Shown here piece after piece: positions 1-64,000 of a stretch of DNA of 64,000 bases. The notes below the pieces were generated by a model that made no database searches, was not told the origin of the DNA, and saw only the letters and a program-made list of their open reading frames with translations. This DNA comes from Bidens hawaiensis (Eukaryota; Streptophyta; Magnoliopsida; Asterales; Asteraceae): contig JAIQDT010002056.1 in the NCBI GenBank assembly GCA_021521415.1, positions 310,001 through 374,000 on the forward strand, in the 5' to 3' direction. Both the position numbers and the translations under genes were made by a program. Positions within the stretch are counted from its first letter, which is position 1. The number at the start of each line of letters is the position of its first letter.

Positions 1-1086
1 ATATGTGTTCTGAATCAACAAGACTCTATCAATTTTCACATAAATAAGAATAATGTTTTGAAAAAAGAATTGGAAAACTTGAAAGCTGATTTTGAATCAT
101 TGAATTTCAAATTAAAAAGTTACTCAAATTCATCTTATTTATTAGAACACATCATTCCCGAGTTCCGAGGCAAAAAGGAAAGAGGCGTGGGATATAACAA
201 TGTCCCACCCCCGATCCTGAATCAATTTTCAAGCACACCAGGAGCTGTGCCGGATGATGAATCAAATGATTATATACCCGAGGACACAAACCAAATTTCT
301 AAGTCTAAGGGTAAAGAAGTCATTGACCCGGCTCCTGAGTCCAAACAAAATGTTGATGCCACAGACTTAGGTTCCACAACTAAATCGGGCCCACCACCAT
401 CTAAGTCAAAGGCAACAACAACAAGAAGTTCTCAGAAGAAAAAGTTTAATCCTAAATCTGAGAAAGTCTATGTGGAACATAGTACCCAGTTTGTAAAGGA
501 GGGTAACGTTAATGAAAAACATAATTTCCCAAAACACCCTCCTAGACAAACTCCACCCCAAAATGTCAAATCCAGGGGGTACTATGATAACAGACAAAAC
601 CAGAGTTATTTCTCTCCACCAAGTCAAAGGGGGAGAAACTACTGTTTTTCGTGTGGAGAGGTAGGGCATATAGCAAGATTTTGCTATAAGTACACGGATC
701 CTAAGCAGTACATATCGACTCCGGATCCGAGGTATGTCAAGTCACCTCCTAGGAGGCGACCGACCATTGACATTCAAGGTCAAGAACGGTTTCACACACC
801 GAGGTCGGTTTCTCCTCGGAAACCTCAGCCAACCTCACCACACCAATCCCCAAACCCCTCAGATCCAAGTATTTCCACTTCGACAAGTGAAACTCAGTCT
901 TCAACCAGCTATCTCAAACATGCTGAGAAGAAGACTGACTTTTGGAAACCTAAGAAAACTAACACTGTTGATAACAACGTCAAATCTGAAAACAGTGTTA
1001 ATGAGGGTAAATGGATTGAATTGTTCATTCGTGATGAAGATGGAAAACCCAAGACCTTAAGGGCTTGGGTTTCCAATGATATTTAA
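1..1086 (+). CDS. gag: Gag, C-terminal part (nucleocapsid region), element A
   Basis: The frame is open from the first base to TAA at 1084-1086, so this is the 3' part of a longer gag. It begins with a charged, coiled-coil-like stretch, then a Pro/Ser/Thr-rich segment. One CCHC zinc knuckle (CFSCGEVGHIARFC, about nt 646-687) is the RNA-binding nucleocapsid motif. A basic, Pro-rich tail follows. Family B gag has two knuckles separated by a coiled coil, so a first knuckle probably lies left of the window. The pol frame continues in the same phase after the stop. No internal stops are seen. Confidence 0.85.
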   Translation: MCVLNQQDSINFHINKNNVLKKELENLKADFESLNFKLKSYSNSSYLLEHIIPEFRGKKERGVGYNNVPPPILNQFSSTPGAVPDDESNDYIPEDTNQISKSKGKEVIDPAPESKQNVDATDLGSTTKSGPPPSKSKATTTRSSQKKKFNPKSEKVYVEHSTQFVKEGNVNEKHNFPKHPPRQTPPQNVKSRGYYDNRQNQSYFSPPSQRGRNYCFSCGEVGHIARFCYKYTDPKQYISTPDPRYVKSPPRRRPTIDIQGQERFHTPRSVSPRKPQPTSPHQSPNPSDPSISTSTSETQSSTSYLKHAEKKTDFWKPKKTNTVDNNVKSENSVNEGKWIELFIRDEDGKPKTLRAWVSNDI

Positions 1087-1107
1087 ACCTTTTGTTTTTG
1101 TGTGCAG
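1084..1107 (+). other. Gag-pol junction: stop codon, then pyrimidine-rich stretch ending GTGCAG
   Basis: Gag ends in TAA and pol resumes in the same frame without a nearby ATG before the protease motif. Between them lies CCTTTTGTTTTTGTGTGCAG, which resembles a plant 3' splice site. Family B has TAATAA followed by CTCTTTTGTTTGTGCAG at the same place (minus strand 14671-14651 and 49499-49479). Pol could be made by stop readthrough or from a spliced RNA. The sequence alone does not decide. Confidence 0.55.
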
Positions 1108-4100
1108 GTTGCTCTATATGATCCAAGATTCAACATGTGGATCATAGACTCAGGAGCTTCCAGGCACATGACTGGAAACATGAATCTCCTTTCAAGTGTC
1201 AGACAAATAAAAGGAGGTGTAGTTTCCTTTGCAGGAAATCAAGGAGGTTATATCACGGCCCAAGGAATGGTGTCTAATGGGCGAATTTCGTTTGAGAAAG
1301 TAAATTTCATCAAAGAGTTGGAGAACAACCTGTTGTCGATAAGTCAAATCTGCGACAAAGGTTTCAAAGTTATGTTTGACGACCGAGATTGCCACATCTT
1401 GCCTAAGGATTTCAACTTTCCTGAAGACAAGGTTTTAATGTCAGCTGCACGCCAGAGTGATCTTTACATTCTGGATATGGCTAAGGCAGGGTCAACGTCT
1501 CCAACGGCGACATGTTTCGTGTCCAAGGCATCCGAACGTGATACTGTCTTATGGCATAGACGGATGGGACACATAAATGTCAGGAACATGAACAAGCTTG
1601 TGCACCGCAGACTAGTTGAGGGAGTTAATCTGAGAAGTTTTCGTCTCCCTGATTCATGTGTGAAGTGCAAAGCCGGAAAGCAGATAAAAAGGTCCCACAA
1701 GTCTAAGAGTTTCCACTCAATTGATATTCCGTTGGAACTCCTTCATATGGATCTTTTTGGCCCAATAAGCGTCAAAAGTATCTCTGGGCACTCATACTGT
1801 CTAGTGGTTACTGATGAATATTCTAGATTCTCTTGGGTGTTTTTCTTGAAAGTAAAATCAGAAACGTTTGGGTGTATACAACTGCTGGTTACAACTATTG
1901 AGTCTCAATACAATCTGAAGGTTCGAAGAATGCGGTCAGATAACGGTACAGAATTTAAAAATGCGAATGTTGAAAATTTCTGCAAAGAAAAAGGGATCGT
2001 TCAGGAGTTCAGTGCCCCATATGTTCCACAAATGAACGGGGTTGCTGAAAGGAAAAATCGTACGTTAATCGAGACAGCAAGAACAATGTTAGCCGACTCA
2101 GTGTTACCTGTTACGTTTTGGAGTGAGGCAATTGCCAACGCCTGTTTCACATTAAATCGGGTAGGCATCGTCAAGCGCCACGGCAAGACAAGTTTCGAGC
2201 TTCTTCAACGACGAAGGCCTAACTTAGAGCACCTGGAACCATTCGGGGCTCTTTGCACGTTACTTAAAAGGCAAGTCAATAATAAGTTCGAGGAGAAGAT
2301 CATCAACGGCTATTTTCTGGGTTACAGCATACCTCTCAAAAGGGTCTTCAACAGAACAACAAAATTAGTTGAAGAATGGTACCATGTCGATGTTCAACGC
2401 TACACAGAACCAGCCAAGGGGACAGGAGAAGACTGGTTGTTTGATTATGACAAACTGTTCAAGTCATTCAATCTGTATGAGATTGCTATTCAAATGATGT
2501 ATGAGGCGCAAAATGCACCTCCTGATGAATCTTTGCAATCTTCAACTCATCCTGGTCCGTCATCATCTTCCTCCACAGAGTCTAGCGATCAAGTTCAAGA
2601 ATCTTCCGAATCTGAATCTGAAGATGAATCTCCAGCAGATGATGTACAATCGGCACCAACTCAGGTTACGTCACAACCTTCATCGTCAAATCAAGAAGTG
2701 CCGAATGCAGATCAGCCTCTAACGTCTACTTCAGAGGCACCACAATCCGCTCCAGTTCCTGAGCCGAACTTAACTAACTTGGAACAAAATGTTGTCGTTT
2801 CTGACAATCCGGTTGTTAGGACTGAACGTGATCATCCACAAGACAACATTATAGGGGACTTTCAACAGGGTGTCAAAACTCGGCGACAGCTGAATTTTGG
2901 TCTCTACACAGAAATGATGGAGTCAGGATCAGTTGCTCTTAATGCCCATGAATGCTTCTTAGCACAAGAAGAACCACACAGCACCACCGATGCGCTGAAA
3001 GATTCCAACTGGGTCTCAGCCATGCAAGAGGAATTATTGCAGTTTAAAAGACTTGGTGTGTGGAAGCTGGTGGATCTCCCCAAAGGACAGAAGAAAATTG
3101 GCACTAAGTGGGTACTAAAATGTAAACGTGACGATCGTGGAGTGATTGTTCGCAACAAAGCCCGCCTGGTGGTCCAAGGGTTTAGGCAAATCGAAGGCCT
3201 AGACTACAATGAGGTATATGCTCCGGTTGCTCGTTTGGAGGCAATCCGGATGTTCTTGGCGTATGCATCTTTCAAGAAATTCAAAGTATATCAAATGGAC
3301 GTCAAGAGTGCCTTTTTGTACGGTCACATCGAAGAGACCGTATATGTGGCACAACCTCCAGGTTTTGAAGACCCATATCACAAGGACAAAGCCTATCTGC
3401 TCAACAAGGCTTTGTACGGTCTTCACCAAGCCCCGAGAGCTTGGTATAAAGAACTATCCAAACACCTTCTGAACAACGGGTTTAGAAGGGGAACCATTGA
3501 CTGCACACTATTCTCAAAAGAAAAAGAAGGAGATCTAATTATGGTACAAGTGTACGTGGACGACATCATCTTCGGGTCCACGAATAAAACACTTTGTAAG
3601 GAGTTCGAACAAGTGATGAAAGAAAAATTTGAAATGAGCTCCATGGGTGAGATGAAGTTCTTCTTAGGACTTCAAGTTGATCAAAAAGATTCCGGTATCT
3701 TCATTCACCAGACAAAATACGTCAATGACATCTTGAAACGGTTTGAGATGTTGAGTTCTTCTTCACAGGGAACTCCTTTAGAGGTTAATCACGGGATTAA
3801 TCCTGACGAGAAGGGTGAATTGATCAATCCAACTCACTATAGAGGGATCATCGGATCTCTAATGTACCTGACTGCTTCTCGGCCAGACATAATGTTTGCT
3901 ACGTGTCTCTGTGCACGTTACCAGTCAAAGCCGAAGGTCTCCCATCTGATTGCAGTCAAAAGAATTTTGCGTTATCTGAAGGGTACTCCAGATTGGGGTC
4001 TTTGGTATCCTTATGATGACAACTTCGATCTTCATGCGTACAGTGATTCGGACTATGGTGGTTGTAAACTCGATTACAAATCAACAACAGCAGGATGTCA

Positions 4101-4521
4101 GTTCTTTGGAAGTCGTTTAGTAACGTGGCAATGCAAAAAGCAGACGTCAGTCTCCACTTCAATAGCTGAGGCGGAATATATTGCGGCTGCCAGTTGCTGT
4201 TCTCAAGTTATTTGGATTCAGCAACAAATGCGTGACTACGGTATTGAATGTTCTACTACTCCCATATATATTGATAATTCTGCTGCAATTTCAATTACCA
4301 AAAATCCGGTCCATTTTAGCAAAACGAAGCACATCGAAATTCGATATCACTTCCTTCGTGATTGCTACGAAAAGAAGTTAATCGATGTGATAAAAATCCC
4401 CACTCAGGAACAACGCGCTGATCTCTTCACTAAAGCATTTGATAAACCACGGTTTTTATATTTACTAGAGATCAACGGCGTTAAACGTATATCAGATGAT
4501 GTTCCTGAAGATATCATTTAA
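1102..4521 (+). CDS. pol: Pol polyprotein (protease, integrase, RT, RNase H), element A
   Basis: About 1139 codons without a stop. In order: aspartic protease (IIDSGASRHM, residue ~14); integrase HHCC zinc domain (LWHRRMGH, ~150, to CVKCKAGK, ~186); integrase core with Asp in DLFGP (~218), Asp in RSDNGTEF (~279) and Glu in [10 protein letters not shown] (~316); a Ser/Glu-rich linker (~470-580); RT from ~640 with catalytic YVDDIIF (~818); RNase H with YSDSDYGGC (~980), EAEYIAA (~1023) and a late Asp (~1058). All key residues are present, so the enzyme looks intact. The listed start is GTG; translation probably continues from gag or begins after splicing at 1107. It makes cDNA and integrates it. 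Confidence 0.95.
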   Translation: MQVALYDPRFNMWIIDSGASRHMTGNMNLLSSVRQIKGGVVSFAGNQGGYITAQGMVSNGRISFEKVNFIKELENNLLSISQICDKGFKVMFDDRDCHILPKDFNFPEDKVLMSAARQSDLYILDMAKAGSTSPTATCFVSKASERDTVLWHRRMGHINVRNMNKLVHRRLVEGVNLRSFRLPDSCVKCKAGKQIKRSHKSKSFHSIDIPLELLHMDLFGPISVKSISGHSYCLVVTDEYSRFSWVFFLKVKSETFGCIQLLVTTIESQYNLKVRRMRSDNGTEFKNANVENFCKEKGIVQEFSAPYVPQMNGVAERKNRTLIETARTMLADSVLPVTFWSEAIANACFTLNRVGIVKRHGKTSFELLQRRRPNLEHLEPFGALCTLLKRQVNNKFEEKIINGYFLGYSIPLKRVFNRTTKLVEEWYHVDVQRYTEPAKGTGEDWLFDYDKLFKSFNLYEIAIQMMYEAQNAPPDESLQSSTHPGPSSSSSTESSDQVQESSESESEDESPADDVQSAPTQVTSQPSSSNQEVPNADQPLTSTSEAPQSAPVPEPNLTNLEQNVVVSDNPVVRTERDHPQDNIIGDFQQGVKTRRQLNFGLYTEMMESGSVALNAHECFLAQEEPHSTTDALKDSNWVSAMQEELLQFKRLGVWKLVDLPKGQKKIGTKWVLKCKRDDRGVIVRNKARLVVQGFRQIEGLDYNEVYAPVARLEAIRMFLAYASFKKFKVYQMDVKSAFLYGHIEETVYVAQPPGFEDPYHKDKAYLLNKALYGLHQAPRAWYKELSKHLLNNGFRRGTIDCTLFSKEKEGDLIMVQVYVDDIIFGSTNKTLCKEFEQVMKEKFEMSSMGEMKFFLGLQVDQKDSGIFIHQTKYVNDILKRFEMLSSSSQGTPLEVNHGINPDEKGELINPTHYRGIIGSLMYLTASRPDIMFATCLCARYQSKPKVSHLIAVKRILRYLKGTPDWGLWYPYDDNFDLHAYSDSDYGGCKLDYKSTTAGCQFFGSRLVTWQCKKQTSVSTSIAEAEYIAAASCCSQVIWIQQQMRDYGIECSTTPIYIDNSAAISITKNPVHFSKTKHIEIRYHFLRDCYEKKLIDVIKIPTQEQRADLFTKAFDKPRFLYLLEINGVKRISDDVPEDII

Positions 4522-4591
4522 ATTGTTTTCATTTTTTTCTTTTCTTAAAAATTTGAAAAAGTCCAAAAAGATTTTGTTTTTTATAAATTTT

Positions 4592-4604
4592 AGGGGGAGA
4601 AAGG
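4592..4604 (+). other. Polypurine-tract-like sequence just after pol
   Basis: AGGGGGAGAAAGG lies 70 nt after the pol stop. The true tracts of this element, 6 kb further on, share the AGGGGGAG core. It could be a secondary plus-strand priming site, or a relic of an ancestor whose LTR followed pol directly. Confidence 0.4.
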
Positions 4605-4789
4605 TTTCAAGAAAAACCAAAAACAAAACCAAAAACAATATAAAATTTTCAAAATTTTGAGAAGTTGATCTTGTTATAAGAAAGATGATAGTACACAGAC
4701 GCTATCATACTGAGACATCAAAAAGATTTGTACAGCTTATTTTCATTTTTCTTATCTTAAATTTTTATACATCACTATCGCTTAAAATT

Positions 4790-5050
4790 ATGTCGATTAC
4801 CTCAGTTTGATGGACACATTTTCGGATGTGTTTTGGTCCTTACTTCTACTAGTAGATTATGAGGATAGCCATTAACCAGATGACTGAAAGTGATTGGGGC
4901 GAGTTTTGATGGGTTTTTATTCTTTCGCTGAAAATTAGTCGGTTATACTTAGTTAGAAGGACACATACTCGTATGTGGTCGGTCCAGTTGATCCATTGGA
5001 TCTTCAGGATAGCCGTTTACCTGAAGACTTTGACTTGATCGGGGCGAAAT
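4790..5050 (+). other. Duplicated stem-loop module in the post-pol spacer
   Basis: Two related units of about 130 nt, 4790-4910 and 4930-5050, each run from a stem-loop before GGTCC to AGGATAGCC and end GGGGCGA. Unit 1 pairs ACACAT (4814-4819) with ATGTGT (4826-4831). Unit 2 pairs CACATAC (4962-4968) with GTATGTG (4971-4977), and CTTCAGG (5002-5008) with CCTGAAG (5020-5026). Family B has the same two units on the minus strand (45860-46130) with paired changes in the unit 1 stem. There is no convincing ORF. An RNA role such as packaging, stability or translation is inferred. Confidence 0.6.
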
Positions 5051-5443
5051 AATTTAAACGTTATATGTTTTAAAAGACATTCATATATATTCAGAAAATG
5101 AGAAATTGATCCAACCTTGGAAAATGATAGATACACTGATTCTGTGTGCTTAACTAGTAAAGTTATTAGGCTTAAAAGGCTTTAGAACAGTCATTGTGTG
5201 TCATGATAGCTTTTTATGGTGCGTAAAAGTAGATGTGATACAAACTAAATCTACTCGATTTTACGTGGAAACTCCTTAAGAGTTTTGTATGTCTTCATAT
5301 ATATCTTTCCGAATGATAGGCAGAAAAGCGATTACCCAGTCATACACGAGCCCATAAGTGTTCTGATTCCCGTAAAGATAGTGTGTGAAGAAACTGCAGT
5401 GATCCAGATTCGGGACTTGCAATTGTTTACTACTCTGAAGTCT

Positions 5444-5485
<42 letters not shown>

Positions 5486-5902
5486 ACATTATGAGTGATT
5501 GAAACATTCTAGAGTTAACAATGTCAAGACTTCTCAATCATGGAGTAAGAAAGAAAGAAAACGGGAAGCAGATGAAGACACTTACAACTTTAATCAGACA
5601 CTATGGGTCAAGGTCAATTCGGGGTGACTTGGGGAAAGCCAAATACGCCTTGAGAATAGATAGGAGGCATCATAATCTCTGAGTTGATACCCACTTAAAT
5701 TTTGAGACATAATTGAACCTAACTCGTATCACAGAAACGATGAAAACCATTTTAAGTTATTTACATGCTCACAACCTGTTTCTTTATGTCATAATACAGC
5801 TAAACACGGATCTGTGTGACAGTCACGTAATTAGTATGATTCCTGTTCGGATCTTTCTCACAAAAAGAATATTCATTATGTCTTGTTTAACTTCGTTTAT
5901 TC

Positions 5903-5951
<49 letters not shown>

Positions 5952-6056
5952 CAGTAGACAGTCATATACGTCTGTATGATTTCTTATTATAGATCCTTCT
6001 CAACCAAAAATAATGTGTTTTAAAATTTTTGTACAGTTGTTTATTTCAGTTTGAAT

Positions 6057-6101
<45 letters not shown>

Positions 6102-6600
6102 TTTTTAATTCTGAATTAATCTTTTTATTTTTATTTATTTTATTCTGCTTTAATGTTGATGAGAAATCATCGTGACAGGTAGTCTGATCCCTGTCCCTCC
6201 CTGTAAATATTTTGATAAAAACCAAAAAGATTTTATTTCTATTTATTTTTTTTCTTTTTCTTTCTCATTTTATCTATTTCTGTTTGTTTGAGAATCGATG
6301 AGAAATCATCGTGACAGGTAGTCTGATCCCTGTCTGTTCCTACTAAATGTTTATCCAGTGTGTAGGAATGAAAGAAAACTTCATGCAGGTTGCTAAATGT
6401 TCATCTGTGCAACAGGCTGTGCATGAAAGAAAGAATGAAGTGACAAGAAAACCCAAAGATGTTTGAGCCTGATATTTTTCCATTTGTTACTAATGTATTA
6501 TGATCTATATGTTCTGTAGGAACGAAGCTCTCAGGATTGGAAAATGTCTACGAAAACTAACCAAGTGTCAAAAGTTTATGTTTTCGTGCAGGTTCAAAGG
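5051..6600 (+). other. Non-coding spacer between pol and third gene, with three long A tracts
   Basis: No supported ORF. Uninterrupted A runs lie at 5449-5483, 5905-5948 and 6062-6099. About 5590-5880 closely matches family B (minus strand, about 45290-45010), though the two families' proteins differ clearly. In family B an AT/A-rich microsatellite (45379-45427) sits where A has its first A tract. The tracts are probably slippage-grown simple repeats and not retrogene tails. Confidence 0.7.
6159..6335 (+). repeat. Direct repeat, two ~37-nt copies about 140 nt apart
   Basis: The stretch beginning ATGAGAAATCATCGTGACAG and running through CTGATCCCTGTC occurs at about 6159-6195 and again at 6299-6335, nearly identical. 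T-rich DNA lies between. This is a local tandem duplication in the spacer. Confidence 0.75.
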
Positions 6601-6662
6601 CATCACGATCGATGGACGGGAAATAAGAAATTTAAAAATTTATTTTTCAAATGTTTTCCCTC

Positions 6663-6848
6663 ATTCGATCGAATAGGTTGCTATTCGATCGAATAACTCG
6701 ATCGAAGGAACTGATTCGATCGAATCAGTGGTTGAGGATTGCAAACAGTTGCGAAGAGACTCATTCGACCGAATAAGAATCTCATTCGATCGAATGGTCC
6801 AAACGAACAAGTCCGTTCGATCGAATAAGTCCAAAAACAGTATAAATA
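6663..6848 (+). promoter_or_regulatory. Putative internal promoter of the third gene: TTCGATCGAA array plus TATA box
   Basis: Several copies of the palindrome ATTCGATCGAAT or close variants occur from 6663 on (near 6683, 6711, 6783, 6812), then TATAAATA at 6841-6848. The last palindrome is about 20 nt before the TATA box. The 3' LTR has the same arrangement (10793-10887) and shares the exact 18-nt palindrome CTGATTCGATCGAATCAG (6711-6728 and 10793-10810). Surrounding sequence differs, so this is not simply an inserted LTR. More copies follow in the leader intron. Promoter activity is inferred. Confidence 0.55.
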
Positions 6849-6976
6849 CTCAAACTTATTCGATCGGTCAGTTAATTTCGAAATATATTACGGATTTTTG
6901 CTCTCAAATCTATTTTCCTCAAACCCTCTTTTTGATCCGATCATATTATTCGATTTTTCACGTAGATCACGAAAAT

Positions 6977-7341
6977 GTAAGTTTTACATGTTTTTAACCG
7001 TGTTTTGATCGAGTTCTTGATCGTTTAAGTTTTCCGGGTTCGGGTGTTCTTCATTTCTGGGTTTCTGTTTGAATGAGTCGAACCAGTCCATTCGATCGAA
7101 CGAGTTTCTTATTCGGTCGAATGTGACTTATTCGACCACTAGTTCGATCGAATCAGAAGTCAACGATAAGATCTATCTCATTCGATTGTCTGTGATCGAA
7201 CCAGATCTCATTCGATCGAATGAATAGCTCAACCGATCGAATGTGTTACTCGTTCGATCGAACTAGTCCAGAAAATTTGAAAAGTTTAAACGCATTCAGT
7301 CGTTTCAATATCTGTTCGTTCTAACACGTTTAAGTTTACAG
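6977..7341 (+). other. Putative leader intron of the third gene
   Basis: A consensus plant donor, AAAAT|GTAAGT, lies at 6977, about 130 nt after the TATA box and behind a CT-rich stretch typical of plant 5' leaders. An acceptor, TTTAAGTTTACAG|ATTCA, ends at 7341, five bases before the ATG at 7347. The length would be 365 nt. The intron carries further TTCGATCGAA motifs. In family B a CAG acceptor also lies two bases before the homologous ATG. Confidence 0.55.
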
Positions 7342-7346
7342 ATTCA

Positions 7347-8924
7347 ATGGCTGAAGTTGCAGTAGTGGTTGCTCAGTACAAAACGTCCATCAAGCACAAC
7401 ATCGTGGCTTTTCTAGACGAAAAGTCGAGCCACGGGAAAGACTTTGCAACGGTGATAAAGTTTCTGAAGAGGTCGAGGATCTCTGGACCCATCTCTAGGA
7501 TTATTGAGCCTATCATGTCTATCCAACAAGAGTTTTGGAGGAATGCCACGCACGACAAAACAGTCGTGCCGTCGGTTATTCGCTCCACCGTTAGAGGGCA
7601 AGCCATCGTTATATCTGCCCAGGTCATTAGAGAAGTCTGCGGATTTGAAGATGATGAATCAGACCCGACCTCCCTACATCCTGCTGCAACAAGAGGATGT
7701 TTCGCACGTATGAAGTATGACGGCGACCTCAATGCCGGTCTGCTTCATAAGGCCAACTTGTGCCCCGAGTTCAAATATTTGGCACACGTTGTGATGCACT
7801 GCTTGGGCCCTCAACGAACCAGCTTTGACAAGCTGAGGGAAAGCATGCAGTTCACTGTAGCTGCTTTGGTGATGAACCGACCATACAACTTCTCTCAGAT
7901 GACTTTCGGTCATATGGTCGAGAACATCACGTTGAAGCAAGGGAAAAGTGAGAAGTTTCTACAGTTCCCACGGTTCGTGCAAATGATTGTCGATACTCAA
8001 GCACCAGGGTTACTGAAAGAAAACGAAGGTGATGTGGTGAAACTGGACCACATGAAAAATGAGACTCTCAACCGTCTCAAATCTTACAAGGAACGTCCAA
8101 CCAGGCCACCAATCAAAAGATGCTTCGGGCATTTGGTGAATCCGTCTTACAGGGCCCCTCCTAAAAGGAAATGGAGAAATGATACCAGTGACTCAGACGT
8201 CGAAAACTTACCTTTGCAGGAATCAAGCGACGACTCTGACACTGAGGAGGTGGCGGTCCCTGAAGATACAAGGACCGAAGCTGAAAAGGAGGCTGATTCG
8301 TTTCTAAATGAAGAAGAGTTGGAAACTGGTGAGGAAGTCAGAGCCGTGGAAAATCCGGCCGACATAGATGTAGGAGAAGAAAGGCCTGCAAAGAGGCAAA
8401 AGAAGAAGGTTACTCGGAAGTATCGAAGCTTATTTCCCGATCAACCGCGTCCCTCAATGTTACCATCCGTCGGGACTTCTGCTGCTCCTCCTGCTCAACC
8501 AGCACAGCCACCAACACCGCAGTCAGCTCAACAACCTATTCCTCAAGCTCAACCTGAAATGGCCATACCTCAAAAGGTTGCATCCGAACTTGCTGATTTG
8601 CACAAGGCGATGATGAAGATGTTACTGTTCAAGGCAGAGCAAGAAGAACAGAATCGGCTCAGAGATGAGCAGATTGCTAAACTTCAAGCTGAGAACGAAA
8701 TGCTCAGGCTTGAAAATAGTCAGTTAAATGCTACTGTCGCTGAACAGGGATCTTCGATCAATGAACAAGGTTCTTTGATCACCGAGCTGAGAGAGTCAAA
8801 TCTACGCCTTGAAGCAAGAGTGACTGAGCTGAAGGGTGATGTTCTTCGTCTGGAAGGTCCAACCAATGTCGATGTGGACACAGACGAACTGGACTCTTCT
8901 GATGATGGAGGTGAAGGTAGTTAA
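7347..8924 (+). CDS. Third ('envelope-like') gene, coding exon 1, element A
   Basis: The open frame of 525 codons ends in TAA at 8922-8924, but the coding exon probably ends at 8916 (donor AAG|GTAGTT). Residues ~1-245 form a conserved N-terminal domain containing FPRFVQM. It is homologous to the start of the 934-residue protein at 41195-43999. An acidic stretch (~280-335), a basic patch KRQKKKVTRK (~350-360, nuclear-localisation-like), a Pro/Gln linker and a heptad-rich coiled coil (~412-505) follow. No signal peptide or membrane segment is seen. The protein is of a type I recall beside copia pol in Asteraceae repeats. Its function is unknown. Confidence 0.75.
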   Translation: MAEVAVVVAQYKTSIKHNIVAFLDEKSSHGKDFATVIKFLKRSRISGPISRIIEPIMSIQQEFWRNATHDKTVVPSVIRSTVRGQAIVISAQVIREVCGFEDDESDPTSLHPAATRGCFARMKYDGDLNAGLLHKANLCPEFKYLAHVVMHCLGPQRTSFDKLRESMQFTVAALVMNRPYNFSQMTFGHMVENITLKQGKSEKFLQFPRFVQMIVDTQAPGLLKENEGDVVKLDHMKNETLNRLKSYKERPTRPPIKRCFGHLVNPSYRAPPKRKWRNDTSDSDVENLPLQESSDDSDTEEVAVPEDTRTEAEKEADSFLNEEELETGEEVRAVENPADIDVGEERPAKRQKKKVTRKYRSLFPDQPRPSMLPSVGTSAAPPAQPAQPPTPQSAQQPIPQAQPEMAIPQKVASELADLHKAMMKMLLFKAEQEEQNRLRDEQIAKLQAENEMLRLENSQLNATVAEQGSSINEQGSLITELRESNLRLEARVTELKGDVLRLEGPTNVDVDTDELDSSDDGGEGS

Positions 8925-9088
8925 GAGTATTTTGAGTGAATGTAGTAAGGACTTAAATGTTAAATCTTTTCAATTAATGATTTGTTTGTAAACCTAGTTT
9001 CATATGTAATGATATTGTATTTAATGTTTATGATATTGCATATGTTTACTTAAATTTGTTGTTACTTTGTGTTTGTGTAATCAAACAG
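8917..9088 (+). other. Intron in the third gene (172 nt)
   Basis: Donor AAG|GTAGTT at 8917, acceptor TAATCAAACAG|GT ending at 9088, with an AT- and U-rich interior and a T-rich stretch before the acceptor. Exon 1 ends one base into a Gly codon and exon 2 supplies the other two, so the join is in frame. The joined product would be 938 residues. The unsplit homologue in family B is 934 residues and matches both exons. Confidence 0.75.
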
Positions 9089-10335
9089 GTGATGCTGATC
9101 CGTTTAATGTCCAACCGCTGCAATCAAAAACAGCAGCGGAATATTTCACGTTTTTACTGGACAATCCAGATGAGCAGCAATTCTTCGCAAGTGGAGACTT
9201 GGAAGAAGGTGAAATTTCTCACAATTTCACAGAAGAAGAACTGGAACATATGTTTGAGCTATACAATGAAGAAACAGGCAAGTATCTGGCTTTGCCTTCA
9301 ACAGAACAAACATCTTCTTCGGCTGCTACACCTGACTCAACATCATCCACGGCCGCTGATCCCTCTCAATTCGATGAAGTCGAAATGGAAGACTTGACGC
9401 AGGAAGAATATCCAGAGTACTACACGTCTCAAACTGAAGATCTTCCTAACTCGGCAAGCTTCTTTCAAAATGTAACAGAGGAGGAAATACAGAAGAAGGC
9501 TGACGAAAGGTCAAACACAATGAAACAGCCTTCTGATGCAGATCAAGCCGATTTCGTTGAGAAAACTGAAGAGTGCAAGAAAGCTTTCAACGCTATTCTT
9601 GAGAAGATAAGGTCCAGACGACAAGCAAAGCCGACCATTCCTCACACAATGTCCTATAAGATGAAGGGTCGTAGAACTTCAGGTGAAATAATTGCTTGGG
9701 CGTGTCTGAAGGATCTTAATTGCATTGCTATCAAGAGAGAAAAAGAGGTTGAGTACTTTCAACGTATCACTGACTTGAAGACTCTTCCTACTTTTGATCT
9801 AAACCGTCTTAACTATCTTGATATGCTTTATGCAAGTTCATCTCCATTTGCAACGTATTATCAGAGTGTATTGCGAATGGAATACAGCTCAAAATGGAAG
9901 ATGATCACTCCACAAAGGCCAAAGAGATATACAAGTAAAAGGGAGATCGATCCGATCACCAACAGGCCAAAGATTGTTTTGAAGTACATGCCACCACTCA
10001 CGATGAAGAAGATTCCTCTAAGAAAGATGAAGCAGGACTTCTACAAAGCGTTCAGGCATTGGTACTATGACGGAAGACTGCATGAAGCAGTCATCGTGCT
10101 CAACGACAATGGAAATTGGAGCACAATTCGTATCTTTGATCCTATGTGGCTCACAAACTTGTCACGGGAGGACGTCTACACGCTGTACAAGACAGAGATT
10201 CTCTACGCCCCCGAAGACATGGAGCAAGCTTTAACGTATAGAAATGTCATTAGGATCTGCTTTGCCTATGACATACATGCAGGATCAAATTGGAAAGAGC
10301 AACAGAAGAAGTATGCACAAGAGACTGAAGCTTAA
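9089..10335 (+). CDS. Third gene, coding exon 2, element A
   Basis: The frame is open from upstream of the acceptor to TAA at 10333-10335, about 415 residues. An acidic, Ser/Thr-rich first part (to about nt 9570) is followed by a conserved C-terminal domain. That domain has KTLPTFDLNRL, VLKYMPPLTMKKIPLRKMK and RIFDPMWLTNLS. It matches the family B C-terminus, which has RSLNTLPECEVKDLARLGL, VMKYKPVRHLKEVPMKV and RVYDPMHLVNLS. The stretch has no good ATG of its own at the domain boundary, which favours expression by splicing from exon 1. There is no membrane segment. The enzymatic or structural role is unknown. Confidence 0.75.
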
Positions 10336-10611
10336 TTGTCATGTTTATTTTGTTTCTTGTTGTAATGAAAGGTTTAATCTTCTGGTTGTAATTGTTTTTG
10401 AGTTGAATGTAATTTGTTTTGGAACATTGTGATAGATTGTGCTTAAATGTTTATCTAAAGTTTCAATTGACAGCTTCTCAGGATATGCGGAACCTATGGT
10501 AAGTCTGACTGACTGGACCATTTGATCCTGAGAGAACTTCATGATGAAAGGAGTTCGTGGATGCAACATGCGCACCATTAGCTTTGAGAAAAGAGAGAGT
10601 GAGATAACTCC

Positions 10612-10681
10612 AAGGGGGAGTTACGATCGAGCAAGAGAACTCGATTGATTGTAAGTAAATAGAACTGGCTCCAAGGGGGAG
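10612..10681 (+). other. Two polypurine tracts before the 3' LTR
   Basis: AAGGGGGAG occurs at 10612-10620 and again at 10673-10681, the second 2 nt before the LTR. Polypurine tracts prime plus-strand DNA synthesis. Multiple tracts are described for Sireviruses. Confidence 0.85.
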
Positions 10682-10683
10682 TT

Positions 10684-11131
10684 TGTTAGGACATGAAATG
10701 TCATGTGTATGTCCCCAGTTCTATCAGGATGGTTCGATATGAAGATAACGATCGTGAAACTAAGTTAACGGACACGAAAATGTCAAAAGAAACTGATTCG
10801 ATCGAATCAGTGACTGATTCGATCGAACCAGGTCTCGTTCGATCGAATGAGAGACTCATTCGATCGAACCAGTTTTCGATATATAAACGAAACTTAGGAA
10901 ATTTCACAAGAGCACACATTCTACACACAGTCACGAACCACCACTCTGCTGAAATACTCTCTGCCCGTTCTTCACGTGTCGGTCCTTTCCTCCGTCCCTA
11001 GGTGTCAAACCGTCTTAGGAATCGTTACCGCGCGTTGTTGATCACCACCGAATCGCCGTGTTAGAGGATTCCGCACTCTAACACGTTGCCCCGTGAATCG
11101 TTGGGAAACCGTGTCCCGCACCGGTCCGACA
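10684..11131 (+). repeat. 3' LTR of element A (448 bp)
   Basis: It starts TGTTAGGAC directly after the polypurine tract and ends GGTCCGACA, giving near-inverted TG...CA termini. Beyond 11131 the sequence abruptly becomes family B spacer in reverse orientation. The 5' LTR is outside the window, so LTR age cannot be measured. Confidence 0.85.
10793..10887 (+). promoter_or_regulatory. LTR promoter: TTCGATCGAA palindrome array and TATA box
   Basis: Four TTCGATCGAA motifs in about 80 nt, the first inside CTGATTCGATCGAATCAG (10793-10810), are followed by TATATAAA at 10880-10887. This is the expected core promoter of the LTR. Confidence 0.7.
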
Positions 11132-11344
11132 AGTATGACCGACTAATTTTCAGCGACAGAAAGAAAACACATCATAACCGCCCCGGTCACTTTCAGTCAT
11201 CTGGTTAATGGCGACCCTCATTCTCTACAAGTAGAAACGAGGACCAAAACATATCCGAGGATATGTCCATCAAACTGAGGTAACCGACTAATTTTAAGCA
11301 ATAGTGTTTTTTTTTTTTTTTTCTCATAAACACAAAAAAAATGG

Positions 11345-14300
11345 TTACTCGGGATTGATCATCCCGTTCAGCTCAATTAGGTTTTGAAATCTGGATTTAT
11401 CAAACGCTTTTGTAAATAAATCAGCGAAATTTTCTAGCGTATCGACCTTTTCGACCTTAATCAGTTTCTTCTCAGCACAATCCCGTATGAAATGATGACG
11501 AATGTTAATATGTTTAGTTTTACTATGTTTCACGGGATTGTTAATTACTGAGACGGCAGCAGTGTTATCAATTAAAATAGGAGTGAGTAAGAAATTCAGA
11601 CCATAGTCGCGCAATTGTTGCTGAATCCACAAAACCTGAGAGCAGCAGTTGGATGCTGCCATATATTCAGCTTCGCACGTAGAGATTGCGACTGATGTCT
11701 GTTTCTTGCACTGCCAGGAAACTAATCTTCCACCGAGAAATTGACATCCTACTGTTGTCGACTTCCGACTCTGATTGCACCCTCCATAATCAGAATCCGT
11801 ATAAGCAACCAGTTCCACGTCTCCTCCCTTCGGGTACCACAACCCTAGCTTCGGCTTGCCTTTGAGATACCGCAAAATCCTCTTCACACCCTTCATGTGA
11901 GATTCCTTTGGGTTTGCCTGAAAACGAGCACAAAGACAAACAGAAAACATTATATCAAGCCTAGAAGCAGTCAAATACATCAAAGAACCTATTATAGCCC
12001 GATACTGAGTTGGGTCCACATCTGCGTCACCGTCTACTTCAGCTCCCAACTTGTGGTTGACGCAAATTGGAGTGTCAAATGGAGAACAGTCCTCCATCTT
12101 GAAGCGCTTGAGGACATCATGAACATATTTTGTTTGATGAATGAACATCCCATCCTTCTTTTGATCAACCTGCAATCCTAAAAAGAACGTTAGTTCACCC
12201 ATAGCACTCATCTCAAATCTTTTCTTCATGACTGCCTCAAAATCCTGACACATGGAGACTCTTGATGCAGCAAATATGATGTCATCCACGTAGACTTGAA
12301 CTAGCAGGAAGTCACTTCCATCTCTCTTCACAAACAGTGTGCTGTCAATCAAACCCCTTTCAAAACCATTCTCTAGCAAGTAGTCCGATAACGTTGAATA
12401 CCAGGCACGAGGTGCCTGATGTAATCCATACAGCGCCTTGCTCAACTTGTATACGTGATCAGGAAAGTCTGGGTCAGGAAAACCCTGAGGTTGCTCAACA
12501 TACACAACCTCATCAACTTTCCCATTGAGGAATGCACTCTTCACGTCCAACTGAAACACTTTCATCTTCTTGAAAGCAGCAAACGCCAAAAACAATCTTA
12601 TCGCTTCCAACCTGGCCACCGGAGCGAACACTTCATTATAATCTATCCCCTCTTGCTGATTAAAACCTTTAACGACCAGTCTCGCCTTGTTTCTTATAAT
12701 AATCCCCTTTTCATCTCTCTTGCACTTAAACACCCATTTTGTGCCTATCGCATGCACATACCTTGGTTTTTCAACCAAAGTCCAAACTTCCATCTTCTTA
12801 AATTGAGCCAACTCTTCTTGCATTGCCTCGACCCACGAGCTGTCCTTAAGAGCCATTTGATAATTTTTCGGTTCAATCTGGCTAATAAAGCATGAGTACA
12901 AACATTCGTTCATTATACCCGTTTCCTTAATGCTTGTATAAACACAGGTGTGCTGATTCAAGCTACTTCTGGTTTGTACACTGGAGGACACATCACCTAT
13001 AACATTCTCCAGAGGATGATCTTTGTGAATTCTCGTGGTCGGAACAGCACCGACATGCAAATTATCTTCTAAATTTGAAGAGAGCTCATCAATGGTTGTT
13101 TCTGGCTGAGAGTGAAATGGATTGATAAACTCTTCTTCAGGAGAAACAGCAGGGGAATCGATAGAATTTGATGAGGAAGGTTGACCATCATCAAATAGCT
13201 GTCTATGTGCCAAATTTTCCTCCTCATCTAGAATCATCTTCGTAGCAACACGTTCTTCTTCTTCTGTACAAAACAAATCAGGTATGTTAAAAGACTTGAA
13301 GAGCCTATCATAGTCGAAAATCCCAGGAGGTCCGATGCTCGGTCTTGGCGATCTGTAACTCGTAATGTCGGTGTTACACACCACCTCAACCTTGCCGTTC
13401 GTTGTATTAAAGACACGCCTGTTGGGAGTCCCAACTTCATAGCCGACCAAGATTCCTTCAGCGGCTGCTTCACCAAACTTTGAATGTGCCTTTAAAATCG
13501 AACACGGGGACCCGAAAGCTTCAAGTCCACACAAATTGGGCTTTCTCCCATGCATAAGCTCGTAGCATGTTTTATTAAGTCTTTTTACCATTAAAACTCT
13601 ATTCAGTACATAGCAAGCTGTAGAAACAGCTTCAGCCCAGAACACCACCGGAAGCTTCGAATCAGCTAGCATAGTTCTGGCTCCTTCAATTAAAGTTCTA
13701 TTCTTCCTTTCAGCCACTCCATTCTGTTGCGGAGTATACGGAGCGCTGAATTGGTGTTCAATCCCTCTTGACAGACAGAAGATCTCCATTTCAAAATTTT
13801 TAAACTCGGAACCATTGTCACTTCTGATGAACTTCACTCGTTTATCCATAATGTTCTCAACTTTGGTAATCAGATTCTTCACCATTTGAGCCGTTTCGTC
13901 CTTTGATTTCAGGAAGTATACCCACGAGTATCGTGAGTAGTCATCAGTGATCACCAAGCAATAAGTTGTACCACCTAGACTTCTTACATTCACAGGACCG
14001 AAGAGATCCATGTGAAGCAGCTCTAGGGTACTGGCAATTGAGTTTACTTTCTTGGTGAGATGGGACTTCTTGTGCTGCTTTCCCTTTTTGCACGCAAGAC
14101 ATTTGTCTTCAAAATTGAAACTTTTTAAGGGAACACCCAACACAAGCCCATGTCTGACAATATGGTTCATCTTCCGAAGATGAATGTGCCCCATTCTCCT
14201 GTGCCACAGTTCAGATTCCGATTCGCTTGCTTTCGTCAAAAGGCACGACTCTTCCGTTGACATTTCAGTTGAACTTAAATCCATCATATACGTATTTCGA

Positions 14301-14659
14301 TAACGTGGAGCCTTCATTACTATCCACTCCTCTGGTATTTGAAAACCAGGCTTCAACACAATTGCATTAGTCTTCGTGAAGTGTACGGTATAATCTTTAT
14401 CACAAATCTGCGACACACTCAGCAGATTGTGCTTCAGTTCTTCAACAAAGTTCACATTTTCTAACGTCATCTTCCCGTTAGTTACCGTACCCCTTCCAGT
14501 TATTTTGCCTCCACTCTCACCGGCAAAACTGACTCTTGCTCCTTGAACAGGTTTTAAATCTTGTAACAAATCCTTGTTACCAGTCATGTGCCGGGAACAG
14601 CCGCTGTCCACAACCCAAAGATTCTTGGACGCCCTGTTCAACTGTTCCTGCACAAACAA
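11345..14659 (-). CDS. pol: Pol polyprotein, element B1 (open)
   Basis: About 1104 codons without a stop, in the same frame as gag after a double stop TAATAA (14671-14666). In order from the start: protease (VVDSGCSRHM, residue ~16), integrase zinc domain (LWHRRMGH to CLACKKGK), core Asp/Asp/Glu ([24 protein letters not shown]), RT with YVDDIIF, and RNase H with YTDSDYGGC and CEAEYMAAS. It is clearly homologous to element A pol but from another family, and nearly identical to the broken copy in B2. The first listed codon is TTG, so a normal ATG start is unlikely; readthrough or splicing at GTGCAG is possible. Confidence 0.95.
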   Translation of the reverse strand: MFVQEQLNRASKNLWVVDSGCSRHMTGNKDLLQDLKPVQGARVSFAGESGGKITGRGTVTNGKMTLENVNFVEELKHNLLSVSQICDKDYTVHFTKTNAIVLKPGFQIPEEWIVMKAPRYRNTYMMDLSSTEMSTEESCLLTKASESESELWHRRMGHIHLRKMNHIVRHGLVLGVPLKSFNFEDKCLACKKGKQHKKSHLTKKVNSIASTLELLHMDLFGPVNVRSLGGTTYCLVITDDYSRYSWVYFLKSKDETAQMVKNLITKVENIMDKRVKFIRSDNGSEFKNFEMEIFCLSRGIEHQFSAPYTPQQNGVAERKNRTLIEGARTMLADSKLPVVFWAEAVSTACYVLNRVLMVKRLNKTCYELMHGRKPNLCGLEAFGSPCSILKAHSKFGEAAAEGILVGYEVGTPNRRVFNTTNGKVEVVCNTDITSYRSPRPSIGPPGIFDYDRLFKSFNIPDLFCTEEEERVATKMILDEEENLAHRQLFDDGQPSSSNSIDSPAVSPEEEFINPFHSQPETTIDELSSNLEDNLHVGAVPTTRIHKDHPLENVIGDVSSSVQTRSSLNQHTCVYTSIKETGIMNECLYSCFISQIEPKNYQMALKDSSWVEAMQEELAQFKKMEVWTLVEKPRYVHAIGTKWVFKCKRDEKGIIIRNKARLVVKGFNQQEGIDYNEVFAPVARLEAIRLFLAFAAFKKMKVFQLDVKSAFLNGKVDEVVYVEQPQGFPDPDFPDHVYKLSKALYGLHQAPRAWYSTLSDYLLENGFERGLIDSTLFVKRDGSDFLLVQVYVDDIIFAASRVSMCQDFEAVMKKRFEMSAMGELTFFLGLQVDQKKDGMFIHQTKYVHDVLKRFKMEDCSPFDTPICVNHKLGAEVDGDADVDPTQYRAIIGSLMYLTASRLDIMFSVCLCARFQANPKESHMKGVKRILRYLKGKPKLGLWYPKGGDVELVAYTDSDYGGCNQSRKSTTVGCQFLGGRLVSWQCKKQTSVAISTCEAEYMAASNCCSQVLWIQQQLRDYGLNFLLTPILIDNTAAVSVINNPVKHSKTKHINIRHHFIRDCAEKKLIKVEKVDTLENFADLFTKAFDKSRFQNLIELNGMINPE

Positions 14660-14668
14660 AAGAGATTA

Positions 14669-17299
14669 TTAAAATTTGGGGACCCAAGACCTCTTGGTCT
14701 TGGGTCGATTAACCTTCTTAACAGAACTCACACACCTTGGCTGACTAAAGTTAGCATTAGAAAAATTTCCATGAGTCCTAACAGGATACCTCCTTGGAGA
14801 CAGATAGTGAGGCCAACCAAACCCATGAACATTAAGAGAATCAAAAGAATTATAGCTTTTGGTTTGGTTATTAGTAGTGTAAAAACGAGATGTGTTTATT
14901 TGAAAACCTGTATTATCTCTCAAATTTGAATGGTTTTCATTTTTAACATTTAAACGATTACCAGAAACCTTAGTCTCAGTTTTCGAGGGCCTCACCTCTC
15001 TGAAACGCTGCTTCAGAGGGCAATCAGCAACAAGGTGCCCTGTTTGATTACATCTAAAACAACACCTATATTCAGCTTTCTTTTCAGCAGATGTTTTAGA
15101 TGTGGAGGCAGTATTACTAACCGTACATCTCACATAAGGTGGGACATATGGGTTGAGTGGAGTACTCCTTTTGGTTGATTTAACTTTTTCTCCACTTGTG
15201 GGTAATACTTCCTTCTCTTTTGTCTTACCCGACTCGGATGACTTATCCGAATCAGATGAGACTGGGCTCGAAATAGAAATTTTAACTTTTGAGACAGGCG
15301 AACTTGTTTCGCCTTTACTAACTTCCGGTACTTTACCAGTTTCCTTAGCAGGACCTGTCTGATCAGCTACAAAATTAACAGATTCATGAACACTAGGATT
15401 GAAAGTATAATTATGGTTATAAGGTGGTGGAACCTCATGGTAACCAATTCCTCCCCTTTTAGGTGAGGAACCTTGATCACTGACGAGGTGATCAAGAATA
15501 GCAGAGGAATTCCGGAATTGCTCCATTTTCCTATTTAGTTCCACCACTTTTACCTGGTGATCAGCAATCTGTTTTTCTTTCTCAGCAATTAACTTGGTTT
15601 TCTCTTCTAAAACCTCGTAGCTTAGATCGATCACATCAATTTTTTCAGCTAATTTTGTTTTTAAACTTTTAACGTCTTTTTCACAAGCTTTAATTTTTAT
15701 TTTATAATTATTTTCTCTTGTCTTTGTGAAGTGATGATCTTCTTTCAAGGTTTTAAATTCGGCATCCAACTTAACATACTGATCAGTAATTGTAGTAAGC
15801 TGTTCAGACAAGTTCTCACATTTAGTACAGATAGGTTTAGTACATACCTCAGAGTTCTGGTCATTAGCCATGAAAGCTTTTTCATTCTCAGCAGCTTTCG
15901 TACATTCTTCAGCTGCAACCTTTGCCATGTGTGCCTGCTCAAAGAGTTCTCCAGAGAACATGTTCCAGTTGTATTCACCAGCATCAGACATCATGGCATT
16001 ATTCCCATTGTTATTCCTACTTTGCTGTGTAGTCCTCCCTTGACTACGTTCTACCCGTGCATTAGTGCACTCCTTTGCAAAGTGTCCATTTTGTTGACAA
16101 TTGTAACACCTCACCCTTGACTTATCAAATCCTGGCTTTCCACCTACGAACTTTCTGCCAGTCTTCTTCATGAAACGCTTCACTCTTCTGACTATCATCG
16201 CCATCTGCCACTGCAGATCCATCTCCTCCAGATCATCAGGATCGATCTGGTCATAGTCTTCTTCCAAAGCAGCAGGGTCCACAATCTTCCCTTGTATGTA
16301 GTTCTCGTAAGAAGCAATAAAAGATGCATAGAGTGCAAACTGCTCTTCAGCAGATTTGACACTCATTGGCATCTTAGTGTAGTTATTGCTTGAAGCACTG
16401 GGAGAGAAACTACTCTTGGATGCTTGAGGTTTCGAAGCACTTGATCATCCAGCAACAAAGCAAACATCACCGTTCATGTTTACTGACACATTTCCTTCAT
16501 GAGAAGAGTTAGAACCTGACTCTCCTTTTGAGTAGTAAGCAGCAGATTCAGACTTCGAACTTGAGCCTGAGTTAACTTTGGCACCATACATACCAGGGTC
16601 TTGAACCTGATCCGTTGGTGTCTCTTTACGAACCATATTAAGCTCAAAGGTTCTGAGCTTGTTTACTGCTATCTCCAAGTCAAAATTAGGAAAGTCTTTG
16701 TCTTCCCTCATTAGAACAGTGTACATTTCCCACTTCGGTGGGAGAGCATCGAGAAGCTTCTCAACTATTTCCTCCTCTCTGTAAGCAATAGAATAGTTGT
16801 TCAGCTCTGTCATTAGATGATAATATCGGGTGATAATATCATCGAGCGATTCGTTCTTCAAATACTTGAAGACATAGAACTGGGTCTTTAACAGCTTAAT
16901 CTTCGAGGCACGAATACCCACGTTCCCTTCGAATCTATTCTCAAGAGCATCCCAAAGCTCTCGTGCAGAAGTGTACTTCCGGAATGTATGGAGAATCTCT
17001 TGAGGAAGAGCCATAGTAATTGCAGCATGGGCCTTGCTCTCGGCCTCATACATCTTCTTCTCTTCTTCCTCCATCTTGCTGTACTTCTTTATCACATCCC
17101 GACCTTCGTATTCCATTGTCGGTGGAATATATCCATCCTGGATGCTCACCCACATCTTTGCATCCTGGTATTTAATATACTGAATGAATCTATCTTTCCA
17201 CGCTACGAAGTCTGTTCCTTTCATCAACCTTGGGGCCTTAGTAGCCGACCCCGCTTCAACTTCCATTTTGACTAACTCTGAGATGTTAATTGGCGACAT
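14669..17299 (-). pseudogene. gag: Gag, element B1, one nonsense codon
   Basis: The start is the ATG at 17297-17299 (MSPINISELVKM), as in B2; an apparent upstream extension begins at TTG and is not conserved. The first ~285 residues are a copia capsid domain (DFVAWKDRFIQY..., SARELWDALENRFEG). A first CCHC knuckle (CYNCQQNGHFAKEC) is followed by a long coiled coil and a second knuckle (CFRCNQTGHLVADC), then a basic tail. The frame is broken by TGA at 16445-16447, where B2 has a Gly codon, just before the first-knuckle region. Otherwise open to TAATAA. The full length would be about 877 codons, large as in Sireviruses. Confidence 0.9.
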
Positions 17300-17344
17300 C
17301 TTCTCGAAAACACGAAAACCCGAAAACAAAAACAATTCTTCCAA

Positions 17345-17794
17345 ACAGTACTATAGGCGAAGTTAAGGATAACTTCGCTTAATTGTTAACTTCGCTGGAA
17401 AAACCTTAAATTCGCGTGACTTGGCGAAGTTGAGAATAACTTCGCTTAAGGTAAGCGAACTTAGGAGGTAAGCGAAGTTGAGGATAACTTCGCTTAGGCA
17501 AACTTATGAGGTAGGCGAAGTTGTGAATAACTTCGCTCAACCTTATATCTTCGCCGAAACCCTACTTCCAGTGACGGCAACTTCGCCTGAAGAACAACAA
17601 CTTCGCCCGAAGAACACTGAAAATATTCAGATCTGTTTTCGACGATTTAGCAGTTTCCGGTCGGTGTAACGGCTTGAATATGACTGTATAAGGTGAGTAT
17701 AACACAATATCAACGAAAACGCGTCCCGCGAATAGGTCAAACGAGACGTTTTCTACACCCGCGTGAAATCCCGAACCACACAATCGAGCCAAAA
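17345..17794 (-). promoter_or_regulatory. Leader of B1 between LTR and gag, with GGCGAAGTT array
   Basis: About 450 nt without an ORF. Repeated AACTTCGC and GCGAAGTT motifs in both orientations lie mainly at 17355-17610. The same array occurs in the family B LTR, in B2's gag leader and before the B2 third gene. It could form RNA hairpins in the genomic transcript or bind a dimeric protein. Confidence 0.6.
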
Positions 17795-17806
17795 GCTCTG
17801 ATACCA
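17795..17806 (-). other. Primer-binding site (initiator Met-tRNA), B1
   Basis: On the minus strand TGGTATCAGAGC follows two bases after the LTR end. This is the standard plant initiator-methionine tRNA primer site for minus-strand DNA synthesis. Confidence 0.9.
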
Positions 17807-17808
17807 AT

Positions 17809-18277
17809 TGTAGGTTCCCGGACGGATCTTACACGGGATATCGCTATCTACGCAGGTGCGGAATCCCTGCGTGGGTAGATACGAGCGTAGAATACTAATA
17901 ACAAACACACGCGATACAAACGAACACGTTATGTATTATAACTTGTAACACGTCTATTACAGACTCTAGACACGTTCACTGAACTACTGGATTACACGTG
18001 AATAACCAAAACACTAACTGACCAACCTCTTTCTCGTAAACCCGTAGGTTACTTAAATACACGACAACTTCGCCTCAAACGAAGTTGTCTGTAACTTCGC
18101 TCGTTGAACAAGTTCGCCTAGGCGAACTTGTCAACAACTTCGCTTGTTCAACAAGTTCGCCTAAGCGAACTTGTTGATAACATCGCTTACATACATAAAC
18201 ATAAACTTAAACATAATTACATTACAGACTCGATTACAAACGCTAGACTATGAACTACTGACATTTATGTACCAACA
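17809..18277 (-). repeat. 5' LTR of element B1 (469 bp)
   Basis: In the sense direction it starts TGTTGGTACATAAATG and ends GGGAACCTACA. It is homologous to both B2 LTRs. The TATA region of B2 (TTTATATAG in sense) reads TTTAAGTAA here (18049-18057), so the TATA box appears lost. The first palindrome of the array is also degraded. Confidence 0.85.
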
Positions 18278-19046
18278 GTATTTATATCTATGTTTTATGT
18301 TTATTTGGATTATCTTAGTCATCGCATTAAAGTTCGATTCCTCGTAATTCTTATTATTTTCTAATCTCGCTTAAGTGATAAGGTGAGAAATCATTCCGCT
18401 TTTTCAGTTACTATTTTCAAACATATTTTGGAGACATATGTGTATTTACAATATTTATATATTATATTATACACACTAGCATGCTATCATAAATTGTGCG
18501 CATATTCAATTAAATAACTAATTGTTACTTGATTCTATCAATTTGGAGGGGTCCAACATAATCACATTATAGTATGATCATACGAATGTCATAGTAGCCT
18601 TAGTCCATGAGACTTGGTCAACTGACGCTTTTATTTGCTCATGGTTTGATTGTTTCACATTCACAGTAACAGTTTTGCCTTTTATCATATATATTATTGT
18701 ATCAAATCTGGTGATTTTCTCACTCAACCATGTGTTGACAAAACTATGTTATTTTCTAAGCATATGCAGGTTATTAGTTGGTGTGAAGCTAGGTGAAGAG
18801 ACAACTAGCAAGACTTTAAGATTAAAATTAATAAAAGACTATTTAAGTTAATTTAATTGTTTTGATATGGTTGGATTAAATTTGGATTGTTTTGGTAATT
18901 TTATCAAAATTGATGTACTGGATGATGTTTTGATTATTAAAAAATAATTACATAGATATTGTCATATTATATTGTATGATAGTACCTTGTGAGTTGTGAA
19001 CCATTAGTTCGCACCCCGGTATTCCGCCGTAGGCTGGGGCTTGACA
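18278..19046 (+). repeat. Gypsy-type LTR fragment (3' portion)
   Basis: It matches in diverged form the last ~800 bp of the LTR-like unit ending at 27601: AGGTGAGAAATCA, a later ATAGTACCTTGTGAG, and an end in CCGCCGTAGG...TTGACA. Element B1 inserted into it; its other half should lie beyond B1 to the left of the window. Confidence 0.6.
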
Positions 19047-19073
19047 GGCGTGACACTGAATGACGAGGATTTT

Positions 19074-19430
19074 GTTATGTGGACGAGGTGACTAAACAAG
19101 GTATCGCGATGTTAGCTCATGGAACTACAAGTCGGGAAGCCAGGTTATGGCATATACAAATAGGACATCCGTCCACGCGTATTTACACATTCTATTTCCT
19201 AATATTTTCGCTTGAAATAGTTAGATGAAATGTGAAACATGTTTACTAGCAAAAACCCATCGATCTACTTACAAAACCAAATAACACAAAAGTCGACTCA
19301 ACTTTTTCCGTGATCCATTCAGATGTTTGGGGTCCAGCTTCTATTACATGGGACACAACTTTCAGCATTTTTTACTCTTTGTTGATGATATAAATGCTTG
19401 TTTGTTTTTCACACAAGATCATGTTTTAAA
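19074..19430 (+). pseudogene. Decayed copia integrase fragment
   Basis: Conceptual reading gives a pre-integrase zinc domain (EARLWHIQIGHPST), then after a TGA and frame changes CETCLLAKTHRSTYKT and the start of the integrase core. Several stops are present. It probably belongs to the same dead copia element as the RNase H remnant at 21447-22146. Confidence 0.7.
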
Positions 19431-20345
19431 ATTATAAAAATGATTTCTACTAAGGCTATACCACACACAAATAGGCAACTGCGCCTATCGTATATGTAGG
19501 ATAGTATTGGTAAGAACTAAGTATCAATCCAAGGACACGAACTATCTCTAATACTAAATCTTTGTTACTAAATTAATCGAAAGTAATAATCAATAAAGGT
19601 TGTTTTTAAACTAAATTTTTGGTTTGATTTTGAATTACAATAGGCAAGTAGACGAATTCTAGACGAGAGAATCAATATATGAAGGTTACCATCTAATCAA
19701 GAATCCACTTAACTCTCTTTGATGATTAATATTATGAACATGTGATAAACTTACTTTAAGAATAAAAGATAGAATAATCCCTCATTTATATGAGAACTAA
19801 CTTATGACATAAAAGAAAGTAGAATGCATAACTTCATGTATACCACAAGAATGTTAATTTATTAATTTACCAAAACTAGAGAAATTTATCATAGCATGTA
19901 TCTCATCATTTCAAATTAAAATACAAGGAAACATGTTTTGGATAAAATATCAACATATATATATATATATATATATATAGGATCAGGATCATGAGAGAAC
20001 CTTTTTGAAATTGAGAACTATGAGAACCATTTTGGACCACAAAAAACCCAAAAATAAATAAAAAATCATAAAATAAAAAAAACACAATAATCAAAAAAGT
20101 ATAAAAACCAAAATTCTTATTTTATCATCCCGGTTTCATAAAAAAAACTCGGTTTAGCTACATTATTTACACATATGTATAATATATACATATATGTATA
20201 TTTACATTTTTTTGTACACATGTGTATAATTTAAGATAAATGATACTATACATATGTGTATATTGCGTAACTAAAGATTATATAAAATTATACATATGTG
20301 TATAATACTGCGTTTTTATTTATTTATTTTCTTGAAACCGGAATG

Positions 20346-20413
<68 letters not shown>

Positions 20414-21446
20414 CCATTTCTACTCTCCAAGAACATGAGTGAATCATGAATGATTATAAAAGTTTGTTTTAAAGATATAAATAATCAATTTTGAATTAAT
20501 GGATTAAGGTGACAAATATGTTTCATCAAAAGATAATTGCAAAATAATCATTACTTCACCAAAGCTAAATCACATATTCAATGCAATCATCAAATTGAGT
20601 TAAGTTTTATCATAGATTTAGATGGTAAATGAAAATTTAGCTTATAATGAGCATAATAATAAACATCAAAGAAGATGAAGTTGTCAAATACATGATTATA
20701 CTAGAACAATCAAACCAAATTATTAACATATCTTTTTCTAAGATGATGATGGATGCTTCCAAGCTTTCAAACTCTTGATTGATCTTCAACTTGAGAGTAA
20801 AGTGAGTGTTTTAATTGATAATCTCGTCCAAACCCTCTCCAAGCACACCTTAAGTAATGAGAGATGCAAGAAATTTAAAATCTAGGCACGGCCCCATGCT
20901 TGGTGGGGCATGACCATATGGATCATTTTGCATGTGCATTTAATGCGTGCCAGATCGTACATGCGATGACTAAGCACGGGGCGTGTTACATGGGTCACGA
21001 CCCCATATTTTGGCTGCCTATTGTATATTTATCTCATCTGGGCAAGGTGACCATGGGGGCGTGCTAGGTGAGGCACAACCCTATGTTTTTTCAACAAATT
21101 TTGTCTTTTCTTGGAAAAGTAACCACATGGGCGTGGCAAGTGAGGCATGACCCCCCACGACCCCATGTTTTATTAATCAGATTTTGTCTCTCTTTTAGAA
21201 GGTGACCATGGGGGCATGGCCAGTGAGGCACGGGGCGTGCTTTGCTGAATGATACACAATTTCTTTATTTTCTTCTTTTTTCTTCGTATATCCCTTCGTT
21301 TCTTTGTTTGAGGTTGGAATAAACCTAAAAATAGAAAATAATATAATAAATAGCTATTTGAACTAAATATTATAATAAAAGATATTATATTGGAGATTAT
21401 TTGATGCCTAAAAGATGTATATTTTTATATACATCATGATTCGAAC
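19431..21446. repeat. AT-rich region with microsatellites, palindromes and a tandem repeat
   Basis: No gene seen. (TA)n lies at 19957-19978 and (AT)n at 20347-20411. Between them, ACACATATGTGTA-like palindromes recur (about 20170-20310), bracketed by CCCGGTTTCAT (~20131) and TTGAAACCGG (~20332), which suggests a small foldback element. At about 20885-21245 three to four imperfect ~75-100 nt units contain GTGACCATGGGGGCGTG and GTGAGGCA. The region interrupts the dead copia element between integrase and RNase H. Confidence 0.6.
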
Positions 21447-22146
21447 TTGCAAATAAAGAAATGTATCAACAGCTGGTGGAAAAATTGATCTATATCCTAC
21501 ATACTCGATCAGACATAACCTTTGCGGTAGGAGTAATGGCAAATTCATGCACTAACCTTAAATCGCTCATATGGGAGCAGCGTTGAGAATTATCAAGTAC
21601 CTCAAAGGAACATTTGGCCATGGAGTACTGTTCAAACCAAATGCAAATCTAGATATCCCATCGTATATTGATGCAGACAGGGTTGGGGATAAAGATGACC
21701 GAAGATCGACATCAGAGTAATTCACTCTAGTAGGTGGTAATCTTGTCAAATGGAGAAGCAATAAGCAAATGGTGATCGCCCTTTTAAGTGTAGACGCCGA
21801 ATTCAGCGGAATAACACGGGGTTTGGGAGAGGTCTTATGGGTATGAATTCTATTTATTGAAATAATTAAGCTTCCCACGGAACAAGGCTAGTAGGATTAT
21901 TCGTGATAATTAAGCTGCAATTCAAATTTGTAAAAACCCCGTAGAGCATGATCAACCAAAACACATAGAATTCGATAAGAACTTCATTGAAGAAAAAATG
22001 GAAACAAGGATTTTTGAGCTTCCATTTGTCCGATCAGAAGACTAACTAGCAGATATATTTACAAAGGCCTTCAATGGAAGAATCTTCGGTAACTGGTTGG
22101 TCAAGTTGAACTTGGGTGATCCCACTATTCAACATGAGGAGGAGTG
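21447..22146 (+). pseudogene. Decayed copia RT end and RNase H
   Basis: Conceptual reading in several frames gives KEMYQQLVEKLIYILHTRSD, then ALRIIKYLKGTFGHGVLFKP, a degenerate DAD...DDRRSTS block, VDAEFSGITRGLGEVLW and LADIFTKAFNGR. These are the C-terminal RT/RNase H motifs of Ty1/copia. There are multiple frameshifts and stops. It ends in GAGGAGGAG directly before TGTTG, a polypurine tract followed by an LTR start. Confidence 0.85.
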
Positions 22147-23059
22147 TTGAAAAAGGAAATAGTTTTGTTTGGAATTGGTTACAATCAATGGTCAAAGACA
22201 ACGAATTTCCAACGATGAAAAACTCGTCGTTTCCATGTTTAAACCATTGTATTTTTATTTAAATTATGGTTCGTTTCACTTGTATTCATTTAGAAATATA
22301 ATAAAAATTCGTGGCATACCAAATACGTTTCGTAACACCCATACTGCCTGTTTAAGTTTATCAATATTCAAAAAGCAAAAGGCTTGAATATAATTTTTCT
22401 AAACATTGAGGGTCGAAAACTCCACATTACCGTTTTTCCATGAAAGTGGATTTAAAATTTTAACCCAATTTATTTTTTCATCTTGATTCATAAGTTTTAA
22501 GAAATTAAACGCACACACAAACTAACACACAAACATGTACTTAAAAATAAATCAATAAACACGAGAATTCAACGTGATTTGGTCTAAACTATCATACATC
22601 CACATTCGACAACTATGATTTTTATTATTAAAAAATGTTAGATTACAAGAACATAATTAGATATAGATAGGAAACTAAATTAAGGTTATGACCTTGATTA
22701 ACATAAGCTACAAATAAACCAAACTAGGCTTGCCAAGACTAGGGCCCATTAGACACTACCAGTGACTCATTGTTTGTCCCTAACGGCATCCATATATATG
22801 AATTGTCGGATCCTGAGAGCAATATTCTCCAAATAAAGCAAATAATCCCCTGGAGAGACTTTAACAAAAAGACTACAAGTTCTCTTAACTCACTGTCTCT
22901 TAACTCACTGTCTGGTCACCCTAAATGAGACTTTGACTGATCGACTATCAGTGCTCCTACTATCATAAAAACCCATGACTGGTTTCCTTGAACCTTTCAT
23001 AGCACATTCAACCCTAGTCTAAACTGTGGCCCAATATTTATATTATGCAAAACAAACCT
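22138..23059. repeat. Probable degenerate copia LTR start, then unassigned DNA
   Basis: GAGGAGGAG|TGTTGAAAAAGG marks a polypurine tract and likely LTR start, but no end or second copy was recognised. From about 22400 to 23059 I see no ORF, repeat or RNA gene that I can support. Confidence 0.4.
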
Positions 23060-23764
23060 TCTTCTACACACTAGACTATGCGAACCAGACTATGACTTAC
23101 TTCTTATCTAAGATGTTTACTCCTTCATGCAGTAAGTTAACCATATACATCGAACTCCTCATCCCTCTTGAGCCATGATTAGATTACTTTTAACCATCTT
23201 CCATTGCCCGTTCCCGAATCTAACCTCATGCCCATGATTATCCAACTATCTGACAGAAATCAACGACCTCTTTAGATCTGGAATAACCCCAAAATACCTC
23301 AAAGTCCGTGAACCGATTGAGTCTTCAAATCGATGTCACCCATGACCATAATATCAAGAACTTTATCATTTGCAAGTCTAACTTTCCAAAAACCCCAAAA
23401 TTCTAATTCCTCGTTGTTTCACTACAATGAGTGGCATAAAAATATGCATATGAATTCTTAACCCAGGAGTCCACACTCATATCATTCAGACACTTACTTC
23501 TAAAGGGTCCAATCTCTTTACAATTCCAGTATACAACATCTTTTCGAATCTTAGTCTGGTCACTTCTGTACCTAGTCCCATTTGCCCATCCCCCCGTCTA
23601 CCTTTTGTCATCCACAAAGTACTTGATGATTCACCATAATTTATGATTCTTGAATCTTCTACATAGCCTATGTCACGATTCCCATCAAAAGTAATCTTAA
23701 TAGCTGAACTATTAATCGTAGTCATAGTTTCAAACCAGTTTTCCGGTAAAGAGGATACAAACAC
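23060..23764 (-). pseudogene. Decayed copia gag end and protease, minus strand
   Basis: The minus strand at 23486-23764 reads SSLPENWFETMTTINSS and then NYGESSSTLWMTKGRR, a copia gag C-terminal pattern. Lower coordinates give WVKNSYAYFYATHCSETTRN (degenerate protease), FGKVRLANDKVLDIMVMGD and, after frameshifts, HGHEVRFGNGQWK-like sequence. Stops and frame changes are frequent. Its orientation is opposite to the neighbouring copia remnant, so it is a separate insertion. Confidence 0.7.
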
Positions 23765-24059
23765 TAGGCCTTCGCCTTCATTATCAAACTTAATATCAAC
23801 CGACCACTAAGTGGGGTAAGATCGAATTTTGATTATTAATATGAGTTGTAACTAATCAACACTTTCTCATTCTCGTCATCACTAACTCTCAGATCAGATA
23901 GACATTATTTGTTGTTGAGGCTTCTCATATACGTTGGAAAGTACCTACATCATACCATGAGCCATGGTTTTCTTCATGATGTTAAGCGCCACATCTCCCG
24001 GCAACGATAATAAGCCTGAGCCTTCTTCTATAACGTTTTCCATTCTGCTTAAGACATCT

Positions 24060-25150
24060 TGTAACACCCCGACCTTAGGAGGATTATACGCCTAGGTGGT
24101 ACGCAGATTGTTGTTCATCGCTCGTAACATTATTAGAGTGAAAATAATGTTTAATTACTAAAATTAAACCACAAGTACACAAATTGTCTAATAAGAAAAA
24201 ACATTATATCGATCAAAGATAACATTATTCTTTTATAAATAACCTAAAGTCCAAATAAGTTGTCTTAGATCCTTGCTTCACAAATCAACTTGTAGAACGT
24301 TTTAAATAATATATTTTTTCAACATTTAAGTTGGTGAGAATTCCTAAGTTTGCAATACTATATGTAATATGAAAAAGATAACAATTCACTTGTCATGATA
24401 TAATGTTTCAACATAAAGTAAATGAAAACAAATTTTGAAAATTACCGATTTGTTTGACATAAGGGAAAATTACTAAGGATAGATGAAAGCCTCCATTCTA
24501 TTCGACGCATAGTCGAATTACTAAGAAGCGCGGGTACTTCACGTCGGATCCTCCCATATTGAGTATGAGTATGTGCATGAGTCTATTCCCTCATATAGCA
24601 ATAAACACATAACACATAATTCACATAATTCATAAACAAACATGAAGAAAAGTAACAAGCAAGACAATAGTGTGAATTGGTTTACAACTTGACATCATGA
24701 AATAAAAATGGAAAATGTAACGTATTACACCTAAAAACATTGTAAAAGTATAAAAATGGGTTTTAAAAACTAACATGATGAGCTGCTCAAATTGTATTAA
24801 GAAATTCTTAAATGAAGGGGGGGGGGCTCAAATTTCAGTAAAATGAAATGAAAGGACCAGTAAAGAAAATACCTAGAAAATATGAAATATTCTAGGTTCA
24901 ATGAAAGTTCAAATGAAATGGAAGGACAAGTAAAGAAATGATGAGTTTGGTTTGTAATTTTTGGTTTTAAGTAAGAAAATTAGGCTTTTTGGAAATATAT
25001 ATATATTACTTTATAATTAATAGTTAATTTTGGTCGTAAAAGTTATGTAACAACTCGGGTTTTCATATAATATATTAGATACCAATACTCTACCCGTTTT
25101 TGTTTTCGGGTACTTTTAATCAACAAAACATAACATTTATCGAGTTATTA

Positions 25151-25196
<46 letters not shown>

Positions 25197-26079
25197 TATT
25201 CTATTTATTTAATTTATCAGTATAACTTTCAATTTTATACATTTTTGCCCCTAAACTTTCGTTTAAACTCAATATGCATCCTCATCTAAATTTCATGGGT
25301 CTTATTGCAAATCTGATAAAAAGATTTTATATTATCATCCATCCAACCCATTAACCCAAACCCGTAGACCTGTTTAGGATCCAAACCGTAGCCCATATTG
25401 TTTTGTTGATCCTTAATTCTCGTATTATAATGGAAATTGATTCTGACAAATCATTCACTTACCAGTTTCGACCTACACCGACACAACAATTAGGTAATAG
25501 ATCACGTATTGATTTATTCTAAAATTTTTATCAAAAACAGTCTTACTGGATTTTTAATATGATATATACATATAATAAAAATTTAATTCAATTGATCTGC
25601 ACCTTCCTCTTATCATGACGAAGCATAGCCTCCCTATCAAGTTCAAGAACCAGCCGTTCACCATCAACCCATCATTGTTTTTGGTAATTAATATGTGTTT
25701 ACGATTCATATTTAAACATATAAAAATAACCCTATGACTAATTGGACAATCAATAACCAGTTTAACAGATTGAAGATTCTAGGGTTCTTAATCAAATTGG
25801 GGTTTTATTCAGTTTGTTTATTTATTATATTGTTTTCATGGATTTACCAACTGACACCCAACCACAACTGGTTAGGGTGTGTGTGTGTTCAAGGGTTTGA
25901 GCTGGTTGGGGCGTAGGTTCGAACCTCCCCCAACCCAGCTTTTTGTTATTTTATTTTATTTCATTGTTAAATGATTTATTAATTAATATTAAATATAAAA
26001 TAAACATTATTTTATTAAAACCCGACATCATTAAGTTTACGTTCTTGTCAGTTAATCTGGTTGTAAGCTTTCGTATATA

Positions 26080-26125
<46 letters not shown>

Positions 26126-27601
26126 GAATATATTAATACTAGACCAACATTATTTTATTTAACCGGCACTTTTTAATTCTCGGTTCTCGTTATTGAACGT
26201 CTTTACAAATTTCTTATATTTATTATGTATGTATATATATATGTATGTGTGTGTGTGTATTGTATTCTTTAAACAAAAACATAATAAATGTGTTATAACG
26301 GTTAAATGTATTTTCACCGCTAATTGTCATTAAAAGATTCAAAATAAACTATTTATTTATATTATAACTTATTACATATTACTATTTATTTTAAATTATT
26401 ATTTGTTTATTTGAAATATATTTAATTAAACAATATTATCACATATATTATGAATATTTAAACAGTTATCTACTTATTATATTTATTTAATACAATACAT
26501 ATTATATTTAATTAGTTACGCATTATTTATTTAATTTTATATTTATATTCATATTATCATAATTAAATCTTAAATTATATCTAAACTAATTATTTATAAG
26601 TTCGATTACATGTTTGTTATATCAAGCATAGCTATCAGTATTTTAGAAATAAATGACTCAATAAATAAATAATAATGATACTAAATATTTCTCAATAATA
26701 ATAACGATAGAAATTATTCTTTCGGTCAATAATATTCTAATCATAAACATAACTCAAATAATCGAAATCCTAAATTCATTATACATGTTATATAGGGATC
26801 CTTATCGGTAAATCCCGAAGGGTTTAACATTCTCGCATCATCCTTTGACTTTTGTTCATCTAATCAGGTGAAAAATCACTCCCCTAATTTACTTATTTTC
26901 AATTGTTTTGGGGACTTATGCGTACCTATTATCAAGTTTACATTTTATTATATTCTTAAAATGCAAACTGTTAATATTTGTGTTGTTTATCAATTGAATA
27001 ACTACTTGCTACTTGTTATTTGTTTATGTGCTTATTTATCGCATTTGGAGAGGTCCACCATTTATCATTATAATCACATCATGTCGTAGTGGCCGGCGCC
27101 CGATTGTATGATAATTGTTTCACCGGCAACTCAATTATTCTATCATGGTAACCAATGCCGAACTCGCATGGAAACGGTTTAGCCCACATATCATTATTTG
27201 TTTAAAATGTTTACATGTTATGGTTTGATTGTTTATACTCAAGAATAACAATTTTACGGTTTTCATATATATATTATTGTTAGTGTCAAAACTGATGATT
27301 TTCTCACTCAACCTCGTGTTGACAAAACCTATTCTATTTTGTACTCATATGCAGGATTATCAGGTTGGACTGCCTATCAAGATGAAAAACACGTAGTACG
27401 TGATGACCTTTAGGATAAAATGTATACAAGATGATTTAGATTTGTTAAGTAACGTTCTATGAATTGATGTACTTGTTTGTAAATTGTTTAATTAAAATAG
27501 TTAATTAGATATGGACACATTTAAATTGCATGATAGTACCTTGTGAGCTGTAAACAATCTGTTCGCTCCCCGACATTTCCGCCTTAGGTTGGGGTGTGAC
27601 A
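24060..27601 (+). repeat. Long gypsy-type LTR-like unit, possibly a solo LTR with insertions
   Basis: It begins TGTAACACCCCGACC and ends TTAGGTTGGGGTGTGACA, the terminal style of elements F and G here. Inside are (ATT)n at about 25147-25195 and (AT)n at 26084-26121. No ORF is supported, no primer site follows, and the flanks show no 5-bp target duplication. At 3.5 kb it may combine an LTR with internal insertions. Confidence 0.45.
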
Positions 27602-28405
27602 AGTTATACATCGTTAAAAAATTATTTTCTTAACAAAGATTTATGTTATAATGTAGATTAGTGAAATTAATTAAGCTTGACTCGTTTCAAAAAGGCGAAA
27701 CAGACCTAAAATGTAAGAAAAATAATTTAAACAAGTAGTTATGTTGTCAGACACAAACTCGACATTCTGTCGGGTTTGGTTCCAACATGAAAAAAAGTTG
27801 AAAGAAAGTTATTAAGATGAGAGAATTAACTTATAAAAGTTGAACATGTAAAAAGCCCCAAACTTGACCGAACGGTTGCATAAGCGAACCGGGTTCGTAT
27901 TTGATGTACATACACTTCTACCAAGTGAATTTTGATACAAGTATGATATTCTAAATGATGGATATGCATAGAAAATAACACTACTATTACGCGATGAATA
28001 CAACAAAGAATAAGAACTTGAAAGACTTAAAAACCCGATTTGACTTTGTAAAGTAAAAATAAGCAAAGAACACTAAATTGAGAGCAAAACAGAGAATTTT
28101 TGTGAAATGAGTTATGGAAGGTTGAGTCAAAAGAATGAAGGCATATTTATAGTTGAAATTGGCAAGTGTATATTTCAATTCGTTTAACTTAGTCAATCAA
28201 GTTTTAACATAGTGTAATGGTTAATAAACATGCATTAACATCAACTGAATGGAGATTAAGGCATGAAACTAGGTCAAAAGAGTTTATTAACATCATAATA
28301 TACTAACACAAAACATAATGTGTTTGAATTGGACATGAGTCGGAGTAAGTGATTCAATTGAATAAATAACCCGTAATAGATAAGCATTGTGCATCACGAA
28401 GGAGC
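27602..28405. other. Unassigned intergenic DNA
   Basis: AT-rich sequence. Short ORFs on the minus strand have no recognisable motifs. I see no gene or repeat here that I can support. Confidence 0.4.
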
Positions 28406-29022
28406 AAGGGTCTGATCTTTGCGACGCGCCACCCATTTGGGTCAGGCGTGTTCTTGGACTGTAACTTCATGTTTTCTAGTTTCGGTTAATAAATGAAAAT
28501 ACGAGTTATTATGAGTCGGGCTGGTGTTGGGTTAAATGGACATGGTTATGGACATGGGTTATGAAAGAAAGAGGAAAAGACCATGGGCTTAAGCCCATGA
28601 TCCATAATTATATAAGTCATAAATACCCATTAATCATTCATTTCACACATAGTCCATACACCATCAAAACACACACTTAAGCTCTCTCTCTCTCTCTAAT
28701 TCTCTCTCTAGCCGAAACATAGAAGAAGAACCGATCCCGACCCAAGGTAATGATAGTATGATGTTGTATGAGCTTGAACCTGTTCAATATGGTCACGAAA
28801 CGACGAGCCGACACCGTTAAACCGTTTAAGTCACGAGATCCGGGTGGATTCGGGTATATATCAAACCTAAGATGAGCTTGGGAATCACCCTAGCTCAGAT
28901 CTGGATCGAACTGGACGAAAAACGGTGAAAAATGAGTTAAAACATGTTTTTACGGCGCCGGAAATGGTACGAGGATAGGGGAATGTCAGACAATGTTCTG
29001 ACATTCTCTGACCTTACCCTAG

Positions 29023-29330
29023 TTTGTTAACGAACTAGAGGTAATTCGCTAGTTGATTCGTTAGAGGAAACATAACGAACTAGTTTTAGTTCGTCTTCAT
29101 TTCGTTAAGGGAAAAAGGATAACGAATTACCCTTGATCCGTTACAGTCGTTCGTTAAAGGAGATAACGAATTGGAAGGTCCAGTTCGTTGCATGGACTGA
29201 TTCGTTACTTGGATTGATTCGCGACGTGAACTGATTCGTTTAATAACCAGTTCGTTAAAGGGTTCAATTCGTTTTAAGAACCAATTCACTAAGATAAGCC
29301 AGTTCGTTAAGAACCAAGTAACGAATTAAA
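29023..29330 (+). repeat. Array of TTCGTTA / TAACGAA motifs in both orientations
   Basis: More than a dozen copies of TTCGTTA, TAACGAA or one-base variants occur in about 300 nt, often within AGTTCGTTA or TAACGAACT. It is analogous to the TTCGATCGAA array of element A and the GGCGAAGTT array of family B, but with its own sequence. Confidence 0.7.
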
Positions 29331-29860
29331 AGTTTGGCAAAATGACAGAATGGTCCCTGGACTCTGCCCCTTGGACCCTACTAGGGGCTGCTGCCCCTTG
29401 AACCCCGCTGCCAGGGGCGCTGCCCCCGGAACCCCGTTCGTTGAGGGTTATAACTAGACTAGAAATGCGATGTGAGTAGTAATAGTTAATTGATACGTGT
29501 AATTGTTATATAGTTAGTCTAGCACAGCTAAGGAAAGGAATAACAACTAACGGTGAACGTAATCGAGTTCAGGTGAGTTTCTAGCCCCATTCCTTGTTAT
29601 GTTTTCGGGGCTATGTGCATACTCTATGTGATTAGTTAATACACGTATCCTAAGTGATAAGTGTATTACATATATGTTTTATGTGAAAGGTATGATTGAC
29701 TGCTTGTCGGTACATGAACGATCTTCAGATATTGCATGTACTGCCAGGTAAAGGTTTGATGATAAAATTGTTGTATATGAAGAATGAATGATGTATGTAT
29801 GTATGAAACTTGCAATTATGTATATAGAAAGGTATGGTATGAAGGTATGGAAGAAAGGGT

Positions 29861-29998
29861 GACCGGACCCTAATAATATCCGAGGATGAAGGGAGACCGG
29901 ACCCTAATTATATCCGAGGATGAAGGGAGGTCGGACCCTAATAATATCCAAGGATGGAGGGTACCAGACCCTAATAATATCCGAGGTATGTAGGGTGA
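29861..29998 (+). repeat. 34-nt tandem repeat, four units
   Basis: The unit reads GACCGGACCCTAATAATATC then CGAGGATGAAGGGA, repeated about four times with small changes. Non-coding minisatellite inside the LTR-like unit. Confidence 0.85.
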
Positions 29999-30367
29999 AA
30001 TTCCCTTTATAACGTAAGGTTAGCTATAAATGTGTATGGACGAATGAAGTACATGTTATGTATGTAATGCGTACCTTCGGGCACGTATATGTGTATGTAA
30101 AGTAAGTTATGTGATTAACTAGAAATCACTCAGCATAGCTGACTTTCAGTATGCATGCATGTTAACAGATTGAGACAGCTGGTTTGAGATGGACACATGG
30201 CAGGATTGAAGAGGCTGGCATCTGAAGATTGTCATGATGTTTTGAATGTTATGTTTTAAAAGACAAATTATGGATATTTGTAACGAATGGTTGATGTTTT
30301 ATATTATTCCGCGAAGGGTCTGATCTTTGCAACGCGCCACCCATTTGGGTCAGGCGTTTTCTTGGAC

Positions 30368-31045
30368 ATGTCGTATATCTCGAAACCTGAAGGGCTAACC
30401 CTTCGCAATATACGACCCAAATGGATCACAAACAAAACCTAGAATTGTCGTGTATCGTGAAGAGAGGAAATGACTTCTTTTGTGACGCGCGACAAACTAT
30501 AAAAAGCAGAAAGTTTGGAAATTTACACTTTTCACCCCTGAATTTTCATTGAAACAAAATTTGAAATATAAATACATGAAATACAGTGTGTGATCGAGTT
30601 CGTAACATCATAAACATGAGAAATATAAATTCTAAAAAATAAATCATAAACATGAATCATAAATGATATTCAATACTTTCATTAATAAATGGGCATCCAA
30701 AACATATCAAAATTTTAAAACGGACCAGGTTTCAGGTTTGAAAATTGACGTATGTCACACATTTATTCTAGGTTTTCATCGTCCAACATTACATCTAAGT
30801 CCTTTTGACAAAGTGGCGCTTCAACCTACATCTTCCAACATCCAAACTTCTTTCCATCAAACTTCGGTATCATGACCATCCATCTTCAACCATGATAAAC
30901 ACTTGAAGCAATAAAATGACCAAAAAACTCACAGTAATGGCATAAGCTAAAACTGAACAATCAATCTACTTAAACGTAGCGGAATAATGAACTATAAACA
31001 GGAACAAAAACTTTGTACAAAAACATTAAAGCCTGACAAACGTGG
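30368..31045. other. Unassigned DNA before element D
   Basis: It contains ACTATAAAAAGCAG near 30498, which looks like a TATA box, and otherwise AT-rich sequence. No gene or recognised repeat. Element D begins at 31046. Confidence 0.35.
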
Positions 31046-31832
31046 TGTTGGGGTATTTTTTTGATAATGAGAAAACCCAACAAATATTATTTTACATGGG
31101 TGTTATTATTACTATTATTATTATTTAGTAATATAAAAGAAAAAAAGAAAAGAAAAACCATATTGAAGTCGGTGTTTATGGGGTTTCACGTGAGACTCAA
31201 GAAAACAATTAGAAAGAGTTTGCTTTGAATTCTTTATGAAGCCGACATACATACATACATACATACATACATACATACATACATACAAAAGGAATTAGTT
31301 TTGGACTTGTGGTCATGATTCCTCCTCAGCCATTGCACAAGAAAAGAAGCCAGAAAATATATTCTTTTGGTCATTATTCCTCTTCCGTTGACAACATTCA
31401 TTATGAAGAGAAGTTTTATGCTCCAAGCTTTTGGTATTTTGTGAAGATAAGAGACGTTCCATAGATTGGTATATTCTCTCCTTGGTGATACCTCTTACTC
31501 GTACTCTTTTGTAGTTTGATTCCATATACTTGATGCTAGTTTATGCTAGGTATATGATGATTTGTGTATGCCTCTAGTTTTATCTAGAGAAGACTTAGTA
31601 TTTTTATTATTGGTGATAGTGGATTTGAAGTGGCTCTAGTAGTCCCGTGTTTTTACTCTTGCCTTGAGAGGTTTTTCACGCTAAAATTGTTGTGTCCTAT
31701 TAACTTTTAGATTACCCTATTTTGTTTGCATCCTTATAGGTTCATTTGGGTCGGGGAAAATTTTATCCAAACGAAGATTAATTCCGCCCTTTTTGTTTAT
31801 CGTTCGTGGCTAGGTGGTCCTTTTTCCCAACA
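31046..31832 (+). repeat. 5' LTR of element D
   Basis: Perfect 7-bp terminal inverted repeat TGTTGGG/CCCAACA. It contains a (CATA)n tract at 31245-31286 that is shorter in the 3' LTR. The initiator Met-tRNA primer site follows after three bases. Confidence 0.9.
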
Positions 31833-31889
31833 GAGTGGTATCAGAGCTTCAGCTAAGCTCTTGTTGTTGGGTTAAGACTTGTTTGAAAG

Positions 31890-32460
31890 ATGGAATCTAA
31901 TACAAGTAGGATGGTGAATATAAATGGTTCTAATTATCATGTTTGGAAAGGTAAGATAGAAGGTCTTCTTTATGTGAAGGATTATTATTTGCCTGTGTTT
32001 AGTATCGATAAACCTAAAGATAAAACTGATGAAGAGTGGAATATTTTGCGTAGGAAAGTTTGTGGGTATATTCAAAAATGGGTTGATGATAATGTTTTGA
32101 ACCATATTAGTGGGGAGTTTCATACCCGTACTCTATGGACCAAGCTTGAAGAGTTGTATGCTCGGAAGACAGGGAACAATAAGTTGTTCTTGATCAAACG
32201 GTTGATAAACTTGAAATACCGTGATGGAACTCTTGTTACTGATCATTTGAAAGTTTTTCAGCGTGTTATTAATTAGCTTGCTGGTATGGGTATTAAGTTT
32301 GAATACGAGATACAAGGTTTATGGCTTCTTGGTACTTTACTGGATCCTTGGGAGACTTTTAGGACATCATTTTCCAACTCCGCAGCAAACAGTATTATCA
32401 CTATGGAATAGGCTAAAGGTAGTATTATAAATGAAGAGATGAGAAGAAAGTCACAAGGTT
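31890..32460 (+). pseudogene. gag: Gag of element D
   Basis: The ATG at 31890 opens a copia gag (NGSNYHVWKGKIEGLLYVKD, then LWTKLEELYARKTGNNKLFL) that stops at TAG 32274-32276. Homology continues in frame (LAGMGIKFEYEIQGLWLL) to a second TAG at 32409-32411 and into NEEMRRKSQG. Both stops sit where related gags commonly have Gln (CAG). A zinc knuckle is not clearly readable. Inactive. Confidence 0.85.
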
Positions 32461-32761
32461 TCTCTTCACATTCAGATGCCTTGGTTACCAAAAGTAGGGG
32501 AGAAGCCATAGTAGAGGTCCAAGTAATAGAGCAAAGCACCGTAGTAAGTCTGAAGGAAAGTCTGATGACTTTGAGTGCTATCATTGTGGTAGAAGGGTAC
32601 ACGGTAAAATTTTGCAGGCAATTGAAAAAGGAGTTTACAACGATAAAAAGAACAACCACAAGAAAGATGACGGTGATGAATGTACTTCTGAAACTAACAC
32701 TGCCACCGAATATTTTCAAATTTGTTGTGATTATGATAGGGTGAACGTTGCACGTGATGAT

Positions 32762-35700
32762 TCGAGTTAGGTTGTTGACAGTGGTGCTACTTGTCACGTG
32801 ACATCACAAAGGGATTTCTATTCATCTTATACTACTGGTGATTTTGAGAATGTCCAGATGGGTAATACTGGGCTATCAAAGATCATTGGTGTTGGGGATG
32901 TTTGCTTGAAGTTTGATATTGGGATGGATTTGGTTTTACATAATGTAAAACATGTTCCAAATATTAGAATTAATTTATCTCTGCAGACACATTAGATGAT
33001 GATGGTTTCCATAATACCTTTGGTGGTGAAATTTGGAAACTCACTCATGGTTCGTTGATTGTGGTAAGAGGTAAAAGAATTTCAAAGTTATACATGGCAC
33101 ATCCAAAAATTTCAGAGACTCGGTTCATTCATTGGTGAATACTGATATGACCGATCAATGGCATAAGAGTCTTGCTTATATGAGGGAAAAAAGGATGCCT
33201 ATTTTATTGAAGAAAAAATGCCTTGTCCAGTGAGAAAGATGTTCATTTGAAGAAGTGTTCTCATTGTATGAATGGTAAGCAAAAGAGAGTTTCTTTTCAT
33301 AGTCATCCGCCTCAAATAAAAGAAAGTATACTTGACTTGGTGCATTCAGACGTATGTGCTCCTATGAAGACCAGAACACTTGGGGGTTGTTTATATTTTG
33401 TCACATTTATAGACGATAATTCGAGGAAGGTATGGGTTTATACTTTAAAGTCTAAAGATCAAGTATTTGATGTGTTAAAGCAGTTTCATTCCATAGTTGA
33501 GAGACAAACTGGGAAGAAGCTCAAGTGTATTCGTACAGACAACGGAGGTGAATATATTGGTCCTTTCAACGCTTATTGTAGAGAGAAAGTTATTCGCACT
33601 AAAGGCCACCTCCAAAGACACCATAGTTGATTGGTTTAGCAGAACAGATGAACAAAACTTTGGTTGAAAGGTTTAAGTGTTTGCTCTCACACGCAGGGTT
33701 GCCTAATACTGTTTGGGGTGAAGCTTTAAATACAGCGGTGCATGTTATTAATCTTACTCCTTGTATTCCTTTGCATAATGATGTTCCAGACAGGGTTCGG
33801 AGTGACAAAGATGTTTCGTATCGTCATTTGTAGGTCTTTGGATGCAAAGAGTTCGTGCATATCCCCAAAGGTGAAATATCAAAGCTTGATGTGAAGTCTA
33901 GACTATGTATATTCCTTGGTTACGGGCAAGATGAGTTTGGATACAGGCAATATGATACAGTTTTAAAGAAGCTTGTAAGGAATCGAGATGTTGTGTTTTT
34001 GGAAGATGAGAGTTTGAAAGATATTGAGAAGACACAGGTAGTTCCTTAGTACACTAATGATCTCATTGATTTGGATCCTATTCCAACTTAGCATTCTGAG
34101 CCACATCACGAAGATGCTGTTCAAAATGACGAACAACATGATATCGATAATTTTGATAATCAAGAGTAGGTAGAGTTGGATGAGGATTTTCATCCCGAGT
34201 TACCAATGCCTGCGTCTGTCCCACTTAGGCAGTCCTCGAGAGACCATCAACCTTCTATTCGTTATTCTACTGATAAGTACGTCTTACTCACTTATGGGGG
34301 AGAGCCCGAGTATTACAAAGAGGCCATGCATGGAAGATAAGCATAAAAGAGAGTGGGCTGAAGCCTTTCAAGATGAGCTGGATTCCTTGTATGAGAACAA
34401 TACCTTTGAGTTGGTGAAGTTGCCTAAGGGCAAAAGAACTTTGAAGAAAAAAGTGGGTCTACAAATTGAAGATTAAAGAATATACCTCATGGCCTAGGTA
34501 CAAAGCAAGATTGGTGGTCAAAGGGTTCAGTCAAAGAAAGGGTATTGATTTTGATGAGATTTATTCTTCAGTTGTGAGGATGAGTTCAATCAGGGTGATC
34601 CTTGGTTTAGCTACTAGTGTAGAACTTGAGTTTGAGAAAATGGATGTTAAGACAACATTCCTTCATGGTGATCTAGATAAAGAAATCTATATAGGTTTTC
34701 AGGTTAAAGGTAAAGAAGATTATGTTTGTAAAGTTCAGAAAAGTTTTTATGGATTGAAGCAAGCACCGAGACAGTGGTACACTAAGTTTGAGTCAGTTAT
34801 GGGGAAGCCAGGCTACTGAAAGACTGCGTCTGACCATTGTGTTTTCTTTAAGAGGATTGGCGATGATGATTTCATCATTTTATTGCTTTATGTTGATGAC
34901 ATGTTGATTGTTGGCAAGAATGTAGAAAGAATTGCCCAACTGAAGAAAGAATTAAGCAAGTCGCTTTTTATGAAAGACTTAGGGCCAGCTAAGAATATTC
35001 TTGGCATTCGGATTACAAGAGATAGAGCTTCAAAGAAGTTTCACATGTCACAAGAGCAATACATTGAGAAGGTGCTTAGCAGATTCAAGATGTCTAAAGT
35101 TAATGTGGTTAGTACACCTTTTACTCCCAACTTTAATTTAACTGAAAAGATTGTCCTACTTTTGAGAAAGAGATTGAAGAGATGTATGGTGTGCCATATG
35201 CATCAACAGTTGGAAGCTTGATGTATGCAATGATATGTACACGGTCTGATATTACCCATGCAATAGGTGTTGTTAGTCGGTTCTTGTCAAATCCGGGTAA
35301 GAAGCATTGGGAAGCATTTAAGTGGATTCTTAGATATCTACGGGGTATTTCCAAATTAGGTATAACATTTGGAAATTGGGAGTCGATGCTTGTTGGTTAC
35401 ACGGATTCTGATATGGCATGACATATAGACAACATAAAATCCACTTCTGGATATTTAATGTTATTTTGCAGGGGGGAGCCGTGTCATGGCAATCAAGATC
35501 GCAAAAGTGTGTTGCTTTGTCTACTACCGAGGCAGAGTATATGGCAGCAACAGAAGCATGCAAAGAACTATTGTGGTTGAAAAGATTTATGCAAGAGCTT
35601 GGCTTTATGCAACAGCGCTACGTGATTCTTTGTGATAGTCAAAGTGCTATTCACCTTGCTAATAATTCTATCTTTCATAAGAGAACAAAACATATTGATG

Positions 35701-35850
35701 TGAGGTATCATTTGATTAGAGATGTGATTGAAGACAAGTTTTTTGAACTTGATAAAGTTGATACCGATGATAATTGTTCCGATATGTTGACCAAAGCTTT
35801 GGCAAGGGAGAAACTGAAGATATGTTGCTCACTCACCGGGGTGGTGAGTT
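32762..35850 (+). pseudogene. pol: Pol of element D (protease to RNase H)
   Basis: Readable in pieces: protease VVDSGATCHVTSQRD (after TAG 32768-32770), integrase zinc part HLKKCSHCMNGKQKR, core LVHSDVCAPM and IRTDNGGEY, EQMNKTLVERFKCLL, RT KARLVVKGFSQRKGIDFDEI (34505 on), YVDDMLIVG (about 34888), and RNase H AVSWQSRSQKCVALSTTEAE and LCDSQSAIHLAN. At least five in-frame TAG codons and several frameshifts break it (TAG at 33831, 34047, 34089 and 34167, among others). Inactive. Confidence 0.9.
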
Positions 35851-35863
35851 CTTTCTCATATAC

Positions 35864-36235
35864 AAAAGGGGGAGATTTGTTGGGGTATATTTTTTCCCAT
35901 GAGAAAGCCCAACAAATATTAATTTACATGGGTGTTATTATTACTATTATTAGTATTTAGTAATATAAAAGAAAAAAAGAAAGAAAAGAATAACATATTG
36001 AAGTATGTGTTTATTAGGCTTCACATGAGACTTAAGAAAACAATTAGAAAGAGTTTGTTTGGAATTCTTTATGAAGCCGACAAACATACATACATACATA
36101 TAAAAGGAATTAGTTTTGGACTTGTGGTCATGATTCCTCCTCAGCCACTGCACAAGAAAAGAAGTCAGAAAATATATTTTTTGGTCATTATTTCTCTTCT
36201 ATTGACAACATTCATTACGAAGAGAAGTTTTGTGC
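35864..36235 (+). repeat. Polypurine tract and truncated 3' LTR of element D
   Basis: AAAAGGGGGAGA (35864-35875 region) precedes TGTTGGGG at 35878. Similarity to the 5' LTR is high to about 36235 and then ends abruptly. Confidence 0.9.
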
Positions 36236-36514
36236 TTGAAGAAATATGAAATCCCCCCTTAGGTCTAATGACTTAGTCCTAGGGTGATGATATAGTATTT
36301 CCCACAATGGGTTAAACTCCTTCTTGGCGCAAACGAGTAACACCTACAAAATAGAGTACCGTGAGCTCATTACGAGGGACATGGGGGGATCCTCTCGTAA
36401 CCACCCTTTGACGTGAGAATCAGTATACTATTCGTGATAAGTATTGAGAGAGAGTTCAAAGTATTATTCCACAGATCCTTTACCGTTTGGAGGTACATTG
36501 GTATTTATAGCTGT

Positions 36515-36567
<53 letters not shown>

Positions 36568-36904
36568 CCAACTGACTTTTCAGGCTTTCCACCAATTATA
36601 TCCCTTGCACGTGTGTTCCAGGGAGTTGGTGGGCATCATGGCCATTTGATGTTGACATGTCGTACTAGGTAGTACTATTGTCCATGTGTTATTTATCCCT
36701 TATTGGTTGGGCGTCATTTACGATGAATATCCTTCCTTTTTCTCTCATGCTTGTGGAGATCTTTGGCGCTACCATTCCCGAGGTGTCAGGGAATGTTAAT
36801 TATATAAGGTCATATATCTTTTCATCGCTTTGGCACCATGGTATCTGCATGGCGCTTAACCTTTACGACCGTCGTTAGTGTATATCACTTGTTTAGGGGT
36901 AGGT
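36236..36904. other. Spacer with (GA)n microsatellite
   Basis: No supported gene. A (GA)n run occupies 36519-36566. The sequence probably includes the 3' non-coding part of gypsy element E, whose last readable codons end near 36905. Confidence 0.5.
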
Positions 36905-39248
36905 TTAATACCTTCTTTCTTCCAGGAGTATTAAATCAAGGTGCCTTTGGCTTTTGTTGTCGTTTGGTAATAGATTCCTTGGTGACAGTAAGCCAACTTC
37001 CGTCAGGATCAGTGCTTATGTTCCATAAGTCAGACTGAACGATGTTTCCGTGTTACCTGTGTTCTTTTGCGTGCGGATAGCCCAAAGGACATGTGCGACC
37101 TGATCGATCCATCCTGACTTGTATCCTTCCAACCTTCGTTTTGCGAATACCCAATTTCCCAAATGAATTTCTTGATGCTGGCGGCTTTGATTGTGGCTAG
37201 TGGTTTTGCTTCAATCCACTTGGTGAAATAGTCTATTGGGACTGTTAAGAATTTCACCCGCCCCGACGCTTCAGGGAATGGACCTGTTATGTCGATTGCC
37301 CATTTCTGAAATGGCCATGTGGACGTCACTGGTATCATCATGTTTTTTTGTCGGAAGATACTTGGTGCATGGCGTTGGCACGCGTTGCACCGACGTATTT
37401 CTTTTTCTGCGTCCGCATGCATGCCAAGCCAATAGAATCCTGCAATCATACTTTTGGCCACTGCCATTCTTGGGCCTGCGTGAATCCCACAAATTCCTTT
37501 GTGTACTTCACGCAACAGGTAGTTCGCGTCCTGTGGATCCATGCATTGGAGGAATGTTCCTAGGTAAGATCGCTAGTATAAAATACCATTTTGCAACTGA
37601 TAATTTAGTGCTTTGTGGTGTATCTTCATGGCCTCTTCCTTGCTACTCGGTAGGACTCTTGATGACAAGAAGTTGATGATTGGGGTCATCCAGCTGATAG
37701 TGTTTATGGAGATTACACAAACTTCTCTGTCGGTGGTGAAGGGATTTTCCAGGACTTCCATCCGGACATCCTTCTCTAGGTGATCGAAGCTGACCGATGC
37801 TAATTTGTTGAGGGCGTCTGCTTGTTTATTTTCACTTCTCTTTATATGTTTGATTTTGCATGTAGTGAAATTCATCATCAACGCTTTAGCATGCGCCAAG
37901 TATGAGGCCATCTTGTCATCCTTTGCCGCATACGAGCCCTCAATCTGTTTTGCCGCTAGCATTGAGTCAACATGGGCTTCTAAATGCTTGGCCCCCAACT
38001 TCTCGGCTATTCTTAGACCCGCCAAATATGCTTCGTACTCTGCCTCATTATTCGTGCTTTTTTAAATCTAGGAGTATTGCGTACATGAATTCATGGTTGT
38101 CTGGATCTTTGAGTTTTAATCCTACACCTGAGCCTTCATCATTGGATGCCCCGTCTGTATACAGTTTCCAGACTTGTTTTTTCTGCTATTCTACGGGGGG
38201 TTCTAAGTCTCTCTGACATTAATCTTCTCACCTTGCCGGTACCTCTGTTTTGAAATTCACCTAAACTTGGCCCTTGATCATAGTTCTAGCTTTGTACTCG
38301 ATTGCGTATTCTCCCAATTCTATCGTCCATTTCGCTAATCTTCTAGAAAGCTCTGGCTTGCTTAGCACATTTTGCATCCGATAATTGGTGAGAACGTTAA
38401 TTGGATATCCTTGGAAGTATCTCTGCGATTGGGCGCCGATTGAACTAATGACAGTACTAGCTTTTCCAGGGTGAAGTACCTGGTTTCAGCGTCTGTTAAT
38501 GTGCGACTGATGTAGTAGATAGGTGTTTGAATGTTGTCTCTATGTACTAGCGGTACCGCGCTGATTGCTTTGTCGAAGGTAGTCAAGGACATTACCATCG
38601 TTTCTTTATGCTTTGGCGCCATTAATATTGGGAGTTCTACCAATCAGGCTTTAAATTCTTGAAATGCAGTTTATGCTTCGATCGTCCACTGAAATTGCGT
38701 CTTTTTGAGGTAGTTTCTTAGGGTTGACACGAGCGGGAAGGAATTGTCGGTGTGGTTCGACAAAAATCTGTTTAGCCCGACCAACCGCCCATTCAATGTT
38801 TGCACCTGTTTGATAGTTGTTGGAGAGGGCTTTTTGACGACCGCTCCGATCTTTTCTGGATTCGCTTTGAATCCTCCATTGGAGACGATGATCCCCAAGA
38901 ATTTTCCTTCTTCCATCCCAAAGGAGCACTTTCCTGGGTTAAGTTTCATGCTTATTTTGCGTAGCGTCTTGAAGGTTTCTTCAATATCTATAAACATAGC
39001 TGACTCGACATCACACTTGAGTACCAAGTCATCCATGTAGACCTCAACGTTTCTCCCAATTTGATCTTTGAATTCATGATCCATCAGGCGCTGGTATGTG
39101 AACCCCTCATTTTTTAATTCGAATGGCATCATTTTGAAACAGGTGGTGCCATTGTCTGTTCGAAACGCCGTTTAGTCTTGGTCCCCTGCCTCCATGTGAA
39201 TCTGATGATATCCCTTGTACACATCTAAAAAGCATTTGTACGGTTGCA
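36905..39248 (-). pseudogene. pol: Element E: broken gypsy pol, Tat type (RT, RNase H, second RNase H, integrase)
   Basis: Reading downwards on the minus strand: RT from 39248 (KCFLDVYKGYHQIHMEAGD, in-frame stop, then TAFRTDNGTTCFKMMPFELK), VYMDDLVLKC (RT active site, about 39040), KANPEKIGAVV and PIYYISRTLTDAETRY (RT/RNase H). A further RNase H-like domain follows (LGAKHLEAHVDSMLAAKQIE, RSENKQADALNKLAS), typical of Tat-lineage dual RNase H elements. Then come integrase zinc (HKGICGIHAGPRMA, CNACQRHAP), core WAIDITGPFPEASG and, after an internal deletion, an integrase remnant (AIRTQKNTGNTETSFSLTYG). Several stops and frameshifts. Inactive. Confidence 0.9.
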
Positions 39249-39305
39249 TTTGTCTGTTCGAAACGCCGTTAATATCGGGACGAAATTTCTAAAAGTTTTG
39301 AATCC
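39249..39305. other. Junction between gypsy pol E and element F
   Basis: A ~20-nt stretch of E (TCTGTTCGAAACGCCGTT, also at about 39156-39173) is repeated at 39252-39269 before CGGGACGAAATTTCTAAAAG. The latter matches the end of F's internal region at about 57688. This looks like a repair joint with copied filler. Confidence 0.55.
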
Positions 39306-39603
39306 TGTAACATTAGTTAATTTCCAAAACCGAAAATCCGACTTGTTTTAAATTTTCGTTTTTGTTTCTATTTTAATTTATATATTTTTATAATATTATT
39401 AATTAATCTTAATTTTCGTTAATGTATTTTATGTGATCATTTCTATGCAATTATACTTTTCACCACCCTTGTAGTATTACATACTTATTTAAAACATTCA
39501 TAATCAAGATCAAATATTTATGTGCATGTCCCATGCAATTTACTAGAATTATTATTTAATTACTACTACTACTTTTCTATTATTATTATTATTATTATTA
39601 ATA

Positions 39604-39653
<50 letters not shown>

Positions 39654-40652
39654 ATCATCATCTTTTCACATTATGTTACGTAACTAATAAAAAACTAATG
39701 AATGTTTTTAATTAAATAAAGTTTATTAAAATAGTTAAACCTTTTGAATACCCCATTAAACAATTTTTAATTTGTGTTTTAATTATATTAAATATGATTA
39801 ATTTTCATAAATTCCATAAGACATAACAACTCAATATTTTCACTATAAAATGAGAACAAATCCTCCATTATTTTCACACCTCAATACATTCTTTTCTTAA
39901 GCTTAAGAGCATTAACAAGTAAGTTTTTACCATCTCATGCATTTTATAGCTATTGTTTTGATATTTATCTTGAATGTCCATACTTGTTCATAAATTTTTC
40001 TTCATGATCATGTAACTTTTATCATAAAAATCTTATATTTTGGTTTTAAAAATCATTATGATCATGGATATCAAGATAAACACTATGATTTTTCTAAATC
40101 TTGGATCAAACCTTGTTATTTTGCAAGAACAAGCATGAATATATATTTATCTAAATCTTATGATTTGTTGATCATCATAAACTTATAAACTTTCTTTTAA
40201 ATAAGAAGATTTATAAAAATTTCTTTTATTAAAAATATTTTACAATAGATATAACATACTTCATATCTTTAAATTAATAATTGAGTAAATTAATTATTGT
40301 TTATTTTATTTTAACATAAACTAATATTTATAATTTCTTTAAAAGAATTCATGCAAAACATTTGAGTTAATTAATTAGTAAATTAATTAATTATGTTACT
40401 TGAAAAAAAACGTTTAATCATAAATTATTATTAATATTGTTATTTAATCTTATATTAATAAGTTATAATTATTTATCTAAAAATCATTCTTCAACTAATA
40501 AACATCAAACGAAATTTTATAAACTTTATTCATTTTTGTTAAACTCATTAAACATCCCCAAGTCCCCATTTGCCATAAGTTAATGAAATAGATATTAAAA
40601 TAATGCATAATTCCTAAAACTAATATTATTTAACTTTTATAATCCCGATAGT
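39306..40652 (+). repeat. First LTR of element F, left portion
   Basis: It is collinear with 57717-59008 of the second LTR, at roughly 5% divergence in the first 250 bp by hand count. It includes (ATT)n at about 39580-39650. It is cut by B2 after CCGATAGT. The last five bases (40648-40652, ATAGT) are the target duplication. Confidence 0.85.
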
Positions 40653-41114
40653 TGTAGGTTCCCGGACGGATCTTACACGGGATATCGCTATCTACGTAGG
40701 TGCGGAATCCCTGCGTAGGTAGTTACGAGCGTAGAATACGTAAAACAATCACACGCGATACAAACGAACACGTTATATATTATAACTTGAAATACGTCTG
40801 TTACAGACTCTATCTCTCGTCTATCGACTTGCTGAATTACACGTGATTAACCAAAACTCTAACTCTTAAACCGTAAACCCGTAGGCTATATAAATACACG
40901 AAAACTTCGCCTCAGGCGAAGTTGTCAGTAACTTCGCTCGTTGAACAAGTTCGCCTAGGCGAACTTGTCGACAACTTCGCTTGTTCAACAAGTTCGCCTA
41001 AGCGAACTTGTTGACAACTTCGCTTACATACATAATCATAAACTTAAACATAATTACATTACAGACTCGATTACAAACGCTAGACTATGAACTACTGACA
41101 TTTATGTACCAACA
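40653..41114 (-). repeat. 3' LTR of element B2, with promoter palindromes
   Basis: Three adjacent palindromes lie just upstream (in sense) of the TATA box: 40986-41013, 40945-40968 (core GTTCGCCTAGGCGAAC, perfect over 24 bp) and 40903-40923. The TATA box in sense is TTTATATAG (40886-40894). Termini are TGTTGGTAC...GAACCTACA. Confidence 0.9.
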
Positions 41115-41126
41115 GACTCCCCCTTG
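41115..41126 (-). other. Polypurine tract of element B2
   Basis: In sense CCAAGGGGGAGTC ends directly before the LTR's TGTTGG. Related AGGGGGAG sequences occur inside the third gene at 42216-42228 and 42351-42363. Confidence 0.9.
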
Positions 41127-41194
41127 GCAGTAGCTTCATGTCTTGATCTTCAAAGCTTGTGTCTTGTAATCTCTCGTCTTCTCTCTTCATCTCT

Positions 41195-43999
41195 TCAAGC
41201 ATGCACTCCCTGTCTAACACATACAGAAACCAACTTCTGGTACTTCTTAGCTTCCTCTTTCCAAGCAGGAATGTAGAAAATCTTCTTAGCATGTAGTACC
41301 TGCAAGTCAGCTTGAGACAGATTGACTAAGTGCATAGGATCATACACTCTCATGATCTCTTGCTCATCTTCATCCTCCATGACCGCTTCAGCAGTTTCAC
41401 AATCCACGTACCACCACTTCAAGTCTTTCAAGACGTTCTTGGGCATCACCTTCATCGGCACTTCTTTTAAATGACGGACTGGTTTATACTTCATAACCAT
41501 CCATGGTTTGCTGTCTGCCCTCATCCCTCTATCTTTGTCTTCTACTAACTTCCCTTTCTGAGGCTTCAGAAGTTCAAACTTTTTATCTTTAATGGCCTCC
41601 TTCCAAACAATTTTCCCAATTACCGCCGCCATGTTATCATCACTTCTGTTTATCAGCCCCAGTCTTGCTAAGTCTTTCACCTCACACTCCGGTAAGGTAT
41701 TCAGGGATCTTAACATCTTCTTGAAGTACTGAATGCCGTCGTAACGTTTGATCACAAATAGTTTCAACTCTTCATCGTACGACCAGCATATGATTCCCTT
41801 CTTTGATTCTGCATATCCTTTTATATTATACGACTTTTTGAACATCGTCGGTACTGCTGGCTTCTTCGTCTTTACAAACCACTGAGCGCAACCTTCCTTC
41901 CAGTTTGGCTGATCTTCCCACTCAGTGTTGTCAACCACAGCATCTTCACATATAGTCGACTGTTCAACCACAGGGATCTCATGCTCTACATTTTCTTCAA
42001 CAATCTCTCCTTCTTCTATCACATTCTCAACCACAATTTCTGCACCAATCTTTTCAATCTCATCGATTGGCAGAACATCATCTTCATTTATCAACTCATC
42101 ATCCTCTAACATATCGTCTATCTCTTTCAGCGCATCAATCATATCATCAACAATCTCAACATCTTCAACCACATCCACATCATCACCAACAGCAACCACA
42201 TCATCACCAGATGCAGACTCCCCCTCAGCTGTGGAAGCCCCAAGAGCTATAGTAGTTCTTGGCAACTCACCACCTGCATCTTTCGATGCATTGGGATCAT
42301 CGTCTTGGTCTTCTCTTCTTTTGGTCCTCAGCTCATCTCCTCTACAGCTCATCTCCCCCTGAGATGCCAAGAACACCTTCAAGGCATCTATAACTTTCCC
42401 GTGCTCAGCCAGGAGGGATGCCTGCAGTTGATTTGCTTCCACTAGGCTTTGAATAGTCTTGGACTGCTCAGCTACAATCCGCTCTAGTGAAGCTATTCGT
42501 TCCGAGTCTGAAGTGGGCATGACCGCAGGTGGTACCGTACCCGATAACCCTGCAGTAGTGGTGACCGTAGACTCGACAAATCGTGCTACTACCACCGATG
42601 GAGTAAGCGTTTGAGGTGGTAGAGACACAATTGCTGGAGTCGACGTCTGGACGGCCGTGATCAATGGAATGTCAGCCGACAATGTAGCCGCTACGGGAAC
42701 AACCGTAGCGCTTGTACTCGATACCTGCACAGAGGTAGGAACAATGGACATACCAGACAGGGCAGGTGGAGCAAAACGTACCAACCGAGAAGTCTCTCCA
42801 GCTCCTACACCCATACCTGTCCTTTCCCTTCGTGAACGCTTTCTCACCAGCTGCACAGCTTCTTCTTCATCATCTTCCTCGTCGTCGTCGTCAACAGTTC
42901 TCTTTTGTTTACCAACCGTTCTCTCATGCGTTACCATCATCCTTCTAGCCTCTTCCATCACATCATCAAAATCAGCTTGTGGACCCGAGACTTGAATATT
43001 CTCTTGAGGATCAACTCGGTCCATATCAAACATTCCTTGGCCTCCCAACATGGCATCAAGGTCAATCTCTGCAGCTGACACAGCAGCAGATACAGCAGGC
43101 GCAGCTGATACAGCCTGGGGTGCTGCCGCCTGTTGTGGTCGTGGGTCTCTGAACTCGTCCCCTGCCGCAGGCACATACTCCGGGTTTATAAGGTACCCAA
43201 AGAGCGGAGTATGCCTGGGACGCAGCTCAGGCTTGCTTCGTGCGCTGGAAGTGCGACACTGTGCAAAGATACGTTTTGTCACACTTTCCACGTATCGAAT
43301 AGGGCGTCGTTGAGGCAGCGTCGGAGCCACATGATTGAAAATCATCTGTAGGAATCGTGGATACATTGTAAACCGCTCACGCGCCACAGCCCTTCGTTGC
43401 CTATCGATCTCGTAAAAGATCATCTGGCTGAAAGAATATCTTTTATTATAAGTCAACGCAGTCATAGCAGACTGCATTGTCGCACCCATACCATCAGTGC
43501 CTGCCTTCCGTCCTGACATACATACGATCATGACGTGCATAAGGAAGCGCCACTGATCTAAAGGGAATCCCTTCCTCCGTTGTGTGTCCCCTAAGGGACC
43601 AGAATACCCCATCCTGAGGAACGCCCCATCACGGAATGGCGCAACAAACTCCGTTGGATCATCCCTCGTCTCTTCACCAAACCGCAACGCCACCCGTATT
43701 TGTTCAGAAGAAAACTGAACAACTTGACCGTTTACGGTGGCTCGCATAACCGGGGGCTCAACCCGGCAATCGTACTCTACCGTCTGCCAAAAGTCTTCAA
43801 TATTCGGTAGGGAAATAGGCAGGGTAGTTGTTATTGCGTGATATATCCGTGAGCGCAGGAGAAAAGTAATTATCTCCCTGTAGTCCTCCACGCCCTTTGC
43901 ATCTGGGTCAAGTGTTATGAACTGGTTATGAGCTGGGAAGAATTGTCTGTGGTCATCACCGTCATCACCTGCACCTCCTGCACTTCCAACAGCAGCCAT
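41195..43999 (-). CDS. Third ('envelope-like') gene of family B, 934 residues, intact
   Basis: One frame from ATG at 43997-43999 to the stop at 41195. Residues ~30-250 are the conserved N-terminal domain (FLLRSRIYHAI, QWRFLMHVMIVCMSG, YPRFLQMIFNHVAP), matching exon 1 of element A. An acidic run then a basic patch RKRSRRER (~365-392), a Thr/Val/Pro-rich stretch, a coiled coil (~495-540), a very acidic segment (~595-690) and the conserved C-terminal domain (~700-930) follow. No signal peptide or convincing membrane helix is seen, so an envelope role is unsupported. The function is unknown. The ATG is preceded by GTTTAGTGCAG|AT, a likely splice acceptor. Confidence 0.85.
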   Translation of the reverse strand: MAAVGSAGGAGDDGDDHRQFFPAHNQFITLDPDAKGVEDYREIITFLLRSRIYHAITTTLPISLPNIEDFWQTVEYDCRVEPPVMRATVNGQVVQFSSEQIRVALRFGEETRDDPTEFVAPFRDGAFLRMGYSGPLGDTQRRKGFPLDQWRFLMHVMIVCMSGRKAGTDGMGATMQSAMTALTYNKRYSFSQMIFYEIDRQRRAVARERFTMYPRFLQMIFNHVAPTLPQRRPIRYVESVTKRIFAQCRTSSARSKPELRPRHTPLFGYLINPEYVPAAGDEFRDPRPQQAAAPQAVSAAPAVSAAVSAAEIDLDAMLGGQGMFDMDRVDPQENIQVSGPQADFDDVMEEARRMMVTHERTVGKQKRTVDDDDEEDDEEEAVQLVRKRSRRERTGMGVGAGETSRLVRFAPPALSGMSIVPTSVQVSSTSATVVPVAATLSADIPLITAVQTSTPAIVSLPPQTLTPSVVVARFVESTVTTTAGLSGTVPPAVMPTSDSERIASLERIVAEQSKTIQSLVEANQLQASLLAEHGKVIDALKVFLASQGEMSCRGDELRTKRREDQDDDPNASKDAGGELPRTTIALGASTAEGESASGDDVVAVGDDVDVVEDVEIVDDMIDALKEIDDMLEDDELINEDDVLPIDEIEKIGAEIVVENVIEEGEIVEENVEHEIPVVEQSTICEDAVVDNTEWEDQPNWKEGCAQWFVKTKKPAVPTMFKKSYNIKGYAESKKGIICWSYDEELKLFVIKRYDGIQYFKKMLRSLNTLPECEVKDLARLGLINRSDDNMAAVIGKIVWKEAIKDKKFELLKPQKGKLVEDKDRGMRADSKPWMVMKYKPVRHLKEVPMKVMPKNVLKDLKWWYVDCETAEAVMEDEDEQEIMRVYDPMHLVNLSQADLQVLHAKKIFYIPAWKEEAKKYQKLVSVCVRQGVHA

Positions 44000-44001
44000 A
44001 T

Positions 44002-44586
44002 CTGCACTAAACGAACCAAGTTAGATAAACGTTTTAGTTGTACACAAGTTCGCTTGATTACCAGGAGCGAAGTTGTGATCAAACCTGTATAGGCGAAGTT
44101 AAAGGTGAGGCGAAGTTGGGAACAACTTCACTTCATCTTTAAGTTCGTCTAATTAATTTTAAGTAATAGGGTCTGGGCGAAGTTAGTGATAACTTCGCCT
44201 CTTCACAACATTGCCTCAGGCGAAGATAAGGGTTAGGCGAAATTAAGTCTCAGGCGAAGTTGCGGATAACTTCGCCTCAGGCGAAATTAAGCCCCAGGCG
44301 AAGTTGCGGATAACTTCGCCTAAACCCTAACTTCGCCTGCATCAGAATAGGCGACTGTTAGGATTCTAACAGCCGGAATCCGATGATTCGGCAAAGTTTG
44401 ACGATCCAGGAGACTCTAACACATGATATTACGGATGGTTAGATGAAAAGATCGTCCATGAACACGTAATACAAGTTTGTAAATCTCGGTTTTGAAAGGT
44501 CACCGGACCGAGGTCACTTAACCGTTCAAAACGACCTATGAAAAGCATCACTGTCTTTGGATATACGGTTAATCGATAACACACAC
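44002..44586 (-). other. Putative leader intron of the B2 third gene
   Basis: The acceptor TTTAGTGCAG ends at 44002, two bases before the ATG. A candidate donor, TTCAAG|GTGTGT, lies at 44586, about 145 nt after the putative TATA box. Length 585 nt. The donor is weaker than that of element A. GGCGAAGTT motifs fill 44040-44345. Confidence 0.4.
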
Positions 44587-44730
44587 CTTGAATCTATTGA
44601 ACGAAACTGAGAAAAAGGATCGAAATCGGAAACGAATCAAGTTCGCCGGATAATAGTTAAGTTCGCCAGGTTTCTCGGAAACAGCTTCGCTGATATTTTG
44701 AAATAATGAATATTTTACTGTTTGAAATCC

Positions 44731-44825
44731 TTATATAGGGTCAGAGTTGGTCAGGCGAAGTTACGGATAACTTCGCCTAGGCGAAGTTATCCACAAGTTC
44801 GCCTGATTCAACAACTTCGCCTATA
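44731..44825 (-). promoter_or_regulatory. Putative internal promoter of the B2 third gene
   Basis: In sense, GGCGAAGTT motifs including a perfect 28-bp palindrome (44765-44792, core AACTTCGCCTAGGCGAAGTT) are followed about 17 nt later by TATATAA (44737-44731). The LTR of the same element has palindromes of the same kind in front of its TATA box. The arrangement parallels 6663-6848 of element A. Confidence 0.5.
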
Positions 44826-44959
44826 TTTTCATAACCAAACCTTATAATTTTGAACAATTTGAATTAACTCTTTAAAACTTTCCTTTAAGAAATAAATGAC
44901 ATGATCAATTCTAAGTAACCAGTTAAAAAGTCATAAAACTATCTAAGTACAAAAAAGTA

Positions 44960-45376
44960 AAAATTTAAAGTATAAGGGATCAAATTTCAGTCTCGGTAGG
45001 GACTGCTACGTTTTAGAAAAGATCCGAACAGGAATCATACTAACTACGTGACTGTCACATAGATCCGTGTTTAGCTGTATTATGACATATAGAGACAGGT
45101 TGTAAGCAGGTATAACTTAAAGTGGTTTTCATCGTTTCTGTGATACGAGTTAGGTTCGATTAAGCCTCAAAATTTAAGTGGGCAACAACTCAGAAATATT
45201 GATGCCTCCTATCTATCCTCAAAGCGTATTTGGCTTTCCCCAAGTCACCCCGAATTGACTTCGACCCATAGTGTCTGATTAAACATGTATGTACTCTTCT
45301 TTTGGATCCCGTTCTTCTTCTTACTCTAAGATAGAGAAGTCTTGATTTTATGATCACTAATATGTTACAATAACTT

Positions 45377-45428
<52 letters not shown>

Positions 45429-46140
45429 TGATTAACATAGACTTCAAAGTAGAAATTAACTGCAAGTCCCGAATCTGGATCACTGCAGTATCTTGAAACG
45501 CTATCCTCACGGGAATCAGAACACACATGGGCTCGTGTATGACTGGGTAATCGCTTTTCTGCCTATCATTCGAAAAGATATATATGAAGACACGCAAAAC
45601 TCTTAAGGAGTTTCCACGTAAAATCAAGTAAAATTAGTTTGTATCACGTCTACTTTTACGTACCATAAAAAGTTACCATGACATACAATGATTGTCCTAA
45701 AGTCTTTTAAGTCTAATAACTTCACTAGTTAAGCACGCAAAGTTAGTATATCTATCATTTTCCAAGGTTGGATCAATTTTCCGTTTAACATAGCTAACGA
45801 ACTTCTTACGAAGTAACAGACTTGAAAAGTAATTTCATTTCCCAAAAAAATTTTGACTTCAATCGCCCCGATCACGTCAAAGTCTTCAGGTAAACGGCAA
45901 TCCTGAAGATCCAATGGATCAACTGGACCGACCACATACAAGTATGTGTCCTTCTAACTAAGTATGACCGACTAATTTTCAGCGACAGAAAGAAAACACA
46001 TCATAACCGCCCCCGGTCACTTTCAGTCATCTGGTTAATGGCGACCCTCATTCTCTACAAGTAGAAACGAGGACCAAAACATATCCGAGGATATGTCCAT
46101 CAAACTGAGGTAACCGACTAATTTTAAGCAATAGTGACGT
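44960..46140 (-). other. Conserved post-pol spacer of B2 with stem-loop module
   Basis: Homologous to element A 4790-5900. Unit 1 pairs ACATATCC with GGATATGT (46079-46096). Unit 2 pairs CACATAC with GTATGTG (45933-45948) and CTTCAGG with CCTGAAG (45884-45908). An AT/T-rich microsatellite lies at 45379-45427. No convincing ORF. B1 keeps only unit 1 (stem at 11249-11266). Confidence 0.65.
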
Positions 46141-46173
46141 TTTTTTTTTTTTAAATAAACACAAAGAACATGG

Positions 46174-49100
46174 TTACTCGGGATTGATCATCCCGTTCAG
46201 CTCAATTAGGTTTTGAAATCTGGATTTATCAAACGCTTTTGTAAATAAATCAGCGAAATTTTCTAGCGTATCGACCTTTTCGACCTTAATCAGTTTCTTC
46301 TCAGCACAATCCCGTATGAAATGATGACGAATGTCAATATGTTTAGTTTTACTATGTTTCACGGGATTGTTAATTACTGAGATGGCAGCAGTGTTATCAA
46401 TAAAAATAGGAGTGAGTAAGAAATTCAGACCATAGTCGTGCAATTGTTGCTGAATCCACAAAACCTGAGAGCAGCAGTTGGATGCTGCCATATATTCAGC
46501 TTCGCACGTAGAGATTGCGACTGATGTCTGTTTCTTGCACTGCCAGGAAACTAATCTTCCACCGAGAAACTGACATCCTCCTGTTGTCGACTTCCGACTC
46601 TGATTGCACCCTCCATAATCAGAATCTGTATAAGCAACCAGTTCCACGTCTCCTCCCTTCGGGTACCACAACCCTAGCTTCGGCTTGCCTTTGAGATACC
46701 GCAGAATCCTCTACACACCCTTCATGTGAGATTCCTTTGGGTTTGCCTGAAAACGAGCACAAAGACAAACAACAAACATTATATCAGGCCTAGAAGCAGT
46801 CAAATACATCAAAGAACCTATTATAGCCCGATACTGAGTTGGGTCCACATCTGCGTCACCGTCTATTTCAGCTCCCAACTTGTGGTTGACGCAAATTGGA
46901 GTGGCAAATGGAGAACAGTCCTCCATCTTGAAGCGCTTGAGGACATCATGAACATATTTTATTTGATGAATGAGCATCCCATCCTTCTTTTGATCAACCT
47001 GCAATCCTAAAAAGAACGTTAGTTCACCCATAGCACTCATCTCAAATCTTTTCTTCATGACGGCCTCAAAATCCTGACACATGGAGACTCTTGATGCAGC
47101 AAATATGATGTCATCCACGTAGACTTGAACTAGCAGGAAGTCACTTCCATCTCTCTTCACAAACAGTGTGCTGTCAATCAAACCCCTTTCAAAACCATTC
47201 TCTAGCAAGTAGTCCGATAACGTTGAATACCAGGCACGAGGTGCCTGATGTAATCCATACAGCGCCTTGCTCAACTTGTACACGCGATCAGGAAAGTCTG
47301 GGTCAGGAAAACCCGGAGGTTGCTCAACATACACAACCTCATCAACTTTCCCATTGAGGAACGCACTCTTCACGTCCAACTGAAACACTTTCATTTTCTT
47401 AAAAGCAGCAAACGCCAAAAACAATCTTATCGCTTCCAACCTGGCCACCGGAGCGAACACTTCATTATAATCTATCCCCTCTTGCTGATTAAAACATTTA
47501 ACGACCAGCCTCGCCTTGTTTCTTATAATAATCCCCTTTTCATCTCTCTTGCACTTAAACACCCATTTTGTGCCTATCGCATGCACATTCCTTGGTTTTT
47601 CAACCAAAGTCCAAACTTCCATCTTCTTAAATTGAGCCAACTCTTCTTGCATGGCCTCGACCCACGAGCTGTCCTTAAGAGCCATTTGATAATTTTTCGG
47701 TTCAATCTGGCTAATAAAGCATGAGTACAAACATTCGTTCATTATACCCGTTTCCTTAATGCTTGCATAAACACAGGTGTGCTCATTCAAGCTACTTCTG
47801 GTTTGTACACCGGAGGACACATCACCTATAACATTCTCCAAAGGGTGTTCTTTGTGAATTCTCGTGGTCGGAACAGCACCGACATGCAAATTATCTTCTA
47901 AATTAGAAGAGAGCTCATCAATGGTTGTTTCTGGCTGAGAGTGAAATGGATTGATAAACTCTTCTTCAGGAGAGACAGCAGGGGAACCGATAGAATTTGA
48001 TGAGGAAGGTTGACAATCATCAAATAGCTGTCTATGTGCCAAATTTTCCTCCTCATCTAGAATCATCTTCGTAGCAACACGTTCTTCTTCTTCTGTACAA
48101 AACAAATCAGGTATGTTAAAAGACTTGAAGAGCCTATCATAGTCGAAAATCCCAGGAGGTCCGATGCTCGGTCTTGGCGATCTGTAACTCGTAATGTCGG
48201 TGTTACATACCACCTCAACCTTGCCGTTCGTTGTATTAAAGACACGCCTGTTGGGAGTCCCAACTTCATAGCCGACTAAGATTCCTTCATCGGCTGCTTC
48301 ACCAAACTTTGAATGTGCCTTTAAAATTGAACACGGGGACCCGAAAGCTTCAAGTCCACACAAATTGGGCTTTCTCCCATGCATAAGCTCGTAGCATGTT
48401 TTATTAAGTCTTTTTACCGTTAAAACTCTATTTAGTATATAGCAAGCTGTAGAAACAGCTTCAGCCCAGAACACCACTGGAAGCTTCGAATCAGCCAGCA
48501 TAGTTCTGCTCCTTCAATTAAAGTTCTATTCTTCCTTTCAGCCACTCTATTCTGTTGCGAAGTATACGGAGCGCTGAATTGGTGTTCAATCCCTCTTGAC
48601 AGACAGAAGATCTCCATTTCAAAATTTTTAAACTCGGAACCATTGTCACTTCTGATGAACTTCACTCGTTTATCCATAATGTTCTCAACTTTGGTAATCA
48701 GATTCTTCACCATTTGAGCCGTTTCGTCCTTTGATTTCAGGAAGTATACCCACGAGTATCGTGAGTAGTCATCAGTGATCACCAAGCAATAAGTTGTACC
48801 ACCTAGACTTCTTACATTCACAGGACCGAAGAGATCCATGTGAAGCAGCTCTAGTGTACTGGCAATTGAGTTTACTTTCTTGGTGAGATGGGACTTCTTG
48901 TGCTGCTTTCCCTTTTTGCACGCAAGACATTTGTCTTCAAAATTGAAACTTTTTAAGGGAACACCCAACACAAGCCCATGTCTGACAATATGGTTCATCT
49001 TCCGAAGATGAATGTGCCCCATTCTCCTGTGCCACAGTTCAGATTCCGATTCGCTTGCTTTCGTCAAAAGGCATGATTCTTCCGTTGACATTTCAGTTGA

Positions 49101-49487
49101 ACTTAAATCCATCATATACGTATTTCGATCACGTGGAGCCTTCATTACTATCCACTCCTCTGGTATTTAAAAACCAGGCTTCAACACAATCGCATCAGTC
49201 TTCGTGAAGTGTACGTTATAATCTTTATCACAAATCTGCGACACACTCAGCAGATTGTGCTTCAGTTCTTCAACAAAGTTCACATTTTCTAACGTCATCT
49301 TCCCGTTAGTTACCGTACCCCTTCCTGTTATTTTGCCTCCACTCTCACCGGCAAAACTGACTCTTGCTCCTTGAACAGGTTTTAAATCTTGTAACAAATC
49401 CTTGTTACCAGTCATGTGCCGGGAACAGCCGCTGTCCACAACCCAAAGATTATTGGAAGCCCTGTTCAACTGTTCCTGCACAAACAA
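46174..49487 (-). pseudogene. pol: Pol of element B2, three lesions
   Basis: Almost identical to the open pol of B1, which shows each break. TAA at 49167-49169 replaces a Gln codon after the protease. One G is missing near 48508, after the integrase motif [10 protein letters not shown], shifting the frame. TAG at 46711-46713 replaces a Lys codon before RNase H. Protease, integrase, RT (YVDDIIF) and RNase H motifs are all still readable. It cannot make a full polyprotein. Confidence 0.95.
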
Positions 49488-49496
49488 AAGAGATTA

Positions 49497-52128
49497 TTAA
49501 AATTTGGGGACCCAAGACCTCTTGGTCTTGGGTCGATTAACCTTCTTAACAGAACTCACACACCTTGGCTGACCAAAATTAGCATTAGAAAAATTTCCAC
49601 GAGTCCTAACAGGATACCTCCTTGGAGACTGATAGTGAGGCCAACCAAACCGACGTACATTAAGAGAATCAAAAGAATTATAGCATTTGGTTTGGTTATT
49701 AGTAGTGTAAAAACGAGATGTGTTTCTTTGAAAACCTGGATTATCTCTCAAATTTGAATGGTTTTCATTTTTAACATTTAAACGATTACCAAAAACCTTA
49801 GTCTCAGTTTTCGAGGGCCTCACCTCTCTGAAACGCTGCTTCAGAGGGCAATCAGCAACAAGGTGCCCTGTTTGATTACATCTAAAACAACACCTATGTT
49901 CAGCTTTCTTTTCAGCAGATGTTTTAGATGTAGAGGCAGTATTACCAACCGTACGTCTCACATAAGGTGGGACATATGGGTTGAGTGGAGTACTCCTTTT
50001 AGTTGATTTAACTTTTTCTCCACTAGTGGGTAATACTTCCTTCTCTTTTGTCTTACCCGACTCGGATGACTTATCCGAATCAGATGAGACTGGACTTGAA
50101 ATAGAAATTTTAACTTTTGAGACAGGCGAACTTGTTTCGCCTTTACTAACTTCCGGTACTTTACCAGTTTCTTTAGCAGGACCTGTCTGATCAGCTACAA
50201 AATTAACAGATTCATGAACACTAGGATTGAAAGTATAATTATGGTTATAAGGTGGTGGAACCTCATGGTAACCAATTCCTCCCCTCTTAGGTGAGGAACC
50301 TTGATCACTAACGAGGTGATCAAGAATAGCAGAGGAATTCCGGAATTGCTCCAGTTTCCTATTTAGTTCCACCACTTTTACCTGGTGATCAGCAATCTGT
50401 TTTTCTTTCTCAGCGATTAACTTGGTTTTCTCTTCTAAAACCTCGTAGCTTAGATCGATCACATCAATTTTCTCAGCTAATTTTGTTTTTAAACTTTTAA
50501 CGTCTTTTTCACAAGCTTTAATTTTTATTTTATAATTATTTTCTCTTGTCTTTGTGAAGTGATGATCTTCTTTCAAGGTTTTAAATTCGGCATCCAACTT
50601 AACATACTGATCAGTAATTGTAGCAAGCTGTTCAGACAAGTTCTCACATTTAGTACAGATAGGTTTAGTACATACCTCGGAGTTCTGGTCATTAGCCATG
50701 AAAGCTATTTCATTTTCAGCAGCTTTCATACATTCTTCAGCTGCAACCTTCGCCATGTGTGCCTGCTCAAAGAGTTCTCCAGAGAACATGTTCCAGTTGT
50801 ATTCACCAGCATCAGACATCATGGCATTATTCCCATTGTTATTTCCACTTTGCTGTGTAGTCCTCCCCTGACTACGTTCTACACGTGCATTAGTGCACTC
50901 CTTTGCAAAGTGTCCATTTTGTTGACAATTGTAACACCTCACCCTTGACTTATCAAATCCTGGCTTTCCACCTACGAACTTTCTGCCAGTCTTTTTCATG
51001 AAACGCTTCACTCTTCTGACTATCATCGCCATCTGCCACTGCAGATCCATCTCCTCCAGATCATCAGGATCGATCTGGTCATAGTCTTCTTCCAAAGCAG
51101 CAGGGTCCACAATCTTCCCTTGTATGTAGTTCTCGTAAGAAGCAATAAAAGATGCATAGAGTGCAAACTGCTCTTCAGCAGATTTGACACTCATTGGCAT
51201 CTTTGTGTAGTTATTGCTTGAAGCACTGGGAGAGAAACTACTCTTGGATGCTTGAGGTTTCGAAGCACTTGATCCTCCAGCAACAAAGCAAACATCACCG
51301 TTCATGTTTACTGACACATTTCCTTCATGAGAAGAGTTAGAACCTGACTCTCCTTTGGAGTAGTAAGCAGCAGATTTCAGACTTCGAACTTGAGCCTGAG
51401 ATAACTTTGGCACCATACATACCAGGGTCTTGAACCTGATCCGTTGGTGTCTCTTTACGAACCATATTAAGCTCAAAGGTTCTGAGCTTGTTTACTGCTG
51501 TCTCCAAGTCATAATTAGGAAAGTCTTTGTCTTCCCTCATTAGAACAGTGTACATTTCCCACTTCGGTGGGAGAGCATCGAGAAGCTTCTCAACTATTTC
51601 CTCCTCTCTGTAAGCAATAGAATAGTTGTTCAGCTCTGTCATTAGATGATAATATCGGGTGATAATATCATCGAGCGATTCGTTCTTCAAATACTTGAAA
51701 ACAGAGAACTGGGTATTTAACAGCTTAATCTTCGAGGCACGAATACCCACGTTCCCTTCGAATCTATTCTCAAGAGCATCCCAAAGCTCTCGTGCAGAAG
51801 TGTACTTCCTGAATGTATGGAGAATCTCTTGAGGAAAAGCCATAGTAATTGCAGCATGGGCCTTGCTCTCGGCCTCATACATCTTTTTCTCTTCTTCCTC
51901 CATCTTGCTGTACTTCTTTATCACATCCCGACCGTCGTATTCCACTGTCGGTGGAATATATCCATCCTGGATGCACACCCACATCTTTGCATCCTGGTAT
52001 TTAATATACTGAATGAACCTATCTTTCCACGCCACAAAGTCGGTTCCTTTCATCAACCTTGGGGCCTTAGTAGCCGACCCCGCTTCAACTTCCATTTTGA
52101 CTAACTCTGAGATGTTAATCGGCGACAT
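49497..52128 (-). pseudogene. gag: Gag of element B2, one frameshift
   Basis: ATG at 52126-52128 (MSPINISELVKM). The capsid domain is intact to about residue 250. One extra T at 51375-51377 (TTT where B1 has TT) shifts the frame, giving a tail ending at 51337. The correct frame resumes and runs to TAATAA at about 49497, with both CCHC knuckles (CYNCQQNGHFAKEC, CFRCNQTGHLVADC) and the coiled coil between them. The Gly codon that is TGA in B1 is normal here. Confidence 0.95.
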
Positions 52129-52179
52129 CTTCTCGAAAACAAGAAAAACCCGGAAAAAGACAAAAATTCTTCCAAACAG

Positions 52180-52638
52180 TACTATAGGCGAAGTTAAGGA
52201 TAACTTCGCTTAAGTGTTAACTTCGCTGGAAAATCCTTAAATTCGCGTGACTTGGCGAAGTTGAGAATAACTTCGCTTAAGGTAAGCGAACTTAGGAGGT
52301 AAGCGCAGTTGAGGTTAACTTCGCTTAGGCGAACTTATGAGGTAGGCGAAGTTGTGGTGTTAACTTCGCTCAACCTTATATCTTCGCCGAAACCCTACTT
52401 CCAGCGTCGGCAACTTCGCCTGAAGAACAACAACTTCGCCCGAAGAACACTGAAAATATTCAGATCTGTTTTCGACGATTTAGCAGTTTCCGGTCGGTGT
52501 GACGGCTTGAATATGACGGTATAAGGTGAGTATAACACAATATCAACGAAAACGCGTCCCGCGAATAGGTCAAACGAGACGTTTTCTACACCCGCGTGAA
52601 ATCCCGAACCACACAATCGAGCCAAAGCTCTGATACCA
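52180..52638 (-). promoter_or_regulatory. B2 leader: GGCGAAGTT array and primer-binding site
   Basis: Initiator Met-tRNA primer site TGGTATCAGAGC (52638-52627 in sense) lies two bases after the LTR. AACTTCGC/GCGAAGTT motifs are scattered over 52185-52440, before the gag ATG. Confidence 0.75.
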
Positions 52639-52640
52639 AT

Positions 52641-53102
52641 TGTAGGTTCCCGGATGGATCTTACACGGGATATCGCTATCTACGTAGGTGCGGAATCCCT
52701 GCGTAGGTAGTTACTAGCGTAGAATACGTAAAACAATCACACGCGATACAAACGAACACGTTATATATTATAACTTGAAACACGTCTATTACAGACTCTA
52801 TCTCTCGTCTATCGACTTGCTGAATTACACGTGATTAACCAAAACTCTAACTCTTAAACCGTAAACCCGTAGGCTATATAAATACACGACAACTTCGCCT
52901 CAGGCGAAGTTGTCAGTAACTTCGCTCGTTGAACAAGTTCGCCTAGGCGAACTTGTCGACAACTTCGCTTGTTCAACAAGTTCGCCTAAGCGAACTTGTT
53001 GACAACTTCGCTTACATACATAATCATAAACTTAAACATAATTACATTACAGACTCGATTACAAACGCTAGACTATGAACTACTGACATTTATGTACCAA
53101 CA
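52641..53102 (-). repeat. 5' LTR of element B2
   Basis: 462 bp, same termini and palindrome/TATA arrangement as the 3' LTR (TTTATATAG at about 52874-52882). Five differences from the 3' LTR were counted. Confidence 0.95.
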
Positions 53103-53107
53103 ATAGT

Positions 53108-53635
53108 TAGTCTTTAAATTTTGTATATTCTTTTTAATTATAGTTTGCGAGGTTCATCATTTCAATTTCCTTAAACGCGCTTTCGGTTATTATTTCAAGT
53201 TGTCTTCAATCTCAAAGGTGAGTTTCTCACAACCCCTTTTTACTCTTTTACTACTTTTGGGGTAGCATATATATCCTATCCAAATTACAATTTCTTTTAT
53301 TCATTATTTACAAACTACAATTCGCTATATGGACTTGTGTGTTTACTTTCTACTTGCTCAAGATTGCGTGCTCATGGTTTCCTCATTAAGTATGATCATA
53401 CGCCCCCCTATGCACTCAGGACCTCGATGTTATGAGTGGAATAGGGACCCCCGATCCGAGTACATTGGTTGTTACCAATTGGAAAAGACATCACTTGCGC
53501 TTATCTGAGTATGTTGGTACACAATCCCAGCTGGAAAGGACCTTACTTGCTCATTTACACTTGTTCATGGAATTGTATGATTTTTATGTACTTATATCAA
53601 AAACTTGTGTGAACTCACCAACTATTCATTTAGTT

Positions 53636-53675
<40 letters not shown>

Positions 53676-53906
53676 TACAGATACCTTATTTAGAGGTTGT
53701 TGCCGTGACGATGACATTAGTACTTAGAATATTCAACATAAATGGACAAATTGCCTAAATGTGTATTTCTTTGTATTTCTTTTACTTCTAAAGTTGTGAC
53801 TTGTTTGAATCAATGAATGGCAATATTGTCACTTAACAGTTTCACATGTGTTTTGAGCAATCTGTACGTCACACTCAGGCGTTTCCGCTTTAGCCGGGGT
53901 GTTACA
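53108..53906 (+). repeat. First LTR of element F, right portion
   Basis: It continues the LTR interrupted at 40652, collinear with 59009-59797. It ends TAGCCGGGGTGTTACA, three bases before the primer site. (TA)n at 53641-53672. Short ORFs here are not supported as genes. Confidence 0.85.
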
Positions 53907-56900
53907 GATTGGTATCAGAGCCGTGACTATAAGATAGGACATTAGACGTAGTGTTCTAGTTGCTTATAACTTATCTATATTTATTTAGGGTTGCATGATT
54001 AGAAATTATGTGTGCCCTATTTGATTGTTCAAAGAACTTGTTACTGTTTTACTGAAGAATCAATTACTTCAATTACACAAGCACACACAAGTCCAAGGCT
54101 TATGCCTAAAAAACAAAGATTTTTCAAACATTTTCAATTATCGATATTTATTGTGGTGTTCCAATATTTCTTCTTCTTAAAGTTGGTTCTATATGGCGGG
54201 TATGTAGTAAACTGTTAGGGTGGCGTGCTTGTTTTCCGAAACTCTTGACACCAAGGTTATTGAAACCTAAGGTTAAGCAATGCACATAAATTCCAATCAG
54301 ACGCGGGACCCGGTTGCTTACCTGGAGAGTTAGGAAAGGGCATGAACTCTATTAAGCCTAAGCATACCACTGTCAACGCAATATGAATCATTTTTTTAAG
54401 TTTTCAAACGTGACCATGTTCTCTTTGTGAAAAGAATATGGGTGCACTCCTAAGGATGTCACGCAAGTCATGGTGGTTCATGCGACGTGTGACTCCGACC
54501 CTCAATGTTTTACCATGTGTTTTAACTAAAAGTCTGCCAAGTCGTGGTGATACATGAATACCCAGCTTTCGGTTCGATTTAATTACGCATTTTGATTTTA
54601 GGTCGTAATACGAGAATACTCGAGTTTCAATTTGATTATTATAGTTACATATTCATTTATTATTATAGATTAAAATTGAAAATTCGAAAAGTCATGGTGA
54701 TACTTGAATTGTCGAGTTTCAGTTCGAATATTTTATTTATATACTCATTTACTATTATGGTTTAAAATTGAAAATTCGAAAAGTTATGGTGATGCATGAA
54801 TAGCTGATTTTCAATTTGTTTTCTATATTTGTATCTATTTATTTATTTTTATGGTTTGAATGGGGAATACAAAGAGTCATGGTGGTACATGAACGCATGA
54901 TTTTCAATTCGATGTCATTACTTATATTATGTTTGATATATTTTTTTTCAATTTGTTATTCAAAAATTTGGGAATTTTTTTTATGGAAGTGAGCATTCCA
55001 ATTTCGATTTCAACTTTTAATTCATGTAATTTTATTTCTTTACTTATTTTATTTTAGATTTATATGGATTAATTCTGATCTTTCCTTTGGATTTTAATAC
55101 GAATTTCATATTTGCATCCCATGTCACGTAAATCACCCATGTAGCGCAACATATCGTCTTGTTTCCCTCGACGTCGCCCTCAAAACTCAACTCGCAAAGT
55201 GACAATTCATCTAATCGCACTATTGGCCACCGTGATCCTAACCATGACCCCAAACCCATCAAATCATGTATTAACCTTGACGGTAGATCCAATAACTATG
55301 CTTGAACCGATCCAAAACCCAACATAACTCTTGGACACTCAAACGTACCCTTACAAAAAGCTTGGCACGGGAAACCCTTTTATAATATGTGTAAATCCCA
55401 TCACTCCATTACAATACAAATGTGATAATTTCAGCCACCACCTCTTACCAAAAACCTATACATATTCAACATCACCTATTTCTTACAACCTGTTATCCAA
55501 TCATTTATCCCAACTATATGCCTTATGCTCGTACTTCATGCATGCTCTCATTGAAGTGACCCGAGTACCCCCCGCAATATTAAAAAAGGCCTAACTTGTT
55601 TCCGCCCAGCAATATCTTAAACCCCATCCTCTAACCACCTGGAGCTCACTCGTAGCCTTACACCCCTACTCAGCCCCTTCGTACTCGTCAAACACACTTA
55701 TTTCTATTATTATTATTTTTATTATTTTAAAATCATGAATGTTTCGCCGTATTCAATATATTTTTTTTACGAACACCTTATACTTATAATTTCAAATCCT
55801 CAAATTATTTTAAAAATAGTTACTTAACAAGTACTTAATCAAGTTGATGATCTTCAAAAAGACTTTAGGTCAAACATATGGTTATTATTATCACTATTAT
55901 TTTTATTATTATTAATATTAGTAGTATCGCTATTATCATTATTATTTCATTACTACTATTATGGTCACTACTATTATTACCACTATAACTCTTATTATAT
56001 ATAATATTTTTCAAGGTCAAATGAACACGTTAAATAAAGTAAAATCGTTATTTCAAACAAGTCCTAATCCCATATTATCATCATAATAGTTCTATCAAAA
56101 TGAGTCATTTTTAATTGGAGATTCTCTTTAAAGTTTTCATTAGACGCCGCCATAAGGGAAATCTTTATTTTACATTAAAAATTTAATAAAGTGTCGCAAA
56201 CTTTAGCACTAGCTAAGAATTTTTTTTATTATTACTATGTTTTTCCAAAAGTTATTATTATAAAAGCATCGCAATCTTTTTCAATTATCATAAACTTAAG
56301 AGAATTTTAAAGATAACATTTTCCTCTTTCCCTTCGTCAACGCCAACAAATTCAGTTGAAAAATCATGGCACCACCCTCACCATAACCTTTATACCTCAA
56401 ATCTACCGTCCAGAAGATATGTATCGCAAGTTTCGTCTTGTTAATTATTATTACTTTCTTTCCTTTTGTATATATATTATTATATTTTTATAAAACCAAA
56501 GCAATTTTATGTATCAAATCCTTTCGAGGATTATCTATGAAGTTTATTACTAAGTTTGGCTATTTGTGATTGCTGAGCCATTTTCGTTGTCATTCATGGT
56601 TGCATTGCTGAACTTGTTTACTATTATCTCAATCTCGTGTTTTATGACCAATTTCCTATAAACGTAACCGTTTACTAGAAGTTGGGATTTCAAATATGTT
56701 TAGGTACATGTTGAATTTATATAACTTTTACACAAATTGTTTTGATTATTTGTTTAGTTCTCTTTTCGTCCAATGTTTCACCGGATTATTTTCTTGATGT
56801 CTCATCAATCTAAGACCAATGTTTTACTTTGATTTCGAAGTTTCAAGTATATACTTGATTAATCTTGTTCTTATTCAATAGCTAATGTTTTATGGGAAAT

Positions 56901-57716
56901 TTTCATTCGTTAAGCGAAGTTTCAAATTGATGTTATACGTTGTTTGACACCAAGAACTCAAACTATATTGATATTTCGATACTAAAGCTTCATTTATCTA
57001 TTTTATGTCAATGCATTTTCGATTTGCGTGTTGATATTTTGTTAGCACAATGCTTCATTTAATTTTATGTTATTCTCGACCCGTTATTTACAATTAATTA
57101 CCGTGATGGTCATGATTTCGATGTTTATTGATAACCTAATTTTTCCTGATTTCCATATTATTTCAAGAATCAAAAGTCTTATTCATCGATCTTATTATTC
57201 TTGAATCTCAATGTTTACATTTATTGCAAAATTTCTGACTTCAAAAGTTTCATTTATTTATTTTTGTTATTTCGAAACCCAATAGCTCATTTATCAAATA
57301 TGTGATTTTGTATTATAAATTTTTTGTACATTAAGAGTTATCTTTTATTGATGTCTTGCAAATCACACAATATGGCAAACCATGTGGACCATGCGACGAA
57401 CTAAGTAATTACGGGTGCACACATAAATATCAATAACTCGAAACTTGGAATGATTTTAGAAAAACGAGACAAATGCAATATTATAAGGGCATGGTGGATA
57501 CGCCGCTGGTACATCCTATATATAAGTGTCATTGTCATATTTATTATATGTGGCGTCTTTCGGTTCATTCAAAGATCGGCGTTATTTTTTTTATCTAAAT
57601 ATGTAATATATAAAAATGTTTAAACTTTTAACAACTGCATGTACTAGTTGTTTTTTTTCTTTTAAAATTTTATTTTATTTTAATTTCGGGACGAAATTTC
57701 TAAAAGTTGTGAATCC
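53907..57716 (+). other. Internal region of element F, no coding capacity seen
   Basis: Primer site TGGTATCAGAGCC at 53910-53922. At about 54465-54920 five imperfect units begin AAGTCATGGTGATACATGAA or a variant (54465, 54539, 54690, 54781, 54875). The rest is AT-rich with ATT runs (about 55870-55980). It ends CGGGACGAAATTTCTAAAAG before the second LTR. No gag or pol motif found. Confidence 0.7.
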
Positions 57717-57983
57717 TGTAACATTCGTTAATTTCCAAAACCGAAAACCCGACCCGTTTTAAATTTTCGGTTTTGTTTCTATTTAAATTTATATATTTTT
57801 ATAATATTATTAATTAATCTCAATTTTCGTTAATGTATTTTATTTGATCATTTCTATGCAATTATACTTTTCACCACCCTTGTAGTATTACATACTTATT
57901 TAAAACATTCATAATCAAGATCAAATATTTATGTACATGTCCCAGGAAATTTACTAGAGTTATTATTTAACTACTACTACTAC

Positions 57984-58034
<51 letters not shown>

Positions 58035-59797
58035 CATCTTTTCACTGTTACTTAACTAATAAAAAACTAATGAATGTTTTTAATTAAATAAATTTTATTA
58101 AAATAGTTAAACCTTTTGAATACCCCATTAAACAATTTTTAATTTGTGTTTTAATTATATTAAATATGGTTAATTTTCATAAATTCCATAAGACATAACA
58201 ACTCAATATTTTCACTATAAAAGGAGGACAAATCCTCCATTATTTTCACACCTCAATACATTCTTTTCTTAAGCATAAGAGCATTAACAAGTAAGTTTTT
58301 ACCATCTCCTGCATTTTTTTTGCTATTGTTTTGATATTTATCTTGAATGTCCATACTTGTTCATAAATTGTTCTTCATCATCATGTAACTTTTATCATAA
58401 AAATCTTATATTTTGGTTTTAAAAATCATTATGATCATGGATATCCAAGATAAACACTATGATTTTTCTAAATCTTGGATCAAACCTTGTTATTTTGCAA
58501 GAACAAGCATGAATATATATTTATCTAAATCTTATGATTTGTTGATCATCATAAACTTATAAACTTTCTTTTAAATAAGAAGATTTTTAAAAAATTCTTT
58601 TATTAAAAATATTTTACAATAGATATAACATACTTCATATCATTAAATTAATAATTGAGTAAATTAATTATTGTTTATTTTATTTTAACATAAACTAATA
58701 TTTACAATTTCTTTAAAAGAATTCATGAAAAACATTTAAGTTAATTAATTAATTATGTTACTTTAAAAAAAAACGTTTAATCGTAAATTATTCTTAATAT
58801 TGTTATTTAATCTTATATTAATAAGTTATAATTATTTCTCTACAAATCATTCTTCAACTAATAAACATCAAACTAAATTTTATAAACATTATTCATTTTT
58901 TTAAACTCATTAAACATCCCCAAGTCCCCATTTACCATAAGTTAACGAAATAGATATTAAAATAATGCATAATTCCTAAAACTAATATTATTTAACTTTT
59001 ATAATCCCGATAGTTAGTCTTTAAATTTTGTATATTTTTTTAATTATAGTTTGTGAGGTTCGATCATTACAATTTCCTTAAATGTGTTTTCGGTTATTAT
59101 TTCAAGTTGTCTTCAATCTCAAATGTGAGTTTCTCACACCCCCTTTTTACTCTTTTACTACTTTTGGGGGTAGCATATATATCCTATCCAACTTACAATT
59201 TCTTTTATTCATTATTTACAAACTACAATTCGCTATATGGACTTGTGTGTTTACTTTCTACTTGCTCAAGATTGCGTGCTCATGGTTTCCTCATTAAGTA
59301 TGATCATACGCCCCCCTATGCACTCAGGACCTCGATGTTATGAGTGGAATAGGGACCCCCGATCCGAGTACATTGGTTGTTACCAATTGGAAAAGACATC
59401 ACTTGCGCTTATCTGAGTATGTTGGTACACAATCCCAGCTGGAAAGGACCTTACTTGCTCATTTACACTTGTTCATGGAATTGTATGATTTTTATGTACT
59501 TATATTAAAAACTTGTGTGAACTCACCAACTATTCATTTAGTTGACTTTATTTTATATATATATATGCTACAGGTACCTTATTGGATGTTGCCGTGACGA
59601 TGACATTAGTACTTAGAATATTCAACATAAATGGACAAATTGCCTAAATGTGTATTTATTTGTATTTCTTTTACTTCTAAAGTTGTGACATGTTGTTTGA
59701 ATCAATTATTGGTATTATTGTCATTTAATAGTGTCACATTTGTTTTGAGCAATTTGTATATCACACTCAGGCGTTTCCGTTTAGCCGGGGTGTTACA
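57717..59797 (+). repeat. Second LTR of element F (2081 bp), with the empty B2 target
   Basis: TGTAACA...TGTTACA. (ATT)n at about 57988-58034. At about 59000-59015 it carries the uninterrupted CCGATAGTTAGTC that B2 split in the first LTR. Confidence 0.9.
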
Positions 59798-59852
59798 ATC
59801 TATAAGTTGTTTCACTTGTTCATTACAAGCTTTTGCTTGTTCCGGTCCCATC

Positions 59853-62166
59853 TGTAACATCCCCAAAATTTCGATCCAAATTTGACAACTTAGGAAAGTT
59901 GAGGGATCAAAAATAATATATAGACAAGTCATGAGAAAATATCAAATAAGGAAATAGAAATATTTCCTAAAGTTAAGTTTTTCCCACATAATGAAAATAA
60001 TAAAAGGAAACTCCATCCCACATGGATGGATGTAATAAAGTGTAAGCACTTTACATGGGTTTAAATAAGAAATATAAATTCCATCCTACATGGAAAGTGG
60101 TAAAGAAATGGAAGCTCTTTATAAGAGAGAGAATTTTCATATTTATATTCTTTTATGCTTAGCATGCACCAAATGGTCCTAGCAGAGGGTGCGGAGAACC
60201 CGACGCTCACGCGCACAGGCTCGGGCGACGGCGAAGGCGACGACGACGACGGACGCAATGTGGTGCTTTGATGGCGCACTTTGCACTTCACATGCTCGCA
60301 TCACCGTGAGCAGCCTTAGTATTTTTGGAAAACGAGGGATAGACCCATACGTGACAAGATACTAAAGATAAAGGACTAAAAATGAAAATAGTATTCAGGG
60401 ACCCATCGCGCAAGAACACGGCCATCGCGTATCGCGAAGGTCCTTCATGACTCAGGGACACGTGTCACACCCAGGTGACACGTAGCAGCATGGAAGGATA
60501 CGTGGGAAACTTGTCAGGCCACGTGGCAACACGTGGCAGATGTGTCAGGCCACGTGGTGACACGTGGCATAATCTCAGAAAGGTGGGCGTCGCGATACGC
60601 GACGCTGTTGAAGAAGGGGCCCATCGCGTATCGCGATGTGACCAAAAATTAGCTATAAAAAGGGGAGGCTACGACTCATTTCTCACACCCACAGCTACTC
60701 TCTCTCTAAACAACTTTATCTCTCTACCTCGTTTTGCGTGACAACCACCGTTTTGTGTTCCACTGGCCCGACAATCATCACCTCTTAATCCGTGCCAATA
60801 CCCTATGTGTTTCCTCAAAGTGCGTGCCACCCAAAAGTAACCTACATTCCGCCTCAAAGTACGTGCACGACCCGGCGACACCTACACATTGCCTCGATTT
60901 GGGTGTCAAGGAAGGCAGATAAATAACGCCTCGATAAACGTGCATATAGAATAGAAGTGCTGCCAGTATAAACTTAGGAATATCTAACTCCGAATACCCG
61001 TGCGAGGTAGGGGTTCTGCCTAAGTTATTATTAGATTATTATAAATGGCTTAAACCATAGTCGGAGATATAGCCGAACCTTGATTACAATTAAGCATAAT
61101 ATAACATTTCTTAAGCGAAGGTTATAGTCAAAATAGTATTTCTTTATGACTAAGAAATATATTATTTATACAAGAGATTATAGATAATAAATTAATGTTT
61201 CTTCTGGAAGAAGAAACTCAATATAGATGTTTATTCTGGAAGAAGAAACGAACATATAATTGGTAAATAAAGAAAGGGACTAAAGGTCCAAATGTTTTAT
61301 ATATACAAATGATTTTATCAAGGTTAAATATATACAAAACGGACTAAAGGTCTGAAGCTAGATCGATGATCTACTTATTTAAACAAAGGTTATTCTCATA
61401 CTATAGGTCCGAGGTAACAAAACAAGAAGAAGAAATCAGAAAAACAGGAATCATTATCAGAAACTGATTATAAACAGAAAAGGTGAATACGCCCTAAACC
61501 TTTACAAACTCTTTTAGAGTCGGAATGTTTACATAGGATTTACGAATCCTTAAAACTTTGTGTTACAATAATAAGAAACGGACACTTTGATTAAGAGTAT
61601 ACATGTGTCTGGATCCATTCATACATGGTGGCATTTCCTCGAGGCCATGCATATCATCAACATGCCTCTGAAGGTCTACGAGACTGTTAATAGAAATGAT
61701 ATTGTGTATATAATTAATTGTACAAGGTACTTAGAGTAATTTGATCCCAATGTAGTTGGGTGCCTAATGAGTAGTCACAAAGGTATTATTGTTGGTTTCA
61801 CAAAGGTATTGAAAAGATTTTTAAGAGTCAGCGTCATTCACCAGCTGTGTGCTGACGTATTTTCTAACCATTTTACAGGATAACAAGAAATGTTAGAACA
61901 GACAAGCAAGAAAGATTAGAAGATTGGAGTTATAGTCATTAGATGCTATCTAGTGGCTTAAATATTTTATTTCAAATTATTATAAAGAGTTATGTTTTCT
62001 AAAGAAATGTATTTAAAATATCAAACGGGTATTTAAACCCGAGTTTTTAATATAATAATATTTTATTCAAAGGCTTCCGCTAAAATAAAATCCGCAACTC
62101 TGATGTATTTACAAAACATGTACTAACTATTGGTCACATGCCTAGGCTCTAAGTCGGGGTGTGACA
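59853..62166 (+). repeat. 5' LTR of gypsy element G (2314 bp)
   Basis: It starts TGTAACATCCCC and ends AGTCGGGGTGTGACA, directly followed by GGT and a primer site. It contains a G-box cluster, TCGCGTATCGCGA palindromes and a TATA box, then a CT-rich leader. No ORF is supported inside. The 55 nt before it (59798-59852) are unassigned. Confidence 0.8.
60459..60661 (+). promoter_or_regulatory. Promoter of element G: five G-boxes, TCGCG palindromes, TATA box
   Basis: CACGTG at 60459, 60520, 60530, 60551 and 60561. Palindromic pairs at 60425-60437, 60589-60603 and 60622-60638 are built on TCGCG.A.CGCGA. TATAAAAA lies at 60654-60661, about 16 nt after the last one. G-boxes are known plant bZIP/bHLH sites; use here is inferred. 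Confidence 0.6.
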
Positions 62167-62169
62167 GGT

Positions 62170-62183
62170 TGGTATCAGAGCCA
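62170..62183 (+). other. Primer-binding site of element G
   Basis: TGGTATCAGAGCCA, the initiator Met-tRNA complement, three bases after the LTR end. Confidence 0.9.
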
Positions 62184-62451
62184 TCAATCTTAACAAATTA
62201 GGTATTTAATTATACCTAGGCTTTGATTAAGGATAAGTTTGAAAACTTATTATACAAATAATGATTCAAACATACTAGATACTTAGTTTAAAAGTATCAA
62301 GAAATTATTCAAAACTAATACGGATAAGATATAAACAATACAAATAAGATAGGAGCGTCTCCCTATCCCTAAATCTAACCTCGCGCGGATGTTCGATTGT
62401 CAATCTAGCCAAGGATCATGTTAGCCTCAATCTGGTAAAGGAAAAGGATTT

Positions 62452-62832
62452 ATGGGAACGTCTTTTCTCCCAATTCCTATATCTGGAGATGAAAACTCAT
62501 ACCAAACAACAATGGAGGAAGATTCAGATTCATTTGATTCTGACATTCCGTTAGCTCAGATAATTCCAAATCAAAACACATATGAAGCAGGATCAAGTAG
62601 ATCCAAGAAACCAATAATGCCAAAGGAAAAAGAAGTAATGACTTATCCGGAAGAATATCCTTACGGACAAGAATATTTTAATTTTCCGGCAACTCAAGAT
62701 CCTTACCTTGCTCACACTCAAAATGAAGAAACAATGAAAGAAATGGAGGTGGAAGAAAACGAAAAGGAGACTAGAAAAAACATCAAGAAAGATAGCGAGA
62801 TCAAGAAATTTGTCATTCGCTGGAAGAATTAG
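62452..62832 (+). CDS. Small acidic ORF before gag of element G
   Basis: 126 codons, ATG to TAG. Rich in Glu, Asp, Ser and Lys, with no known motif. It lies between the primer site and gag, in a different frame from gag. It could be a regulatory upstream ORF, a first gag exon, or chance. A TTTATTGTAG|T stretch, acceptor-like, sits just before the gag ATG at 62963. Function unknown. Confidence 0.4.
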   Translation: MGTSFLPIPISGDENSYQTTMEEDSDSFDSDIPLAQIIPNQNTYEAGSSRSKKPIMPKEKEVMTYPEEYPYGQEYFNFPATQDPYLAHTQNEETMKEMEVEENEKETRKNIKKDSEIKKFVIRWKN

Positions 62833-62962
62833 AACCTTAGTAATTGTAGAGAGTATAAATGTAACAAATAATATGCACTCTTGTAACTATAATAAGATAT
62901 ATAAAAGATATGTTTTGAACTCTTTGAATATTAGACTTATCTTTTTAAAACTTTATTGTAGT

Positions 62963-64000
62963 ATGTCAAGAGAAGAAAGTGCAAACTCTTACAATAATCC
63001 TCCCAAGAAAACTGTAAATGAAGAAAAAATTGGATATAAAAATAATGAAATTCCTGCCCAATATATAGAAGGAATTGAAAAGATGATTAAGGAAGCTATG
63101 CATCGAGTTCTTGATGCAATCAAGGATATTTCTACAAGTCAAAGTCAATCAAAATCCAACAAGAGAAGTAAAAGTAAATCTAGAAACGAAGAGGTTTATG
63201 ATAGCTCTACAGCTGATAATAAACCAAGGAACAAGAAACGAAAGAAACGTAAGATCCAAAAAGGATGCAACTTTAAGAACTTTAAAGTTTACGATCCTAA
63301 AGAATTTTATGGAGACTCGGATGGTACAGCCGCTTTGAGATGGCTAGAAGAACAAGAATCAATCGTCATCATAAGCAAATGCACCGGTGAGGAAGCTATC
63401 CAGTATTCTTCACAAATGTTCAAGGGAGAAGCTCTTGAATGGTGGAACACCATGATTCAAAACAAGGGTCGAGAAACAATGTATAACTTAAGTTGGGAAA
63501 CATTCAAAGGTCTCATATTAAAGAAATTTTGCCCAACTCATGAAATGGATCGAATTCAAATTGAGTTATGGAATCACAAGGTTATTGGCACAAATCTTAG
63601 GGAATATAATACTAAATTCCTAGAATATTGCCGACTGGTTCCACTTTTATTAATGCCAGAATATAATAAAGTAACTCGTTATATATATGGGTTACCAAGA
63701 GAAATAAGAGACATGGTACGATCCCATATGCCAGAAACAATTGATTCGGCAATGGAAGTGGCCGGATACTTAATAAACAGCATGATAAGGAATCAAGAAG
63801 AAGAAAAGGAGAAATACAAAGAAGACAAGAAACAAAAAGATTCCGAGAAGTTAGAAAAAGAAGAAACTTCTCCCAACACAACATGCAAAAATTGTGGAAG
63901 AAAACATACTGGAAAATGCCGACTAGAAAATACAAATAATTGTGCATACTGCAAGAGAGCAGGTCACACAATAGAAGAATGTCGTAAGAAGTTAGGAGTA
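62963..64000 (+). CDS. gag: Gag of gypsy element G, open at right edge
   Basis: 346 codons are open from ATG at 62963 to the last base, so the gene continues outside. A basic Lys/Arg/Ser stretch (~65-100) is followed by a Ty3/gypsy capsid domain (DGTAALRWLEEQESI, FKGEALEWWNTMIQN, about 115-175; then LREYNTKFLEYCRLVP). A charged Lys/Glu helix and two zinc-knuckle-like motifs follow at the end, CKNCGRKHTGKC and CAYCKRAGHTIEEC (nt ~63889-63981). It is the capsid/nucleocapsid precursor; pol should follow to the right. No stops in the visible part. Confidence 0.9.
   Translation, partial: MSREESANSYNNPPKKTVNEEKIGYKNNEIPAQYIEGIEKMIKEAMHRVLDAIKDISTSQSQSKSNKRSKSKSRNEEVYDSSTADNKPRNKKRKKRKIQKGCNFKNFKVYDPKEFYGDSDGTAALRWLEEQESIVIISKCTGEEAIQYSSQMFKGEALEWWNTMIQNKGRETMYNLSWETFKGLILKKFCPTHEMDRIQIELWNHKVIGTNLREYNTKFLEYCRLVPLLLMPEYNKVTRYIYGLPREIRDMVRSHMPETIDSAMEVAGYLINSMIRNQEEEKEKYKEDKKQKDSEKLEKEETSPNTTCKNCGRKHTGKCRLENTNNCAYCKRAGHTIEECRKKLGV

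What the first reader, a model, noticed from the sequence alone, without database searches (positions are those of the whole stretch)
6663..10335. A split, self-promoted third gene inside a Sirevirus
Seen: palindrome array, TATAAATA (6841), CT-rich leader, consensus donor GTAAGT (6977), acceptor (7341) just before ATG 7347, a long exon, a second GT-AG intron, and a second long exon. This is a complete plant gene layout lying sense-oriented inside a retrotransposon. Sense introns should be lost if the genomic RNA is spliced before reverse transcription, so their presence suggests either a separate transcript from an internal promoter or regulated splicing. Foamy viruses have an internal promoter and Ogre elements have a gag-pol intron; this combination I do not know from plant elements. 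Capture of a host gene is an alternative.
Basis: partly seen in the sequence, partly recalled or inferred. Interest (0 to 1): 0.88.

Follow-up and report, generated by a model that had tools for sequence, protein, structure and literature searches.

The report
Retrotransposon gene with its own promoter
A plant retrotransposon carries, behind its usual genes, a complete extra gene that appears to have its own promoter and introns, and that promoter has the same element-specific DNA signal as the main promoter, which suggests, but does not prove, that the element switches itself on in two steps.

Summary
Element 1 is a Sirevirus (Ty1/copia): pol at 1102-4521, octamer AGGGGGAG exactly 10 bp before a 448-bp 3' LTR (10684-11131). 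Its third gene has a palindrome array, TATA (6841), leader exon, 365-nt leader intron ending 5 nt before ATG 7347, and two coding exons around a T-rich 172-nt intron. All 13 exact TTCGATCGAA copies in the window lie in two places: around this internal promoter (9) and just upstream of the LTR TATA (4). A second, diverged Sirevirus (B, 40653-53102, minus strand) repeats the plan with a different palindrome and no detectable promoter similarity; its gene 3 is a homologous, uninterrupted 934-aa ORF, which supports element 1's two exons belonging together. Palindromes upstream of Sirevirus "env" genes and the internal-promoter hypothesis are already published (PMC2829016); the TATA, leader intron and coding intron are the addition here. 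Element 1's protein shows no membrane helix by hydropathy and has basic clusters; two near-identical Helianthus relatives carry a BED zinc finger. Best reading: a separately transcribed, spliced accessory gene, probably nuclear; self-activation through the palindromes is plausible, untested. Host-gene capture is not supported. No transcript data were available.

The parts
1102..4521 (+). pol of element 1 (integrase core, copia-type reverse transcriptase)
   Evidence: Pfam RVT_2 1.2e-77, rve 9e-16
6664..6825 (+). palindrome array upstream of the internal TATA: 5 exact TTCGATCGAA and 2 with one mismatch
   Evidence: expected 0.07 exact copies per window
6841..6848 (+). internal TATA box TATAAATA, 15 nt after the last palindrome
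   Evidence: compare 11 nt in the LTR of the same element, 10 and 17 nt in element B (LTR, internal)
6871..6976 (+). putative leader exon (start site assumed about 30 nt after TATA, a recalled rule)
   Evidence: inference from TATA and donor
6977..7341 (+). putative leader intron, GT-AG, 365 nt, ending 5 nt before the ATG; contains a second palindrome array at 7091-7262 (4 exact copies, 1 with one and 2 with two mismatches)
7347..8916 (+). coding exon 1 of gene 3 (PF20167 Transposase_32 match just under cut-off at aa 57-211, basic cluster KRQKKK, heptad-like segment)
   Evidence: similar to B gene 3, Smallanthus and Helianthus proteins
8917..9088 (+). putative intron 2, GT-AG, 172 nt, absent from element B
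   Evidence: flanking ORFs match one ORF in B
9089..10335 (+). coding exon 2 of gene 3 (first in-frame ATG only at codon 55; about 240 C-terminal aa conserved in B)
10613..10681 (+). two AGGGGGAG polypurine octamers (10613 and 10674); the second begins 10 bp before the LTR
   Evidence: Sirevirus signature of PMC2829016
10684..11131 (+). 3' LTR of element 1; palindromes at 10797-10868 (4 exact, spaced 21/20/21), TATA at 10880
40653..53102 (-). element B, second Sirevirus family, LTRs 98.9% identical, 5-bp target duplication ACTAT
41195..43999 (-). gene 3 of element B, uninterrupted 934-aa ORF
44002..44586 (-). putative leader intron of B gene 3, ending 2 nt before the ATG; contains 11 half-sites GCGAASTT
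44737..44820 (-). internal promoter of B: 5 half-sites then TATATA at 44737
52880..53011 (-). 5' LTR promoter of B: 9 half-sites then TATATA at 52880
52188..52439 (-). 12 further half-sites in the gag leader of B, after the primer-binding site

Best explanation
This is the 3' extra gene of an env-class Sirevirus, organised as its own transcription unit. Shown by sequence: an array of the element's own palindrome, a TATA box, a leader exon, a palindrome-filled leader intron ending next to the ATG, and a coding region in two exons followed by the element's polypurine tracts and 3' LTR; the same plan, with a different palindrome and without the coding intron, in a second Sirevirus. Inferred: RNA polymerase II starts about 30 nt after the internal TATA, the leader intron and intron 2 are spliced out, and the RNA ends in the 3' LTR, giving a subgenomic mRNA; genomic RNA started in the 5' LTR stays unspliced, which is why the introns survive reverse transcription. 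Inferred, less certain: the product is a nuclear accessory protein and not an envelope protein.
For: All 13 exact TTCGATCGAA copies are at the internal promoter/leader intron or just upstream of the LTR TATA; of 70 half-sites of the A2/B motif in the window, 67 are in A2/B LTRs, gag leaders, B's internal promoter or its leader. Last palindrome to TATA: 11 and 15 nt (element 1), 10 and 17 nt (B). LTR and internal promoter match within an element through the arrays, but element 1 and B show no LTR or promoter similarity at E<=0.01, so the plan is conserved while the sequence is not. In both families the best donor and the best acceptor downstream of it define a leader intron ending 5 or 2 nt before the ATG. 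Both exons of gene 3 match one ORF in B (79/254 and 69/242 identities). Intron 2 has intron-like composition and stops in all frames. Best 19-residue hydropathy 1.08 (exon 1) and 0.99 (exon 2): no membrane helix suggested in element 1. Helianthus relatives P0005/P0006 carry a BED zinc finger (1.6e-07, 2.8e-07) ahead of the shared domain (P0005: 37% over 279 aa).
Against: No RNA data. Splice weights are crude and recalled; donor 8917 and acceptor 7342 score only moderately, and the leader pair of element 1 is matched in about 1% of shuffles. Intron 2 is seen in one element only. Basic clusters and heptads are simple pattern scans. B's gene-3 product has one borderline hydrophobic segment (1.63 at residue 432). 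Only 2 of 5 database relatives carry the BED finger, these two are 94% identical and so count as one case, and neither window protein has it. None of the 5 relatives matches exon 2. Database names are automatic annotation.
Confidence: 0.7

Rival explanations
1. Gene 3 is expressed from the 5' LTR by splicing, as proposed for env of Athila and BAGY2; a leader donor is joined to acceptor 7342 and the internal TATA is incidental.
For: Precedent cited in PMC2829016. A strong acceptor-like site also lies at the gag-pol boundary in both families (scores 11.0 at 1108, 9.5 at 14647), so longer-range splicing in these elements is conceivable.
Against: Array plus TATA at similar spacing in two families with unrelated promoter sequence, and a donor some 106-121 nt downstream of each assumed internal start, are not needed on this model.
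Confidence: 0.2
2. The palindromes bind a host transcription factor (for example a stress factor); gene 3 plays no part in reading them. (Compatible with the best explanation; it competes with the novel case.)
For: PMC2829016 reports that palindromes of other Sireviruses mainly resemble stress-related factor sites in the PLACE database. Host factors commonly drive plant LTRs (recalled).
Against: Weak: a host has many factors.
Confidence: 0.5
3. Gene 3 is a true envelope gene.
For: Position after pol; historical naming of such Sirevirus genes.
Against: No membrane helix or hydrophobic N-terminus in element 1 by hydropathy, with basic clusters, acidic and heptad-like segments; the BED finger of two relatives points to DNA. 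B has one borderline segment.
Confidence: 0.07
4. A host gene was captured with its promoter and introns.
For: Plant-gene-like layout. Two Helianthus relatives are annotated as transcription-factor genes.
Against: A homologous gene sits at the same place in a second Sirevirus at 28-31% identity, and its promoter carries the element's own LTR palindrome, not a host promoter. PF20167 is described as a plant-transposon family.
Confidence: 0.04

Closest known systems
Env-containing Sireviruses with palindromic repeated motifs (Osr10, HOPIE, Inga, Barbara and others; PMC2829016)
   Same: Palindromes upstream of the LTR TATA and upstream of the env-like gene; AGGGGGAG octamer 10 bp before the 3' LTR; 5' junction CA/ATTGG-TATCAGAGC (elements B and A2).
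   Different: Here an internal TATA, a leader intron holding palindromes, a coding intron and palindromes in the gag leader are described; motifs lack the CGG-CCG core; the LTRs are short (448 and 462 bp).
SIRE1 of soybean
   Same: Sirevirus with a gene after pol (as described in PMC2829016).
   Different: SIRE1 expresses it by stop-codon suppression from pol (as cited there); here 2.8 kb without an ORF of 100 aa or more lie between pol and the ATG.
Foamy viruses (internal promoter and Tas; PMC3798896)
   Same: Two promoters with shared response elements near TATA boxes; an accessory gene behind the internal promoter.
   Different: No relationship by descent is claimed; no DNA binding shown for gene 3.
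VANDAL DNA transposons and VANC anti-silencing proteins (PMC5735166)
   Same: Family-specific repeated motifs upstream of genes and in introns of the accessory gene; accessory protein more variable than the core enzyme; variable intron organisation.
   Different: DNA transposon; VANC has DUF1985 and DUF287 domains, which were not among the Pfam matches of gene 3; binding not tested.
Ogre elements
   Same: Sense intron in an LTR retrotransposon (PMC6317226, passage).
   Different: [quoted passage not shown] here introns are in an extra gene.

Membership tests
Sirevirus (SIRE lineage, Ty1/copia) | copia-type pol order with integrase before reverse transcriptase | tested here: met
   rve at aa 210-309, RVT_2 at 653-893
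Sirevirus (SIRE lineage, Ty1/copia) | AGGGGGAG starting 10 bp upstream of the 3' LTR | tested here: met
   Element 1: 10674 with LTR at 10684; B: 41124 with LTR at 41114 (rule)
Sirevirus (SIRE lineage, Ty1/copia) | Further copies of the octamer in the linker | tested here: inconclusive
   Met in element 1 (4592, 10613). Not met in B: its two other copies (42225, 42360) lie inside the gene-3 ORF
Sirevirus (SIRE lineage, Ty1/copia) | 5' LTR junction CA/ATTGG-TATCAGAGC | tested here: met
   Met in B (52640) and A2 (17808); element 1's 5' end is outside the window, so not testable for it
Sirevirus (SIRE lineage, Ty1/copia) | Position in a reverse-transcriptase tree with known SIRE elements | not tested
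Sirevirus palindromic repeated motif (RM) as in PMC2829016 | Palindromes clustered upstream of LTR TATA and upstream of the env-like gene | tested here: met
Sirevirus palindromic repeated motif (RM) as in PMC2829016 | CGG-CCG core | tested here: not met
   Motifs are TTCGATCGAA and inverted GCGAASTT; Tnd-1 in that paper also lacks the core
Retroviral-type envelope | Membrane-spanning helix | tested here: not met
   Element 1 best 19-residue hydropathy 1.08 and 0.99; B 1.63, borderline. No dedicated predictor was available
Foamy-virus-like transactivator circuit | Accessory protein binds elements in both promoters | not testable with these tools
   Only the shared motif is shown
VANC anti-silencing protein | DUF1985/DUF287 domains | tested here: not met
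   Not among Pfam matches of P0001-P0008; HMMER's filters drop most very weak matches

The most novel reading that the evidence does not exclude
These Sireviruses run a two-promoter self-activating circuit: the gene-3 protein recognises its own family's palindrome, first at its own internal promoter (in element 1 more sites than the LTR, with a palindrome-filled intron) and then at the LTR, either as an activator (like foamy-virus Tas) or as a sequence-specific anti-silencer (like VANC). The motif and its reader would co-evolve, so each family would activate only itself.
Probability: 0.25. Interest if true: 0.85.

Novelty: new variant of a known kind. Interest (0 to 1): 0.57.

Why it matters
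PMC2829016 supports an internal promoter for the Sirevirus env-like gene but says it could not conclusively identify one; PMC3414828 lists stop-codon suppression and an internal promoter as expression modes and calls the function unproven; PMC6317226 calls the function of such ORFs speculative (passages seen). A concrete promoter, start region and junctions make the hypothesis directly testable. If gene 3 reads its own family's palindrome, it would be a retrotransposon counterpart of VANC and a plant parallel to foamy-virus transactivation, and would recast these 'env' genes as regulators.

Tried and rejected
Protein database (3 of 3 searches used): gene-3 exon 1 as a whole found nothing among the 8000 candidates scored; restricted to residues 17-280 it found 4 proteins among 1148 candidates; P0003 found 1 among 8000 candidates. 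Exon 2 was not searched by itself. Viral contigs with B gene 3 and element 1 pol: no relatives (2 of 8 scans). Rfam on the whole window: no match at gathering thresholds. Solved structures: alignment A4 gave 8 sequences up to E 1, best 0.067 (a chemokine), taken as chance; A3 gave none.

A gag-pol fusion intron in element 1 using its best donor (732) was rejected because it is out of frame with pol; the in-frame donor 661 would cut the zinc knuckle (frame worked out by hand for the product). A generally structured RNA in the linker: of 9 overlapping windows, columns 71-230 had z -4.1 with 2 compensatory pairs, three had z -1.8 to -2.5, and the other five lay between -0.9 and +0.2 with no compensatory pair; so structure is suggested only towards the 5' end.

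Helical phasing: 15 spacings of 18 palindromes are near multiples of 10-10.5 bp (mean cosine 0.59 at 10.5; p 5e-5 against uniform spacings of 12-50; 0 of 3000 when the period is free). The 18 include copies with up to 2 mismatches chosen after looking, while two-mismatch matches at 6859, 7004, 7315 and 10622 were left out; spacings 13, 18, 48 and 49 do not fit; duplication of a 21-bp unit gives the same pattern. Kept as a hint only.

Paper searches: 10 of 10 used. No title or abstract start in the listings named a plant Copia element with a mapped internal promoter or an anti-silencing protein; several listings were capped (for example 20 of 38, 10 of 261, 10 of 73), and the library lacks most subscription papers.

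Full report
What was checked. The window opens inside gag of a plus-strand Ty1/copia element (element 1): gag ends at 1086, pol is 1102-4521 (RVT_2 1.2e-77, integrase core 9e-16), a non-coding linker follows, then gene 3, polypurine octamers and a 448-bp 3' LTR (10684-11131). The octamer AGGGGGAG begins exactly 10 bp before the LTR, the Sirevirus rule of PMC2829016 (section read). Element 1 adjoins, and by the junction is nested in, a minus-strand Sirevirus, A2 (11132-18277), which is 97% identical over 7161 bp to part of element B. B (40653-53102, minus) has both LTRs (98.9% identical, 5 mismatches in 463 aligned), a 5-bp duplication ACTAT, the Sirevirus 5' junction and terminal octamer, and serves as a second, diverged family: pol protein is 53% identical between element 1 and A2 (602/1130).

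Promoter anatomy. TTCGATCGAA occurs 13 times exactly in 64 kb, 0.07 expected: five upstream of the internal TATA (6664-6825), four in the leader intron (7091-7262), four upstream of the LTR TATA (10797-10868). Copies with one mismatch number four in the window, three of them in the first two arrays and one at 59870. In A2/B the repeated unit is GCGAASTT, often as inverted pairs; of 70 half-sites in the window 67 lie in LTRs (9, 9 and 7), gag leaders (12 and 12), B's internal promoter (5), its leader exon (2) and leader intron (11); three lie elsewhere. The last palindrome is 11 and 15 nt (element 1, LTR and internal) and 10 and 17 nt (B) from TATA. Within each element the LTR and the internal promoter match through these arrays, but between elements neither LTRs nor internal promoters match at E<=0.01. 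The layout is conserved while the letters are not, and within each family the same motif is found at all sites.

Gene structure. In element 1 the best donor in 6841-7400 is 6977 and the best acceptor after it is 7342, 5 nt before the ATG; in B the best donor is 44586 and the best acceptor has first exon base 44001, 2 nt before the ATG (crude recalled weights). Such a pair arises in 23 of 2000 and 1 of 2000 dinucleotide shuffles. Intron 2 (8917-9088) is T-rich, CpG-free, with stops in all frames. The ORF before it matches the N-terminal part and the ORF after it the C-terminal part of B's single 934-aa ORF (79/254 and 69/242 identities), which is the main reason to accept that the two exons form one gene. 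B lacks this intron; gain and loss cannot be told apart.

What the protein looks like. Exon 1 has a PF20167 match just under the cut-off (44.9 bits against 45). Five database relatives were found, from Smallanthus (1) and Helianthus (4), both Asteraceae. Two Helianthus proteins (793 and 788 aa, 94% identical to each other) have a BED zinc finger at 33-77 ahead of the shared domain; the other three do not, and none of the five matches exon 2. Hydropathy suggests no membrane helix in element 1 and one borderline segment in B; basic clusters and heptad-like segments are present. Gene 3 diverges more (28-31%) than pol (53%). Together this fits a fast-evolving nuclear accessory protein better than an envelope, but localisation and DNA binding are inferred.

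Mechanism. Steps shown by sequence: shared family-specific palindromes at both promoters, TATA boxes at similar spacing, a leader intron layout in two families, two coding exons in one. Steps inferred: transcription start near 6870, splicing, 3' end in the LTR, unspliced genomic RNA, nuclear action. Foamy viruses offer a working parallel: Tas binds with high affinity at the internal promoter, then most likely at the LTR (PMC3798896, passages). VANDAL transposons offer a plant parallel: VANC binds short motifs that differ between families, repeated upstream of genes and within introns, and VANC varies more than the transposase and has diverse intron organisation (PMC5735166, abstract and one section; PMC10398659, passages). 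Both are analogies; VANC's named domains were not found in gene 3.

What is known already. PMC2829016 (passages and four sections) reports palindromes in 13 Sireviruses, upstream of env in nine, and supports an internal promoter (a hypothesis it credits to Peterson-Burch and Voytas 2002) without conclusively identifying one. PMC3414828 (passages) lists stop-codon suppression and an internal promoter as expression modes and calls the function unproven. PMC6317226 (passages) finds a 3' extra ORF in 74% of SIRE elements, in 19 dissimilar groups. [quoted passage not shown] What this window adds is the internal TATA, leader intron, coding intron, palindromes in intron and gag leader, and two families showing the same plan with different motifs. 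That makes it a new variant of a known kind; I did not see these features described in the papers I opened, which is not proof that they are unpublished.

Noticed in passing
4769-5856 (+) versus 45018-46140 (-): Non-coding linker between pol and gene 3 is 82.7% identical over 1134 nt between element 1 and B, higher than pol DNA (66%), although promoters and LTRs show no similarity. Blocks near 90% alternate with 50-column islands of 24% and 48% identity, which argues for constraint more than recent exchange. Fold signal mainly at its 5' end.
   Followed up: partly
1084-1108 (+); 14647-14671 (-): In both families gag ends in an in-frame stop followed by exactly 21 nt of pyrimidine-rich sequence ending TGTGCAG|G, the top acceptor-like score in each stretch scanned (11.0 and 9.5). 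It may allow a spliced Gag-Pol, as in Ogre; in-frame donors exist but not at matching places.
   Followed up: partly
P0005, P0006 (Helianthus): Gene-3 relatives fused to an N-terminal BED zinc finger, annotated as transcription-factor genes; 94% identical, so one case; possibly a transposon-derived regulator or a fusion.
   Followed up: partly
11131-11132: Element 1 appears nested in A2: its LTR ends at 11131 and A2 resumes at 11132; the rest of A2 should lie left of the window.
   Followed up: partly
39269-40652, 53103-53907, 57680-59797: B is inserted in an LTR-like sequence whose second copy lies at 57680-59797 (93-94% identical); a primer-site match at 53908 suggests another Sirevirus-type element.
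   Followed up: no
31046-31832 and 35867-36236: Probable further LTR pair (86% identical over 381 nt) with primer-site variant at 31834 and AGGGGGAG at 35867; only about 4 kb internal.
   Followed up: no
5449-5483, 5905-5948, 6062-6099: Three long A runs in the element 1 linker, and an exact 38-nt duplication at 6158 and 6297.
   Followed up: no
16445-17344 (-); 46711-52128 (-): A2 gag has an in-frame stop and B gag-pol is split into several ORFs, while B gene 3 is uninterrupted.
   Followed up: no
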